This document shows positions 1 through 58,621 of a stretch of DNA of 58,621 bases, piece by piece. The first letter of the stretch is position 1. Every line of letters begins with the position of its first letter. The stretch lies in contig NZ_BADK01000748.1 in the NCBI RefSeq assembly GCF_000333595.1, forward strand, positions 1 to 58,621, written 5' to 3'. The position numbers and the translations under genes are program-made. The stretch is from Azospirillum sp. B506 (lineage in GTDB: Bacteria; Pseudomonadota; Alphaproteobacteria; Azospirillales; Azospirillaceae). The notes beneath the pieces were generated by a model. It was given only the letters and a program-made list of their open reading frames with translations. It was not told where the DNA came from and made no database searches.

Positions 1-477
1 CAGGCCGCGGCCCTGGCGACGCGCGGCACTGGAAATCGGCGGCGGCCGGCGACAGTCGGGGTTCGAGCCCGCTGCCCGAGGTGGTCACCAGCTCCACCGG
101 AACCGGAACATTGGGATTCTCGGCCTTCAGCTTTTCGGCGTCGGCCTGGACCCGGTCGACCAGCGCCTTGCTGGTCGGGCCGAGGTTGGATCCATCGAGT
201 TCGCCGCGTTGTAGGGAGCGGGCACGGTCTTGGCCGGATCGGCCGGGTCGGCGGCGGTGGTGGCCGACGGACGCGGGTGGAAATAGCGCTCGCCGGCGAA
301 ATCCTGCCCGATCAGCGCGGAGCCGACGATGGTCCCGCTCCGCTCGATCAGGCTGCCGTTGGCCTGATGCGGAAACAGGATTTGCGCGGCACCGGTGACG
401 GCCAGCGGGTAGGCGAGTCCGGTGATCGCCGTCAGTGCGACGGTCATCACCAGGGCGGGACGCAGGTCCTTCAGCAT
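1..477 (-). pseudogene. kdpC: KdpC, potassium-transporting ATPase subunit C, frameshifted and cut by the window edge
   Basis: KdpC is the single-span subunit that stabilises the KdpFABC high-affinity K+ pump. The first 90 or so residues are typical: an N-terminal membrane segment, then [13 protein letters not shown] and PYNAANS. After PYNAANS (near base 194) the frame is lost. Moving one base gives [20 protein letters not shown] and later SGSGL and LSPAAADFQ, which is normal KdpC sequence. A second one-base loss is needed near bases 28-30. The last part of the gene would lie beyond base 1. It starts 10 bases after kdpB stops and is translated in the same operon. Either the gene is a recent pseudogene or the assembly dropped two single bases; residue conservation after each shift favours a sequencing cause or very recent decay. 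Confidence 0.85.
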
Positions 478-487
478 GACAGGCTCC

Positions 488-2596
488 TCAAACCAGGCCG
501 GCGGCGGTGACGATCAGGTCGATCGCCTTGATGCCGACGAAGGGCACAACCAGCCCGCCCAGCCCATAGATCAGCAGGTTGCGGCGGAGCAGAGAGGCGG
601 CTCCCACCGCGCGGTAGCGCACGCCGCGCAGAGCCAGCGGGATCAACGCCACGATGATCAGCGCGTTGAAGATGATCGCAGACAGGATGGCGCTTTCCGG
701 ACTGTGCAGCCCCATCACGTTCAGCGCCTGGAGCTGCGGGTAGAAGGCGAGGAACATCGCCGGGATGATGGCGAAATACTTCGCCACGTCGTTGGCGATG
801 GAGAAGGTGGTGAGCGCGCCGCGGGTCATCAGCAGCTGCTTGCCGATCTCGACGATCTCGATCAGCTTGGTCGGGTCGCTGTCGAGGTCGACCATGTTGC
901 CGGCCTCGCGCGCCGCCACCGTGCCGGTGTTCATCGCCACCCCGACGTCGGCCTGGGCCAGGGCCGGCGCGTCGTTGGTGCCGTCGCCGCACATGGCGAC
1001 CAGCTTGCCCTTGGCCTGCTCGTCGCGGATCAGCTGGAGCTTGGCCTCCGGTGTGGCCTGGGCGAGGAAATCGTCCACACCGGCCTCGGCGGCGATGGCG
1101 GCGGCGGTCATCGGGTTGTCGCCGGTGATCATCACCGTGCGGATGCCCATCTGGCGCAGAGCGGCGAAGCGTTCGCGGATGCCGCCCTTGACGATGTCCT
1201 TCAGGTGGATGATGCCGAGCAGCCGGCCGTCGCGCGCCACCGCCAGCGGCGTGCCACCAGCCTTGGCCACCCGTTCGGATATCGCGAGGATCTCGCGCTC
1301 CGCCGGGCTGGCCGCCGGATGCAGGGCGGTCACGCCCCGCCCGCCGGCCACCGCGACGCGCTGCGCCCCGCTGACATGGGCCAGCACCGCGTCCACAGCA
1401 CCCTTGCGGATCACCGTGCCGTCGGTGTCGATGCCGCTGATGCGGGTCTGTGCGGTGAAGGGGACGAAATGGGCGTGCATCTCCTCCATCCTGCGGGCGC
1501 GGATGCCGTACTCCTCCTTGGCGAGCACGACGATGGAGCGGCCTTCCGGCGTCTCGTCGGCCAGCGAAGCGAGCTGGGCGGCGTCGGCCAGTTCCTCCTC
1601 GCCGACACCGGCGACCGGCAGGAACTCGGCGGCCTGACGGTTGCCCAGCGTGATGGTGCCGGTCTTGTCGAGCAGCAGCGTGTCGACGTCGCCGGCCGCC
1701 TCCACCGCCCGGCCCGACATAGCCAGCACGTTGAAGCGCACCAGACGGTCCATGCCGGCGATGCCGATGGCCGACAAGAGCGCGCCGATGGTGGTCGGGA
1801 TCAGCGTGACGAACAGCGCCACCAGCACCAGCACGCCGACCGAGCCGCCGGCATAGGCGGCGAAGCTGGGGATCGTCGCCACCGCGATGACGAAGACGAT
1901 GGTCAGTCCGGCCAGCAGGATGTTCAGCGCGATCTCGTTGGGGGTCTTCTGGCGCTGGGCGCCCTCCACCAGCGCGATCATGCGGTCGAGGAAGGTCGAG
2001 CCGGGAGCGGCGGTGATCCGCACCTTGATCTGGTCGGACAGCACCTGGGTGCCGCCGGTGACCGCCGAGCGGTCGCCGCCGCTCTCGCGGATGACGGGGG
2101 CGGATTCGCCGGTGATGGCGGCCTCGTTGACCGAGGCGACGCCCTCCACCACCTCGCCGTCGGACGGGATGATGTCGCCGGCCTCGACCAGCACGAGGTC
2201 GCCGGGCTTCAGCGCAGTGGCGGGCACCGTGCGGATGGTGCCGTTCTCAAGCTTTTTGGCGCTGGTCTCGGTGCGGGTCTTGCGCAGGCTGGCGGCCTGG
2301 GCCTTGCCGCGCCCCTCCGCCACCGCCTCGGCGAAGTTGGCGAAGATCAGCGTGAACCACAGCCAGACGACGATCTGGACCGCGAAGCCGCTCACCCCGG
2401 CACCGGTCACCGCATCGCGCAGGACCAGCAGGGTGGTGAGCGCCGCCACCACCTCGACGCAGAACATCACCGGGTTGCGGATCATCTGGCGCGGGTCGAG
2501 CTTGGCGATCGAGCCGCCGACGGCCGGCACCAGGATGGCGGTGTCCAGCAGGGTGCTGGCCGACGACCGGCCGGACCGTTTGCTTTTGGCGTTCAT
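488..2596 (-). CDS. kdpB: KdpB, ATP-hydrolysing subunit of the Kdp potassium pump
   Basis: P-type ATPase subunit of 702 residues, near the usual 680-700. It hydrolyses ATP to drive K+ import through KdpA at very low external potassium. The phosphorylation motif DKTGTIT is at about residue 310. The actuator loop motif TGESAPV and the hinge motif [20 protein letters not shown] are present, as are the paired N-terminal membrane segments. It lies between kdpA (14-base gap) and kdpC (10-base gap), so it is co-transcribed with them. No frame problem is seen here, unlike in kdpC. Confidence 0.97.
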
Positions 2597-2610
2597 GGGA
2601 GCGTTCCCGA

Positions 2611-4320
2611 TCAGAAGAGGGTGCCGGCGGTCATCGCCAGATGCTCGACCACCGGGCCGAGGGCGAGAGCCGGGAAGAAGGTGAGGCCGCCGACGATCAG
2701 GATGACGCCGACCAGCAGCCCGACGAACAGCCCGTCATGGGTGGGGAAGGTGCCGGCCGAGACCGGGGCGCGGGCCTTGGCCGCCAGCGAGCCGGCGATC
2801 GCCATCATCGGCACGATGACCAGGAAGCGGCCGACCAGCATGGCGACGGCCAGCGTGACGTTGTACCAGGGCGTGTTGCCGGTCAGCCCGCCGAAGGCGC
2901 TGCCATTGTTGGCGGCCCCCGAGACATAGGCGTAGAGCGCCTCGGAGAAGCCGTGCGGCCCGGCATTGGCCATCGACGCGGTGCCGGTGTCCAGCACCAC
3001 CGCGACGGCGGTGAAGCCCAGCATCATCAGAGGCAGGCAGAGGATGGCGAGCATGGTCATCTTGACCTCCTTCGCCTCCAGCTTCTTGCCGAGATATTCC
3101 GGCGTGCGGCCGACCATCAGGCCGGCGACGAACAGCGCGACGATGGCGAACAGCAGCATGCCGTAGAGGCCGGCGCCGACGCCGCCGACGATGATCTCGC
3201 CCAGCATCATGTTGATCATCGGCACCATGCCGCCCAGCGGCATGAAGCTGTCGTGCATGGCGTTGACCGCGCCGCAGGAGGCGGCGGTGGTGACGGTGGC
3301 GAACAGCGCCGTCGCGGCGATGCCGAAGCGGGTCTCCTTGCCCTCCATGTTGCCGGCCAGCCCATCGACGCCGAAGGCGGTGAAGGCCGGGTTGCCCTGG
3401 GCCTCGGCCCAATAGGCGACGCAGACCCCGGCGACGAAGAGCAGCCCCATGGCGGCGAGGATCGCCCAGCCCTGGCGCTCGTCGCCGACCATCCGGCCGA
3501 ACAGGTTTGTCAGCCCGGCGCCCAGCGCGAAGATCGACAGCATCTGGACGAAGTTGGTCAGCGCGTTGGGATTCTCGAAGGGATGGGCGGAGTTGGCGTT
3601 GAAGAAGCCGCCGCCGTTGGTGCCCAACATCTTGATCGCCTCCTGCGAGGCGACGGGGCCAAGGGAGATGGTCTGCCTGGCTCCCTCCAGCGTGGTGGCG
3701 TCGACGGCGCCCGCCAGCGTCTGCGGCACGCCCTGCCAGACCAGGAACAGCGCATAGACGATGCACAGCGGCAGCAGGACGTAGAGGGTGCAGCGGGTCA
3801 GGTCGACCCAGAAATTGCCGACCGTGCGGGCCGACGCGCGGGAGAAGCCACGGACCAGAGCCACCGCCAGCGCGACACCGGTGGCGGCTGAAACGTAGTT
3901 GTGGAAGGTCAGCCCGGCCATCTGGACCAGATGACCCATGGTGGTCTCGCCGCCGTAATTCTGCCAGTTGGTGTTGGTGGTGAAGCTGGCGGCGGTGTTG
4001 AAGGCGAGGTCGGCCGGCACCGCCGCCATGCCCAGCGGATTCAGCGGCAGGACATCCTGCAGCCGCTGCATTGCATAGAGCAGCAGCATGCCGGCGGCGC
4101 TGAACAGCAGCATCGACACGGCGTAGGTCACCCAATGCTGCTCGGTCCGCTCGTCGACGCCGGCCAGCCGGTAGAGCCCGCGCTCGACGGGGCCGAGGAT
4201 GGGGGAGAGCAGCGTGCGCTCGCCGGTGAAGACGCGCGTCATGAAGCCACCCAGCGGCCGCGTCACCGCGGCGACCAGGGCGAGGAAGACCAGGATCTGG
4301 ATCCAGCCGTTGACGGTCAT
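2611..4320 (-). CDS. kdpA: KdpA, potassium-binding channel-like subunit of the Kdp pump
   Basis: 569 residues with ten or so membrane segments, matching the KdpA family length. It forms the K+ selectivity filter and translocation path in the inner membrane. Recognisable signatures are [38 protein letters not shown] and [13 protein letters not shown], the filter-like loops of KdpA. It begins 13 bases after kdpF ends, with GAGG upstream as ribosome binding site. Together with kdpF, kdpB and kdpC it makes a standard kdpFABC operon. kdpDE, if present, lies outside the window. Confidence 0.97.
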
Positions 4321-4333
4321 GGGACGGGCCTCC

Positions 4334-4423
4334 TCAGAACCGCTCGGGACGGATCAGGGCATAGACCAGATAGGCCAGCAGCCCAGCGGTCACGAGGCCG
4401 GCCAAGGCGTAGTCGAGGGTCAT
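4334..4423 (-). CDS. kdpF: KdpF, small stabilising subunit of the Kdp pump
   Basis: A 29-residue single-span peptide beginning [14 protein letters not shown] and ending in LIRPERF. KdpF is usually 29-30 residues, directly ahead of kdpA, and ends with a short basic tail of the form RPERF, as here. In the inner membrane it acts like a lipid to stabilise KdpFABC. The gene is too short for standard ORF calling but position, length and sequence agree. The stop is 13 bases before kdpA. Confidence 0.92.
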
Positions 4424-4436
4424 GGCGCAGCCCCCC

Positions 4437-4520
4437 TCACAGCCGGTCGCAGGCATGGACATAGGCGACCGACGCGGCGAAGAAGCCGACGGTGAGCGCC
4501 AGGAACAGAAGGTCGAGCAT
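4437..4520 (-). CDS. 27-residue membrane peptide at the head of the kdp operon
   Basis: A short reading frame starting MLDLLFLALTVGFFAAS and ending HACDRL. It is one hydrophobic helix with a short charged tail, and its stop is 13 bases before the kdpF start. Similar very small peptides precede kdpF/kdpA in other proteobacteria, usually unnamed; this is recalled knowledge and I could not search. Its place suggests a second accessory single-span subunit or a translated leader that couples to kdpF. A spacer of about 155 bases separates it from the upstream motif at 4675. Function is unknown. Confidence 0.65.
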   Translation of the reverse strand: MLDLLFLALTVGFFAASVAYVHACDRL

Positions 4521-4674
4521 GGTTCGCGTCTCCGGGATTGCGCGTCCTCTTGCCCCGATCATCGTGCCGGCTGGGCGCCAGCCGAACAACCTGGGTCAAG
4601 CGGAACAGGGCCGGACCCTCCCCTCGCCATCATGACGGCGGAAGAGGTCCGACCCTGCGAGGGTGCACCGGGGC

Positions 4675-4692
4675 CGCGTATAAATTCGATGG
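4675..4692 (-). promoter_or_regulatory. Motif copy 1 of 4, probable kdp promoter or operator
   Basis: Reads CGCGTATAAATTCGATGG on the plus strand. It is one of four copies (others at 5217, 6497 and 8151), all upstream of minus-strand genes. This copy is about 155 bases ahead of the 27-aa peptide and kdpF. Seen from the minus strand, a TATATTTTTCGG block sits upstream at nearly the same distance as in copy 2. Sigma factor or regulator not identified. Confidence 0.5.
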
Positions 4693-4742
4693 TGCCAGCG
4701 GTGCCGAAAAATATAAAACCCATATATGCCGCCGCCTGCCGC

Positions 4743-4937
4743 TCAGCCCGGCGGGCGATGCACCGACCGGCGGTTTTGGCGGTTGCGTCGCCGCCGTGCC
4801 ATCCTCACGCGGTGGCCGAAATAAGCGCACGTCAACAGAAGCAGGATTGCCGCCAAGGCGTCGTCGACGATCATGGAACACATCAAAATTGCCCCGTTAG
4901 TCGGGAGCATCGCCTCTGCCATGCTCAAGGGCGTCAT
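4743..4937 (-). CDS. Hypothetical small protein with one possible membrane helix
   Basis: A 64-residue frame on the minus strand, starting 8 bases after the stop of the small membrane ORF at 4946. One hydrophobic stretch (ALAAILLLLTCAYFG) at about residues 27-41 is followed by a very basic tail rich in Arg. An internal Met at residue 6 or 11 could be the true start. I do not recognise a family. The tight spacing to the preceding ORF and the shared strand hint at a two-gene unit, but composition alone cannot exclude a chance ORF. Confidence 0.3.
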   Translation of the reverse strand: MTPLSMAEAMLPTNGAILMCSMIVDDALAAILLLLTCAYFGHRVRMARRRRNRQNRRSVHRPPG

Positions 4938-4945
4938 CGCCGGAG

Positions 4946-5155
4946 TCAGGCACCGACCCAGACGACCAGCGCTTGCAGCGCCAATGCGATCAGCAGGAAG
5001 ACGGCGATGGTGAACGCCGCCTCGCCCAGCACCGCGCGGGCAGAAGGAAACGCCTCATGTGAGCTGCCGGACGGTGTCTGCGGATGGTCGATCTCCCTCC
5101 CCACCGGGGGCAGTCCGGTTCGATCGAGCAGCGCGTGAAGCGATTTTCCCCGCAT
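4946..5155 (-). CDS. Hypothetical small membrane protein
   Basis: 69 residues from the ATG at 5155, chosen because GCGAGG lies six bases upstream. A longer frame from 5221 would begin inside the repeated motif and lacks a ribosome site. The first 45 residues are hydrophilic; the C-terminal 22 or so form one hydrophobic helix (FTIAVFLLIALALQALVVWVG), suggesting a tail-anchored peptide. It lies directly downstream of motif copy 2, which supports it being a transcribed unit. No family recognised. Confidence 0.4.
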   Translation of the reverse strand: MRGKSLHALLDRTGLPPVGREIDHPQTPSGSSHEAFPSARAVLGEAAFTIAVFLLIALALQALVVWVGA

Positions 5156-5216
5156 GATAGCCTCGCGATCCAGAGGCCGGCCGGTTGCCGGTATTGTCAC
5201 GAGAAGAAGGCTGTCC

Positions 5217-5234
5217 CGCATATAAATGCGATGG
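5217..5234 (-). promoter_or_regulatory. Motif copy 2 of 4, upstream of the small membrane ORF
   Basis: Reads CGCATATAAATGCGATGG on the plus strand; the first 14 bases form an inverted repeat (CGCAT-ATAA-ATGCG). Like copy 4, it has CACGAGAA exactly 11 bases before it on the plus strand. Like copy 1, it has CCGAAAATATA beyond its GATGG end. The downstream minus-strand gene starts about 60 bases away. Confidence 0.5.
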
Positions 5235-5263
5235 GGGACGGAAGGTCCGAAAATATACGAGCC

Positions 5264-6397
5264 CTATACGTCATCGGCCGGAAGGCGGCAGGTCATGCCG
5301 AAACTGACAGATGCCTCCCCCGCCCCGAACTGGAGGGGTGCCAGGAGGGAGGCGCGAAGCTGCGCCTTGCCGTACCGCGCCATACGGTCGAAGTCCCGGC
5401 GCGGGATCGGCAGGAACATGCGGTCGATGCCGGAAACCGCCAGCCGGTGGGTGGCGACGTCCTCCGCCAAGCCCGGAACCCGGGCGAAGTGCTGGAAAAG
5501 TTCCTTCAGCGTCCGTCCGGCCAAGACCAGCGTTCCCGGAGTGGGGATGTTATGGCGGCGCCGCAGTTCGGCAAGAAACACCTTGTTCCCGCAATGCAGG
5601 GTGGAGGATGGATCGTCGATGACCGGCAGGCCCAAAGCCTCGGCCGCCGCAGCAAATCGGAACGAGGGATGGCGGACGCCGGTGGTCTCGCGGATGAACA
5701 GCGCGTCGAACCGGGCCAAGCGGTCCAGGTCGCGGTGACGAATCAAGTCTACATCCATCCCCATCCCGTCGCCGACCTGACGGAAGCGTTCGAGCGTACC
5801 GAGTGTCGATGGGGCAACGGCTCATCGGGATCGTGCAGCACGGCCAGGCGTGGCCTCGCAGCGTCCGATCGGTTGGGCCCGACCACCGCCGTCGTGACCG
5901 GCCAGCCGTCGATGGCATTGCGGAACAATTCGGCGACAGCGGCGGCGGTGGTCTTGCCGGTCATCGGCCTGACGCCTTTCACCCGCCGGGCTTTCGAATC
6001 GAAATCGATGGTCGGCAGCGGACAGGGAAAACAGCTCGAACGCCAGGGGCGCCAGACGCTGCGCGCACGCGAGCGGCGCAGATCGAGACCGAACGTCCCC
6101 TCATCCAGAAGATCCGTCAGCGCCCGAGTGAGGCGGACGAGTGCCGGTCCGTGAAGGCTGCGGCAATTCAGGCTCGCCAGGGTCGCCACGCTGGGCAGAA
6201 CGCTGTGTCCACGCGCCTCGGCAAGCAGGGAGCAGAATAAGATAGGCTCCGCTGCGGCACAGGTTGACGACCCGGCTGCCCGGCGGCACGACCCTCGCGT
6301 CGGTCGCGTAGTCGTCCATGGTGACGACACGGTGGCCGTCGATCATCGGCCAAGGACACCCTCGTAGGCGGTCGACCACATTGGTCGCAGTGTGCAT
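5264..6397 (-). pseudogene. Decayed RimK-family ATP-grasp ligase gene
   Basis: Pieces of one RimK-family protein are spread over three frames. The start (about 6397-6240) gives PPGSRVVNLCRS. A second frame (about 6250-5840) gives LLAEARGHSVLPSVATLASL and LAVLHDPDEP. A third frame (from about 5790) gives FDALFIRETTGV, LPVIDDPSSTLHCGNKVFLA and HNIPTPGTLVL. The order matches the family, which has an N-terminal RimK-like region followed by ATP-grasp. The ATP-binding and metal-binding part after IPTP is missing and replaced by unrelated sequence to the stop at 5264. With at least two frameshifts, a lost stretch after CRS and a lost C-terminus, it cannot make an active ligase. Motif copy 3 lies about 100 bases upstream. 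Confidence 0.75.
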
Positions 6398-6496
6398 CTC
6401 GTTGTCTCCTCCGCTCAGGCTCCTTGGCGTTCAGCCCAGGTCGGGTCGTCCGAACGGCGCCTGCGCGCTTTCGCCGGCCTCAGGAAAGACCGGTTG

Positions 6497-6514
6497 GGCG
6501 TATAAAAGCGATGG
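6497..6514 (-). promoter_or_regulatory. Motif copy 3 of 4, upstream of the decayed RimK-like gene
   Basis: Reads GGCGTATAAAAGCGATGG on the plus strand and is the most divergent copy. It lies between the stop of dapA and the start of the RimK-like pseudogene, where that gene's promoter is expected. Confidence 0.45.
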
Positions 6515-6671
6515 GGCGCGGAGAGGCATTCGCTGTCCCCCCAGCCATGCTTCGAGCGCGTCATGCCAAAGCGTGCCACAGGGGGATGACAGCCCATCAT
6601 CCGGCTGCCCGTGGTCCGTTCGGCTCAATGGCTGCGCAACCGAACCCATAGCCGTCGATCCCATGCGCGCC

Positions 6672-7586
6672 TCAAAGGTCTGCGAGACCGAGGCGGGCCA
6701 ATGCATGGACGATGGCACCGCGGGTTTCCCGGCTGGCCTCGCACAACGGCGGACGGACGGCCTCCGGCATCACTCCCATGACGGCCAGGGCGTGCTTCAC
6801 CGGCACGGGGTTGCTTTCGATGAACAAGGCGCTGGTCAGCGGCGTGGTCGTCAGGGCTATGGCCTGCGCCTCCGCCGGATCGCCGTTCTGGAAAGCGGCG
6901 TGCATCCGCACGCACAGGGCGGGAACGACGTTCGATGTCACCGACACGCATCCGTCGCCGCCCTGCGCCAGGAAGCCGGGCACGGTCGCATCGTCCCCGG
7001 TGAACAACCGGAACTTGTTGCCGAGCAGACGCCGGAGGGCCGCCGGCCGCGTCATGTCGCCGCTCGCGTCCTTGAGGCCGACGATGCCGGGAAGGTCGGC
7101 GAGACGGGCGATGGTCGGAATGGAAAGCCCACAGCCGGTGCGTGCCGGAACGTCATAGAGGATCGTGGGGATGTCCACTGCTGCCGCGACGGCCTGGAAA
7201 TGCCGGAACAGTCCTTCCTGGGACGGCCGGTTGTAGTAGGGCACGACCACCAGCAGCCCGTCGGCGCCGGCCCGCTGCGCCTGCCGCGCCAGTTCGACGG
7301 AGTGGGCAGTCACGTTCGATCCCGCACCGGCGATGATCGGCACCCGTCCGGCCGCCGCCTCGACCGCCAGGCGCACGAGGCGCTCATGTTCGCGGGCGGA
7401 CAGGGCGGGCGCCTCCCCGGTCGTGCCGCAAACCACCAGTCCGGAAATTCCTTGTGCCACCTGATGGTCGCAGAAGGAGGAAAAAGCGGCTTCGTCGATC
7501 CCGCCATCCGCGGTGAACGGCGTCGGCACGGCGGTCAGATAGCCGCTCAGCTTGCGGATCTCCGTCGATCGCTCGTCGCAAATCAT
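6672..7586 (-). CDS. dapA: DapA-like 4-hydroxy-tetrahydrodipicolinate synthase
   Basis: 304 residues, the usual length of the class I aldolase DapA/NanA superfamily. DapA condenses pyruvate with aspartate semialdehyde in lysine and diaminopimelate synthesis in the cytoplasm. Visible signatures are GTTGE near residue 54, YYNRPSQEGL carrying the catalytic Tyr, YDVPARTG carrying the substrate-carboxylate Arg, and GLKDASGD carrying the Schiff-base Lys. The Arg in PARTG supports DapA over N-acetylneuraminate lyase. It starts 16 bases after a methyltransferase-like gene, so the two are likely co-transcribed from motif copy 4. The location away from other lysine genes suggests a paralogue with a special role, not the main dapA. 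A related aldolase activity is possible. Confidence 0.85.
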   Translation of the reverse strand: MICDERSTEIRKLSGYLTAVPTPFTADGGIDEAAFSSFCDHQVAQGISGLVVCGTTGEAPALSAREHERLVRLAVEAAAGRVPIIAGAGSNVTAHSVELARQAQRAGADGLLVVVPYYNRPSQEGLFRHFQAVAAAVDIPTILYDVPARTGCGLSIPTIARLADLPGIVGLKDASGDMTRPAALRRLLGNKFRLFTGDDATVPGFLAQGGDGCVSVTSNVVPALCVRMHAAFQNGDPAEAQAIALTTTPLTSALFIESNPVPVKHALAVMGVMPEAVRPPLCEASRETRGAIVHALARLGLADL

Positions 7587-7601
7587 AAGGTTCCCCTCCG
7601 C

Positions 7602-8105
7602 TCACGCGGTTGCCGACAGAGGGATGGACATGACCGGCGGACGGTGCGCGCTCAACAGATAGCCGGATGCGCCGTCCGAAACCTGGGTCAAAGGAAGAAA
7701 TCCGCAGTCCATGAACTGCCGGCGCACCTCTGCGACACGCGGCGTCTCCATGTCGGACGGATCCGGGTGTCGGGCGAGAACGACCACCATGGCACCAGGC
7801 CTCAGGATACGGCCAAGGCCGCTCATCATCCGCTTCAGTGCCCCCATCGACTCATGATGCAGCAGCCAGACGACATCGAAGTCGTCATGAACCGGCAACC
7901 GGTGCCCCGTTTCGTGACAGACATGGTGGAAACCACGCCGGTAGAGATCCAGCAGCACCTCGGCCTTGCACAGTCCGACGATCAGGATGCGATCCTCCGG
8001 CTGCGCTTTCGATTGCCGGATCAGCCGCTCGGTGAAGGTGGCGCTCGGCGATCGGCCTTTCCTGGTCGCCAATGGGGCCTGCAGAAGGTGCGACACTGAA
8101 GACAT
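7602..8105 (-). CDS. Degenerate SAM-methyltransferase-like protein
   Basis: 167 residues from the ATG at 8105, chosen for GGAG eight bases upstream; a longer frame to 8147 exists. The fold resembles a class I methyltransferase: RILIVGLCKAEVLLDL takes the place of the glycine-rich SAM loop, FDVVWLLHHESMGALKRMM follows, then LRPGAMVVVLARHPD. The usual GxGxG is reduced, so SAM binding may be weak or lost. It starts just downstream of motif copy 4 and ends 16 bases before dapA. Substrate unknown. It could be a methyltransferase remnant kept as a binding or partner protein. Confidence 0.55.
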   Translation of the reverse strand: MSSVSHLLQAPLATRKGRSPSATFTERLIRQSKAQPEDRILIVGLCKAEVLLDLYRRGFHHVCHETGHRLPVHDDFDVVWLLHHESMGALKRMMSGLGRILRPGAMVVVLARHPDPSDMETPRVAEVRRQFMDCGFLPLTQVSDGASGYLLSAHRPPVMSIPLSATA

Positions 8106-8150
8106 GACGGTTTCTCCGTTGTGAAGACCGCCACGAGAATTGTCCACCCT

Positions 8151-8168
8151 CGCATATAAATTCCATGT
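8151..8168 (-). promoter_or_regulatory. Motif copy 4 of 4, upstream of the methyltransferase-dapA pair
   Basis: Reads CGCATATAAATTCCATGT on the plus strand, 45 bases from the chosen start codon at 8105. CACGAGAA precedes it by 11 bases on the plus strand, with the same spacing as copy 2. Confidence 0.5.
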
Positions 8169-8554
8169 CGCCCGTTATGATGGCGAGCAGCCATACCCGC
8201 TTGAAACGGTGATAATCGCTTTCAGCAGGCGGGTGCAGGATACCAATCGAAGACGACCGTACTGGCAAGGAAGCGTAAGCGTGATGCGGTAAGCTATGGC
8301 GCGAAGAGGACGAATTGAAACAGCGTTCGGCTCAAGTCCACGAGCGGGACGAAAGAGAGAGAGTGACATCGGCAGAGATTGCGATCAAAATCTTCCTCTG
8401 GTCGCTGTATCATGGTCTTTCATGGTCTTATGAGAGAAAGCGACGATTAGGAAAGGCCGAAGCAAGATACTGGTGGTATCTTGCAAGGTCTTGACACGAG
8501 ATTGCTGGAAAGAACCCGACCGCAACAGCAAAATGGTTTTTCCGCACCCTGCTA
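8169..8554. other. Spacer without a recognised gene
   Basis: About 390 bases between motif copy 4 and the intron maturase remnant. The composition is less GC-rich than the neighbours and contains near repeats such as GGTCTTTCATGGTCTTATGAG. I see no convincing ORF, tRNA or hairpin. It may be leftover intron or insertion sequence, since the next recognisable feature is the maturase remnant. Confidence 0.4.
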
Positions 8555-8807
8555 AAGCCGGAGACGTTCCGCTTCCTGGGGGTCGCCCACATCAGCGGAA
8601 CCTCTCGACGCGGCACCTTCCAAGGGGGCGTGGTTGCGCGCCGTGTTGATGGGCTACTTCGTCTATCGCGTGGTGCCCACCAACTTCGCCACCCTGGCCG
8701 CCTTTCGCCGGCAGGTCATCCGGCTCTGGTGGCGGGCGCTCCGCCACCGCAATCAGCATGACCGGACCGCCTGGCAGCGCGTGCGGGCCCGTGCGGGGCG
8801 GGCGGGC
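8555..8807 (+). pseudogene. Group II intron reverse transcriptase/maturase C-terminal remnant
   Basis: Two blocks of a group II intron-encoded protein are visible. The first, 8555-8620, reads KPETFRFLGVAHISGTSRRG, like the family's FTFLGFTHICGKTRKGRF. The second, in the +1 frame from 8622, reads KGAWLRAVLMGYFVYRVVPT and then FRRQVIRLWWRALRHRNQHD. This matches the C-terminal maturase/X region before the H-N-H part. The roughly 40 residues normally between the blocks are missing and the frames differ, so an internal deletion occurred near 8621. No catalytic YADD block is present and no domain V hairpin was found. It abuts the end of the tricarballylate transporter gene. Confidence 0.75.
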
Positions 8808-8831
8808 GGCAATGAGCGTCCCTACCGCGAT

Positions 8832-10154
8832 TTACTTCCCGACGGCGGCAGGAACGGCGTCAGCCGCGACGGACGCTTGCTGCTTGTCCGCTTTGGTCAC
8901 GCGGCGAACAGCAATGGCGGCTGTAAGGCTGATTGCGGCAGCCAAGCTCAGCCACAGCCCCGGCGACGCCCGGTTTCCGGTCATTTCGATGAGGTAGGTG
9001 CAGACCGCCGGCGTGAAACCACCGAAGATCGCCGTCGCCAGGCTGAACGCTAAAGAGAAGCCTGCGGTGCGGACTTCAGCCGGCATCATCTCCGCCAGCA
9101 ACGGGATCATCGCGCCGTTATAGATACCGAAGAAGAACGAAAACCAGAGCTCCACCATCAGCAGCTTGCCAAAGGTGGGCTCCGCCACCAGCCAGGACAT
9201 GGCCGGATAGGCAGTGACCAGGGCCAGCGTCGGAATCAGCAGCAGCAACGGCCGCCGGCCGATGCGGTCGGACAGCGCACCGCCGATCGGCAGCCAGAGG
9301 AAGTTCGAGAAGCCGACGCAAAGCGTCACCAGCAGATTGTCCTGAACCGCCAAATGAAGTGCCTGCCGGCCGAAGGTCGGCGTGTAGGCGGTGATCAGGT
9401 AGAAAGTGGTGGTCGTCATGATCGACAGCATCATGCCGACCACCACCAGACGCCAATTGGCGGCGATGATGCTCAGCACCTCACGGCCGCTCGGCCGGTG
9501 CTTGCGATGCTGGAACTCCTCCGTCTCCTGCAAGGACCGGCGCAGAAACAGGATGAGCGGAATGATCAGGCATCCGATCAGCAGCGGAACGCGCCACCCC
9601 CACCGCGTCATCTCTTCCGGCGGCAGCAGCATGGTCAGGGCGACGCCGATCAACGCGGCGAACATCACGGCCACCTGCTGGCTGGCCGATTGCCAGGAGC
9701 AGTAGAAGCCCCGGTTGCCAGGGGTGGAGATCTCCGACAGATAGATCGAGACGCCCCCCAGCTCGACGCCGGCCGACAGTCCCTGCAACAGGCGGCCGAT
9801 CACCACCAGCAACGGCGCCACCGGCCCCAGGACGGCGTAACCCGGAGTCAGGGCGATGGTCAGGGTGCCGACAGCCATCAGGGCAAGCGTCAGGATCAGC
9901 CCGGCGCGCCGCCCCTTCCGGTCAATGTACGACCCAAGGAGGAGTGCGCCCAGCGGACGCATCAGATAGCCGGCCCCAAAGGTCGCCAGCGACAGCATCA
10001 GCGACGCGAACTCGCTTTCGGCCGGAAAGAAGGTCTTGCCGATGTAGCTGGCGTAATATCCATAAACCATGAAGTCGTACATCTCGAGGAAGTTGCCGCT
10101 CGAGACACGGAATACGGCGCCGATCTTGGCGCGGCGTTGTTCGGCAGTCAGCAC
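8832..10154 (-). CDS. tcuC: Citrate/tricarballylate:proton symporter, MFS (MHS) family
   Basis: 440 residues with about 12 membrane segments. Metabolite:H+ symporter (MHS) signatures are [18 protein letters not shown] at the first helix, [20 protein letters not shown] in the helix 2-3 loop, [20 protein letters not shown], and [11 protein letters not shown] in the second half. CitA/TcuC carriers import citrate or tricarballylate with protons across the inner membrane. It is last in a minus-strand unit after tcuB (32-base gap) and tcuA, matching the Salmonella tcuABC set. The substrate is inferred from the neighbours. Confidence 0.88.
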
Positions 10155-10186
10155 TGCGTTTCTCCCATGCTGTATTTGTTGGACAG

Positions 10187-11416
10187 TCAGTCGCCGGCGG
10201 CCGGATTCGGCGTGCTCCGGCCGAGCGGCTGCGTGTTTTCCTCCGCGCTCCGCGCGCGGGCCAACCGGACGATATCAATGGGCGGCTCGGCAGCGGCCGG
10301 CACGGCCACCGGGGCCGGGGTCGGGGCCGGTTCCCTTTCCAGCGCATAGCGCAGCAGCGCCGCGGCGCGGTACACGCCGTGGACGAACTTGCTGTAGGGC
10401 ATCAGCAGGAACAGCGACAGCACGAAGCCGAGATGGACGGCAAGGGCGATCCCCATGGCGCCTGTCGAACGCAGCGCCAGAAGGAGCAGGCCGGAGACCG
10501 CCGTCAGGGCCAGCAGCGCCAGGAACGCCACCTCGGTACCCATCAGACGCTTGGCGGTCGGCACCTGATCGCCGGTCAGCTTCAGCCACAGCATCCCTGC
10601 CGTGCCGACCGCAATGCCGAGGCCTCCGAACGTTCCGAGCAGCACGGGCAGGCTGAACAGGCCGTAGGGAGCCTCCCAGCCGAACAGGACATGGTACAGC
10701 GTCGCCACACCCGTGGACGCGAAGCAGGCGAAAAAGCCGTAGAACAGCGCATGGTGGAAGCGCCGCCGCGCCGTCGAGAATGTTTCGTCGCGGTCGTTGC
10801 AGCCGTGCTGCCCGCCGAGGTGGCGGAGCGTCAGCACGTCGGACAGCGCCTGCCGCAGTGGACGGCCCCGCGTCAGCTCCGCCGCCCGTCCGCCGGTATC
10901 CCGCCAGAAATTGGCGAACCCCATGCCGAGGGCGAACAGGACGAACAGGAACGTGACGCTCCCCAGTGCCACCATGACGGAATGCGGAACGACAGCGTAA
11001 AACGCGCCGGGGCCGGTATGCGTGCCATACAGCAGGTCGGGGGCTTGCAGCAGCATCGCACCGAGCAGCACGCCGGCCAGCGCGAGCGCGGTGACGATGG
11101 AAACGACAAGGCCATTGCGGCGCAGCAACCGGGCCATCGGCCGCGGCCACGCATATTCCTCGTAGGTCTCGACGCGCAGCTCGGCGAAGCTTTTCGGCAG
11201 GTTGATGCCGAACTCGTGCGGCGGCGCGTACTGGCAGGCGTGATAGCAGCCCCGGCAGTTGTGGCAAAGATTAGCGAGGTAGCTCAGGTCGCCGTTGGAG
11301 AACGCCCGCCTCTTCTCCATCGCCGGGAACACCGCGCAGAACCCTTCGCAATAGCGGCAGGCGTTGCAGATCTCCAGCGCCCGGCGGGCGTCTTCCAAAG
11401 CCTCAGTGGTACGCAT
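10187..11416 (-). CDS. tcuB: Tricarballylate utilization protein TcuB, membrane Fe-S electron transfer protein
   Basis: 409 residues. The N-terminus has two cysteine clusters, [15 protein letters not shown] (about 17-31) and [13 protein letters not shown] (about 51-63), which can hold Fe-S centres. Then come six or so hydrophobic helices with histidines suited to heme. In the known tcu system TcuB takes electrons from reduced FAD of TcuA and passes them to the quinone pool, regenerating TcuA. The start overlaps the end of tcuA by 14 bases, implying coupled translation. The C-terminal tail is Pro/Ala-rich and probably disordered. Confidence 0.9.
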
Positions 11417-12800
11417 AGGTCGCCGCCTCCTTTCCGGCGATCCGGCCGAACACCGTGCCGATCGCCATGCCGAATCCCGCGAGATATCCGCGTCCGAGAA
11501 TGTTGCCGGCCATGATCTCGCCGGCGGCGAAGAGGTTCTTCGCCGGTCTCCCGTCCTGCATCAGCACCCGCGCCCGTTCGTCGATCTTCACGCCGAGATA
11601 GGTGAAGGTGATGCCCGGCCGCAGCGGGTAGGCGTAGAACGGGGCGATGTCGATCGGACGCGCCCAATGCGTCTTGGGCGGCGTGATGCCGTCGGTCCGG
11701 CAATCGTCGAGCGTCGTGGTGTCGAACGTGCCGGACCGGACCGCCGCGTTGTACTCGTTCACCGTGCGCTCCAGCGCCGCCGGATCGAGGGTCAGCTTGC
11801 CCGCCAGTTCCTCGATGCTGCCCGCCTTGACCGGCGGGAACACCGACGGCATGAACAGTTCCACCGCCTTGGAATCGATGATCGAATAGGCGATCTGGCC
11901 GGGCTGCTGGGCAACCAGCCGTCCCCAGATGGCGTAGCGCTTCGGCCAGAAATCCTCGCCCTCGTCGTAGAAGCGTTGGGCATTGCGGTTCACCACGATG
12001 CTGAAAGGCACGCAGTCCAGGCGGGTGACGATGCCGCCGTCGAACTTCGGCGAGCGCGCGTCGATGGCGACCGCATGGCATTGCGTGGGATCGCCTGCCT
12101 GCTGGACGCCCTGCGCCAGCAGGGAGTCCAGGATCCGGCCCTTCGCATAGGGCGTGCCGCGGATGATAAAATTGTCCGCCGCCTCGCCCCAATAGCGCTT
12201 CAACCAGCCAATGTTGGCCTGGAAGCCGCCGGACGAGGCGACCACCGCCTTGGCGCGGACCGTCGCGGGGAAGCCGCGGCAGGTGACCGTCGCCGAGCGG
12301 ACGACGCCGTCGGCAAGCTCCAGTGCGGTCACCTCGCTGTCGTACAGGACATCGACGCCAAGCCGCTCGGCGGTGACGTAGTAGGCGTTCACCAGCGCCT
12401 TGCCGCCGCCGAGGAAGAAGGCGTTGGTACGCGACAGGCTCAGCGTGCCGCTCAGCGACGGCTGGAAGCGCACGCCGCACTCCTCCATCCACGGCAGCAC
12501 CTCGGCGGTCGCCCGGATGGTCATGCGCGCCAGCGTCTCGTCGGTGTTGCCGCCGGTGACGCGCAGCAGATCCTCCCAGTACTCGTCCTCCCGATAGGCT
12601 TCGGTGAGCACCGAGGTGGGGGCCGTGTGCATGGCCCGCAGGTTGCGCGTGTGCCGACTGTTGCCGCCGCGGAACTCCCGCGGCGCATGCTCCAGCACGA
12701 GCACGCTCGCACCCGCCCTCCGTGCCGAGATCGCCGCGCACAGCGCCGCATTGCCGCCCCCGATCACCAGCACGTCATAGGTTTTCGTCAAATCTGCCAT
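11403..12800 (-). CDS. tcuA: FAD-dependent tricarballylate dehydrogenase TcuA
   Basis: 465 residues from the ATG at 12800, preceded by AGAGGG. The frame could extend upstream to 12890, but that part crosses the regulator's operator. An N-terminal dinucleotide-binding motif, VLVIGGGNAALCAAISA, is followed by the FAD_binding_2 pattern, a GGGKALVNAYY block and the C-terminal GEIMAGNILGRGYLAGFGM. TcuA oxidises tricarballylate to cis-aconitate, feeding the TCA cycle; TcuB reoxidises its flavin. It heads the tcuABC-like operon and is divergent from the GntR gene. A related fumarate-reductase-like substrate cannot be excluded, but gene order favours tricarballylate. Confidence 0.9.
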   Translation of the reverse strand: MADLTKTYDVLVIGGGNAALCAAISARRAGASVLVLEHAPREFRGGNSRHTRNLRAMHTAPTSVLTEAYREDEYWEDLLRVTGGNTDETLARMTIRATAEVLPWMEECGVRFQPSLSGTLSLSRTNAFFLGGGKALVNAYYVTAERLGVDVLYDSEVTALELADGVVRSATVTCRGFPATVRAKAVVASSGGFQANIGWLKRYWGEAADNFIIRGTPYAKGRILDSLLAQGVQQAGDPTQCHAVAIDARSPKFDGGIVTRLDCVPFSIVVNRNAQRFYDEGEDFWPKRYAIWGRLVAQQPGQIAYSIIDSKAVELFMPSVFPPVKAGSIEELAGKLTLDPAALERTVNEYNAAVRSGTFDTTTLDDCRTDGITPPKTHWARPIDIAPFYAYPLRPGITFTYLGVKIDERARVLMQDGRPAKNLFAAGEIMAGNILGRGYLAGFGMAIGTVFGRIAGKEAATYAYH

Positions 12801-12829
12801 GGACCCTCTTTCGCCTTTCGTCGCCGACC

Positions 12830-12870
12830 GTATACCTGTGTATACACAAATCTCGTATATGCTTGTATTC
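12830..12870. promoter_or_regulatory. Probable GntR/FCD operator array between tcuA and its regulator
   Basis: GTATAC occurs at 12830 and 12840, followed by GTATAT at 12855 and GTATTC at 12865. Each pair is spaced ten bases, one helical turn. The core TGTGTATACACA (12837-12848) is a perfect 12-base palindrome. FCD-type GntR regulators commonly bind short palindromes centred on GTATAC. The array lies in the divergent spacer and would control both tcuA and the regulator. Confidence 0.65.
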
Positions 12871-12978
12871 CGATGTATTTGCAGAGTCAATCGTCCGGGG
12901 GCACGCAGCGCTTTCCATCGCCTTGCGGCGAAAATCGTCTATTCTCGCCGTCCGTATTACAGGCAGGAGCATTCAGCG

Positions 12979-13707
12979 TTGGCACGCGCATCCAAATCGC
13001 AGGGATCAGGCCCACAGGACGCTTCCTTGCAAGAGGTGACGGCCAAGGCGCCGCTCAGCGTCATCGCCTACCGCAAGATCCGCGAGGCGATCCGCAAGGG
13101 ACGCTATTCCCCCGGTGACCGTGTTCTTGAGGATGAGATATCGCGCCAGCTGGAGATGAGCCGGACCCCAGTCCGTGAAGCCCTGCACCGGCTAGAGGCC
13201 GAGGGGCTTCTGGTGTACGAGGCACGGTTGGGAATGGTCGTCGCGCGCCTCGACTACCAGATGATCATGGAGTTGTACTCGATGCGCGACGTGCTGGAGG
13301 GGACGGCCGCGGCGATGGCCGCCCGCCACGCCTCGGACGCGGAGATCGCCAACCTGGAGCACCTGTTGTCGCTTGAGGACCGCTTCGCCGACGATGCCGC
13401 CGGCATGGCCGAGCACAACCGCCGCTTCCACGAAGCGATTTACCGCTCCGCACACAACCGCTATCTCCTGAAGACGCTGAACGCGCTTCAGGATCCGTTG
13501 TCGCTGCTCAGCAAGACCACGTTCAGCCTGACCGAACGCCGTACCGCCGCCCACCCCGAACATGTTGCCATCGTCGAGGCGATACGGGCACGGGACCCAG
13601 AGCGGGCGGAACGCGCCGCCCGCGCGCATATCCAAGCCGCCCAGCAGGCCCGCCTGTGCATTATGGCCGAGGATGCGGCCTGGAATGTGGAAGCCCAAAC
13701 CGATTGA
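12979..13707 (+). CDS. GntR-family regulator, FCD subfamily, of the tricarballylate operon
   Basis: 242 residues from the TTG at 12979, chosen because CAGGAGC lies nine bases upstream. An ATG-initiated extension to 12799 would read through the operator array. The N-terminal winged helix-turn-helix has ISRQLEMSRTPVREALHRLE, the GntR recognition helix signature. The rest is the all-helical FCD domain with HNRRFHEAIYRSAHNRYL, whose Asp/His residues bind metal and a carboxylate ligand. Being divergent from tcuA suggests it represses tcuABC until tricarballylate or citrate binds. Salmonella uses a LysR-type TcuR, so this is a different regulator for a similar pathway. Confidence 0.85.
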   Translation: MARASKSQGSGPQDASLQEVTAKAPLSVIAYRKIREAIRKGRYSPGDRVLEDEISRQLEMSRTPVREALHRLEAEGLLVYEARLGMVVARLDYQMIMELYSMRDVLEGTAAAMAARHASDAEIANLEHLLSLEDRFADDAAGMAEHNRRFHEAIYRSAHNRYLLKTLNALQDPLSLLSKTTFSLTERRTAAHPEHVAIVEAIRARDPERAERAARAHIQAAQQARLCIMAEDAAWNVEAQTD

Positions 13708-13968
13708 CGCCTGCGCCAAGGGCTGGCCGGTCCACCACGCGTCCAGGCGGACGATGTTGAGGGCAACGGCGCCCAGGATGTGCTGCAGGTGGGCCTTGGC
13801 CAATCCGATGTACCGACATCTCCTCAGTCCGCGGAGTTGCAGCGCCTGGGCCAGCGTTCCCTCGATCCTGGCCCGTACCGCGTAGCGACGGCGCCATTCC
13901 TCTGTTTCCTGCTGGCGGCGCGCGTCCTGGCGTGCTGCCCGACCGGCTGCTGCGGGAGAAGGGCGCAA
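13708..13968 (-). pseudogene. C-terminal remnant of an IS1182-like transposase
   Basis: On the minus strand the frame reads EEWRRRYAVRARIEGTLAQA, then GLRRCRYIGLAKAHLQHIL and NIVRLDAWW. This is the characteristic C-terminal end of IS1182-type DDE transposases (YAVRAGIEGTLSQ... GLAKTHLQH). The rest of the transposase is gone and no inverted repeats are visible. The remnant abuts the stop codon of the GntR gene, and its frame stays open through that gene without meaning. It marks an old insertion at the right edge of the tcu block. Confidence 0.7.
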
Positions 13969-14427
13969 GCATGCCGATCGCCGCGTGACGGATCGGGCCG
14001 ACGGGACTGCCCAAGAGCATCAGCCTCGGTTTGCGCGCCGCCGAGACCGAGACCGACTACCTCAGGGGCTTCATCGAGATTGCGGAGCGCGTCATTCCCT
14101 AACCGCAGGCAAGGCATCCGCGCCCTTCTCAAGCAGCGCGCGAAGCGCCATCACCTCGTCGGCCATCATGGTCATCCTCGGTCGAGGTCGTGTTGTGGTG
14201 ACCAGACTGTACCGAAGAACCACGACGACCGCCCCGCCGTGGACCACCAGACCGCCTACGACAGCCAGATCAGGGCACTGCGGTGGGCCGGTTCCCCACA
14301 GCTCCTTAGGTGTCGTGCGGTTCCATATTCAGACCTGGGCGGCTGGCGACGACAACCGCCCAGGTTGGCCGGCCCCGCCACACCGTGGGGCACGACCGCC
14401 TTCTCCTTTCCTCGGAGCCTCTGGACA
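13969..14427. other. Spacer with a possible gene tail and a hairpin
   Basis: About 460 bases. On the plus strand a short frame ending at TAA 14100-14102 reads LPKSISLGLRAAETETDYL and then RGFIEIAERVIP before the stop. It resembles the cut C-terminus of some gene, but I do not recognise the family. The rest has no convincing gene. A hairpin at 14334-14364 is listed separately. Confidence 0.35.
14334..14364 (-). terminator. Possible terminator hairpin after the buf-mcp operon
   Basis: CCTGGGCGG and CCGCCCAGG form a perfect 9-bp stem around a 13-base loop, about 64 bases downstream of the chemoreceptor stop on the minus strand. No clear U-tract follows, so it may be a weak intrinsic terminator or only an RNA-stabilising hairpin. 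Confidence 0.4.
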
Positions 14428-16155
14428 TCACGCGCGCAGCGCCTGGAAGAAGCTGTGCGCTGCCCCCTTCAGCCGCCTGGTCTCGCTCCCAAGCGATTGG
14501 GCGGAGGAAAACATGCTTTCCGCAACCATTCCAGCCTGCTCGGCGGCCTGCGCAACCTCGGAAATCGCGGCGCTGACCGCGCCGGCCGCACCGGCGGTCT
14601 CCTGGATGTTGCGGGCGATCTCGCGCGTCGCCTCGTCCTGCTGGGTGACGGCGTCGGCGATCTCCTGCGCCATGCGGCAGACCTGCTCCAGGCTGCCGCC
14701 GATGCCCTGGATGGCACCGACCGCGCCGTCGGTGGCGCTGCGGATCGTTGCGATCTGCCGGGTGATGTCCTCGGTCGCCCGCGCGGTCTGGTTGGCGAGG
14801 TTCTTCACCTCCTGCGCCACCACGGCGAAACCCTTGCCGGCCTCACCGGCGCGGGCGGCCTCGATGGTGGCGTTGAGCGCCAGCAGGTTGGTCTGGCTGG
14901 CGATGGCGTTGATCAGCCCGACCACCTCGCCGATGTGCTGCACCGCCTCGGCCAGACTGGCAACGGTGGCGGAGGAGCGGTCGGCCTGTTCGACCGCCGC
15001 CGTGGTCATGGCGACCGAGCCCTGCACCCGCTGGCCGATCCCGGCGATGGAGGCCGACAGCTCCTCGGTGGCGGCGGCGACCGCCTGGACGGTTCCGGCG
15101 GTGCGGGCGGCGGCGGCCGAGACCTCCTGCGTGCTGCCGATGGTCCGGCTGGAGGAGGAGGCGAGATCCTGCCCGGTGCGGTGAAGCGTGCCGGCCCGTC
15201 CGGCCAATGCCGTGGCCAGCGTGCCGATCTCCGCCTCGAAGGAGCGGAGGTTGCGTTCCAGCGTCTCCTGCCGCCGTCGGGCCTCTTCGGCTTCGGTGCG
15301 TTCGCGATCCCCGGCGGCGCGCAGCCGGACCAGCCCGTCGCGGAACACCTCGACGGTGCCGGCCATGGCGCCGATCTCGTCGCGGCGACCGACCAGCGGC
15401 ACGGCGCTGTCCAGATCGCCGCTGGCCAGCCGCTGCATATGGGCGGCCAGCCGGGCCAGCGGGCGGACGATGCGGCGATGGGTGAACCACAGGAACAGGC
15501 CGGCGATGGCGACCAGCAACACCAGCGCCACGCTGCCACCGGTCAGCACCGTGCCGGTCAGGCTGGCGATGCCCTGGCGGTTGGCCTCGCCGAGAGCGGC
15601 GCGCGCCCGCGTCAGCTCGCCGTTCAGCGTCCGCATCGCCGCCACCGCCGGCGCGGTGTCGAGGGCGGCGGTGCGGGCCAGCCGGTCGAGCGGGGTGTGC
15701 GCCGCCACCGCGGCTTCCGCCTCCGTCAGTTTGGCGTCCAGCTGCGCCATCGCCGCGGCGATGCTGTCGAGCGCCGTGCCTTCGGCGGCGCTCAGCTCGC
15801 CGGCATAGCGGTAGACCTCCAGGTTGGCGGCGGCGGATTTCAGGCTCTGACGCATGTCCGCGGCGCGGGCCGGATCGCCGGTCAGCAGATAGTCGCCGAA
15901 GCGGTGGATCACCCCGCCGAACCCCAGCGCCCCGCGCAGGTCGGACAGGGCGTCGGCCTTGGCCGCGGCCCCCAGGTCGTAGGCATTCCAGCGCTCGTCG
16001 ACCTGCCGGATGCCCTGCACGGTGACGAGGCTGACCGCCAGCACCAGCGCCAGCACGGCGACCAGCCCGGACGACAGCAGCCAGCCGAGTCGGGCGATCT
16101 GCCGGTGGGCGGAGAGGGGAAGACCGTTCTGGAAACTGTTCTGGGCGGCGCTCAT
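14428..16155 (-). CDS. Methyl-accepting chemotaxis protein encoded in the bufferin operon
   Basis: 575 residues from the ATG at 16155, whose first bases overlap the doxX stop as ATGA, so the start is firm. Layout: cytoplasmic tail; first membrane helix about 22-46; periplasmic helical domain about 47-180 without a recognised PAS or Cache fold; second membrane helix about 185-210; HAMP about 211-265; signalling domain. The signalling hairpin is clear: [20 protein letters not shown], then [20 protein letters not shown]. It should bind CheW/CheA in the membrane array. Sharing an operon with bufABC and doxX suggests it senses metal or redox stress, but the ligand is unknown. No C-terminal CheR pentapeptide is seen. 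Confidence 0.9.
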
Positions 16156-16673
16156 TGACGGTCTCCCATCCGGCGGCGGCTGGCGTGAAGAAGCCAATGG
16201 TCGACCGACAGCCGTCCGCCACCGCGAAGGATCAGGCCGGTGAGCAGCAGCATCCAGAAATAATGCTGCGGATTGCTGAAGGCCGGGTCCGCGGCGCCCA
16301 GCACGAACTGGATCACCAGCGCCATCGCCAGCAGCGGCAGCGCCGCCAGCCGCGTCGCCAGACCCAGCACCAGCAGGACCGGCATGGTCAGCTCGGTGGC
16401 GGCGGCCAGCAGAGCGGCGACATCCGCCGGCAGCAGCGGCACCCGGTATTCCTCCTGGAACAGGAAAAGGGTGGCCGGCCAGTCGCCGATCTTCTGCAGG
16501 CCGGAGCGGAAGAAGATCGGCGCCATCGTCAGCCGGACGGCAAGGTCGAACAGAGGGACCGCAGACCGGTCGAGCCATCCGGCGACCTGGTCGCGCAGAT
16601 CCGACAGCAGGGCCAGCCGGGCAGGGTGCTGCGTCCAAGGCTGCGTCCGGGGGCTTGCAGGCGATGACGTCAT
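16152..16673 (-). CDS. doxX: DoxX-family membrane protein
   Basis: 173 residues from the ATG at 16673; start and stop both overlap neighbours as ATGA. Four membrane helices of the DoxX type are visible. Typical features are [19 protein letters not shown] at the first helix, a helix with [20 protein letters not shown], and the last helices near [17 protein letters not shown]. DoxX proteins commonly accompany bufferin/MNIO operons as the membrane redox partner. The molecular role is unproven; thiol or quinone-linked redox is usually proposed. Strict translational coupling to bufC and the chemoreceptor suggests fixed stoichiometry. Confidence 0.88.
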
Positions 16674-17527
16674 GGGTCGTTCCCTTCGCGTCCGGTGAGG
16701 GAGGGGGGCCGGTCCAACGCAAAGCCGGCCAGCAACCGGTTCTGCAACAGCAGAGCCAGCAGGGATTGGAGGTCGGCCCCGGCGACGGTCTCGGCTCCTG
16801 CGGTCTCGTCCCCTGCGATCAGGGACCCGACGGCCTCGTCCAGGGTGGCGCCGGACAGAAGCGTGGCGGCGAGCGCGCCGTCGGCCGCAGTCAGCCGGAT
16901 GCAGCGCACCTCGCCTCCGACGGTGCCGTCGCCTCCATCGTCCGGGCTGCGGCCGATCAGGACCGCTTCCGGCAGCGGCGCCGGCACCGTGTCGCCATCC
17001 TTCCACAGCGCATGGATGGTCCAACCGGACCGCACCAGCCGCAGCGATGGGTGCGGGGCCAGCCGCAGGGAACCCGCCTGTTCCAGTGGGATGGCGGCGA
17101 GCCGGGCGAGGTCGAGCGGTTCGGCGTCGGCGGCGAACAGCGCCTCGTGCATCGCCCAATCGAGCCGGGCGAGGTCGGGGGCCCAAGGTGGGATTTCGAT
17201 GGTCAGTTCAGAGGCGGCCAGATCAGCGGCGGCCAGCCAGTCGGCGAAGCCGGCGCCGTAGCTCCACAGCATCGGCAGGCGGGGCGGGGCCTCCGCCGCG
17301 AAGCGGCAGGCGAGCATCGTGAAGCGCTGCCCGCCCAGGACGCGGTGCAGGGTGGGGTGGGCATGGCCGAGGACGGTGGCCAGCGACCCCATCACCGTGT
17401 TGCGGTAGACCGTCAGCCGTCCGGCCGGCAAATCCGGGCGCAAGGCTCCGGCGACCGCCGGATCGCCGCGCAGCAGATAGGCGGCGAAGCCGCTCTGGAG
17501 TTTCGCAAGTTTCGCGTCAGCCGGCAC
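16670..17527 (-). CDS. bufC: BufC, DUF2063-family partner of the MNIO enzyme
   Basis: 285 residues from the GTG at 17527, chosen because CGGAGG lies eight bases upstream and the overlap with bufB is then 11 bases. The track's longer start at 17578 lies deep inside bufB. The N-terminal DUF2063 helical region includes [19 protein letters not shown] and [21 protein letters not shown], typical of the family. The C-terminal half is the second, RRE-like domain known in MNIO partners. These proteins present the precursor peptide to the MNIO enzyme. Stop and doxX start overlap as ATGA. Confidence 0.88.
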
Positions 17528-18422
17528 AATGGACCTCCGGGATCTTGGCCGGCATTTCGGCTTGCCGCATCCGGGCATCGAGCAGCCGCTGCGCCTTGCC
17601 GGCTTCGGCCAGCAGGCCGTCGAGCGGCGGCAGGTCGTTGTCCCATTCGATCAGCACCGGGCGTGGGCCGATGCGGTCCAGCACATCGGCATAGAGCGCC
17701 ATCACAGCGTCGCCGACCACGCTGCCATGGTCGTCGATCAGCAGTTCCTCGCCACCGACGGTCATGCGGGCGTGACCGGCCAGATGCAGTTCGCCGACCG
17801 CGTCGGCCGGGATGGCATCGAGCCACGCCGCCGGATCGAAGCCGAGATTGATCGACGAGACGTAGAGGTTGTTGACGTCCAGCAGCAGGCCGCAGCCGGT
17901 GCGGGCCGCCAGTTCCGCCAGGAATTCGGCTTCGGGAATCGTGCTGTCGGCGAAGGCGAGGCAGGCGGCCGGGTTCTCGACCAGGATGCGCCGGCCGAAA
18001 GCGTCCTGGGCGTGGTCGATGTTGCGACGGACCCGGACGAGGCTGTCCTCGGTATAGGGCAGCGGCAGCAGATCGTTGAGGTAGATGGCGTCCGTGACGC
18101 TCCAGGACAGATGTTCGGAGATCAGCCCCGGATCCAGCCTGTCGTAGAGGGCGCGCAGCCGCATCAGATGGTCGGGGTCGAGACCGTCGGCGCTGCCCAG
18201 CGACAGGCCGACACCGTGGCAGCTGACCGGCCGGTCACGGCGGACCCGCAGGATGCCGGCCAGACGCGGCCCGCCTGGAACCAGGTAGTTTTCCGGATGG
18301 ATCTCGACCCAGGGGATCGGGGAGCCGGCCGCGACGAACGCCTCCCGATGCGGCTCGCGCAGGCCGATGCCGGTGGCGACCGGCACCAGCCGGGGGAGGG
18401 GGGAGCACGCCGCCGCGGCCAT
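17517..18422 (-). CDS. bufB: BufB, MNIO (DUF692) multinuclear non-heme iron oxidase
   Basis: 301 residues, normal for DUF692. This TIM-barrel enzyme uses two or three iron ions to oxidise cysteine residues of a precursor peptide; in the studied bufferins it makes thiooxazole-type rings. Metal-ligand blocks seen in order are EIHPENY, SCHGVGLSLG, SEHLSW, LVENP, LLLDVNNLY, LAGH, DDHG and IEWDNDLPP. It follows bufA with a 4-base gap and overlaps bufC. All expected ligands appear present, so it should be active. The exact modification of this bufA is inferred. Confidence 0.93.
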   Translation of the reverse strand: MAAAACSPLPRLVPVATGIGLREPHREAFVAAGSPIPWVEIHPENYLVPGGPRLAGILRVRRDRPVSCHGVGLSLGSADGLDPDHLMRLRALYDRLDPGLISEHLSWSVTDAIYLNDLLPLPYTEDSLVRVRRNIDHAQDAFGRRILVENPAACLAFADSTIPEAEFLAELAARTGCGLLLDVNNLYVSSINLGFDPAAWLDAIPADAVGELHLAGHARMTVGGEELLIDDHGSVVGDAVMALYADVLDRIGPRPVLIEWDNDLPPLDGLLAEAGKAQRLLDARMRQAEMPAKIPEVHCAG

Positions 18423-18426
18423 CGCG

Positions 18427-18723
18427 TCACCCCTTCTTCTTCGGGTTGGCGCCGTCGAACGGCTTCAGCGATCCCATCTCTTCGGCGCAGCCGCCGGCCT
18501 TGACCAGCTTCCAGTCGCCGCCGTCATAGGTCAGGTTGCTGTTGCCGGCGCAGGAATGCAGGCCCTTGGCATGGGCACAGCCATTTTCGCCCGGCTTGGA
18601 GATGCCATAGCATTTCTCCATGTTGGACTGCGCGGCGGCCGGGCCGGCCATCAGGGCCAGGGCACCGGCCAGGGCGCCGGCGATGGGGAGCAGGGCCAGG
18701 GTCTTGGTGGCGGTCATGGTCAT
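18427..18723 (-). CDS. bufA: BufA, bufferin precursor peptide (DUF2282)
   Basis: 98 residues with a signal peptide: two N-terminal Met, a hydrophobic stretch LLPIAGALAGALALMAG, and AAAQ as likely cleavage site near residue 31. The mature part has four cysteines in the bufferin pattern: MEKCYGIS, GENGCAHAKG, LHSCAG and GGCAEEMG. The C-terminus ends basic (NPKKKG). In characterised bufferins the two central cysteines become thiooxazole rings and the exported peptide binds copper in the periplasm. The ATG pair at the start follows AGAGGACC. bufB begins 4 bases after the stop. Confidence 0.92.
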   Translation of the reverse strand: MTMTATKTLALLPIAGALAGALALMAGPAAAQSNMEKCYGISKPGENGCAHAKGLHSCAGNSNLTYDGGDWKLVKAGGCAEEMGSLKPFDGANPKKKG

Positions 18724-18753
18724 GGTCCTCTCTTTCGGGATGGTTGACGCCGG

Positions 18754-19419
18754 TCAGGGCGCCGGTACGCGGTCGTGCAGCAGGTCGACGAGCGCCTGCG
18801 GCTCCGGGCGTTGGGTGAAGTCGGCGTCGATGGCGGCGAAGCGCACGACGCCGCTGGGCGACAGCAGGTAGGTTGCCGGGATCGGCAGCTGCCAGGGTTC
18901 TCCCGGTGGACGGCCCTGGCGGGCGTTGAGGTCGAGGCCGCGGTCGCGGTAGAGATCGCGCAGCTCGTCCGGCACGCGGTAGACGAGGCCGTAGCTGCGC
19001 GCCACCATCGCCCCCCGGTCGGACAGGATGTCGAAATCCAGCGCGTTGCGCTCCGCCAGCGTCAGGCTGTGGTCGGGCAGTTCAGGCGACACCGCCACCA
19101 GCCGGGCGCCACCGGCGGTCAGTTGCGGCAGCGCCAGCTGCATGGCCCTGAGCTGGGCGCAACAATAAGGACACCAATCGCCGCGATAGAACAGCAGGAC
19201 GACCGATCCCCGTTCCAGTGTCTCGTAAAGGGAGACCGTGCGGCCGAGCTGGTTCGGCAGGGCGAAGTCGGGAGCCTGAAGCCCCGGGCGCAGCGCCCCC
19301 AACTCGACCCCCCGCGCCTTCAGGTCGGCGATGACCCGGTCCATCATCGCCATCACCCCCGGTGGCATGGTCTTGCCGGCCTGCGCCCGGATGTTGCGGA
19401 GTTGGCGCTGAAGACGCAT
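18754..19419 (-). CDS. Peroxiredoxin-like (AhpC/TSA) protein heading the bufferin operon
   Basis: 221 residues from the ATG at 19419; the frame upstream only mirrors the divergent LysR gene. It has the thioredoxin fold of the peroxiredoxin-like family: APDFALPNQLGRTVSL, then FYRGDWCPYCCAQLRAMQLA with a CPYC active site, and VVRFAAIDADFTQRPEP at the end. A CxxC in this place implies thiol-disulphide exchange or peroxide reduction in the cytoplasm; no signal peptide is seen. Only 30 bases separate its stop from bufA, so it is probably the first gene of the same transcript. A similar protein is encoded at 24677. It is divergent from a LysR gene across a palindromic box. Confidence 0.85.
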   Translation of the reverse strand: MRLQRQLRNIRAQAGKTMPPGVMAMMDRVIADLKARGVELGALRPGLQAPDFALPNQLGRTVSLYETLERGSVVLLFYRGDWCPYCCAQLRAMQLALPQLTAGGARLVAVSPELPDHSLTLAERNALDFDILSDRGAMVARSYGLVYRVPDELRDLYRDRGLDLNARQGRPPGEPWQLPIPATYLLSPSGVVRFAAIDADFTQRPEPQALVDLLHDRVPAP

Positions 19420-19504
19420 CGGGCAATTCCCTGTCGGCGTGTCCGGTGCCCTGATCCTGTCAAAAGCCGGATTTGCGAAACATAGGGGGGCACGCACAAT
19501 ATCT

Positions 19505-19519
19505 TTGCACAGAATGCAA
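19505..19519. promoter_or_regulatory. LysR-type box between the peroxiredoxin-buf operon and its LysR gene
   Basis: TTGCACAGAATGCAA is a perfect inverted repeat (TTGCA/TGCAA around five bases) and contains T-N11-A. It lies in the divergent spacer, 42 bases ahead of the LysR start. Confidence 0.55.
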
Positions 19520-19560
19520 GAATACGCTTCGGGCAGATGGGACGGGACGCGGAGGACGGG

Positions 19561-20487
19561 ATGGATCGGCTGGATGATCTGACGGTGCTGGTCGAGGTGG
19601 TGGACAGCGGCAGCCTCTCGGCGGCGGCGGAGCGGCTCGGGCTGTCCGCGTCGGCGATCAGCCGGCGCATCGCCCAGATGGAGAACCGTCTGGGCACCCG
19701 GTTGCTGGCGCGCACGACGCGGAGGATCGCGCTGACCGATGCCGGTGCCACTTTCTGCCTGCGGGCGCGCGCCATACTGGCAGCCCTGGACGAGGCGGAA
19801 CAGTCGCTGACCGAGATGGGTGAAGAGCCGCGCGGCACGCTGCGCGTCACCATGCCGGTGATGTTCGGCCAGATGCTGGTGGCGCCGCTGCTGCCCTCCT
19901 ATCTGCGCCGCTACCCCGGCGTAACGCTGGAAGCGAGCCTGAGCGACCGCATGCAGCGGCTGGTCGACGAGGGGTTCGATCTGGCGATCCGGGCCGGGCG
20001 GCTGGTCGATTCCACCTTGATCGCCCGCCGCCTGCGGCCGTTGCGCCGGCATGTGGTGGCCAGCCCCGACTATCTGGAGCGGCGTGGCGTGCCGCGGTCG
20101 CCGGCCGATCTCGCCCGCCACGACTGCCTGACGCTGCTGTCGGGCTCCGGCCGGGCGGAGTGGGAGTTCCTGACCGGCGACCGGCGCGAGATCCTGCGTC
20201 CGGCCGGCAGCTTCCAGACCGACAGCCTGTGGCTGCTGCGCCATGCGGCGGTGGGCGGGCTGGGGCTGGCGCGGTTGGCCGACTTCATCGTCGGGGAGGA
20301 CATCCGCGCCGGCCGCCTCGTCCCGGTCCTGTCCGAACTGGAGGTGACGGACGAGGCCATCCATGCCGTCTATCCGGCAACCCGCCATGTCTCCTCGAAG
20401 GTGCGCAGCTTTATCGAGCACCTCCTCGCCGGGTTGGGCAGAGCGGAACCGGCCGACCCGGTCGGCACCTCCGGAGCCTATGGTTGA
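19561..20487 (+). CDS. LysR-family regulator, probable control of the peroxiredoxin-buf operon
   Basis: 308 residues from the ATG at 19561, preceded by CGGAGG; an upstream ATG at 19537 lacks a site. The N-terminal winged helix-turn-helix reads SGSLSAAAERLGLSASAISR and then RRIAQMENRLGTRLL, typical of LysR. The C-terminal two-lobed binding domain contains RAGRLVDSTLIARRL and GSFQTDSLWLLRHAAVGGLG, like the CrgA/AaeR group that senses small organic or redox signals. It is divergent from the peroxiredoxin-like gene, so it most likely controls that gene and the buf genes behind it. The effector is unknown. No regulatory cysteine of the OxyR kind is obvious. Confidence 0.85.
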   Translation: MDRLDDLTVLVEVVDSGSLSAAAERLGLSASAISRRIAQMENRLGTRLLARTTRRIALTDAGATFCLRARAILAALDEAEQSLTEMGEEPRGTLRVTMPVMFGQMLVAPLLPSYLRRYPGVTLEASLSDRMQRLVDEGFDLAIRAGRLVDSTLIARRLRPLRRHVVASPDYLERRGVPRSPADLARHDCLTLLSGSGRAEWEFLTGDRREILRPAGSFQTDSLWLLRHAAVGGLGLARLADFIVGEDIRAGRLVPVLSELEVTDEAIHAVYPATRHVSSKVRSFIEHLLAGLGRAEPADPVGTSGAYG

Positions 20488-20592
20488 ACCGGGCCGGCTT
20501 TTCCGGGGGAGCCGCGTCATGGGATCGGGGGCGTCGGTCAGGCTGCGCGCCCGTCCGCAGGCGTAGCGCTCAAGCCCGCCGCCGATCCCTGC

Positions 20593-21399
20593 TCACAAGG
20601 CGGCATGCTCCCTGACCGCCACCTCAAGGCGGGCCTTGAGATCGAGGAACCGCGCATCGATGGCCAGCGGGTCGTCCCGGTTGAGCGCGATCATCGCCGC
20701 CCGCGCTTCGCCGCCGCGGATCACCTCCAGCGCTTCCGCTTCGATCCCCGCCAGGATGGCCGCGGCAACGGCTTCCGCGCTCTCGCGGGTGAAGCCCAAC
20801 TCCGGACCGGCGTTGTTCGACGCCATCATCGGGGTGTCGGTGGCGCCGGGATAGACGGTCAGCACATGGACGCCCTCACCCTTCAGCTCGCGGCGCAAGG
20901 CTTCGCCGAACCGTGCCAGACCGGCCTTGGCACCGGCATAGGTGGCGTAGAATGGTGCGCCGACCAGCCCCAGGCCCGACGAAACATTCACCACCAGCCC
21001 TTCGCCGCTGGCGCGCAGCGCCGGGAGGGCGGCGCGCGTCAACAGGATGGGCGCGGTCAGGTCGACGGCGACCATCGCGAGGATGTCCTCCTCCGTGATC
21101 TGCTCCAGCCGCCCGGCGCGAACACCGCCGGCATTGTTGACCAGGATGTCGAGCCCGCCCAATGCGCCGAGCGCCCGCTCGAGCGTCTGCCGACGCCCCT
21201 CGGTGGTGGCGACATCGGCCACGATGCCGGTCACCGACGCTCCAGCCTTCCGCAAGGCCTCGACCGCCGCGGCCAGCCGGTCGGGCTGCCGGCCGGTGAT
21301 GGCAAGGGCCACTCCCTTCTCGCCCAGCGCCTGGGCGGCGGCAAAGCCGATGCCGCTGGAGCCGCCGGTGATCAGCGTGCGTTTTCCAGAGAGACTCAT
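20593..21399 (-). CDS. Short-chain dehydrogenase/reductase
   Basis: 268 residues, classical SDR. The NAD(P)-binding motif TGGSSGIGFA is at about 11-20, NNAGG at about 88-92, the catalytic Ser in VNVSSGLGLVG, and YATYAGAKAG with the YxxxK pair at about 152-156. The cofactor loop ITGRQPDRL suggests NADP preference. Homologues of this DltE-like form are often listed as oxidoreductases of unknown substrate. It lies 73 bases after an AhpD-like gene on the same strand, so the pair may form an operon under the LysR gene at 22126. Substrate not predictable. Confidence 0.88.
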   Translation of the reverse strand: MSLSGKRTLITGGSSGIGFAAAQALGEKGVALAITGRQPDRLAAAVEALRKAGASVTGIVADVATTEGRRQTLERALGALGGLDILVNNAGGVRAGRLEQITEEDILAMVAVDLTAPILLTRAALPALRASGEGLVVNVSSGLGLVGAPFYATYAGAKAGLARFGEALRRELKGEGVHVLTVYPGATDTPMMASNNAGPELGFTRESAEAVAAAILAGIEAEALEVIRGGEARAAMIALNRDDPLAIDARFLDLKARLEVAVREHAAL

Positions 21400-21472
21400 C
21401 TCAACTCCACATGGATCGATTCAGTGACGAGGCCTGTCGGGTGCGTGGCGAGAATGGCGCCCTGCCCTCATG

Positions 21473-22033
21473 TCAGGCGCCGGCGGGCTTGCTCCACTCG
21501 TTGCCCGTCATGAAGGCGTCGAGCGGCGTGTGGGTGATGTGGTTGGTGTAGTTGCTCATCACCTTGGTGGCGACGCCGAGCACCACCTCCAGGACGTTGC
21601 GGCGGGTGAAGCCGGCCGCCAGGAAGGCATCGACATCCGCGTCGGCGACCCAGCCGCGGTTGCGCACCACCAGCGTGGCGAAGCGGTGCAGCGCCTCCAG
21701 CCGGGCGTCGGGCACTTCGCTGCCGGCGCGCAGGGCGGCGATCACGTCCTCGCCCATCTTCTGCATCCGGGCGAGCGTGGTGTGGCCGGCCATGCAGTAG
21801 TGGCACTCGTTCTCGAAATTGGCGGTCAGATAGACGACCTGCTGCTCATGGGCGGTAAGCGTGGTCTTGGCGAACAGATCCCACAGCGCCGTGTAGCCGG
21901 CCAGCAGTTCCGGCGATTCCGCCATATAGGACTGCAGGTTGGGCACGAAGCCGAAAGCGGCCTTCACGCCCTCGAAAATCGGCTTTGCGGCATCCGGGGC
22001 GGTGTCGAGGGTGTGGCTGATGAACTGGGTCAT
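21473..22033 (-). CDS. Carboxymuconolactone decarboxylase/AhpD-like protein
   Basis: 186 residues from the ATG at 22033; upstream frame continues but lacks a site. The AhpD-like signature NECHYCMAGHTTLAR holds the CxxC plus His of the alkylhydroperoxidase core, at about 83-97. The remainder is all-helical, as in the CMD family. AhpD-type proteins reduce peroxiredoxin partners or act as thiol peroxidases in the cytoplasm. The neighbourhood of GST, SDR and peroxiredoxin-like genes fits an oxidant or electrophile response. It precedes the SDR gene and follows the LysR gene on the same strand. Confidence 0.85.
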   Translation of the reverse strand: MTQFISHTLDTAPDAAKPIFEGVKAAFGFVPNLQSYMAESPELLAGYTALWDLFAKTTLTAHEQQVVYLTANFENECHYCMAGHTTLARMQKMGEDVIAALRAGSEVPDARLEALHRFATLVVRNRGWVADADVDAFLAAGFTRRNVLEVVLGVATKVMSNYTNHITHTPLDAFMTGNEWSKPAGA

Positions 22034-22125
22034 GGAGGCGAGTCCTTGTTCCATCGGTTGCGTTCGATGGATCGGACCATGCCCCAGTCCCAAATTGCCG
22101 CGTAGGCGGGCTGCCCGACTAACGT

Positions 22126-23091
22126 TTATGCCTTCTGGGAATGATCCCGCTGGGAAGGGCGCCCACCCAACCCCACCACCTCCTCCGCCGCTGCTGCTGC
22201 CGCCGCACCGTCGCCGTTCACGATGGTGGCGACGAATTCCGCGAAGGCGCGCGCCTTGGTGCTGGCCAGCCGGCCGGTGGGAAACACCGCCCACAAATCG
22301 ATCGGCGGCAGCGTCCAGTCCTCCAGCACGCGCCGCACCGCCCCGTCGGCAAGCTCGGGACCGAACATCCAGTCGGACGCGACCGCCAGCCCCAGATCGG
22401 CCAGCACCGCCGCCCGGATCCCTTCCGCCGCGCTGACCCGCAGCCGGCCGCGCACCACCACCGACGCTTCGGTCCCGCCCTGCCGGAACGCCCAGCTGTT
22501 GCTGAGCTGGCTGTAGACCACCGCGTCGTGGTCGGCGAGGTCGGCCGGGGTCCGCGGCACGCCCGCGCGAGCCAGATAGGCGGGGGTCGCCACGACCGAG
22601 CGGCCACCGCTGGCGATCCGCCGCGCCACCGCAGTCGAATCCGACAGCGTGCCCATGCGCAGGGCGACGTCGATCCCTTCGGACACCAGATCGATCACCC
22701 GGTCGTCCAGGATCACCTCCATGTCCAGCTCCGGATGGCGGCTCAGGAACTCGGGCAGGCGCGGCACGATCAGCAGCCGGGCGAAGGTGGTCGCGGCGGA
22801 GATGCGCAGCCGGCCCGACAGGCCGGCCCCGGCGCCCCGCGCCTCCAGCTCCGCTTCATCGGCCTCCCGGATGGCGAGCCGGGCGCGCTCATAGAAGCGC
22901 AGTCCCGCTTCGGTGGGCGTCAGGCCATGCGTCGACCGCAGCAGCAGGCGCACCTGCAGCCGTTCCTCCAACTGTGCGATCGTCTTGGAGATGGCCGGCT
23001 GACCCACCCCGAGCTGCCGCGCCGCGCCCGAGAAGGAGCCGGTCTCCACCACCCGCACGAAGCTGGCCATCGCCTGCAATCGGTCCATCAT
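22126..23091 (-). CDS. LysR-family transcriptional regulator
   Basis: 321 residues. The N-terminal helix-turn-helix reads TGSFSGAARQLGVGQPAISK and then TIAQLEERLQVRLLLRS. The effector domain contains RLRISAATTFARLLIVPRLP and IDVALRMGTLSDSTAVARRI, as in CrgA-like LysR proteins. The C-terminal 30 residues are Ala-rich and low-complexity. It is divergent from the GST gene and lies upstream of the AhpD-like and SDR genes on its own strand, so it may control both groups. A 15-base palindrome touches its start region, suggesting autoregulation. Confidence 0.85.
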   Translation of the reverse strand: MMDRLQAMASFVRVVETGSFSGAARQLGVGQPAISKTIAQLEERLQVRLLLRSTHGLTPTEAGLRFYERARLAIREADEAELEARGAGAGLSGRLRISAATTFARLLIVPRLPEFLSRHPELDMEVILDDRVIDLVSEGIDVALRMGTLSDSTAVARRIASGGRSVVATPAYLARAGVPRTPADLADHDAVVYSQLSNSWAFRQGGTEASVVVRGRLRVSAAEGIRAAVLADLGLAVASDWMFGPELADGAVRRVLEDWTLPPIDLWAVFPTGRLASTKARAFAEFVATIVNGDGAAAAAAAEEVVGLGGRPSQRDHSQKA

Positions 23092-23092
23092 T

Positions 23093-23107
23093 ATTCCTGA
23101 CAGGAAT
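23093..23107. promoter_or_regulatory. LysR-type palindrome at the start of the LysR gene
   Basis: ATTCCTGACAGGAAT is a perfect palindrome around a central A and contains T-N11-A. On the minus strand its AGGAAT half supplies the ribosome binding sequence for the LysR gene that starts at 23091/23088, so a bound regulator would cover it. Confidence 0.6.
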
Positions 23108-23198
23108 TTCCGTTATCGCTCCAGTCGGACTGCCACCCGAAGTCTGGAATGGCGATACCTCTCCCATCGGCGACGACGCTGCAAGGGAGAAGCGAACC

Positions 23199-23822
23199 AT
23201 GATCGAACTTTATGCATTTGCGACGCCGAACAGCGTCAAGGTTCCGATCGCCTTGGAGGAGATGGGCCTCTCCTATGTCCTGAAGCCCGTCAACATCCGC
23301 CAGGGCGAACAGAAAGCCCCGGACTTCCTCGCGCTGAACCCGAACGCCAAGGTTCCGGTGCTGGTGGACGGGGCGCTGGTGCTGACGGAAAGCGCCGCCA
23401 TCCTCGTCCATCTCGCCGAGAAGACCGGCAGGCTGCTGCCGCCCGACGGTGCGGACCGCGCGCGGGTGTTCGAGCAACTGTTCTTCCACGCCTCCGCGCT
23501 CAGCCCGGCCTTCGGCAACGCGGGGTTCTTCAAGCGCCTCGCCGCCGAGCCGCAGCCGCTCGCCCAAGCGCGCTTCACCGCCGAGGCCAACCGCGTGCTC
23601 GACCGGCTCGACGCGCTGCTCGGCGAGCGCCGCTTCGTCGCCGGCGGCGACCTCACCATCGCCGACATCGCCCATTTCGGCTGGCTGTGGCGCCGCGAGT
23701 TCCCCGGCATGACGCTCGACGGCCGCCCCAACCTCGTCCGCTGGCTCGACGCCGTCGCCGCCCGGCCCGCCGTTCGACGCGCAATCGCCCGCATCGAGGC
23801 TCTGGTTCCCCAGGCCGCCTGA
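23199..23822 (+). CDS. Glutathione S-transferase family protein
   Basis: 207 residues from the ATG at 23199, preceded by AAGGGAGAAG. The thioredoxin-like N-terminal domain begins MIELYAFATPNSVKVPIALE, has NPNAKVPVLVD with the cis-Pro that binds glutathione, and TESAAILVHLAEKTG. The C-terminal helical domain includes FVAGGDLTIADIAHFGWLWR, the usual GST N-capping box. The N-terminal Ser in PNS fits beta/Nu-type GSTs, including YghU/YfcG-like disulphide-bond oxidoreductases. It is the first gene of a plus-strand set with a crotonase and a peroxiredoxin-like gene, and divergent from a LysR gene. Confidence 0.9.
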   Translation: MIELYAFATPNSVKVPIALEEMGLSYVLKPVNIRQGEQKAPDFLALNPNAKVPVLVDGALVLTESAAILVHLAEKTGRLLPPDGADRARVFEQLFFHASALSPAFGNAGFFKRLAAEPQPLAQARFTAEANRVLDRLDALLGERRFVAGGDLTIADIAHFGWLWRREFPGMTLDGRPNLVRWLDAVAARPAVRRAIARIEALVPQAA

Positions 23823-23864
23823 CACCGCCGATCCGAACCAAATCCAATGCAAGGAGTGACCCCG

Positions 23865-24635
23865 ATGGCCCGTTTCGAGAGTTACCGGACCGCCTTCGCC
23901 AATGCGCGCCTGACCCGTTCGGACAGCGGCGTTCTGGAAGTGACGCTGCACACAGACGGCGGCAAGCTCGTCTTCAACGGCCATACCCACGAGCAGTTCG
24001 TCGACCTGTTCCATCGGATCGGGTCGGACTCCGAGAACCGGGTGGTGATCCTCACCGGGTCGGGCGATGCCTTCATGGACGCCATCAGCCCCGAGGGGTT
24101 CGATTTCTTCAGCCCGCGCGGTTACGACAAGATCTTCCGCGAAGGCAAGAAAGTGCTGATGAACATCCTCGACATCGAGGTACCGGTGATCGCCGCCCTT
24201 AACGGACCGGTTCTGCTGCATTCCGAATATGCGCTGCTCGCGGACATCGTGCTGGCCACGCCGGAAACGGTCTTTCAGGACAAGCCGCACTTCGACTTCG
24301 GCATCGTTCCCGGCGACGGCGTCAACCTGCTCTGGCCGGAGGTGATCGGCAGCATCCGCGGCCGCCATTTCATCCTGACCCGCCAGGTTCTCGACGCCCA
24401 AACCGCCAAGGACTGGGGCGCCGTCAACGAGATCGTGCCGGCCGGCCAGCTGCTCGCCCGGGCGCATGAGATCGCCGAAGGACTGGCCGCCCTGCCGCCG
24501 CTCACCAGCCGCTACACGCGCATCGCGCTGACGCAGAAGCTGCGCCGGATCGTCGACGAAGGCGCCGGCTACGGCCTGGCGCTGGAAGGCATCAGCGCGG
24601 CCGAGGTCGCCCGCTCCGCCGCAGCGAACGGCTGA
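23865..24635 (+). CDS. Crotonase-superfamily protein resembling 6-oxocamphor hydrolase
   Basis: 256 residues from the ATG at 23865, chosen for AAGGAG eight bases upstream. It has the enoyl-CoA hydratase fold. The block FQDKPHFDFGIVPGDGVNLL resembles the 6-oxocamphor hydrolase segment FQDGPHFPSGIVPGDGAH, which holds catalytic His and Asp. GRHFILTRQVLDAQTAKDWG and AVNEI are also close to that enzyme. Such enzymes cleave cyclic beta-diketones by a retro-Claisen reaction without CoA. This is from memory of the family; sequence alone does not fix the substrate. It lies 42 bases after GST and 41 before the peroxiredoxin-like gene. Confidence 0.8.
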   Translation: MARFESYRTAFANARLTRSDSGVLEVTLHTDGGKLVFNGHTHEQFVDLFHRIGSDSENRVVILTGSGDAFMDAISPEGFDFFSPRGYDKIFREGKKVLMNILDIEVPVIAALNGPVLLHSEYALLADIVLATPETVFQDKPHFDFGIVPGDGVNLLWPEVIGSIRGRHFILTRQVLDAQTAKDWGAVNEIVPAGQLLARAHEIAEGLAALPPLTSRYTRIALTQKLRRIVDEGAGYGLALEGISAAEVARSAAANG

Positions 24636-24676
24636 TCCGCATTTTCCCTTCACTCCATACGACGAAGGATTTCGCC

Positions 24677-25354
24677 ATGTCGCTCCAGGACAAGCTCGAC
24701 GCCTTCAAGGCCGATTTCCAGGCGGGCAAGCCGCCCTACAGCGTCCCCCGCCCGGTGATCGAGACGATGCACCGCGCCACCGCCGAACTGATCGCCTCGG
24801 GCGCCGCCGGCCGTGCGCTCAAGGCCGGGGACAAGGCCCCCACCTTCACGCTCAACGACCCCGACGGCAAGGCCGTGTCGTCCACCGCCCTGCTGGCGGA
24901 GGGGCCGCTGGTGGTCAGCTTCTATCGCGGCGTCTGGTGCCCTTACTGCAACATGGAACTGCAGGCCTTGCAGACGGCGCTTGCGACCTTCCAGTCTCTC
25001 GGTGCAAGCTTGGTGGCCATCTCGCCGCAAACGGCCCCGAACAGCCGCAAGTCGATGCGTCAGAATGCGCTCGGCTTCCCGATCCTGTCGGACCCGCACA
25101 ACGACGTCGCCGCCGCTTTCGGCCTGCGCTTCGAGCTGCCCGATTATCTGATCGAGCTGTACAAGGGGCTGAAGAACGACCTGCCGGCGTTCAACGGCGA
25201 TGCGAGCTGGACCCTGCCGATGCCGGCCCGCTTCGTCATCGGGCAGGACGGAACGATCCTCTACGCCGAGGTCAACCCGGACTACACCCGCCGCCCCGAA
25301 CCCGAGGACATGCTGCCGGCCCTGCGCGGCGCCGGACGGACGGCGGTCGCCTGA
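24677..25354 (+). CDS. Peroxiredoxin-like (AhpC/TSA) family protein
   Basis: 225 residues. The thioredoxin-fold signature VSFYRGVWCPYCNMELQALQ has the CPYC pair, followed by VAISPQTAPNSRKS and ILSDPHNDVAAAFGLRFELP. The end is YAEVNPDYTRRPEPEDMLPA, nearly the same layout as the protein at 18754. It has no signal peptide. The family is described as redoxin or peroxiredoxin-like, with a thiol-peroxidase or disulphide exchange role likely. It is the third gene of the GST-crotonase-redoxin set, under the divergent LysR at 22126. Confidence 0.88.
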   Translation: MSLQDKLDAFKADFQAGKPPYSVPRPVIETMHRATAELIASGAAGRALKAGDKAPTFTLNDPDGKAVSSTALLAEGPLVVSFYRGVWCPYCNMELQALQTALATFQSLGASLVAISPQTAPNSRKSMRQNALGFPILSDPHNDVAAAFGLRFELPDYLIELYKGLKNDLPAFNGDASWTLPMPARFVIGQDGTILYAEVNPDYTRRPEPEDMLPALRGAGRTAVA

Positions 25355-25426
25355 TCCCTGTCGATCCACCCGCCTGTGCGACAACGCCTCCGCTCCCGAA
25401 CCGGGGCGGGGGGCTGGAGATCGACG

Positions 25427-25513
25427 ATGCACCGCAGTTTCCTGATCACCGGCGCGAGCGAGGGCATCGGCCTGGCGCTTGCGCAGCGGCTCTCCGCCGG
25501 CAAGAAGGCTGTC
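25427..25513 (+). pseudogene. Truncated short-chain dehydrogenase, N-terminus only
   Basis: From the ATG at 25427, with CTGGAG upstream, the frame reads MHRSFLITGASEGIGLALAQ and then RLSAGKKAV, a standard SDR cofactor-binding start. After about 29 residues the similarity ends and the sequence turns into unrelated DNA before the MFS gene tail. The remaining 200 or so residues of an SDR are absent. A deletion or rearrangement joined this stub to the downstream block; it would be the fourth gene of the GST set. Confidence 0.7.
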
Positions 25514-25602
25514 ATGGGCCCAAGGCCGGTCGAGGAGCCTGGTGATGAACATGCGTGCCAACGATCCTCCCCTTGTGTTGGGAATTCTTCGGCAATGCCC
25601 TC

Positions 25603-26829
25603 TCAGTTCGGTGCATGTTTCAGTGCGATCAGCAATGCGGGAATGCCGATGACCGCCGAGACCGGCATGACCGACCACGGTCCGGCATGATCGACGATCA
25701 CCCCTCCGACGAAGGCGCCGGCCGCAATGGCGCCGTTATAGGCGGACACGTAAAGCGAGGACGGCGCCTCGGGGCCGTTCAGATGGGCCGCCGCCTTGAA
25801 TACCCAGGTCTGCATAAGAACCGGCAGGGCGGTATAGGCGGCACCCCAGACCAGGAGAAGGGCAATGACAAGCCCGCGGTTCGTGCCGGCAAAGCCCAGT
25901 GCGGCGATGCTGGCGGTCAGGACGATCATCGTGACCAAGAGCGTCGGCCGGTATCCGCGCGCCATGATCGGCGCGATGCCGAAATTGCCCACCAGGCCCG
26001 CGGCGCCATAGGCCAGCAGCAGGCCGCCGATCCATGACGTCTCGAAGCCCGTGACCTGCTCAAGGAACGGCGCGATATAGGTGAAGGCAAGGAAATTCGT
26101 CATCATGATGAGTGCGGTCACATAGACCGCCGCGCGTAGGGGCGGTTCCCGCCATGCCTGTGCGACCGTGCTGTGCTTGCCGTCATGGCTCGCGGCGAGA
26201 TTGGGCAGGGTCAACCACATCGTGATGAAGACGGCGAGGGAAAGGATCGCGAGCGCGACGAAGACGATGCGCCAGCCGGCGTAATTGCCAAGGAAGGTTC
26301 CTGCGGGAATGCCGAGCACGGAGGCGAGCGCCAAGCCGCCATAGACCGCTGACGTGGCCCGAACGGCGTGCTTCCCGGGAACGATCCGCACCGCCATGCT
26401 GGCCGCCGTCGACCAGAAAATTCCGATGGCGGCGGCAACGGTCAGCCGGCTTGCCAGCAGCACGGCATAGGTCTGCGCGAAACAGGTCAGCACATTGCCG
26501 AACGTGCAGGCCAGGAGAAGGCTGAGCATCAGCCACTTGCGGTTCCAGCGGCGTGTCGCCGCCGTGAGCGGAGTTGCCGCAATCGCCACGAGCAAGGCAA
26601 ACCCCGTGACCAGGAACCCGGCCTGACCGAGCGACACGCCGACGCCATCCGCCATCTGAGGCAGGATGCCGATGGGCATCAGTTCAGTGCTGACGAAGGC
26701 GAATGTTCCGAGCGACAGGGCAACGACCGCGAGTTCTTCGGCCAGTGGCGAGCGCCGTTTGGTTTCTTCGATGAAGGCAGCCGCCGGGGCGGAGCCTCCA
26801 TGATGCTGATGAATGACGTTTTCAGTCAT
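25603..26829 (-). CDS. MFS exporter of the DHA1/SotB type
   Basis: 408 residues, about 12 membrane segments. Helix 1 reads FAFVSTELMPIGILPQMADG, the typical start of the SotB/YdhP/PbuE group of sugar or purine-ribonucleoside exporters. The block GIFWSTAASMAVRIVPGKH follows helix 4. The cytoplasmic N-terminus of about 30 residues has several His. It is divergent from a LysR gene, a classic inducible exporter pair. The substrate cannot be read from sequence. The stop lies just beyond the truncated SDR stub, so a rearrangement ended near here. Confidence 0.88.
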   Translation of the reverse strand: MTENVIHQHHGGSAPAAAFIEETKRRSPLAEELAVVALSLGTFAFVSTELMPIGILPQMADGVGVSLGQAGFLVTGFALLVAIAATPLTAATRRWNRKWLMLSLLLACTFGNVLTCFAQTYAVLLASRLTVAAAIGIFWSTAASMAVRIVPGKHAVRATSAVYGGLALASVLGIPAGTFLGNYAGWRIVFVALAILSLAVFITMWLTLPNLAASHDGKHSTVAQAWREPPLRAAVYVTALIMMTNFLAFTYIAPFLEQVTGFETSWIGGLLLAYGAAGLVGNFGIAPIMARGYRPTLLVTMIVLTASIAALGFAGTNRGLVIALLLVWGAAYTALPVLMQTWVFKAAAHLNGPEAPSSLYVSAYNGAIAAGAFVGGVIVDHAGPWSVMPVSAVIGIPALLIALKHAPN

Positions 26830-26908
26830 GCCAAATCTCCAGCTTTGGGGTTCGACGACGATGCCGGAGATCGATTGATGCGCATAACATCGATTTGTCG
26901 TTTAAATC

Positions 26909-26923
26909 ATGACTGCAAATCAT
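26909..26923. promoter_or_regulatory. LysR-type box between the exporter gene and LysR gene
   Basis: ATGACTGCAAATCAT has ATGA/TCAT arms and a T-N11-A core (26910-26922). AAATCAT occurs twice, at 26904 and 26917, thirteen bases apart. It lies in the divergent spacer. Confidence 0.5.
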
Positions 26924-26966
26924 ATATTGCCCGATGAGGCAAAGCGGGACGTCCGGAGTGTCGGGG

Positions 26967-27887
26967 ATGAATTTCGATGGTCGTATCCTGTCCGGCGTCG
27001 GCGTGCTGGCCGCTGTCGTCGAAAGAGGAACGTTCGCGGCTGCAAGCGAGATGCTCGGTCTCACCCCGTCCGGGGTCAGTCGCTCGATTTCGCGGCTGGA
27101 GACCCGGCTGGGTATCCGGCTTTTCGACAGGACGACCCGATCGCTGCACCTGACCGATGAAGGCGCGCGCTTCTATGAAGCCGTGGTTATGCATCTGGAA
27201 GGCATCGAAGAAGCTGCTGGCGCTGCATCGGGGGCTGCCAGTTCGGTGCGCGGCCGTTTGCGGGTCAATGTCGATCCGTTCTTTTCCGGGCTGGTGCTGG
27301 CACCGCATCTGCCCGGTTTCACAGAGCGTTATCCCGAGCTTCAGATCGAAATTCACACCCGCGACGATGTCGGCGATCTGGTCTCGGAAGGCATGGACAT
27401 CGCCGTCCGCTTCGGGCCGCAGCCTCCGTCGTCGCTGATTTCACGGCTCCTGCTGGAGACGCGCATCCTGACGGTGGCGGCGCCTTCTTATCTCGCGGCC
27501 CACGGCAAGCCGAAAAGGCCGGAGGATCTCTGTGATCACGCCTGCATCCAGTTCCGCAATCCCCTGACGGGACGGCCATTCGAGTGGGAATTCCGGCGCG
27601 GCGAACAGATCCTGCCTGTCCCGACGACAGGGCCGCTCCTGCTGACCGATGTCAACACAATGCTGCAGGCCTGTCTTGCAGGAGCCGGCGTGGCACAGGT
27701 CATGTCCCTGGGCAGCCGGCACTGGATCGCAAGCGGTGCGCTGATCGATCTCTTTCCAGACTGGCCCGACGAGACCTTTCCGCTTCACGCTATCCAACCG
27801 TCCCGCCGCCACCCGGCGGCCAAAGTTCGTGCCTTCCTGGATTTCTGCGCTGAGCTCGCGAGGAGTGGAGCGCCTGACGGGCGTTAG
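26967..27887 (+). CDS. LysR-family regulator of the divergent MFS exporter
   Basis: 306 residues from the ATG at 26967, with CCGGAG upstream. Helix-turn-helix region: RGTFAAASEMLGLTPSGVSR then SISRLETRLGIRLFDRTTRS. Effector domain: RLRVNVDPFFSGLVLAPHLP and VSEGMDIAVRFGPQPPSSL, of the CrgA-like type. The stop codon TAG lies inside the outer part of the IS4-type terminal repeat, so the last residues (DGR) may come from the insertion. The protein still has normal length. It likely controls the exporter at 25603. Confidence 0.85.
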   Translation: MNFDGRILSGVGVLAAVVERGTFAAASEMLGLTPSGVSRSISRLETRLGIRLFDRTTRSLHLTDEGARFYEAVVMHLEGIEEAAGAASGAASSVRGRLRVNVDPFFSGLVLAPHLPGFTERYPELQIEIHTRDDVGDLVSEGMDIAVRFGPQPPSSLISRLLLETRILTVAAPSYLAAHGKPKRPEDLCDHACIQFRNPLTGRPFEWEFRRGEQILPVPTTGPLLLTDVNTMLQACLAGAGVAQVMSLGSRHWIASGALIDLFPDWPDETFPLHAIQPSRRHPAAKVRAFLDFCAELARSGAPDGR

Positions 27888-27890
27888 CCC

Positions 27891-27917
27891 CAATACCGTG
27901 TCGTTAAGCCTGCCCGC
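27891..27917 (+). repeat. Left inverted repeat of the IS4-type element
   Basis: 27 bases identical to the inverse of 28664-28690. It directly follows the LysR stop codon region. Confidence 0.85.
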
Positions 27918-27956
27918 CCGTTGAAGGTCGCAGATCATGGTCTGCGGAGGGCGGTG

Positions 27957-28662
27957 TCATGGCGCGGACAGTGTCGGCGTTGCCTCGAGGGCTTGCCTAG
28001 CCCGGATCATCAGGTGGCGCAATGCGAAGTGGACAAGCAGCAGCCCATAGACCTCCTGCTCAACCAGATCGGCTCGGCGCGAGCGCAGCATCAACCGGCG
28101 GCCGGGCAGCGTCACCTTGATCTCGGCGAAGAGGACTTCCGCCTCCCAGCGCTCTTGGTACAGCGCGGCCAACCCGCCGGCGGGTGCGGTGGTGGGATCA
28201 AGCAATGCGGCGATCAGCCGATACACGGGCTCAGCCGCCGGCACACCGTCGAGCCGGTAGTCGATGACCCGAACCAGCACGCCTCCTTCCCGGCGGCGGC
28301 GATGCGCGGGCGAGACATACAGGTGGCTCAAGCAGGAGCCGTCCGGCAGCACCGTCTCGCACGCGAACACCTGATTGGCTCGCAGACGCCACAGCAGATC
28401 GGCGTTGGTGGCACAGGCCGCCCGCCACAGCCCGAAACCGACGAAGCCGCGGTCGGCCAGGCACAGCATGCCTGGCTGGAGCCGATCGAGCAGACGCCCG
28501 GCCAGCGTCGTCTCCGCCACGGTGTAGGCGTCGAACGCGGCGGCAAAGATCGCGTGGGTGCCGGTCTCCGCCAGGGCCAGCAGGCCGCAGCTGGGGAAGG
28601 CGCTTTGGCCGCGTGACGCCGCCGGTCGACCGAAGCGCGTGTCGATCTCGGCCGTGTCCGGC
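27957..28662 (-). pseudogene. IS4-family transposase, N-terminus missing
   Basis: The frame runs from the right repeat: LPDTAEIDTRFGRPAAS, GQSAFPSCGLLALAETGTHA, MLCLADRGFVGFGLW (second catalytic Asp), and YQERWEAEVLFAEIK, an exact Y-x2-R-x3-E-x6-K signature with the catalytic Glu. The first catalytic Asp and roughly 180 N-terminal residues of the family are absent. No usable start codon is seen before the ATG at 28520. The gene is dead. Confidence 0.85.
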
Positions 28663-28663
28663 A

Positions 28664-28690
28664 GCGGGCAGGCTTAACGACACGGTATTG
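28664..28690 (-). repeat. Right inverted repeat of the IS4-type element
   Basis: 27 bases, perfect inverse of 27891-27917. It leads straight into mid-gene transposase sequence, which shows an internal deletion. Confidence 0.85.
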
Positions 28691-28693
28691 CGG

Positions 28694-29518
28694 CTAGACG
28701 CCCTTAGTGCTCTCTGTGTCGCATGGAAAGGGAGATTCCAGTTTCTGACAGAATTCCTTCAGCTTTTCATTCGGAACCATGAAGAAATCCCAGTACGCAA
28801 CATGGTCGCAGATAGATTCCCACTCATCTATATTCGGAATATGAATAGAAAATATATCAGTTATGCTGTATCCAATTGATTTTGATATATTAAATATATC
28901 AGATTTTTTATAACCATATCTACTATAACCATTCCATCCATATTCTATACTTAATATTGGTCTAAATTTTTTTATAGAATCGATCCCTCCTTTGATACAA
29001 TCAATCTCCCCTCCTTCTATATCTATCTTTATATAAGAAACTCCCTCAAGATTTGTTGTATAATTATCAAGACATCTGACATCGACTTGCACTTGCTCAG
29101 GGTCGGCTCGCTCTGGATAAATATACTCTTTCCTTTTCAGCCCGCTCTCCTCAGGCGTGCCACGCGCAACAGTAAATTCTGAAACACCGTTGTAGTTTGA
29201 CAAAGCAACATTGTGACATTCAAACCAGGAGTAAGGCTTCAGCTTTTCGCTCGTGATCCTCCAAAAATAGTCAAGAGGCTCGAAAGCGATTACGCGGCCG
29301 GATTCCCCAACAATATCCACGAAATGCTGCGAATGCCTGCCGCTGTGCGCGCCGACATCTATTATTATGTCGCCTCTTTTTAAGAATCTACGATAGCTTT
29401 TTTCAAGAATGTACTCATAATCTATGTGCATCCCATATATATCTTTGAGACGGTTGATGAATAGTCCTTGCTGGTACAAGTACTCAGCCCTCTTTTTGTC
29501 TTCTGCGTTATTATTCAC
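28694..29518 (-). CDS. FkbM-family methyltransferase
   Basis: 274 residues. SAM-binding motif DIIIDVGAHSGRHSQHFVD at about 49-67, then VIAFEPLDYF and YIKIDIEGGEIDCI, the FkbM signatures. Such enzymes O-methylate sugars or other small groups in surface glycans and natural products. The DNA is much more AT-rich than the flanks, with rare codons such as ATA and TTA, pointing to recent transfer. The ATG overlaps the end of the large glycosyltransferase gene at 29511 by eight bases. The stop codon lies in the outer repeat of the IS4 element, so the C-terminal few residues (TKGV) may be altered by the insertion. Confidence 0.88.
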   Translation of the reverse strand: MNNNAEDKKRAEYLYQQGLFINRLKDIYGMHIDYEYILEKSYRRFLKRGDIIIDVGAHSGRHSQHFVDIVGESGRVIAFEPLDYFWRITSEKLKPYSWFECHNVALSNYNGVSEFTVARGTPEESGLKRKEYIYPERADPEQVQVDVRCLDNYTTNLEGVSYIKIDIEGGEIDCIKGGIDSIKKFRPILSIEYGWNGYSRYGYKKSDIFNISKSIGYSITDIFSIHIPNIDEWESICDHVAYWDFFMVPNEKLKEFCQKLESPFPCDTESTKGV

Positions 29519-32381
29519 AGTATATCATCTCCAGCTCTGGGTTGATGTAGCTGACAGCCGTGGCAATGTTACTCGTAGTATGGATGACAGTATCACATGA
29601 TGCCAAAAGGAATGTATCTATGATTACTTCCTCTGCCATGCGGATCGACCAACTCTTGGAATCGGCGGCTGTCAAGTGCTGAATCTGGTGCCCTTCAGCC
29701 ATTTGCTCTGTCAGGGATAGCTTGTTAAAACGCTCATCATCTTTAAGAGTTGTGCGCTTTACGTCGTTACGGAAGCAAACTCGATCCCCAAAGATTTCCT
29801 TGAAGCGATGAGTGATGGACTCCTGGTCTGTCGCAAGGAAGACAACATAGTTTTCATGCCCAAGTTTAGATATTTTCATCAATATATGATGAATATAAAG
29901 ATCCACAGTCGGCATACGAGCTCCTGGCTGCTCAATGCCGTGAGATGGATGTCGGACATGAGCGCCGATACAATATTTACCATTCATTTTTGTTCTTCTG
30001 AAAAATTCAATTTCTGTCCTAAGATTTTCCCTAAGAGAAACGTGTTTCCTGAGAAAGTTATTGTACCATTTCCGCCACTTCTTGAAATCATCTTTCTTAT
30101 AAAGCTTATATGCATGCACATACGTCAGAAGAGGCTCATTTTTCTCATTGTAATCATCATAGTATATAACGTCATTTTCCAGAAAATCCCGATCATTGTA
30201 GGCTTCTTCAGGCAGATCTATCTCATGGAGGGGATTGAATAGCTTCAGCCACAAATTCCCATCCTCAGGTCGTCCATAGCAGAAGCTTTGAAACTTGGAG
30301 GACTTTCTGTATTCCTGAATTCGATCAATTCGCCAGTCAGGGATCAGGTACTCCACTTCATCTCGGCCGATATTCCAAACCAGATGAGATATGAAAGTAT
30401 TGAAAACTGAAAGAAAGCCACCATCATGCCCAGGCACAACAATTCTTTGACGATCCTGTACACTGGAACGCCTCATCTTCTTCAGATCGGAAAATTTCCT
30501 GTACAAGCTCAAAGAATTTGTTTCCAGGTAATTTTTCTCAATGGAGTTCCTTTTCCCAAAAAAGACATCTTTGGGCTGAACTGCCGTCGAATAATTTTCC
30601 TTAAGATTCTCTATTGAGAATTGAGATGCCCACTTTTTACGCTCCGTAGACTTCAAATAATACTTTTGGAAATTGGTGTAGACATCAGAAAGAGCCTTCT
30701 GAACATCCAAAATATTGCAATCATATTGGAGTCCAATATTTTGTCCATCGATGGACTCGTACAGCGCTGGCTCAGGAATGTCTGATGGGATGCTGATCGC
30801 CATGCCGCTTTCGCATATGGCTTTATGCGCGCTGTTGTTTGAGAGTATGACCGGCATCCCAGCCGCCAGTGCCTGGCGTGGTGGAATCGAATATCCTTCG
30901 CCTTTTGAAATCTGCACAAAGCAGTCAAAAGACGCGAAAAGGCGCAGGAACTCGAAATCAGACAGGTTCCCACAGCTAAGTATGATGTTTTCCACTCCCA
31001 GAGTACTGATGTACTTGGAGAGCTCCTCATAGTGATTGTTGAAATTAACGTTGCTATGGATGATCAGCTGCACATCCTCCGCAGTTTTGAATTCACTGTG
31101 GAATGCGTCGATCAAGAGCTTTATGTTCTTGCGCTGTCCATATCCCGCGATACAGCCAAACAGAAACTGCCCGCTGCGGGCACGATTGGCGGTGCGGAAG
31201 CGACGAAGATGTTGGAACTCCCGTAGATCCAGCGCAAGCGGGAGTGTAAAGACCGGAACAGCCACACCGGAATTTTGAAGGACTTCAACGAGGTTTTCAC
31301 TGGGGACAAGAGCGGCGTCAAAATTTTCGTTAAGAATATTGACCCACTTTACCGGGATATAGCTTGAATCAAAAACAACGTACGCATAACGAACGGTGCT
31401 CGGCGGGACACGCTTAAAGTTGGTGTCGCCTTTCCCATTCCAGAGGACGTCTGTAAACACGGATACATCAGATGGCCGTGGTTCCGCTCCGTCCTGCACG
31501 ATATCAGCAAGCATGCTGTCATCTGTCTGATATACGTCGCTCTCATTTTTGCGAGTGTCAATTACCTGAAGTTCAATTCTATCTTTGAGACAGCGATAAA
31601 ATGCAAAAGAATGCATTCCAATGCCGTTGCTCATCGTCAGTTTCCCGACAATGCTCACAGGAACTGGCTTTTCAACATAGTCTTTGATTTTGTTGATATC
31701 GCGAATACCAGAAATTGGGAATCTGATATTCATAACGTTTTCTTTTTCCGATGAAACATCAAACGGGAAAAAATCACCATCGAGCGAGTTAGAAGAAATT
31801 GAGAGATTAAATTCACCGAAATTGGAATCAATTTGCATGATTCCATTTGAGTGCTTCTTGTGTTCTGTATTTGTGAATGCGCTTCTTTTGCAGACCGAAC
31901 CTCTTACATGCACAGTTTTCATCGGGTTGTCAAGATTGATGGCCCATCCGGACAGCTTTCCCTGATAATATCCACTCAAGGAAATTGCGAATGACTGCTC
32001 AGGAGATCGCAAAATAGAAAAACCGCTATTCCCACGCACTCGAATATTATCCGCCTTATGAGCAAGATAATTTAAGCATTCGGAGATATCTGCCCCCGAG
32101 AGCATATTTTCGAGAAACTTATTCCAACGGGGTGATTTGGTTATTGTCCCTCTGCTGCCATTCAAAAGTATTGCTACAACTTCGCAATGCTTGCGACGTT
32201 TCAGAAAAAACTCTTCTGAACTTGCCAGCAGGAGTATAAGATTTTCACTTGAAAGACCATTCGCCATTGCAACGGAGTAGTCTCTCAATCCAGTCGGGTC
32301 AACATGCCGTCCGAGAATGTTGGTGTATGCGTCAGATACTTCTTTCTCGAAGTTCGCTACTGAAGCAGTTTCTTTGCGCAT
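29511..32381 (-). CDS. Large multidomain glycosyltransferase: DUF4214, beta domain, GT4 and fucosyltransferase-like
   Basis: 956 residues from the ATG at 32381, with ACAGGAAA upstream; a GTG at 32477 would add 32 residues. Domains in order: a DUF4214-like helical unit (about 12-55, DAYTNILGRHVDPTGLRDYS); a beta-rich region (about 135-205, LSGYYQGKLSGWAINLDNP); a GT4-type part (about 240-590) with FGCIAGYGQRKNIKLLIDAF and VQISKGEGYSIPPRQALAAG; and a C-terminal part (about 640-956) with YCIGAHVRHPSH and VVFLATDQESITHRFKEIFG, resembling NodZ/GT23 fucosyltransferases. Two transferase units in one chain suggest stepwise addition of two sugars. The gene is AT-rich like its neighbour. The C-terminal family call is tentative. 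Confidence 0.75.
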   Translation of the reverse strand: MRKETASVANFEKEVSDAYTNILGRHVDPTGLRDYSVAMANGLSSENLILLLASSEEFFLKRRKHCEVVAILLNGSRGTITKSPRWNKFLENMLSGADISECLNYLAHKADNIRVRGNSGFSILRSPEQSFAISLSGYYQGKLSGWAINLDNPMKTVHVRGSVCKRSAFTNTEHKKHSNGIMQIDSNFGEFNLSISSNSLDGDFFPFDVSSEKENVMNIRFPISGIRDINKIKDYVEKPVPVSIVGKLTMSNGIGMHSFAFYRCLKDRIELQVIDTRKNESDVYQTDDSMLADIVQDGAEPRPSDVSVFTDVLWNGKGDTNFKRVPPSTVRYAYVVFDSSYIPVKWVNILNENFDAALVPSENLVEVLQNSGVAVPVFTLPLALDLREFQHLRRFRTANRARSGQFLFGCIAGYGQRKNIKLLIDAFHSEFKTAEDVQLIIHSNVNFNNHYEELSKYISTLGVENIILSCGNLSDFEFLRLFASFDCFVQISKGEGYSIPPRQALAAGMPVILSNNSAHKAICESGMAISIPSDIPEPALYESIDGQNIGLQYDCNILDVQKALSDVYTNFQKYYLKSTERKKWASQFSIENLKENYSTAVQPKDVFFGKRNSIEKNYLETNSLSLYRKFSDLKKMRRSSVQDRQRIVVPGHDGGFLSVFNTFISHLVWNIGRDEVEYLIPDWRIDRIQEYRKSSKFQSFCYGRPEDGNLWLKLFNPLHEIDLPEEAYNDRDFLENDVIYYDDYNEKNEPLLTYVHAYKLYKKDDFKKWRKWYNNFLRKHVSLRENLRTEIEFFRRTKMNGKYCIGAHVRHPSHGIEQPGARMPTVDLYIHHILMKISKLGHENYVVFLATDQESITHRFKEIFGDRVCFRNDVKRTTLKDDERFNKLSLTEQMAEGHQIQHLTAADSKSWSIRMAEEVIIDTFLLASCDTVIHTTSNIATAVSYINPELEMIYCE

Positions 32382-32483
32382 TTTCCTGTCTTCCCAAGGA
32401 CGACTTTTGACTAATGATTGATTGCAGAGCGGGACTGTGTGATGCTTTGTGTCAAGAATTACACAAACCCTAAACACAAAACT

Positions 32484-33956
32484 CTAGAGGGCTTCCTCTG
32501 TCGTTTGGTGATGGGTTAATGCTGTCCGTCCGTATGCATCATCCAATCGTATTATATCGTCTTCGCCGAGATATCCGCCAGTCTGAATTTCGATCAGATG
32601 CAGCGGCACTTTGCCGGGGTTTTCCAGCCTGTGAGGGGTCCCCATCGGGATATAGACGGATTGATCCTCGTAGAAGAAGAGACGCTCTTCTCCCCGGGTC
32701 ACCAGGGCGGTTCCCTGTACGACGATCCAGTGTTCCGCCCGGTGATGGTGCAGTTGCAGCGACAATCGCTCGCCCGGATTGACGACGATCCGCTTGACCT
32801 GGAACCGCTTGCCCCGGTCGACGCCGCGATAGGAGCCCCACGGCCGGTGGACCGTGGTGTGACAAGCGTGTTCGGGCCGTTCTTCGACCTTGAGACGTTC
32901 GGCGATCTGCTTCACATCCTGCGCATGGGCGCGGTCGGTGACGAGAACGGCGTCGTCGGTCTCAATCACGACGATGTTATCCAGGCCAGCCACGGCAACC
33001 AAGCGGTGGTCTGACCGTACATAAGTGTCGCGTGTATTGTGCAGGATGACGTCGCCTTGGGTCACATTGCCCGACGCATCCCGATTGCCGATGTCCCACA
33101 GAGCGGACCATGCGCCGACGTCGTTCCAGCCCATGCTGACCGGGACGACCGCAGCCCGCCCGGTCTTTTCCATCACCGCGTAATCGATGGAATCCGACGG
33201 GGAGGCGTCAAAGGCTGCGGAAGCAAGCCGGCAGAACATCAGGTCGCGTTCCGCCTGGGACAGGGCGGCGCGACAGGCTGCGACCATGGCGGGGGTGTGG
33301 CGTTCCAGCTCCGCCAGATAGGCGGCGGCGGAAAACAGGAAGATGCCACTGTTCCAGAGATAGGATCCGTCCTCAAGATAGGAGGTTGCGGTCGGTTGGT
33401 CGGGCTTCTCGACGAAACGCTCGACGGCACAGACACCGTCATGCCCCTCCAGTGCTGCGCCGGCCTTGATATAGCCATATCCGGTTTCTGCGTGTTCCGG
33501 TGTGATGCCGAAGGTCACCAGTGCTCCATCCGCGGCGGCGCCGGCCGCCCGGCTCACTGCCTCAAGAAAGCGCTCCGGATAGACGATGACGTGATCGGAC
33601 GGCATCACCAGCATCAGCGCATCCTTGTCCGTTTCCAGAAGCTTGAGGGCTGCGACGCAGGCGGCCGGGGCGGTGTTACGGCCGACCGGCTCCAGGATGA
33701 TCTCGGCCGGCTGGCAGGCCCGCGCACGCAGCTGCTCCGCCACGATGAAACGGTGCTCCTCGTTGCAGATGACGAAGGGCCTTGCGAAGCGTTTGTCGAC
33801 GATGCGAAGAACGGTTTCCTGCATCATCGTCAATTCGCTTGCCAAAGGCAGGAACTGCTTCGGATACAGCGACCGCGACAGCGGCCACAGCCGGCTTCCC
33901 GAACCGCCGGACAGGATGACGGGTGTGATCGTTCCCTCGACGCCTTTGGACTTCAT
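32484..33956 (-). CDS. manC: Bifunctional mannose-1-phosphate guanylyltransferase/mannose-6-phosphate isomerase
   Basis: 490 residues, AlgA/XanB/ManC type. The nucleotidyltransferase part starts with VILSGGSGSRLWPLSRSLYP (GTP-binding, catalytic Arg), has FVEKPD and MPSDHVI. The C-terminal cupin isomerase part has PWGSYRGVD, QLHHHRAEHWIVVQGTA and IPMGTPHRLEN, with the metal-binding His and Glu. It makes GDP-mannose, the precursor of GDP-fucose, GDP-rhamnose and related sugars for the island's transferases. It precedes the AT-rich fusion gene, whose likely ATG is about 100 bases downstream. High GC again, so the base composition changes sharply here. Confidence 0.93.
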   Translation of the reverse strand: MKSKGVEGTITPVILSGGSGSRLWPLSRSLYPKQFLPLASELTMMQETVLRIVDKRFARPFVICNEEHRFIVAEQLRARACQPAEIILEPVGRNTAPAACVAALKLLETDKDALMLVMPSDHVIVYPERFLEAVSRAAGAAADGALVTFGITPEHAETGYGYIKAGAALEGHDGVCAVERFVEKPDQPTATSYLEDGSYLWNSGIFLFSAAAYLAELERHTPAMVAACRAALSQAERDLMFCRLASAAFDASPSDSIDYAVMEKTGRAAVVPVSMGWNDVGAWSALWDIGNRDASGNVTQGDVILHNTRDTYVRSDHRLVAVAGLDNIVVIETDDAVLVTDRAHAQDVKQIAERLKVEERPEHACHTTVHRPWGSYRGVDRGKRFQVKRIVVNPGERLSLQLHHHRAEHWIVVQGTALVTRGEERLFFYEDQSVYIPMGTPHRLENPGKVPLHLIEIQTGGYLGEDDIIRLDDAYGRTALTHHQTTEEAL

Positions 33957-34074
33957 GACGTTCCCCTGACTTTGCAGCCTGGCCGGCCCGAAGGCCGGCC
34001 GTTCCCCATCCAGGCTTTTTGGCTTTTGCCGTGTGCTTCGTGCTTCAAGCGAGTCCGCTTGAGCCGATCACATC

Positions 34075-35151
34075 CTAAAGTTCCGGCTTGAATCCCATTT
34101 CCAGGCGGCGGTGGGCCATGGCGACGACACGCGACATGCCATCACGCAGCGAGATTTCCGGTTTCCAGCCGAGCGTCCGTTCCATGTGTTCCGGATTGCA
34201 GTAGCGCTGAGCAACGCCGACCGGGCGGTTGTCCGTCCCCTGCACATCGGCGTCGTACCCCTCGATGTCGATCATCAGCCGCGCCAGATCGCGGAAGGAG
34301 GTGAGAACGCCCGATCCGATATTGACCGCCGACCCGTCAGTGATCTTGCGGGCCGTACGGATGCAGGCCTGGCAGCAGTCGTCGATGTGGACGAAGTCGC
34401 GTCCCTGCAGGCCGCTGCCCCAGACGCGCACCGGTTTCTGGCGCGCTGCGACGCGCAGGGCGATCGCCGGAACCGGATAGGAGGGATCCTGGTCTTCGCC
34501 ATAGCCGGAGAAGGGGCGGACGACGCCGACATTCAGCCCGTACTGCTTGGCTGCGATGCGGCCCAGATACTCGCCGGTCAGCTTGCTCCATCCGTAGGTG
34601 AAGTCCGGCTTCCCCAGCGTATCGCCGAAGTCGATCATCGCCTCCTCCAGTGCCATCGCCTCGCCATCGCGCTGCAGCGAGATCGGGTAGGAGGCGCTGG
34701 AGGAAGCATACAGGATGCGCTCCGGGCGATTGACCTTGGCAGCCCAGAGGAAGAAGGCGGCGTCGATCGACAGGTCGATGCCGACGGCAAGCGGATCGCC
34801 GTCGATGATCATGCGCCCGCCGACCACCGAGGCCAGATGGTAAATCTCGTCGAACTTGGGCAGCATGGGGAAGTGCAGAGCCGGCCCCCGCTTGAGTTCG
34901 GCATAGGCGAGAACGGCGAAGTCGCTGTTGAGGAAATGAATGGTCTGGCCGTCGGCGGTGCGGAAATGCTCCACGCCGTCGTCGGTTCCGGCGGCAACGA
35001 GGGCCGGCGTCTCCCACTTGCTCGGGTGGCGGCCGATGCTCAGGTCATCGACGATCCAGATCTCATTGTTGTTTTCCGCCAACAGAGCTGCCGTAAGGTG
35101 CCTGCCGACAAAGCCACAGCCTCCCGTAATAAGGATTTGCTGCTTCTCCAT
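34075..35151 (-). CDS. NAD-dependent nucleotide-sugar epimerase/dehydratase
   Basis: 358 residues from the ATG at 35151, preceded by AAGGAG at nine bases; ATG or GTG codons just upstream are less well placed. Extended SDR: ILITGGCGFVGRHLTAALLA binds NAD, YASSSASYPIS carries the catalytic Ser region, and YGWSKLTGEYLGRI has the YxxxK pair. The sequence LLPKFDEIYHLASVVGGRMI fits the GDP-mannose 3,5-epimerase / GDP-sugar branch. With manC next door, a GDP-mannose-derived product is the best guess. Product identity is not certain. Confidence 0.85.
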   Translation of the reverse strand: MEKQQILITGGCGFVGRHLTAALLAENNNEIWIVDDLSIGRHPSKWETPALVAAGTDDGVEHFRTADGQTIHFLNSDFAVLAYAELKRGPALHFPMLPKFDEIYHLASVVGGRMIIDGDPLAVGIDLSIDAAFFLWAAKVNRPERILYASSSASYPISLQRDGEAMALEEAMIDFGDTLGKPDFTYGWSKLTGEYLGRIAAKQYGLNVGVVRPFSGYGEDQDPSYPVPAIALRVAARQKPVRVWGSGLQGRDFVHIDDCCQACIRTARKITDGSAVNIGSGVLTSFRDLARLMIDIEGYDADVQGTDNRPVGVAQRYCNPEHMERTLGWKPEISLRDGMSRVVAMAHRRLEMGFKPEL

Positions 35152-35367
35152 ACTACTCATCTCCTTCACTTATCCCTTTTCAGGGAAATATTCTGCCGTA
35201 AGAAGTTCTGGCACATGCACCCTGCCGATTCGGAATGGCTCTATCCGGAATGCTCCCAGGCGCTCGCCAGCCTTCCGTCCACCTGCTTTCTTCGATTGCC
35301 TGATCGGTTCTGCGCCCCGATTGGGGAAACGCTGTCCAGATGCCTATCCAGATGCATGGGCGCGCCC

Positions 35368-37368
35368 TCAGACCGCCGCATGGCCGAGCAGGGCGGCATA
35401 GCCCTGTCCGACGGCGATCGGCGCATAGGTCGCTCGCGTCAGTGCGCGTCCCTGGTCCGCAAGCCGGCATCGCAGACACGGGTCTTCGACCAGCCGGCGC
35501 ATCCACCAGGCGGCGTGGTCGACATCGGGATCGGCCCAGGACAAGCCGTCGGCGAAGGGATATTCCCCGGGCGCTACGGCCCGCATCCCGTGGTCTACCA
35601 GCGCGGCGGTACCGGGCGTGGTGAAATCCATGTTTCCCGAAAAACCGGTGACGATCGCCGGCTTGCCCAGCATCATCGCCTCGGCGATGCCGCGTCCGAA
35701 CCCTTCCGCCCGGTGCAGGGACAGGAAAGCGTCGCAGGACCGGTACAGGTCGAGCACGGCCGCCTTGTCGAACGTGCGGTCGACAATGAAGATCCGCGGG
35801 TCGGCGGCCGCCGCGTCCAGGATTTCCCGCCATACGGGGTGTTCGGCAACGGCCCGCATCGCCTTTATCACCAGCCCGACCGGTTCACGACCAAGCGGGA
35901 AAGCCTGCTGGAAAGCGCGCACGCAGGCCTGCGGATTCTTCCGGGAGAAGCTGGACAGCGCGTCGAAGGCGAACACGAACAGGAAGCGGTCGTCCGGGAG
36001 CCCGAAATCGGGCCGTTGCAGATTGGCGGTGTCATCGGTGGAGACTGCCGGCGGCAGGTGACGCACCGGCTTGGGGCTGCTCTTCCGATAGGCATCGAAG
36101 CTGTAGCGGCTCGATGCCCAGATCTCGTCGACGAAGTCATAGGCATGGCGCCAAGCCGACGGCCATTCCGGCAGTTCCCACGGCCAATAGCCGATCGTAT
36201 GGCGTCCCTCGAACAGGCTTTTTCCGTCTGTCGCCGCCAGCCTTGCGGTCTCTATCCCGGTGGTGCAGAGCAAATTGACCGCATAGGGCAGCCGGTCGCC
36301 GATCAGGGACTGGACGCTGTGATCGTCCTGGGAAACCTCCCGCCCCGGCTCTATGTTATAAATGCTGAACGGCACCCCCGCGGCCTGGAGGGCGAAAGCA
36401 GCCTGGCGGACATCCTCGCCGATGCCTAGCTGCCCGCGGGCATAGCCGATGAGATTGACCCCCTTCGCCATCTCAACGGCCCCATGCCGGATCGCCGGCG
36501 CCGCCACATCCGACTGTACGGAGGCTGCGGCAAGCCGTTCCAGCAGCGGATGCGCCCGGCGTCCATCGCTTTCGGCCCACTGCGCAAAGACGGGATCGCC
36601 AGGGTCGGGAAAGCGCCTTTGCAATGCCGGGGCGTTCGACCAGATCATCGCCGAAGCTATGCTTACGGCGGGAGCCCTGTCGCTGACGGGGGATTTCAGG
36701 ATCCGTATCTGCCCGTCGTCCAGCAGGGCATCGAGCCGCAGTTCGGCCAACCCTGTGGTGAAATACCAGATGATCAGGGCCGCACGTCCCCGCTTGCTGT
36801 CGAGAGGAAAAGCGGCCTGAAGCTCCGGTCTTTGTTCCCACAGGCGTTGCATCAGCCGGGTGACGGGCTGCAGCCCGCCGGCCGACAGGGTGTCGACCGG
36901 TTCGTTCAGGTAACGCTTCTGTTCGTCGGTGACGAAGCGCCCGAGTTCCAGTTCGGCCATGCCATGGGTGAAGCACCACCAGACGAATTCCTGCTGCCCG
37001 GGCACCGTTCGAAGATCGAAGTTCGCCTGCAGGTCGGCGCGCATTGTCCAGATCTGCTTCAGAAAGCGGGTCAGCACCGGGCGCACCGCCGGAAAAGCCT
37101 CCGGAGCAGGCTCGGTCAACAGGGGCTGCTCGATCCCAACCTCGCGGAGCGCGCGATACTCCCGTGTGCCGTGAAGGAGCAGCCAGCAATCGAAGCTCGC
37201 CCGGTCCTCCTTGAACAGAAGGCGCAAATCCTCACGGGTCAGCCAGATGGTCTCCTTCACGGCGTCCAGCCAGCGGTCGTTTGCCGGGACATCCGTCGGG
37301 ACTTGGTCCCCGGAGGCTGGGGGCTGGGCGGCATCCATGCCCGGCGACGGGGCATGCGGCCTGCTCAC
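35368..37368 (-). CDS. Large GT4-type glycosyltransferase with an N-terminal helical domain
   Basis: 666 residues from the GTG at 37368, which overlaps the upstream stop as GTGA and follows GAGG. The N-terminal 290 residues are repeated helical units (for example VTRLMQRLWEQRPELQAAFP and VLTRFLKQIWTMRADLQANF), each rich in Trp and Arg, of unknown role. The C-terminal half is GT4: KGVNLIGYARGQLGIGEDVR, FAFDALSSFSRKNPQACVRA and SLHRAEGFGRGIAEAMMLGK with the EGFG/E motif. It should transfer a sugar from a nucleotide donor in the cytoplasm. Translationally coupled with the GT2 gene upstream. Confidence 0.85.
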   Translation of the reverse strand: MSRPHAPSPGMDAAQPPASGDQVPTDVPANDRWLDAVKETIWLTREDLRLLFKEDRASFDCWLLLHGTREYRALREVGIEQPLLTEPAPEAFPAVRPVLTRFLKQIWTMRADLQANFDLRTVPGQQEFVWWCFTHGMAELELGRFVTDEQKRYLNEPVDTLSAGGLQPVTRLMQRLWEQRPELQAAFPLDSKRGRAALIIWYFTTGLAELRLDALLDDGQIRILKSPVSDRAPAVSIASAMIWSNAPALQRRFPDPGDPVFAQWAESDGRRAHPLLERLAAASVQSDVAAPAIRHGAVEMAKGVNLIGYARGQLGIGEDVRQAAFALQAAGVPFSIYNIEPGREVSQDDHSVQSLIGDRLPYAVNLLCTTGIETARLAATDGKSLFEGRHTIGYWPWELPEWPSAWRHAYDFVDEIWASSRYSFDAYRKSSPKPVRHLPPAVSTDDTANLQRPDFGLPDDRFLFVFAFDALSSFSRKNPQACVRAFQQAFPLGREPVGLVIKAMRAVAEHPVWREILDAAAADPRIFIVDRTFDKAAVLDLYRSCDAFLSLHRAEGFGRGIAEAMMLGKPAIVTGFSGNMDFTTPGTAALVDHGMRAVAPGEYPFADGLSWADPDVDHAAWWMRRLVEDPCLRCRLADQGRALTRATYAPIAVGQGYAALLGHAAV

Positions 37369-40064
37369 AGCGCGATCCTCGTGAAGGGCATGCCCTGGCG
37401 GTTGAAAGCAGGATTGTGGAAGGGATCCGCAAGCAGCCCTCCCCATCCGCTCCGCAGCCGGCGCAGATCGTCCTGGTGAAGGTCACGGGCGGCTTGGCCG
37501 AGCAGATAGCCACGTGTCTTCGATTCATGGTGATACAGGCTGACCCGGGGATCGTAGATCACCCGCCACCCGGCCTTGCGGACCGCCAGGCAATAGGTGA
37601 TGTCGTTCCAGTTCATCGGCCATCCGGCATCGAAACCACCGACCGCTTCAAACACGGTCCTCGGGGTGATCAGGCAGGCGCCGGTCACGGCGGCGGCGGA
37701 GCGCAGAACAAGGTTGCGGCCCAGATAGCCCCCCTCGTCGCCGGGCATGCCGATCCCTTCGTGAATCGCTCCCTGCTCGTGGCTGGTGACGACACCGGCA
37801 TGCTGGATGCTGCCGTCGCCGTAGAGCAGTCGTCCCCCCACCACCCCCGCCTCGGGCAATCCGAGCGTCGCCACTGCGCGGGCCAGCCATCCGAGGTCGG
37901 TGGCCATGGTGTCGTCGTTCAGGAAGGCCAGGACTTCACCTCTGGCCTGTTCCGCGGCGAGGTTGTTCATCACCGCCCAATTGAAGGTCCCGCGGTAGGG
38001 CATGACGTCGACGTTGCGCTGGGCCTTCATGGCGGCGATCAGGGAGACGCTTTCGGGATCCTCGTTCTGATGGTCGATCACCAGGATCTGCATCGGGCCT
38101 GGATAGGCCTGGCGCGTGCGCAGGAGCGAGTCCAGACAGTTGCGCAGCAGGACCGGCGAGTTCCTGGTCGGCACGATGACGCTGACGGAGGGATAGGTTG
38201 CTGGACGAAGCGTGATGTCGCAAGGCTCGGCCAGCGTCTGCCGGGCCTCCTCGTCCTGGCTGACCACCAGGGTCCGCCGGATCTCCGCCGTCAGCCCACG
38301 GCGTGCCGCCCAAGCCTCCAGCGCCGAGGGGTCGCCCGTCAGCAGGCGGGGCAGGCCATCGGGGCTGCGCAGATCGACCGGTTGCTCCAGACTATAGAGC
38401 ATAGATGGGATGTGACGGATCGCGTCTGCGGCCACGCAATCGCTCAGGCGCAGCATCAGGTCATGCATCGCCGACGGCGGAACGCCGTCGGCGATGGCAA
38501 GGGCCTTCAGCAGGGCGTCCGGAGTCACCATGACGATCGGGCCGGCATAATCGCAGGCCATCAGCATCACCGGGTCGAAACCGGGCTTGAAGACCGGCGT
38601 GACCTGCACCGGCATCCCGTTGCGGGTGCCGAGCAGGACGTCATGGTCGCTGTAGGAGACAGATCCCGGATTGGCCGATGCCAGCTCCAGCCCCGCCAGG
38701 AAGGCGGTCAGCGCGTCCGGCCGCAGGGTACCAGGACGGCCGACCACAAGATGGGCCGCAGCGGCGCCCAAACCGGAGGGGCTGGCCAGCAGTCGCGGCA
38801 GGGCTGCCGCTGTGACGAAGGTCGCACGGCCGTCGCTCGCCAGCGGACGGATCAGTGTGCGGACATCGTCGCCGAGCCTGTCGTCGTCGCCCAGCACGCT
38901 CAGTGTCCAGCGACCATGGCCCTGGCTGTCCAGCGAAGCCAGCAGGCGGCGCAGCGCTGCCGCTTCGAGCGCCGTTTCCAGCAGGATCACGTTTATCGCC
39001 GGCTCTGATGCCACCCCCGCAGCAGGACCGGCGGCGGCCTGCCGCTCCTTCGGAGTCTGCAGGTCCTTCTGAATCTGCAGATCCTTCGGACGATGGCAGG
39101 GAAGAAGCCGCTGCGCCTTCAAGGCACCATAGGCGGACAGCGGCGGGCTGACAGAGCGAAGAAGCTGAGGAAACTGCTGTTCCAGGCTGGCGAGCATCTC
39201 CTTCATCGACTGGATCGCACCGAGCATGCGGCCGAGATCGTCGAGTGCGGCCGGCAGGTTGGTCTTGAGGTAGAGGTCCGCGCCGAAGGGCAGCTTGGAA
39301 TGGGCGTCGCGGATGCGCAGCATCGCACCGCGGGCGGTCAGATCGGCATGGGCGGCGGGGATGTCGAAGGCAAAGCCATGATCGCCGCTGCCGCCGATGC
39401 GCTCGCCCAAACCGGGGACGAAGCGCTCGCAGCGCACCGCCCCGATGAAGCGTTCGCCCAGATGCAATTCCAGCACGACGCGCTCGGAAACATCGCTGGC
39501 ATTGGCGCACCACCCCATGATGGTGCCGGCCCCGTTGTGCGAGGCTTCCCCGATCAGGCGGCGGGTGGGAGCGAGATCAAGCGCTGCCAGCTTGCCCTGC
39601 AGACCGGAGCCCGCCAGCCACTCGGCCACCGCGGTCGGCAGGCCGGCGCGGAAACCCTCGTCGCGCAGGATGGTCAGCAGCCAGAAGCGCCAGGAGCAGC
39701 TGGTGGCAAGATGCTCACGCGCGGTGCCCGACAGGGGCAGGCGCTCCAGCGCCCAGTGTCTCAAGCCCTCGTCCGGCGCCGGCGCCAGGGTGATGTGTGG
39801 CAGCGCGGCAGTGCCGGTGAGGCTGGCGACGATGCCGGTGAGAAACTCGCCGCGCATCAGGTAGTGGCTGAGGAATTCGCCAAGCGTGCAGTTGATGGCA
39901 ACCGTGATTTCCTCGACGTTGGCCGGATGGCGGCCGAGGAAAAGACGATAGCCGTTGAACGCATCTTCAAGACTGGAGGGGACTGCGGCATCCCGCCCAT
40001 GTGTCGGCGCCGCTGTGTTTCCCCCCAGGTTCAGACCGCCATCCATCCCCGTCTTCCCCACCAT
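37365..40064 (-). CDS. Large GT2 glycosyltransferase with DUF4214-like and beta domains
   Basis: 899 residues from the ATG at 40064, preceded by GAAGGGG. A DUF4214-like unit lies at about 32-75 (NGYRLFLGRHPANVEEITVA). A beta-sandwich-like unit is at about 175-245 with GTIMGWCANASD and GDHGFAFDIPAA, like units in two other proteins of the island. A central region is of unclear fold. The C-terminal GT2 domain from about 627 has SVSVIVPTRNSPVLLRNCLD, FLNDDT and MNWNDITYCLAVRKAGWRV, with the DxD equivalent as NDD. GT2 enzymes invert at the anomeric carbon. It overlaps the next gene by 4 bases. Confidence 0.85.
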   Translation of the reverse strand: MVGKTGMDGGLNLGGNTAAPTHGRDAAVPSSLEDAFNGYRLFLGRHPANVEEITVAINCTLGEFLSHYLMRGEFLTGIVASLTGTAALPHITLAPAPDEGLRHWALERLPLSGTAREHLATSCSWRFWLLTILRDEGFRAGLPTAVAEWLAGSGLQGKLAALDLAPTRRLIGEASHNGAGTIMGWCANASDVSERVVLELHLGERFIGAVRCERFVPGLGERIGGSGDHGFAFDIPAAHADLTARGAMLRIRDAHSKLPFGADLYLKTNLPAALDDLGRMLGAIQSMKEMLASLEQQFPQLLRSVSPPLSAYGALKAQRLLPCHRPKDLQIQKDLQTPKERQAAAGPAAGVASEPAINVILLETALEAAALRRLLASLDSQGHGRWTLSVLGDDDRLGDDVRTLIRPLASDGRATFVTAAALPRLLASPSGLGAAAAHLVVGRPGTLRPDALTAFLAGLELASANPGSVSYSDHDVLLGTRNGMPVQVTPVFKPGFDPVMLMACDYAGPIVMVTPDALLKALAIADGVPPSAMHDLMLRLSDCVAADAIRHIPSMLYSLEQPVDLRSPDGLPRLLTGDPSALEAWAARRGLTAEIRRTLVVSQDEEARQTLAEPCDITLRPATYPSVSVIVPTRNSPVLLRNCLDSLLRTRQAYPGPMQILVIDHQNEDPESVSLIAAMKAQRNVDVMPYRGTFNWAVMNNLAAEQARGEVLAFLNDDTMATDLGWLARAVATLGLPEAGVVGGRLLYGDGSIQHAGVVTSHEQGAIHEGIGMPGDEGGYLGRNLVLRSAAAVTGACLITPRTVFEAVGGFDAGWPMNWNDITYCLAVRKAGWRVIYDPRVSLYHHESKTRGYLLGQAARDLHQDDLRRLRSGWGGLLADPFHNPAFNRQGMPFTRIAL

Positions 40065-40501
40065 ATCCCCTTCGGCTTGGCCCCATCTCTGCGGATTTAT
40101 CACCCTGGATTGCGACGCTCCGCATGCATTGACTATCTAAAAGGGTGAGATGCCGCTTTGCCTACCCTGTTGCGATGCCTCCACTCTGGGCGAAAGCAAT
40201 AGCCGAAATGTCAGAGCAATCCCCGATTGATCCATACCCAAAGCACGCAAACAAAATCAACTTTATTGTGTTCCTAAGAAACGATGTCACATCAAAGGGC
40301 ACTCTCAGTATTGATTGATCAATCTTAGGTGAAAATCGGCACCACCTTAATACTGGCGAATGATGGAGGGCGTGCTGTGGAGTGTGGGAGACGTGGAGGA
40401 ATATCGGCAAAGTCCAGGAAATTTTTAGGCCAAGTCGAGGGATATGATTGAAGCAAAGCAATACCTGTGGGGCAAGCGTGCCACATGCGGTCTTTGATCG
40501 G
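40065..40501. other. AT-rich spacer upstream of the GT2 gene
   Basis: About 440 bases, far more AT-rich than the genes on either side, without a convincing ORF. It probably holds the promoter of the GT2-GT4 pair. GATTGATCAATC at 40313-40324 is a perfect 12-base palindrome and could be an operator. AAATTTTTAG near 40420 and TTTATTGTG near 40262 are AT blocks on which promoters could lie. Confidence 0.45.
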
Positions 40502-42826
40502 TCACACCTCTGCCATGGCTGAGATACCGCCTGCCAGCACGGCGTGAAGGCGTGCGGCATAGAGCTCCTGCAGCGCCGGACGGGAGAAGCGCTTGCGGAC
40601 CAGGGCGGAGCCAGCCTCTGCCCGCCGTGCGGCCTCCTCCCGGTCTTCCCAGACCTGCCGCATCGCTTCGGCTGCCAGGCCGACATCGGGCTCGAACCAG
40701 CGGGCACCGGGGGTGACGCCGAGATACTCGTCGCTGTCCAGATAACGCTCCCGGCCGCCGACCAGAAAGCCGGTCTCGTCGCTCATATAGTCGAGGTTGG
40801 CCGAATAGCGCGACGCGATCACCGGCTTGCCCATCATCATCGCCTCCACCATGGTGTAGCCGAAGCCCTCGGCCCGGTGGAGCGAAACATAGGCGTCGCA
40901 AGAGCGCATCTCGGCCAGCGAGTCGGCGTAGGACAGCTCGCGGTCGCGCACGACGATGCGGGGATCGCGGCCGACCAGACGGTCGAGGTCCAGCTTGTGG
41001 GCCAGGTCGGCGACGCTCCGGCTGGTCTGGCGGTAGCGGATGCGCAGCACAAGCCGAACCCCCTTTTCGGTGGGGAAGGCTTTCTGGAAGGCGCGGGCCA
41101 CCGCCAACGGGTTCTTGCGCGTGTACCAGCTGCGGGCGTCGAAGCAGAAATAGAAGGTGAAGGGCTCGGTCTTCGGCCGATCGACGGCCCGGGCTTTCAA
41201 CACGCGCTCGTCGACACAGTTGGGCACGATGTGGATGGGACCGGTGAAATGCTGGGCCAATGCGTCGGCGCAGAAGGCCGACATCGTCCACACCTCGTCC
41301 ATCATCTCCAGCGCCAGATGGGCCGAGCGGGGCAACGCGCTGGTTTCCCACAGGAAAAAGCCGATGTTGTACGCACCGGCAAAGCGCGCCAGCCCATGAT
41401 TGATCATGTCGCCCGGGGCGCCGAGCAGGCCGAAATGGATCAGGTTGACCGGGTAGAGCTCCTCGCCGGCATGACGGCCGGGCACGGCCATGACCGGCAT
41501 CGTCACGCCGAAGCCGGCATCCTGCAGGATATCGCGGGAGAACAGGGCATTGCGGCTGATCCCGGTGCCGCCGTCGAAGTAGCCGAACAGGTTGACGCCC
41601 TTCGCCTGCGGCGCGCGCGGCAGGTGGCGGGCCACCGGTGCGGATTGCCGCTGGCGCAGCGACGCCAGGCTGAGCGTTTGCGAGCCCGGCACGCCCAGGC
41701 GGCTGCAGAAATAGCCGAGCCCGGTCATGACCTCTCCGTCATGCTGGATCGGCGCATCGAGGAGCGCGCTCACCTCCGGCGGCAGGAACAGATCGTCGAG
41801 GTTCCAGCGGATCAGCCACAGCGAGATCGCCAGCAGCAGGGGGAACAGTCCCCGCTCGTCGCGCGGGTCGAACGCGGCGGCCAGTTCGGGGTCGCGGCCG
41901 TGCATCCCGGCATAGAAGCGCGAGATCAGGCCGTGGCGGTCGATCCGGGACGGCGCATTCAGATCCTCCACATGGCGGGAGGACAGGGCCTCCTTGGGCA
42001 GGCGCGCCTTGCCGAACATCCAATGGACAAGGTTGCACAGCGCATCGCCCCCGCTCCCGCCGGCGCCCCCGCCATCGACAGTGTCGCCCGTCTGGTAGGC
42101 CGACAGCAGGCGCGAGCGGAAGAAGCCGGCGGCGTCCTCTTCGCCCGAGGCCAGATAAGCCTTCACATCGGCCGGCAGAGGGCACCAGGCATGGTCGGCC
42201 AGCGTGAAGCGCTCAGCGTGCTGCACCAGGAAGCGGGTCAGGTCGGCGGCACTGCGCAGATGGAAATTATGCTGCTCCTGCAAGCGGTAAAGCTGGTGCG
42301 CAAGGAAGGCGCCGACCGTCAGTTCGCTTCCCTCGAACCCGTCTGCTGGCCGGAGCAGCCGCGCGCTCTCGATCCGGTCGCGCCCGCGCTTGGTCTGGTT
42401 CGTCGTCTCGCAGAGCGCGCTGACGCACAGGGCCTGGCGCTCCGGCGTCATCCCGGACAGGGCCGTGTCGATCACCGCCCGGTGAAGGCCGGTGACGACG
42501 GGCGCGCCCGGGATCGACATCCGGGTGCCGTGGATCTTGAGGTCGACACAGCAGCCGTCGATCGACAGCAGGCCGGCGGGCAGGGGGATGTTGAAGGCGA
42601 GGAAGCCGTTGCGTCCCGGCAGTCCGCTCAGCGCCTTGTGGTGCTCGTTGCAGGCATAGGTGCCAAGGAAACGCCCATCGACATGGAGGTCGACCAGGCA
42701 TTCCTCCATCGGGTTGCTCTGGTTGTGCAGCCAGCCATAGATCTTGTTGGTCGTCACGAACTCCAACCGCCCCTGATAGGTGGCGGTCTTGCCAGGGTCG
42801 GCCTTGACCGGGCTGATCGCGTTCAT
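40502..42826 (-). CDS. GT4-family glycosyltransferase with an N-terminal beta domain
   Basis: 774 residues from the ATG at 42826, preceded by GGAGGG. An N-terminal beta-rich unit at about 18-100 contains KIYGWLHNQSNPMEECLVDL and NGFLAFNIPLPAG, the same type as in the GT2 protein at 37365 and the fusion at 29511. A middle helical region (about 110-420) of unknown role follows. The C-terminal GT4 domain has GVNLFGYFDGGTGISRNALF, FDARSWYTRKNPLAVARAFQ and SLHRAEGFGYTMVEAMMMGK. It is closely related in its C-half to the protein at 35368. The substrate is unknown. Confidence 0.87.
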   Translation of the reverse strand: MNAISPVKADPGKTATYQGRLEFVTTNKIYGWLHNQSNPMEECLVDLHVDGRFLGTYACNEHHKALSGLPGRNGFLAFNIPLPAGLLSIDGCCVDLKIHGTRMSIPGAPVVTGLHRAVIDTALSGMTPERQALCVSALCETTNQTKRGRDRIESARLLRPADGFEGSELTVGAFLAHQLYRLQEQHNFHLRSAADLTRFLVQHAERFTLADHAWCPLPADVKAYLASGEEDAAGFFRSRLLSAYQTGDTVDGGGAGGSGGDALCNLVHWMFGKARLPKEALSSRHVEDLNAPSRIDRHGLISRFYAGMHGRDPELAAAFDPRDERGLFPLLLAISLWLIRWNLDDLFLPPEVSALLDAPIQHDGEVMTGLGYFCSRLGVPGSQTLSLASLRQRQSAPVARHLPRAPQAKGVNLFGYFDGGTGISRNALFSRDILQDAGFGVTMPVMAVPGRHAGEELYPVNLIHFGLLGAPGDMINHGLARFAGAYNIGFFLWETSALPRSAHLALEMMDEVWTMSAFCADALAQHFTGPIHIVPNCVDERVLKARAVDRPKTEPFTFYFCFDARSWYTRKNPLAVARAFQKAFPTEKGVRLVLRIRYRQTSRSVADLAHKLDLDRLVGRDPRIVVRDRELSYADSLAEMRSCDAYVSLHRAEGFGYTMVEAMMMGKPVIASRYSANLDYMSDETGFLVGGRERYLDSDEYLGVTPGARWFEPDVGLAAEAMRQVWEDREEAARRAEAGSALVRKRFSRPALQELYAARLHAVLAGGISAMAEV

Positions 42827-43140
42827 CGGGCACCCTCCGGCACGACAGTCGCGGCGGCGGCATGACGACCCAGGGCTGATGAGGGCGCATGGGGAGGCAA
42901 CCCCCAAGAAAGGGGAAGGATCGAAGCACCCGAAGAAAGCTTAGATCTCGAAGAAACGACCGCCATTTTCTCAGCCATACCAACAAACAGACATCTCTGA
43001 AGGGGTATGCTAACAAAATAACATCAAGCGGGTTAGGTCTTTTGTGGTATATTACAACCTTGAAACAGATTCTGTCTGCATCCGCGCTGAAAATTGCCGG
43101 TAGGGCGGAACGGGAAGAGGCTCTTCCCGCTCGTCCGTTC
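42827..43140. other. Spacer between two glycosyltransferase genes
   Basis: About 315 bases with an AT-rich centre (42950-43070), probably the promoter of the GT4 gene to the left. It also carries the hairpin at 43111-43129. No ORF of substance is seen. Confidence 0.45.
43111..43129 (-). terminator. Probable terminator hairpin after the TPR-GT41 gene
   Basis: CGGGAAGAGGCTCTTCCCG is a perfect 9-bp stem around one base, 12 bases after the stop at 43141 on the minus strand. A short AATTTT follows further on, but there is no long U-tract. Confidence 0.55.
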
Positions 43141-45141
43141 TCAGCCGGCGGGCAGGATGAATCCCTGCGGCGGCTTGCCGGCCTTGTGCAGCGACCACAT
43201 GACCTGATAGGCGCGCTCCAGGTTCCGGGTGAAGCGGTTGCTGTCGAACAGCGGCGCCGTCATGCGTCCGTCCTCCAGCCGCTTGCGCAAGCCCGCGCGC
43301 CGGTCCGGATCGCCGGCGAGCGCCACCGCCAGATCCTCGTACCCGTCCAGCGAGCGGGTGACGGTGTCGGGCAGACCGGCTGCATTCAGCAGGCTCGCCG
43401 CCACCCTGGAGGCGAAGGTCCCGCCCAGGCAGGTCACCACCGGGCAGCCCGCCCACAGCGCATCGCTGGTGGTGGTGTGGCCGGTGTAGGGCAGGGTGTC
43501 GAGCGCCAGATCGGCGACGCGGTAACGGGCGATGTGGTCGGCCAGCGGGCGGGGCGGGGCGAAGACCAGCCGGGCCGGGTCGACGCCCTGGGTGGCTGCC
43601 GTCGCCTTCAGGTTGGCGGCGGCGCGCGGATTGGCCTCGAACAGCCACAGCACCGATCCCGGCACGCGCTTCAGGATGCGCATCCACAGGGCGAACATGG
43701 TGGGGCTGATCTTGTAGGCGGTGTTGAAGGCGGCGAAGACGACGCCGTCCTCCGGCAGGCCGCACTGGCTGCGCGAGGGCACGCGGCCGGGATCCTGATC
43801 GGGCAGCGGGCGGCGGCGGTCGTTGATCTGATAGGCGTCGGGCAGGATCGCCAGCCGCTCGGCGTAGAAGGGCTGATGCTCCGGCGGGGTGACGAAGCGG
43901 TCGCCGATCACATAGTCCATGTAGGGGCAGCCGATGGTGCCGGGATAGCCCAAATAACTGACCTCGACCGGCGCCAGCCGGCGCGACAGCAGGTCCAGCC
44001 TGGTCTGCTTGGTATAGCCCTTCAGGTCGATCATGATGTCGACGCCGTCGTCGGCCATGCAGCGGGCGACCGCGTCCAGCGGCACGCTGCGGATGTCGCG
44101 GAAGCGGTCGAAGGCCTTCACCAGCCGCTGGCGCATGGCGCTGCCGTCGTCGGGTCCGTAGGAGTAGGCCAGCACCTCGAAGCGGGCGCGGTCATGCAGC
44201 TCGAACAGCTCGGCCGCCAGATAGGCGGTGGCGTGCTCGTGGAAATCGGCCGAGACATAGGCGATGCGCAAGCGGCTGTCGGGCCGGCTGTCGGGCCGGG
44301 CCGGCATCGGCGGGGCGGCGGGACGCTTGACCAGCCGGTCGTAGAACAGCCGGGCGGAGCGGTCCTGCTGGGCCGGCGTGGTGTCGATCGACAGGGTGGC
44401 CAGCGGAATGACGACACCGCCGTCGCAGTCGATGGTCGCCGTCACCCGGGCGCACAGCCGGTCGTACTCGTCCCAGGCGCACAGGGTCTGCTTGAGATAG
44501 AGGTGGTAGCACAGCGCGTCGGTCTTGGCCGGCGTCAGCCTCACCGCCCTGGCATAGGCGGTCTCAGCCTCGTCCAGGCGGCCGAGTTCGCGCAGGGCAT
44601 GGGCATAGGCGAGCATCGCCTCGCCACTGCCGGGTTCGACGACCAGCGCCCGTGCCAGGGCGCGGAGTCCCTCGGCCATCCGCTGCCCCTCGCGCAGAGC
44701 CACGCCGAGATTGGTGGCGGCGAGCGCGTCGATCGGCCGCAGCGTCAGCGCGCGGGCGAAATCGGTCGCCGCCCCGTTGCGGTCGCCGAGCGCCAGCCGT
44801 GTCGAACCGCGGTTGACATAGCCTTCCGGCGTGCCGGGTGTCAGCTGGACGCAGCGGTCGTGCGCGGCCAGGGACTCGCCCATGCGGCCCAGGGACTGCA
44901 GCACGGTGCCGAGATTGCCGTGGCTGTCGGGCAGGTCGGGTTTGGCGGCGATCGACTGGCGCAGGATGGTCTCCGCCTCCTGCGGGCGGTTCTGCATCAT
45001 CACCACCGTGCCCAGCAGCTGGGTGACCTCGCCCTGGCCGGGAACGGCGTTCAGGATCGCCCGGCACACCTGCTCCGCCTCGGCCGCGCGGCCGGCCCGG
45101 AAATGGTCCAGCGCCAGCCGGAATGCCTCGTTCAGCGTCAT
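43141..45141 (-). CDS. TPR-containing O-GlcNAc-transferase-like protein (GT41, SPINDLY type)
   Basis: 666 residues. About 230 N-terminal residues form TPR repeats (for example NLGTVLQSLGRMGESLAAHD, NLGVALREGQRMAEGLRALA). The GT41 domain follows: YVSADFHEHATAYLAAELFE with the catalytic-type His, RRLAPVEVSYLGYPGTIGCP, AAFNTAYKISPTMFALW and DTLPYTGHTTTSDALWAGCP, which bind the UDP-sugar. Such proteins glycosylate Ser/Thr of proteins, for example flagellin, or small acceptors. The ATG overlaps the stop of the GT9 gene by 4 bases. Donor and acceptor are not known. Confidence 0.9.
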   Translation of the reverse strand: MTLNEAFRLALDHFRAGRAAEAEQVCRAILNAVPGQGEVTQLLGTVVMMQNRPQEAETILRQSIAAKPDLPDSHGNLGTVLQSLGRMGESLAAHDRCVQLTPGTPEGYVNRGSTRLALGDRNGAATDFARALTLRPIDALAATNLGVALREGQRMAEGLRALARALVVEPGSGEAMLAYAHALRELGRLDEAETAYARAVRLTPAKTDALCYHLYLKQTLCAWDEYDRLCARVTATIDCDGGVVIPLATLSIDTTPAQQDRSARLFYDRLVKRPAAPPMPARPDSRPDSRLRIAYVSADFHEHATAYLAAELFELHDRARFEVLAYSYGPDDGSAMRQRLVKAFDRFRDIRSVPLDAVARCMADDGVDIMIDLKGYTKQTRLDLLSRRLAPVEVSYLGYPGTIGCPYMDYVIGDRFVTPPEHQPFYAERLAILPDAYQINDRRRPLPDQDPGRVPSRSQCGLPEDGVVFAAFNTAYKISPTMFALWMRILKRVPGSVLWLFEANPRAAANLKATAATQGVDPARLVFAPPRPLADHIARYRVADLALDTLPYTGHTTTSDALWAGCPVVTCLGGTFASRVAASLLNAAGLPDTVTRSLDGYEDLAVALAGDPDRRAGLRKRLEDGRMTAPLFDSNRFTRNLERAYQVMWSLHKAGKPPQGFILPAG

Positions 45142-46700
45142 CGCCGCGCCTCCCCGGCGAGAGCGCCGTTCCGGATTTGGATTTCAGCCGCCACCTCCGC
45201 CGTCACCCTGGCCATCGCCTCGGCCCAGTCGTCGGGCCTGGCCTGGCGGAACAGGCGCATCGTCGGGTACCAGGGGCTGTCGAGCCGGTCGCGCATCCAG
45301 CGCCAGTCGGCGAACCATTTCAGCACCACCCAGGTCGGCCGCCCCATGGCGCCGGCCAGATGGCAGACCGAGGTGTCGCAGGTGACGATCAGGTCCAGGT
45401 TGGCCATCACCGCGGCGGTGTCGAGGAAGGCGTCCGGCCCGGCGTCGAAATCCGCCCCCAGCTCGGTCAGCGCCACCCGGTCGCGCAAGCGCTCCAGATG
45501 GTCCAGGCCCGACACCTTCTGCAGGCTGTAGAGCCGGACGCCGGGCAGCGCTCCCATCGCCTCGAAACACTCCAGCGGGATCGACTTGCCGGTCTCGTTG
45601 CCGTGCCAGTTGATGCCGATGCGCAAGTCCGGGCGCTTGCCGCCCTCCAGCCGGTCCAGCCGCTCCGCCCAGCCGGCCTGCAACTGCGGTTCCGCCCGCA
45701 GATAGGGAACGCCGCCGGGGACGGTGTCGGGGGTGGTGCCCAGCCGGTGCATCAGGCTCATCAGCGAGATGTGGTAGTCGTAAGGCGGCAGCGGCTCGCC
45801 GAGGGCGAACAACCCGTCCAGATCCGGAGCGGTCGACAGCACGCGCTTCAGCGCCGGCTGGCATTCGTAGAGCACCCGCGCGCCCATGCCCTTCAGCACC
45901 CCGGCATAACGGATATACTGGAAGGAATCGCCCAGCCCCTGCTCGAAATGCACCAGCAGGGTCTTGCCTGCCAGCGGCTGGTCCCGCCACAGGACGCCCG
46001 GCATGTTGCGCTTGCGCCAGACCCCCTGCTCCAGCCGGCCCTCATAGGCGACGGTGCCGTTGGCGTAGTCTCCGGCCATCAGCAGGCAGGTGCCGAGATT
46101 CTTGCGGTATTCCGGCTTGCCGACATCGATGGCGAGCGCGCGGCGGTAGTTCAGCGCCGCGTCCTGCAGATGGCCGAGGCTGAGGCTGACCGCGCCCAAA
46201 TTGTTGTGGTTGACGGCCACATCCGGCTCGACGGCCAGGGCCAGCCGGTAAACGGCGCGCGCCCGCCCGCCGTCGCCGCTGAACATGAACAGGTTGCCCA
46301 GGGTCAGCAGCGCTCCCGGATAGTCGGGCTTCAGCTTCGCCAGTTCGCGGAACGCGATCAACGCATGCTCGATGTGGCGGTGGTCGAGCAGGATGCCGCC
46401 CAGCGCGTTCAGCGCGTCCAGATGGTCGGGTTTCAGCCGCAGCGCCCGGCGCAGCGGCTCCATCGCCTCGTCCGGCCGACCGGCGGCGCGCAGGCACAGG
46501 CCCAGGGCGCCATGCAGGCTGGCGGCATGCGGTGTCGCGATGTCCGGGTTTTCGTCGATCAGGCGGCGGTAGACGGTGGCCGCCTCGTCGAAGCGGTTGG
46601 CCTGGAACAGCGCCGCACCGGTGTTGTAGGCCTGGATGAAGGCCGGCGAGAACTCGGAAATGGCAACCCCCAAGGCTTGGGCCCCAACGCCTGGCCCCAA
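45138..46700 (-). CDS. TPR protein with a glycosyltransferase family 9-like domain
   Basis: 520 residues if the TTG at 46700 is used; the start is uncertain. TPR repeats fill about 20-215 (LNALGGILLDHRHIEHALIA, NNLGAVSLSLGHLQDAALNY). The C-terminal part resembles the ADP-heptose:LPS transferase family: LLVHFEQGLGDSFQYIRYAG, RIGINWHGNETGKSIPLECF and DLIVTCDTSVCHLAGAMGRP. These bacterial TPR-GT9 proteins often occur in flagellin or surface glycan clusters. It is followed, with a 4-base overlap, by the GT41 protein, so the two are likely made together. gmhA at 49531 could supply heptose precursors. Confidence 0.85.
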   Translation of the reverse strand: MGPGVGAQALGVAISEFSPAFIQAYNTGAALFQANRFDEAATVYRRLIDENPDIATPHAASLHGALGLCLRAAGRPDEAMEPLRRALRLKPDHLDALNALGGILLDHRHIEHALIAFRELAKLKPDYPGALLTLGNLFMFSGDGGRARAVYRLALAVEPDVAVNHNNLGAVSLSLGHLQDAALNYRRALAIDVGKPEYRKNLGTCLLMAGDYANGTVAYEGRLEQGVWRKRNMPGVLWRDQPLAGKTLLVHFEQGLGDSFQYIRYAGVLKGMGARVLYECQPALKRVLSTAPDLDGLFALGEPLPPYDYHISLMSLMHRLGTTPDTVPGGVPYLRAEPQLQAGWAERLDRLEGGKRPDLRIGINWHGNETGKSIPLECFEAMGALPGVRLYSLQKVSGLDHLERLRDRVALTELGADFDAGPDAFLDTAAVMANLDLIVTCDTSVCHLAGAMGRPTWVVLKWFADWRWMRDRLDSPWYPTMRLFRQARPDDWAEAMARVTAEVAAEIQIRNGALAGEARR

Positions 46701-46849
46701 CGCTCAATCGCGCAGATGACCCGCGGTGCGGATCGATCACTGTCGCACGGAACCGCGGCTTCTTAACCCAAGACCCTGGCCGTCAGCAATAAAGGGCTGC
46801 CTTTCTCGCTTCTTTGATCCTGTCCCTGTGGCTTCCGGACCCTTCCCCC

Positions 46850-46907
46850 GGCCTCCGGCCCCTTATCCCTTCGGCCTCCGGAACCTTATCATTCGTTCGG
46901 CCTCCGG
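46850..46907. repeat. Three imperfect tandem units at the methyltransferase gene end
   Basis: GGCCTCCGG occurs at 46850, 46873 and 46899, the first two each followed by CCTTATC within a few bases. The unit at 46899 codes the last residues of the methyltransferase; the other two lie beyond its stop. This is probably a local duplication of the gene's own 3' end. Confidence 0.55.
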
Positions 46908-47713
46908 CCGATGGCCGCCCAGGAAATCTCGTTGACCCAGGCGAGCTGCACGTCTTCCAGGCCGGCGCCCGTCATCAGCGCCTCCACCTCGTTGCGGCGC
47001 CAGTAGTTGGCGATCTTCGGCAGCATCTGGTCGAAGACGATGGAGCGCAGATGCGCGAAGTCGAAGCGGCGGATCAGGCGGAAATATTCCAGCCGGTCCA
47101 GCCCCAGCCGCAGGGCCAGCCACAGGAGCGCGGTCGGCGGCAGGGACAGCGCATGCACCAGCCCGATCGGCAGGCGGCTGAACAGCGCCTTGCGCAGCGG
47201 ATCGGCGAAGCGGACGATCCAGCCGTTGTTCTCGCGGCCATAGACCCAGACCATCACCCGCCCGCCGGGCTTCACCGCGCGCACCATGTTGGCGAGCGCC
47301 GTTTCCGGATGGGCCAGATGGTGGATGACGCCGATGGAGAAGGCGAGGTCGAAGCGCTCGACCTCGCTCAGCTCATAGGCGCTCTGGCGGCGCACCTCCA
47401 TCGCCGGATGCGGCGCCAGCGTCGCGCGGGCGGACGCCAGGCTGCGCTCGTCGATGTCGATGGCCAGCCCGCCGGCCGCACCGTAGCTCATCGGCCAGTG
47501 GCTGTTCCGCCCCATGCCGCAGCCGACGTCGACGAAGGTCAGGCCGCGCCAGTCCTCGGGTTTCAGGAAGGGCGTCCAGCGGCGGAACTGCTCCTCGTAG
47601 ATGTCCTTCAGCTCGGCGTAGCGGCCCCATTCGTAGCCGAACCGGTCGGCCGACCCGCTGTGCACCGCGGACGCGGTGTCGGGGGCGGAGGAAGAAGACG
47701 GCGCTTCGCTCAT
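46889..47713 (-). CDS. Class I SAM-dependent methyltransferase
   Basis: 274 residues. The SAM motif FVDVGCGMGRNSHWPMSYGA at about 61-80, then LAIDIDERSL and FDLAFSIGVIHHLAHPETAL, motif LVKPGGR-like AVKPGGRVMVWVYGREN. The C-terminal half has hydrophobic helices (LSLPPTALLWLALRLGLDRL), so it may sit at the membrane. Methyltransferases of this kind modify sugars or lipids in glycan clusters. It lies between TPR-GT9 and TPR-GT41 genes on the same strand. Substrate unknown. Confidence 0.85.
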   Translation of the reverse strand: MSEAPSSSSAPDTASAVHSGSADRFGYEWGRYAELKDIYEEQFRRWTPFLKPEDWRGLTFVDVGCGMGRNSHWPMSYGAAGGLAIDIDERSLASARATLAPHPAMEVRRQSAYELSEVERFDLAFSIGVIHHLAHPETALANMVRAVKPGGRVMVWVYGRENNGWIVRFADPLRKALFSRLPIGLVHALSLPPTALLWLALRLGLDRLEYFRLIRRFDFAHLRSIVFDQMLPKIANYWRRNEVEALMTGAGLEDVQLAWVNEISWAAIGRRPNE

Positions 47714-47778
47714 CGCGGCGGTCCGGTGTGGTGGCGGGGGAAGACGGCGCTATCGGTAGAAGCCGGAGGGCGGGCTTG

Positions 47779-49482
47779 TCAAGCCGGGCGCCCGGTTGCG
47801 GCAGCGTCGCACCAGCGCCGCCACATCAACCGGTAGGCGGTCTCCAGATTGCGCATGAAGCGCGCCTCGTCGCACAGCGCCGATGCCCGCAGCCGCGCGC
47901 GCATGCCAAGGCGCAGCCGCATCAGCCGGGTCAGGTCGTCGGCCAGGCCGGCGGCGATGGCGGCGTAGCGGTCGGGGGTGGCGGCGACCAGCTCCGGCAG
48001 GCCGATGGCGGCCATCAGGCTGGCGCCGACGCGGGCGGCATGGCGGCTGCCCGCCAGCGTCACCAGCGGCGCTCCCATCCACAGCGTGTCGCAGGTCGTG
48101 ATGGTGCCGTTGTAGGGGTGCGGGTCGAGCGCGATGTCGATGCGGTTGTAAGCGGCGAGATGCCCTGCCGCATCCTTGATGAAGCCGACGAGGTCGAGCC
48201 GCGCCGGGTCGATGCCGGCGGCGGCGAAGCGCGCCCGCATCGCGGCGGCGGTGCCGGGGTCGGACAGCGGCCGGTCCTTCAGCAGCAGGCGCGCGTCCGG
48301 CACCCGGCGCAGCACCTCGGCCCACAGCGCGACGGTGCCGTCGGTGATCTTGGACAGCTTGTTGAAGGATCCGAAGGTGACGGCCCCGGTGGCGCCCGCC
48401 GGCAGCGGCACCACCGGCGGGGCGGCGGAGGGCGGCCGGAAGCACAGGAAGGGGGCGGGCAGCCGGACCAGCGTTTCCACCGCATGCGCATCGGTCGGCC
48501 CGACCGGGTCGCTGATCGCATCGACGATGCGGTAGTCGACCGATGCCATGCCGGTGCCGTTGGGATAGCCGAGCCACGTCACCTGCACCGGCGCCGGACG
48601 CCGGGCCAGCATCGGCAACCGGTTCAGCCCCGAATGGCCGGCGAGGTCGACCAGGATGTCGATGCCGTCGGCACGGATCTGCGCCTCCAACGCCTCGTCG
48701 TCCAGCTGGCCGACGGTGCGCCAGCCGTTGGCCTGGGCCTTGAAACGGGCGGTGTAGGCATCGGCATGGCTGTCCGGCAGGATCGAATAGCAGACGATCT
48801 CGAAGCGGCTGCGGTCGGCCGCCTCGAACAGGGGCGTCAGGAAATAGGCGCCCAGATGCTCGCGGAACTCGACCGACAGATAGCCGATGCGCAGCCGCTT
48901 CTCCGGATCGGGGCGGTTGGCGTGCGGAGCCGCCGCCGCCGGCCGGCCGTCCTTCCGGCCGAACCGCTCGTCGAAGCGCCGGTGTTCGGCCAGCAGACGC
49001 TCGCCGGACAGATCCAGGTAGTTCAGGCACAGCAGCCGCTGGCTGGCGATCAGCGGATCGGTGGGAGACAGACGCTCCGCCTGGTCGAAGCAGGGGGTGG
49101 CGGCCTCGGCCTCGCCGCGCAGCTGGCGGGCGACGCCCAGGTTGAACCACATCCCGGCGGCCTGCTGCGGGTTGAGGGAGATGGCCCGGCCCCAGTGGCG
49201 CACCGCCTCGTCCAGCCGGTTGGCGCCATAGGCGTTGCTGCCCAGCCCGACCAGGGGCTTGTCGTAGCCCGGGTGCAGGGCTGCGGCGGTCTTCAGGGCG
49301 GCCACCGACGCCTCCGGCTGTCCGAGGTCGGCCAGGATGACGCCCAGGTTGTTCCACAGGTCGGCGGCCGTGCGGTCCTGCGCCAGCATGTGGCGATAGA
49401 GCGTCGCCGCCTCCTCCAGGCGCCCGGCGCTGAAAGCCTCCAACGCCTGGCGCTTCGACGCTTCCGGAACAGGGGCGGTCAT
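47779..49482 (-). CDS. Second TPR-containing O-GlcNAc-transferase-like protein (GT41)
   Basis: 567 residues. Four or so TPR units cover about 10-150 (NLGVILADLGQPEASVAALK, NLGVARQLRGEAEAATPCFD). The GT41 domain has YLSVEFREHLGAYFLTPLFE, RRPAPVQVTWLGYPNGTGMA, FGSFNKLSKI and DPHPYNGTITTCDTLWMGAP. It is of the same family as the protein at 43141 but only moderately alike, so it is not a recent duplicate. It probably targets a different protein or step. It lies 48 bases after gmhA on the same strand. Confidence 0.9.
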   Translation of the reverse strand: MTAPVPEASKRQALEAFSAGRLEEAATLYRHMLAQDRTAADLWNNLGVILADLGQPEASVAALKTAAALHPGYDKPLVGLGSNAYGANRLDEAVRHWGRAISLNPQQAAGMWFNLGVARQLRGEAEAATPCFDQAERLSPTDPLIASQRLLCLNYLDLSGERLLAEHRRFDERFGRKDGRPAAAAPHANRPDPEKRLRIGYLSVEFREHLGAYFLTPLFEAADRSRFEIVCYSILPDSHADAYTARFKAQANGWRTVGQLDDEALEAQIRADGIDILVDLAGHSGLNRLPMLARRPAPVQVTWLGYPNGTGMASVDYRIVDAISDPVGPTDAHAVETLVRLPAPFLCFRPPSAAPPVVPLPAGATGAVTFGSFNKLSKITDGTVALWAEVLRRVPDARLLLKDRPLSDPGTAAAMRARFAAAGIDPARLDLVGFIKDAAGHLAAYNRIDIALDPHPYNGTITTCDTLWMGAPLVTLAGSRHAARVGASLMAAIGLPELVAATPDRYAAIAAGLADDLTRLMRLRLGMRARLRASALCDEARFMRNLETAYRLMWRRWCDAAATGRPA

Positions 49483-49530
49483 GGACGTGCTCGGCAGGGG
49501 ACGTGTTCTGGGGGCGGGCGGGGGATATGC

Positions 49531-50118
49531 TCAGGCGAGCCGGGCTTCGACCTGTTCGCACAGGTAATGGTACAGGCAGATGTGGACCTGCTGGATCAGC
49601 GGGGTGGAGCGCGACGGCACGTCCAGCAGGATGTCGCTCAGGCCCGCCATCCGGCCGCCGCCCTCGCCGGTCATGGCGATGGTGGTCATGCCCAGCCGCT
49701 TGGCCACCTCGAAGGCGGCGATCACGTTGCGGGAGTTGCCGCTGGTGGAGATGCCCAGCAGCACGCCGCCCGGCTCGCCATAGGCTTCGGTCTGGCGGGC
49801 GAAGACGCTGTCGTAGGAATAGTCGTTGCTCCAGGCGGTCAGGACGGCCGCGTTGGAGCTGAGGCAGATCGCCTTCAGCCCGCGGCGCTCCTTCAGGAAA
49901 CGGCCGACCAGTTCGCCGGTGATGTGCTGGGCATCCGACGCCGAACCGCCGTTGCCGCAGACCAGCAGCGCCCGGTTGGCGCCCAGCGCGGCGGCGACCG
50001 CATCGACCGCCGCCTCGACCCGCGCCGGATCCAGGCTGTCCATGGTGCGCCGCAGGACGTCGATGGCGGCGGTGAGGCAGCCGTGCAGCGAGGGGGCGGA
50101 AGGGGTCTGGGAGTCCAT
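49531..50118 (-). CDS. gmhA: GmhA-like sedoheptulose 7-phosphate isomerase (SIS domain)
   Basis: 195 residues, the usual length of GmhA. The SIS-domain motifs LLVCGNGGSASDAQHITGEL and LLGISTSGNSRNVIAAFEVA are nearly canonical, and the ending IQQVHICLYHYLCEQVE fits the C-terminal helix with its metal-binding His and Glu. It converts sedoheptulose 7-phosphate to D-glycero-manno-heptose 7-phosphate, the first step to ADP- or GDP-heptose. Other gmh/hld genes are not in the window. It is the first gene of the minus-strand transferase group and divergent from the gene at 50336. Confidence 0.9.
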   Translation of the reverse strand: MDSQTPSAPSLHGCLTAAIDVLRRTMDSLDPARVEAAVDAVAAALGANRALLVCGNGGSASDAQHITGELVGRFLKERRGLKAICLSSNAAVLTAWSNDYSYDSVFARQTEAYGEPGGVLLGISTSGNSRNVIAAFEVAKRLGMTTIAMTGEGGGRMAGLSDILLDVPSRSTPLIQQVHICLYHYLCEQVEARLA

Positions 50119-50335
50119 GGGCGGAATACCTTTGCGTGACCGATGATGCGCGCCGGCGGCGATGGGACGGGGCGGCCCCTTGCGCGCGTGCCCCGGGGCA
50201 GCGGCCAGTGCATCCTATGGATCGCGGGGGCCTGTCAACTGCAAGCCGCGCAATGACGGCTTTCCCATACCGCCTGGAACGCTTATTTTCGGTCCTGTGC
50301 CCCGGCGGCGGGGCTTAGGATGCCAGGGGTGGCCT

Positions 50336-50878
50336 ATGACGACGCGGACGGTCCGGCTGGGCCCCCTCAGCGTGAAGATGTACTGTGCGATCGGCATGAT
50401 CGCCGTGTCCTGGGCGCAGTTGGAGGACATGGTCTCGCTGTGCATCTCGCGCCTTCTCGGCACGGATCATACCGATTTCCTGCCGATCGCCTCCAACATG
50501 CAGGTCAAGGCGCGCTTCGACGCCCTGAAGGCCGTCGCCGGCCGTCGCCTGCCCGCGGACGAGGCCAAGGCCCTGATCGCCCGCTGCGACGAGGCGCTGG
50601 AACTGGGGCGGGAGCGCAACAAGATCCTTCACGGCTCCTGGATCCAGGGCGAGACCGACGATGTCGCCATCCGTCTGAACTACCGCGCCCATGGCCGCAT
50701 CTCCACCGACGCTCCCGTCATCTCCGCCCGCGAGATCGCGGAGATCAGCGACCGCATCACCATGCTGACCGAAGGCTTCGCCCAGACCCTGCAGCGCCTC
50801 GGCCTGTTCGATCCCAAGAACCCGATGCGCAGCCCGGTGCGGGATCCGGGCAGGACGCCGGAACAGTCCCTCGATTGA
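50336..50878 (+). CDS. Hypothetical protein with a HEPN-like R-x4-H motif
   Basis: 180 residues from the ATG at 50336, with AGGGGTGG upstream. The protein is mostly helical. It contains VSWAQLEDMVSLCISRLL, then MQVKARFDALKAVAGRRLPA, and ends its core with ELGRERNKILHGSW. The piece RNKILH fits the R-x4-6-H signature of HEPN domains, and the WxxLE start followed by a long helical pair is also typical. HEPN proteins are often RNases in defence or toxin systems, though many bind nucleotides only. No partner nucleotidyltransferase or antitoxin gene is nearby. Its place at the head of a glycosyltransferase run is unusual. Function unknown. Confidence 0.6.
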   Translation: MTTRTVRLGPLSVKMYCAIGMIAVSWAQLEDMVSLCISRLLGTDHTDFLPIASNMQVKARFDALKAVAGRRLPADEAKALIARCDEALELGRERNKILHGSWIQGETDDVAIRLNYRAHGRISTDAPVISAREIAEISDRITMLTEGFAQTLQRLGLFDPKNPMRSPVRDPGRTPEQSLD

Positions 50879-51004
50879 CGCTGGCGATCAACGGCGGCGA
50901 TCAACGGCGGCGATCGACACCAGCTCCCCGCCGCCTCTCGCCTGTTCCCCCCATCATGCCGGCGACGGCAACGGCGCCCCAACACCGGTTTTTCCAGACA
51001 GGCG

Positions 51005-52606
51005 ATGCCCTCCATCCACGACATCCTGACCGAGGCCGTCGCCCTGCACAACGGCGGCCAGCCGGAGCGCGCGGCGGCGCTCTACCGGGACATTCTGGCC
51101 GTGCTGCCGGCCGAGCCGCATTCGCTGCATCTTCTGGGGCTGCAGATGCGCCGTGCCGGCCGCGAGGCGGAGGGGGCGGCGCTGATGGCGCGGTCGCTCC
51201 TGCTGGCTCCCACCCTTGCGCCCGCCCTCTTCAACCAGGGGCGCGCCCTGCAGGATCTGGGGCGGCTCGACGAGGCGGTCGCGCATTTCCGCCGCAAGCT
51301 GGAGCTGGACCCGAACTGCGGCGTGACGGTGATGCGTCTGGCAAGCGAGGCGCTTGCCTGCGGGCGGCTGGACGAGGCCGGGCGCTTGCTGCGCCGCGCC
51401 GCCGCCCTGGAGGCGGACAACGAGTTCGCCTCCCGGCTGCGGCGGTCGCTGGAACGCGTCGCCACCAGCCAGGCGATCGCCCGCGATGCCGCCGACCCGT
51501 CGCTGCCGCCGGGGCTGGTGGTCCGCGGCGCCTTCCGCGACAACAGCGGCTATGCCCAAAAGGTCCGCCAGTTCGTCCGCCATCTGGTCGATGCCGGGGT
51601 GCGCATCCGGCTGGTCGACCTGAACCATGGCGACGTCGACAATCTGCCCGACGGCCAGATCGATCCGCTCCTGGGCACGCTCGACCGGCCGGTGCGGGCC
51701 AAGGCGGTGCTGAGCTTCACCACGCCCCTGCTGGTGGAGGCGGTTCCGGGCCTGAAGACGATCAACTACACCGTGTTCGAGGCGCTCGACATTCCGCCCC
51801 TGTGGGCGGCGCACAGCCGGCGTCACGACCATGTCGTCGTCGCCACCGCCTCCTCCCGCCAGGCCTGGCTGAAGGCCGGCCACCCGGCCGACCGCGTCCA
51901 CATCTGCCCGGAGGGGGTGGAGCCGCTGGATCCCGGCCGCGTGACGCCCGCCGCCATCCTGGACTCGACGGGGCGCCGGCTGGCCGATTATCCGGTGCGC
52001 ATCCTCAACGTCTCCGACCTCAACAGCCGCAAGAACCTGGAGGGGCTGCTGCGGGTGTGGCTGCGCACGACACGGGCGGAGGACGCCGCCGCCCTGCTGC
52101 TGAAGGCCGGCAAGGGGGAGGGGGTGTCCGGCAGCATCCGCAATCTCCTGGTCCGGCTGACGGCGGAGACCGGCCGGACAATGGAACAGGCGGCACCGCT
52201 GTTCCTGGTCGGGGGCATGCTGTCGGAGACGGACATGATGTCGCTCCACGCCGCCGCCACCCACTATTGGAGCATGTCGCATGGCGAGGGCTGGGACCTG
52301 CCGATGGCGCAGGCCGGCGCCATGGGGCTGACCCTGCTGGCTCCCGACCACAGCGCCTATCGCGCCTATCTGAACGGCCGGGTGGCCCATATGATTCCCA
52401 GCCGCGTCACCCCCGCCCTGGACGGCTACCGCGGCCGGGACTGGTGGACCCCCGACGAGGAGGAGGCCGCCCGGCTGCTGCGCGCGGTCATCGACGATCC
52501 CGACGGCACCCGACGTTCCGCCCGCGGGCATCTGCTGGAGCAGTTCAGCTGGCGCTCCGCCGCCCACCGGCTGATCGGTCTTCTGCGCGATCTGGACGCC
52601 CTGTGA
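51005..52606 (+). CDS. TPR-containing GT4-like glycosyltransferase
   Basis: 533 residues. TPR units cover about 5-150 (HLLGLQMRRAGREAEGAALM, FNQGRALQDLGRLDEAVAHF). A glycosyltransferase domain follows: GLVVRGAFRDNSGYAQKVRQ, ILNVSDLNSRKNLEGLLRVW, and YWSMSHGEGWDLPMAQAGAM in place of the usual EGFG/E motif. This resembles the C-terminal half of GT4 enzymes. It lies 126 bases after the HEPN-like gene and starts a plus-strand series of four transferases. Donor and acceptor unknown. Confidence 0.83.
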   Translation: MPSIHDILTEAVALHNGGQPERAAALYRDILAVLPAEPHSLHLLGLQMRRAGREAEGAALMARSLLLAPTLAPALFNQGRALQDLGRLDEAVAHFRRKLELDPNCGVTVMRLASEALACGRLDEAGRLLRRAAALEADNEFASRLRRSLERVATSQAIARDAADPSLPPGLVVRGAFRDNSGYAQKVRQFVRHLVDAGVRIRLVDLNHGDVDNLPDGQIDPLLGTLDRPVRAKAVLSFTTPLLVEAVPGLKTINYTVFEALDIPPLWAAHSRRHDHVVVATASSRQAWLKAGHPADRVHICPEGVEPLDPGRVTPAAILDSTGRRLADYPVRILNVSDLNSRKNLEGLLRVWLRTTRAEDAAALLLKAGKGEGVSGSIRNLLVRLTAETGRTMEQAAPLFLVGGMLSETDMMSLHAAATHYWSMSHGEGWDLPMAQAGAMGLTLLAPDHSAYRAYLNGRVAHMIPSRVTPALDGYRGRDWWTPDEEEAARLLRAVIDDPDGTRRSARGHLLEQFSWRSAAHRLIGLLRDLDAL

Positions 52607-52701
52607 CGGGCAGCGCGCTTGCATCGTCCGGGGGACCAGGGCAAAGAGCCTCCCTTGGACCGAAGTCTTGAACCCTACACTCAACGCAGGCGGGTTTGCG
52701 C

Positions 52702-54030
52702 ATGGATCAGCAGAAGTTCCGGCAGGTGATCGGCGCCATCGCCGTGGCCTGCGCAATCGACCCCGCCGCCCTCGACCGCGAGCTTTGCGCCATCGAGGCC
52801 GCCGGCGACCGCCAGCGTCTCTACGACATCCTGGCGCTGCTGGTTTCCCGGATCGGCGACGGGGCGGAGAAGGGGCGGCTCGCCGACGCGCTGATCGAAT
52901 GCCGGCCCGATGACGAGGCCCTGTATCTCGCCCTGGCGCACCGGCTGGCCTATGCCGGCATGGGGGTCCTCGACCGCGATCCAGCCATCCCCCGACAGGG
53001 CATCGCCCTGCTCGGCCGGGCGCTGGAGCGGGCGGCGCCGTCCCCGCTGCGGCCGCAGATCCACGCCAACCTGTCCTTCCTGCTCAACGAGGCCGGCCGT
53101 CCCGATCTGGCGGAGGCCCATGGCCGCGCCGCCGCCGGCTGCCCGAACGCCATCTTCCATCTCTGGCTCGGCGAGGCCCTGTTCCGGCAGGGCAAATATG
53201 CAAGCGACGGGCTTTGCGTCATCGACCTGTCATCGCTGTCCTTCCGCCGGGCGGCCCAGACCCTGGCCAGGGCGGACGCCGCACCGCCTTTCGGGCCGAC
53301 CGGCCGGCAGGTGGTGCTGGTGTCGGTGGACGGTGCCTATTTCAAGCGCTACGCCGCAGCGCAGATCCTGAACCTCCACGCGCTGGGGTCGGCGGTGGCC
53401 GTCCATTACCACATCGTCAACGCCGACGCGGAGGTCGCCCGGCTGATCGAGCGGCTGCGCGGCATCGTCGGCGCCATGCCGGTCACCTTCTCGCACGAGA
53501 GCTGGGCGCTGCGGGGGGAAGCCATCGACAAGCCCTATTACGCCTCCTCCCGTTTCCTCATCGCGGCGGAGGCGATGCTGCGGCACAGGGCCGACGTGAT
53601 CGTCTGCGATGCCGACGTGCTGTTCCGCGAGAAGCCGGAGGACATCGTCCAACTGGCCGGGGCCGCCGACGTCGCCCACACCGACTATCGCGGCGAGCCG
53701 CTGTGCAGCCGCTACAACGCCTCCTTCGTCTATTTCCGCCACAGCCGCAGCGGCTATCTGACGCTGCTGATGATGGCGGACTTCCTGCGGACCAACTTCG
53801 AGCGCTGCTACATCTGGATGATCGACCAGGTCGCCCTGTTCGCCTGCGTCGAGCGCGCGGCGCAGCTGCTGGGCAGCGAGATGGCGCATGCCGCCTGGCC
53901 GGACAGCGTCCTGCCGCCGCGTGCCTCCGATGCGCTGCCGCTCGTCCTGACCGGCGCGCTCGCCGGGAAGCACGGCAACAGCCCCTACAGCGCGAAGCGG
54001 GACGAAATCCTGCGGGCCTACGGCCTGTAA
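52702..54030 (+). CDS. GT-A fold glycosyltransferase with a DxD motif
   Basis: 442 residues from the ATG at 52702; a TTG six bases upstream is the alternative. The N-terminal 165 residues are helical, TPR-like. From about 205 the chain has VVLVSVDGAYFKRYAAAQIL, HRADVIVCDADVLFREKPED with a DAD metal-binding motif, RYNASFVYFRHS and CYIWMIDQVALFACVE. This is a retaining or inverting GT-A enzyme of the nucleotide-diphospho-sugar transferase type. It does not look like the GT2 or GT7 members nearby. About 95 bases precede it after the GT4 gene. Confidence 0.75.
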   Translation: MDQQKFRQVIGAIAVACAIDPAALDRELCAIEAAGDRQRLYDILALLVSRIGDGAEKGRLADALIECRPDDEALYLALAHRLAYAGMGVLDRDPAIPRQGIALLGRALERAAPSPLRPQIHANLSFLLNEAGRPDLAEAHGRAAAGCPNAIFHLWLGEALFRQGKYASDGLCVIDLSSLSFRRAAQTLARADAAPPFGPTGRQVVLVSVDGAYFKRYAAAQILNLHALGSAVAVHYHIVNADAEVARLIERLRGIVGAMPVTFSHESWALRGEAIDKPYYASSRFLIAAEAMLRHRADVIVCDADVLFREKPEDIVQLAGAADVAHTDYRGEPLCSRYNASFVYFRHSRSGYLTLLMMADFLRTNFERCYIWMIDQVALFACVERAAQLLGSEMAHAAWPDSVLPPRASDALPLVLTGALAGKHGNSPYSAKRDEILRAYGL

Positions 54031-54148
54031 CACCAGCGGCCGGCAACGGATCCCGTGCATCGCGAATGCCGGTGCGGTAAGTAAGCGGCCGTCCTGTCCG
54101 TGCCCAAGACCGGCCCGGCCCTTGGATCGCGCCCCCGACGGAGCTTTC

Positions 54149-55387
54149 ATGCCGACCCTCGAAGAAGCCTTCCGCATCGCCGTCGAGCACCATCATGCCG
54201 GACGGCTGGCCGAAGCCGAGGCCGTCTATGACAGCATCCTCGCGGTGGTGCCCGACCAGCCGGAGGCGATGTCGAATCTCGGCTACGCCCAGCAGATGCA
54301 GGGCAAGCTGGCGGCGGCGGCGGCCACCTACCGCAAGGCTCTGGCCAGATGGCCCGACCGTCCGCAGCCCCATGCCCGGATGGGCGAGATGATGCAGTGG
54401 ACCGGCCGCTGGGGGACCGCGGTCGATTGCTATGAAGCCGCGGCGTCGCTGCTGCCGCAGGACGAGGGGCTGGCGGCCAAGCTCGACCATGCCGTGGCAC
54501 TCGCCTCGCGCCACCAGGCCCTGCGAGAGCCGCTGCGCCGCGGCGAAAGGCTGGATCTGCGCGACGTCACCTTCCTGGTGCCCTGCCGGATCGAATCCGC
54601 GGACCGCAGGCGCAACCTGCGCATCCTGGTCACCTACCTGCGGCGCTACCTGGACACCAACATCCTGATCTGCGAGGACAATCCGGAGCGTCAGGATGTG
54701 CCCGGCATCATGGCGGAGCTGGGGCTGTCCCCCGCCGACTACGGCTACATCCACCTGACCGGCAACGACAGCCCCTACACGCACAAGGCCAAGCAGATCA
54801 ACGTCATGGCGGCGGCGGCGGCCACGCCGATCCTGGTCGTCCAGGACACCGACGTGCTGGTGGAGCCGACCCAGTATGTGCTGGCCCGCCAGGCCGTGCA
54901 GGACGGCGCGGCGCTCGCCTGCCCGTTCAACGGCCTGTTCTTCGACGTCGCCGCCGATTTCGTCACCGGCGTGGAGCGGACGCTGGCGGTGGCCCAGATC
55001 GACCTGTTCGATCCGCGCAACGAGATGCTCTACAAGAACTCCTATGGCGGCTCGGTCTTCTTCGCCAGCCGGGTGTTCGACCGGCTCGGCGGCTTCAACG
55101 AGAGATTCGTCTCCTGGGGCTGGGAGGATTTCGAGATCTACCGCCGCCTGGAGCTGCTGGGCGAGCGGGTGGAACGCACGCTGGGGCCGCTGCTCCATCT
55201 CAGCCATGCGCGGTCGGCCAATTCGGTCACGGAAAACCCCTGGTACGCCCACAACACCGCCGAGTATGAGCGGGTGGTGTCGATGACCCCCGAGCGGATC
55301 CGGGCGGAGATCGCCGCCGGCGGCTTCCGCCGTCCGCTGGTCGGCGCGGGCACCGTCCCCGGCTGGGTGGAGCCGCCGGTTCCCTGA
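54149..55387 (+). CDS. TPR protein with a galactosyltransferase-like (GT7C-type) domain
   Basis: 412 residues from the ATG at 54149, with GGAG five bases upstream; an in-frame start at 54122 lacks a site. TPR units at about 5-105 (NLGYAQQMQGKLAAAAATYR). The transferase part has DVTFLVPCRIESADRRRNLR, ILVVQDTDVLVEP with the DxD motif, and FDRLGGFNERFVSWGWEDFE. GGFNERFxxWGWEDFE is the galactosyltransferase C-terminal signature, which also occurs in chondroitin-type synthases. It likely adds galactose or N-acetylgalactosamine. The substrate is inferred from the motif only. Confidence 0.85.
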   Translation: MPTLEEAFRIAVEHHHAGRLAEAEAVYDSILAVVPDQPEAMSNLGYAQQMQGKLAAAAATYRKALARWPDRPQPHARMGEMMQWTGRWGTAVDCYEAAASLLPQDEGLAAKLDHAVALASRHQALREPLRRGERLDLRDVTFLVPCRIESADRRRNLRILVTYLRRYLDTNILICEDNPERQDVPGIMAELGLSPADYGYIHLTGNDSPYTHKAKQINVMAAAAATPILVVQDTDVLVEPTQYVLARQAVQDGAALACPFNGLFFDVAADFVTGVERTLAVAQIDLFDPRNEMLYKNSYGGSVFFASRVFDRLGGFNERFVSWGWEDFEIYRRLELLGERVERTLGPLLHLSHARSANSVTENPWYAHNTAEYERVVSMTPERIRAEIAAGGFRRPLVGAGTVPGWVEPPVP

Positions 55388-55451
55388 GCCCGGTCCATGG
55401 CGCGGCGGGCATCGGGCCCGCCAGTCCCCAACTCGTGCCCGAGATGTCCGC

Positions 55452-58400
55452 ATGCCACCGCACACGCACGCTTCTTCCATCCTCCCGCAGCCGGCGGCCG
55501 ATGCTCCCCGCACGCTGTTCTGCTGCCTGGCCACGCCCGACCATTACCGCCGGCCGCTGTTCTCGGAGCGCGAGGTGTTCTGCGGCCCCGACTGCCCGAC
55601 GGTGGAGACGGGCGACGGCTTCGCCTCGCTCAACACCCCGCCCGGCGAGTTCGATCTGCCGTCCGTCGTCGCCCGCCTGCCGGCGCACCAGCGTCCGGAG
55701 CTGATCGTCGTCAAGGCCGACGCCACCCGCCGCAACTTCGCCCGCGGGCTGGACCGGCTGCCGGGCACCAAGCTTCTGCTGGTCGGCGACACCCACCATT
55801 TCGCCGGCCCGCTGCGCACGCTGCTGGCCTATGGCGCGATGGAAAGCTTCGACGCGGTGGTGCTCGACCACACCCGCCAGCATGCCCATGCTTTCCTGGA
55901 GGCGGGGTTCGACCGCGTCTATTGGATCCCGGCGGTGGATTATGCGCTGCGCCGGCGCGACATTCCCGCCGCCCCCGACTGTCCCCTCACCTTCGTCGGC
56001 CAGATCGGCGCCTTCCACCCCTGGCGGCGCCATATGCTGGACCGGCTGGTCGAGGCCGGGCTGCCGCTGACCGGGATGCGGGCGCCGCCGGAGATGGCGG
56101 CCGACATCTATGCCGGCTCGCAGGTCACGCTGAACGTCTCGCTGAACGGCGACCTCAACCTGCGCGTCTTCGAGGCGCTGGGGGCCGGCGGCTTCCTGCT
56201 GACCGACGCCCTGTCGCCCGACGCCGGGCTGGAGCGCTGCTTCACCCCCGGCCGCCATCTCGCGACCTACCGTTCGCCCGGGGAGCTGGTGGAGATGGCC
56301 CGCCATTACCTCGACCATCCCGATCAGGCGATGGCGATCCGCCGGGCGGGGCAGGCGCATCTGCTGGAGTTCCACAGCCCGCAGGTCAAGCGCGCCCAGC
56401 TGTTCGCCGCGGTGTTCGACGACCGCGTCGATCCGGCGCTGGAGGTGCGCGGGGAGCGGCGCGGGCTGTCGGCCCTGCCGGTGCAGGGGAGGGGCTTCCG
56501 CCAGCGGCTCGCCGCCTACGAGGCGCTGCAGCGGCTGCAGCTGACCGCGTCGCGGCTGACCGTCCATGCGGCCGGCGCGGACGGTTTCGCCGCCGACCTG
56601 CGCCTGATGGCCCGCGACCTGACGCGGGTGGCTTTCGCTGCGCCGGGCGCCGGGGCGGGCGCCGGGGCGGGCGATGCGGCCATTCCGGTTCCCCTGCCGC
56701 TGCCGCCATCCCCCGACCGGGTGCGGGACGATGCGGTGACGCTGCTGCCCTGGCCCGACAGGGCCGACGCCGACCGCCGGATGGCCCGGCTGCCCGGCGC
56801 CTTCGTCCTCTGCCCCACCGCCTCGGCGCGTGACCAGGACGCGGCGGCCGCCCATCTGGCCGGCTGGGGCTTCGCGCCCACCGAAGCCGGCGGCATCCTG
56901 TTCCAGTGCGCCGATGTCCTGCGCTATGCCGTGCGCTCGCTGTCCGATCCGGCTCTGGCTGCCGCATTGACGCCGGAGCTGCGGCAGGCCCGTCTCGCGG
57001 CGCTGGAGCCGATGCTGCGGACAGTCGACCAGCTGACCGGCGTCGCCCGGCTGGCCGCCCGCTGCGGCGAGACCGCCCTGGCGGAGCGCTTCCTGCTGAG
57101 TGCCGTCGGGCTGGACCGCCAGCAGCCGGACGCGCTCGCCGGGCTGGCCCGCCTGTGCGCGGCGTCGGGACGCGCGGCGGAGGCTTTCGTCTATCTCGGC
57201 GAGGCCCGGCGTGCCGCCCGTCTTGCCGGACGCGCGGACCCGGCCCCGGATTTGGACGCCGACGCCGACGCCGTCTCCGCCGACGCCCTTGCCGCCACCG
57301 GCGGCAGTCCGGGGCTGGAGCGCTACCGCAGCCTGTTCCGGCAGGCGTCCGCCCCGTCGACCGGGCGTCCGCTCCGCATCCTGGTGGTCACCAACCTGTT
57401 CCCGCCCCAGGAGTTCGGCGGCTATGGCCGCAAGCTGTGGGAATTCTCGGCCGAGCTGATCCGCCGCGGCCATGCTGTGACAGTGCTGACCGCCGACGTG
57501 CCCGAGCTGACCCGGCCGGGGATGGCCGGCACCGAGGACATCGAGGCGCATGTCGACCGGTCGTTGACGCTCTATGGCGCCTGGAAGGACGGCCGCGCCG
57601 TCATCCACGGCGATCCGGCCCACTGCGCCGCGCTGGTCCGCGCCAACATCCGCCGCGTGCTGGAGACCGCCCGCGACCTCCGCGCCGACGCCTGTCTGGT
57701 CGGCAACCTCGACCTGCTGGGCACCGGGTTCCTCGACCCGCTGACCCGGCAGATGGGCGTGCCGGTGCTGCACTGCCTGGGCAACCAGCATCCCGGCTAC
57801 CCGCCGGAGTCAGCCCCCCGCTCCCCCCTCTACCGCGCCGGACCGGCCAGCGGCTGGGTGGCGGAGCGGCTGGCCGCCGGCGGCTACGGCCTGTCCGTCA
57901 CGGTGATCCACCCCGGTGCCCGCGTCGATTACTTCCACCGCGCGGTGATGCCCGCGACCGACCGGCTGCGCATCGCCTTCGCCAGCCTGTTCGTCACCTA
58001 CAAGGGGCCGCAGACGCTGGTCAACGCCCTGGCGCTGCTGCACCTCGAGGGCGTCGACTTCGACTGCACCTTCGCCGGGGAGGCGCCCGACGCCGATCTG
58101 GCCGCCCGCTGCCGCGACTTCATCGAGCGCAACGGCATGGCCGGCAAGGTGCGCTTCACCGGATTCCTCGATCGCCGCGGCCTGTCCGACCTGTTCGCCC
58201 GCTGCAACGTGCTGGTCTTCCCCAGCGTCTTCCAGGAGCCGTTCGGCATTTCCCAGGTGGAGGCGATGGCCGCCGGCCTGACCGTGGTCGGCAGCGGCAC
58301 CGGCGGCAGCGGCGAGGTGCTGCGCGACGGCATCGACGGACTGCTGTTCAAGGCGGAGGACCACGAGGCGCTTGCCGATTGCCTGCGCCGTCTGGTCAAG

Positions 58401-58538
58401 GACCGCGCCGCCTGGCAGCGCATGGCCCTGTCCGGCCGCAACCGCGCCTGCGACTTCACCGTCGCCCGCTCCGTCGACCGCATCGAGGCGGTGTTCGGGG
58501 AGCTGATCGAAAGGAAAAGCGGCCCGCCGGGTTGCTGA
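55452..58538 (+). CDS. Double glycosyltransferase: CgeB-like N-terminus, TPR-like linker, GT4 C-terminus
   Basis: 1028 residues. The N-terminal third (about 20-320) resembles the CgeB/Glyco_trans_1_2 group: KLLLVGDTHHFAGPLRTLLA, VTLNVSLNGDLNLRVFEALG and AGGFLLTDAL. The middle (about 330-630) has an AG repeat (APGAGAGAGAGDA) and TPR-like helices (LARLCAASGRAAEAFVYLGE). The C-terminal GT4 domain from about 640 has ILVVTNLFPPQEFGGYGRKL, IAFASLFVTYKGPQTLVNAL and FQEPFGISQVEAMAAGLTVV with the E-x7-E motif. Two catalytic units in one chain suggest two successive additions. It ends the plus-strand series. Confidence 0.87.
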   Translation: MPPHTHASSILPQPAADAPRTLFCCLATPDHYRRPLFSEREVFCGPDCPTVETGDGFASLNTPPGEFDLPSVVARLPAHQRPELIVVKADATRRNFARGLDRLPGTKLLLVGDTHHFAGPLRTLLAYGAMESFDAVVLDHTRQHAHAFLEAGFDRVYWIPAVDYALRRRDIPAAPDCPLTFVGQIGAFHPWRRHMLDRLVEAGLPLTGMRAPPEMAADIYAGSQVTLNVSLNGDLNLRVFEALGAGGFLLTDALSPDAGLERCFTPGRHLATYRSPGELVEMARHYLDHPDQAMAIRRAGQAHLLEFHSPQVKRAQLFAAVFDDRVDPALEVRGERRGLSALPVQGRGFRQRLAAYEALQRLQLTASRLTVHAAGADGFAADLRLMARDLTRVAFAAPGAGAGAGAGDAAIPVPLPLPPSPDRVRDDAVTLLPWPDRADADRRMARLPGAFVLCPTASARDQDAAAAHLAGWGFAPTEAGGILFQCADVLRYAVRSLSDPALAAALTPELRQARLAALEPMLRTVDQLTGVARLAARCGETALAERFLLSAVGLDRQQPDALAGLARLCAASGRAAEAFVYLGEARRAARLAGRADPAPDLDADADAVSADALAATGGSPGLERYRSLFRQASAPSTGRPLRILVVTNLFPPQEFGGYGRKLWEFSAELIRRGHAVTVLTADVPELTRPGMAGTEDIEAHVDRSLTLYGAWKDGRAVIHGDPAHCAALVRANIRRVLETARDLRADACLVGNLDLLGTGFLDPLTRQMGVPVLHCLGNQHPGYPPESAPRSPLYRAGPASGWVAERLAAGGYGLSVTVIHPGARVDYFHRAVMPATDRLRIAFASLFVTYKGPQTLVNALALLHLEGVDFDCTFAGEAPDADLAARCRDFIERNGMAGKVRFTGFLDRRGLSDLFARCNVLVFPSVFQEPFGISQVEAMAAGLTVVGSGTGGSGEVLRDGIDGLLFKAEDHEALADCLRRLVKDRAAWQRMALSGRNRACDFTVARSVDRIEAVFGELIERKSGPPGC

Positions 58539-58621
58539 TTCCGGAAGACTTCTGGTAATGTCGGCCGAATTTTTCGGAAGAATTCTTGGATCTGGGTGGT
58601 GCCGAAGATGTCGAATGTTCT
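58539..58621 (+). other. Spacer with the possible start of another gene
   Basis: An ATG at 58609 is followed by TCGAATGTTCT, coding MSNVL before the window ends. GAAG is next to it and no good Shine-Dalgarno is seen at the usual distance. Bacterial flagellins of this group often start MSNI/MSNV, so this might be a flagellin gene, but five residues are too few to decide. Confidence 0.2.

Follow-up and report, generated by a model that had tools for sequence, protein, structure and literature searches.

Gene content and borders of the AT-rich block

We analysed a window of Azospirillum sp. B506 DNA, meaning the whole stretch of 58,621 nucleotides, in which two minus-strand genes lie between an IS relic and manC. 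The first gene (28694..29518) encodes an FkbM-family methyltransferase of 274 aa, which scored above both curated cut-offs of that family (PF05050, 65.3 bits, cut-off 22.7; TIGR01444, 87.6, cut-off 37.7). The second (29511..32477) encodes a fused glycosyltransferase of 988 codons from a GTG, carrying DUF4214, a GT4 domain and a NodZ/FUT8-like C-terminal domain. The GTG at 32477 is probably too early a start; the ATG at 32381 (codon 33), preferred because it is preceded by AGGAAA, would give 956 aa. The two open reading frames overlapped by 8 bases (29511-29518), as originally noted. That they travel as a pair is suggested by this overlap only, as the pair turned up in a single copy.

The base composition of the two genes was then compared with the remaining 39 window genes, picked mechanically. 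The GC content was 0.399 for the methyltransferase and 0.438 for the fused transferase (GC3 0.41 and 0.47), compared with 0.618-0.735 for the others. Leave-one-out codon adaptation was 0.290 and 0.323 (z -3.6 and -3.3), so both genes fell more than 3 SD below the 33 other window genes of at least 200 aa (mean 0.673, SD 0.106, minimum 0.480), and the summed codon-frequency distances were 15.95 and 13.74, with a maximum of 9.23 among the other genes. Calculated in 100-base steps, GC fell from 69 to 46 per cent at 28701 and recovered at ~32600, within the final ~120 bases of manC, giving sharp composition borders. These measures agreed with the original prediction that the pair is foreign in composition and codon use. 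The same prediction called manC GC-rich, which is true relative to the block, but its GC of 0.618 is the lowest among the other 39 genes.

The IS relic (27885..28696) contained 33-nt terminal inverted repeats (27885-27917 and 28664-28696, 97% complementary) and an incomplete transposase, whose remnant covered DDE_Tnp_1 positions 60-198 of 200; its relatives are annotated as IS4-like. The methyltransferase stop codon TAG formed the outer three bases of the inverted repeat. Beyond the relic lay a segment with redox genes, an MFS transporter and a LysR regulator (20575..27887), colinear and 92-94% identical in the related genomes G025 and G032, where it is located away from the glycan core and where homology stopped at the relic. 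From 21614 the segment was also present in G026 (91-93% identical), on an 8-kb contig too short to place relative to the core. By these alignments, the relic is the seam between the island and a segment that is located differently in two relatives.

We consider it unlikely that exactly this pair arrived in a single recent import with the neighbouring IS element as its vehicle. The sharp composition borders, the relic abutting the methyltransferase stop codon and the absence of the fused gene from 44 other genomes of the genus are compatible with such an event, whereas the IS is shortened (0.81 kb, the end matches in G038 being about 1.7 kb apart), flanks the pair on a single side and left no second copy in its own genome beyond a 27-base match (40 of 162 candidates scored; assembly of 1142 contigs), and the locus varies between relatives anyway. 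The relic noted at one border is real, but a role as vehicle is unsupported, its other flank being the segment which in G025 and G032 is not beside the core.

Domains and relatives of the two proteins

In the fused transferase, DUF4214 (residues 47-90) matched its Pfam model above the cut-off, followed by a 'GWA' stretch at residue 177 whose likeness to a beta-sandwich module was judged by eye, without tool support. The GT4 domain (residues 428-564 by Pfam, region about 278-570) scored 44.0 bits over residues 428-555 against the curated PF00534 cut-off of 26.4. The EX7E motif is typical of GT4; here it reads EX7Q (E527-x7-Q535), so that the GT4 domain may be altered or inactive. The E of EX7E was retained in the 801-aa window protein, the 744-aa protein of L070 and the 720-aa protein of G024, and no clear site was seen in the 692-aa, 1028-aa and G036 445-aa proteins. 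Single-sequence AlphaFold2 models reached a mean pLDDT of 33 for the whole protein and 32 for the C-terminal domain, a putative GT-B fold.

The C-terminal domain (residues about 651-988) was compared by hhalign with a six-row NodZ-family alignment, one row of which (G483) had originally been found using this domain as query. The result was 96.7%, with 1.0 and 0.2% for two control proteins. With phmmer, the match to NodZ 2hhc had an E value of 6e-4 for the domain alone and 0.018 for the whole protein, and the score against the Pfam NodZ model was below the cut-off (13.3 bits versus 28.3). The H and R of an HxR motif (H840-V-R842) were kept in 7 of 7 aligned rows; a key role is described for the equivalent arginine of POFUT1 and of the alpha-1,2 and alpha-1,6 fucosyltransferases (PMC3180450). 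These comparisons suggest that the C-terminal domain is distantly like the GDP-fucose transferases NodZ and FUT8. Together with the FkbM and GT4 matches above their cut-offs, they agree with a putative glycan-decorating function of the pair, as first proposed.

The fused protein had no orthologue in the 44 other genus genomes, where the remaining matches were confined to residues 276-578 at no more than 38% identity. Against genome contigs, six exact 8-residue patterns found no relative, a search that low-identity relatives could escape, and neither the fused protein nor the C-terminal alignment matched viral contigs. Among plasmids and phages, the matches listed (20 of 58 plasmid and 10 of 75 phage records) lay within residues 278-628, and the C-terminal domain had no match. 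This domain had no relative in the 384 other genomes of the class sample and one weak relative (G483, E 7e-4) in the 397 other genomes of the phylum sample, the two samples overlapping.

In the phylum sample, 13 of 398 genomes matched the Pfam NodZ model, and our own genome gave no match; the model misses the window's own domain, so similar fusions could escape this search. The clearer matches were in frames of ~300-400 aa, and the frames matched in G460 and G654 were short or broken. The matches revealed no further GT4-NodZ fusion. Two weak long-frame ones were read by eye: that in G437 (1269 aa) appeared oxidase-like and was discarded as a chance match, and that in G736 resembled a NodZ-like domain followed by repeats and adjoined a GDP-fucose-synthase-like gene. 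A PF05830 search of the genus gave no match, but its 14 controls were equally silent, and hence it is no proof of absence. A combination of DUF4214 with a glycosyltransferase was not found in the open-access papers searched. The GT4-NodZ/FUT8-like fusion is the unusual part of the locus. In support of the function proposed below, a Dinoroseobacter plasmid carried a NodZ-family gene together with gmd, GDP-L-fucose synthase and FkbM genes.

For the methyltransferase, the best plasmid relative was 38% identical (Antarctobacter heliothermus pSMS3-2) and adjoined a glycosyltransferase gene. The methyltransferase alignment found 23 FkbM relatives in genome contigs, at no more than 32% identity, and viral contigs held 68 distant FkbM loci; within the genus, the search covered 13 slots and one further member from the class sample. 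The protein searches thus yielded no donor group and no close relative of the fused protein. With no donor identified, the predicted 'recent' date of the import is unsupported.

It is very improbable that the two genes are decaying, functionless leftovers. Such decay would fit the altered GT4 motif and an IS relic that extends to the methyltransferase end, but the 988-codon frame has no internal stop and is followed by an overlapping second frame, the DUF4214, GT4 and FkbM matches exceed their cut-offs, HxR is kept, and the SAM-binding stretch of the methyltransferase appears intact by eye.

The conserved glycan core and its variable slot

On the side opposite the IS relic, the genes described here, up to the end of the glycan core, are on the minus strand. 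The first, manC (32484..33956; TIGR01479, 708 bits, cut-off 373), encodes a mannose-1-phosphate guanylyltransferase/mannose-6-phosphate isomerase and is predicted to supply GDP-mannose and to mark the slot border; the G039 manC was 78% identical and adjoined a different cassette. It is followed by a gene for an NAD-dependent sugar-nucleotide epimerase/dehydratase (34075..35169), whose best NCBIfam model was GDP-L-fucose synthase (95.7 bits versus a cut-off of 500), and by a gene for a 692-aa GT4-type glycosyltransferase (35368..37446) with relatives 53-67% identical in G024, G032, G039, G028 and G017. The conserved core (37365..50118) comprises seven genes from GT2 to SIS isomerase: GT2 (912 aa), GT4 (801 aa), TPR-GT41 (666 aa), TPR protein (520 aa), methyltransferase (274 aa), TPR-GT41 (567 aa) and SIS isomerase (195 aa). 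The 666-aa GT41 was 78-94% identical in 13 relatives. A gmd gene scored above its cut-off elsewhere in the genome (G000:C1125), indicating that GDP-6-deoxy sugars can be made. The pair adjoins manC and lies beside a conserved core, in line with the predicted existing glycan island, and the cluster probably lies on an Azospirillum accessory replicon.

We then compared the stretch beside the core in the 13 core-bearing relatives. Neither gene of the pair had an orthologue in any of them, of the same composition or otherwise (about 6 kb of slot side in G016), and the import remained unrefuted. The results showed a conserved flank with differing gene content among relatives, together with deviating G+C and mobile-element traces, as in a variable island. 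At least one 1-kb interval below 50% GC was present in the slots of 8 relatives and absent from those of 5. Beside manC, G032 and G039 carried a GT2-GT4 gene (751 and 744 aa, 80% identical) and an FkbM gene (432 and 396 aa, 52% identical), the G032 manC being a 207-aa fragment. The G036 slot held a GT2-WbsX fusion of 925 aa and a methyltransferase, and the G013 slot a TPR-GT2-GT fusion of 1736 aa and a methyltransferase. Two AT-rich G025 slot genes were scanned and matched no transferase or methyltransferase family.

Slot genes of at least 200 aa were counted in the 14 core genomes (our own and the 13 relatives) by mechanical picking, which includes some spurious ORFs; a relative was defined by at least 45% identity over 60% of the shorter protein. 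Among genes with GC below 0.55, 2 of 20 had a relative in another of the 14 genomes, compared with 60 of 98 genes with GC of at least 0.55 (45 of 83 after removing orthologues of conserved neighbours). These counts bear on whether the pair are old residents whose AT-rich composition was kept by selection or chance and is no sign of import. AT-rich genes do recur at the slot in relatives, so this composition may typify the gene class, and no donor was found. However, same-class glycan genes in the same cluster have a GC of 0.62-0.72, and most AT-rich slot genes occur in one genome only, a pattern not predicted by vertical descent; we regard long residence as improbable. Import of the pair is largely supported, but the pair is no special case: the relatives' slots hold other genes, mostly private and in many cases AT-rich, and several of these are fused transferases accompanied by methyltransferases, which suggests ordinary surface-coat gene swapping.

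Proposed function and comparison with known systems

The locus is likely a single cassette occupying a variable slot within a surface-glycan cluster, and its fused transferase would add two sugars and its FkbM enzyme would O-methylate. In this model, the core (GT41/TPR transferases, GT2, GT4 and SIS isomerase) would build the common part of the glycan, and the outer sugars would be determined by the slot genes, which differ between species and are often AT-rich; several of these encode long fused glycosyltransferases and are accompanied by methyltransferases. GDP-mannose would come from manC, and gmd would allow GDP-6-deoxy sugars. Two sugars would be added successively by the fused protein, one by the GT4 domain and a fucose or related 6-deoxyhexose, taken from a GDP-sugar, by the NodZ/FUT8-like C-terminal domain, after which the coupled FkbM enzyme would O-methylate the added sugar at a hydroxyl. 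An Azospirillum O-polysaccharide is reported to contain partly 2-O-methylated rhamnose (PMC4902059). The cassette would derive from a source richer in AT, with the exchange taking place between the manC side and the opposite side.

A bolder reading, which we hold as doubtful, is that the fused protein is a new type of bifunctional enzyme, whose C-terminal domain founds its own GDP-sugar transferase family near GT23/GT65 behind a GT4 and an N-terminal, DUF4214-bearing targeting part. With its own methyltransferase included, one swapped cassette would both fucosylate and cap a surface glycan. If the fused enzyme works as in the cassette model above, it would represent a compact GDP-sugar transferase from a sparsely sampled group and might serve as a tool for making fucosylated, O-methylated glycans. 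Under the cassette model, the swap itself is ordinary, variable slots having been published for other glycan islands, and a plant-associated Azospirillum is suggested to alter its surface sugars by cassette exchange beside a fixed core.

The methyltransferase resembles known FkbM enzymes at the level of both family models, and the GT4 domain resembles PF00534 by score and differs from it in having EX7Q instead of EX7E. NodZ/FUT8 (GT23) is described as grouping with the GDP-fucose transferases of GT37, GT65 and GT68 (PMC7014118). The C-terminal domain shares with these an aligned HxR motif and TD block and the 96.7% profile comparison, but differs in its identity of about 20-25%, in its sub-cut-off Pfam score and in being fused behind a GT4 domain. 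Flagellin glycosylation islands are described in Enterobacteriaceae (PMC4875605) and Geobacillus (PMC5109656) as variable regions of lower G+C with transposases, sugar-nucleotide genes, variable glycosyltransferases, and FkbM and other methyltransferases, all features similar to those found here, and the enterobacterial islands share GT41 enzymes with the Azospirillum core. The present locus differs from them in that its glycan target is putative and in its pairing of a GC-rich conserved core with a variable, AT-rich end.

The AT-rich gene pair and its surroundings

The pair consists of two minus-strand genes: 28694-29518 encodes a methyltransferase of the FkbM family and 29511-32477 a long fused glycosyltransferase, with manC (32484-33956, minus strand) beside the latter. 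The IS relic (27885-28696) comes next after the methyltransferase in minus-strand order, and a LysR regulator and an MFS transporter lie beyond it, on the far side from the pair. The pair was markedly richer in AT than the 39 remaining genes picked in the window, and its codon use fell beyond the range of 33 comparison genes from the window. The original prediction had described a compositionally odd pair with an eight-base overlap and an IS relic on one side, and all of this was borne out.

A variable slot beside a conserved glycan core

The best plasmid match to window positions 35.4-40.0 kb was an A. oryzae plasmid, and as far as about 50.9 kb the gene order of this plasmid and of the window was largely the same. 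The 666-aa TPR-GT41 core protein had 78-94% identity in 13 other genus genomes, the next best matches being at about 60%. Two ORFs near the core (52696-54030 and 50162-50878) had no Pfam match at the thresholds used. One relative, G032, carried the GT41 gene and its neighbours twice at equal identity (contig C1 at 6.07 Mb, and contig C3), perhaps through duplication or an assembly effect. A review (PMC7716537) states that megaplasmid changes in Azospirillum affect social behaviour and that LPS structure is affected by genome dynamics.

We took the slot-side stretch of the GT41 gene from all 13 relatives and compared the genes. In none of the 13 stretches did either gene of the pair have a relative with at least 45% identity across 60% of the shorter protein; the closest was a 29% match of the GT4 domain to a 445-aa protein in the G036 slot. 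The original prediction had named close orthologues with the same composition at this locus in all relatives as evidence against its reading; orthologues of either gene were found in 0 of 13 stretches. The 912-aa GT2 neighbour was common to 6/13 relatives, the 801-aa GT4 protein to 7/13, the 692-aa GT4-type protein to 2/13, and manC to one (G032, as a fragment). Outside the genomes with a close GT41, relatives of the 692-aa protein occurred in G039, G028 and G017, and one of manC in G039.

We then counted slot-side genes of at least 200 aa in 14 genomes, those of the 13 relatives and that of the window, using mechanical gene picking and author-set thresholds, the genes within one genome not being independent. 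Among genes with GC below 0.55, 2 of 20 had a relative in a second genome of this set; among those with GC of at least 0.55 the figure was 60 of 98, or 45 of 83 after removal of conserved-neighbour orthologues (Fisher p = 3e-4). The slot contained 1-kb windows below 50% GC in 8/13 relatives (down to 33% in G025) and none in G034, G018, G044, G027 and G016, the G016 stretch ending early at a contig end.

The seam at the IS relic

Window positions 20575-27887 were colinear with G025 and G032 at 92-94% identity, and this homology stopped at 27877-27887, at the IS relic. In G025, the matching segment was on contig C2 and the close GT41 on C6; in G032, the segment was at 7.37 Mb of C1, and the GT41 copies were at 6.07 Mb of C1 and on C3. 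G026 also matched from 21614, on an 8-kb contig uninformative on place. Because the homology ends at the IS relic and the segment lies elsewhere in G025 and G032, the relic is the meeting point of two histories, that of the segment and that of the glycan island. The repeat cores are flanked by TTAG at one end and CTAG at the other. Such flanks would agree with a target duplication of 4 bases in which one base differs, or with recombination between two copies. Among the transposase's relatives, some carry the annotation IS4-like.

At window position 25497, three relatives' stretches (L133, L134, L135) carried about 1.5 kb of extra DNA in this otherwise colinear redox/MFS/LysR segment. After the LysR stop codon, where the window has the IS relic, stretches L128, L129 and L130 from three relatives had different sequences, IS-like by eye, two of the three directly behind CTAG; the point after the LysR gene is possibly an insertion hot spot.

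Fused transferases, sugar supply and comparison with known islands

The FkbM methyltransferase scored above the Pfam and NCBIfam cut-offs, as did the DUF4214 and GT4 domains of the fused protein above theirs. In phmmer, residues 651-988 of the fused protein hit NodZ 2hhc (E = 6e-4; whole protein, E = 0.018). By hhalign they scored 96.7% with an alignment made up of five proteins annotated as NodZ-family and a relative from G483, a row originally found with residues 651-988 as query; the controls gave 1.0% (methyltransferase) and 0.2% (692-aa transferase). The histidine and arginine of the HxR motif were retained. When solved structures were searched with a profile including the window sequence, fucosyltransferases came up, NodZ and FUT8 among them, which adds little because 6/7 profile rows were NodZ-like. 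The Pfam NodZ score was under the cut-off; we therefore conclude that the C-terminal domain probably acts as a GDP-fucose transferase does, but leave it outside the NodZ family. What is unusual here is the GT4 + NodZ-like fusion, and the searches made returned no second one, although distant ones could be missed. In phylum-sample genome G736 (L221, 1412-3976), one long frame held a NodZ-like domain followed by repeats by eye, adjoining a GDP-fucose-synthase-like gene.

We scanned 16 slot proteins from six relatives for families. The G036 slot encoded a 925-aa GT2-WbsX fusion, a GT4, a methyltransferase and a 339-aa protein without a match. In G013 the slot proteins were a TPR-GT2-GT fusion of 1736 aa, a methyltransferase and one of 544 aa whose GT2 match stayed below the cut-off. 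Beside manC, G032 and G039 had a GT2-GT4 fusion (751/744 aa, 80% identical; the G039 copy was scanned) and FkbM enzymes, and G032 also had another methyltransferase as well as a 217-aa protein that gave no match. The G024 slot held a GT4-DUF4214 fusion and a sulfotransferase, and genes with the same lengths and names are in the A. oryzae plasmid record. Two G025 genes (L073, 14629-16839, minus, and 10843-11958, plus), both at 33% GC, gave weak TPR matches only for one and no family match for the other. A long fused transferase and a methyltransferase thus occurred together in 4/6 scanned relatives. In G032 and G039, the small protein next to manC has a GWAFD stretch that resembles the GWA stretch of the fused protein's N-terminal part; blastp of that part against the small G032 protein gave no match, and homology is only suggested.

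A gmd gene lies elsewhere in the genome, and next to it is a further match to the gmd model that stays below the cut-off. A 6-deoxyhexose side group would fit the supply of GDP-mannose by manC, the gmd gene and the GDP-fucose-transferase-like domain, and O-methylation of that group would fit the FkbM enzyme; any link of the cassette to a given glycan is one that we infer. An Azospirillum O-polysaccharide that contains D-fucose and L-rhamnose, the latter partly 2-O-methylated, is known (PMC4902059).

The observation behind the original prediction holds, and its reading as import into an existing island is, in kind, probably correct; we regard the case as ordinary within a known class. A Dinoroseobacter shibae plasmid (L137, 1-3954) parallels the cassette, with a NodZ-family gene, gmd, GDP-L-fucose synthase, FkbM and sulfotransferase genes. 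The class is that of the glycan islands described in PMC4875605 and PMC5109656, which are variable and low in G+C.
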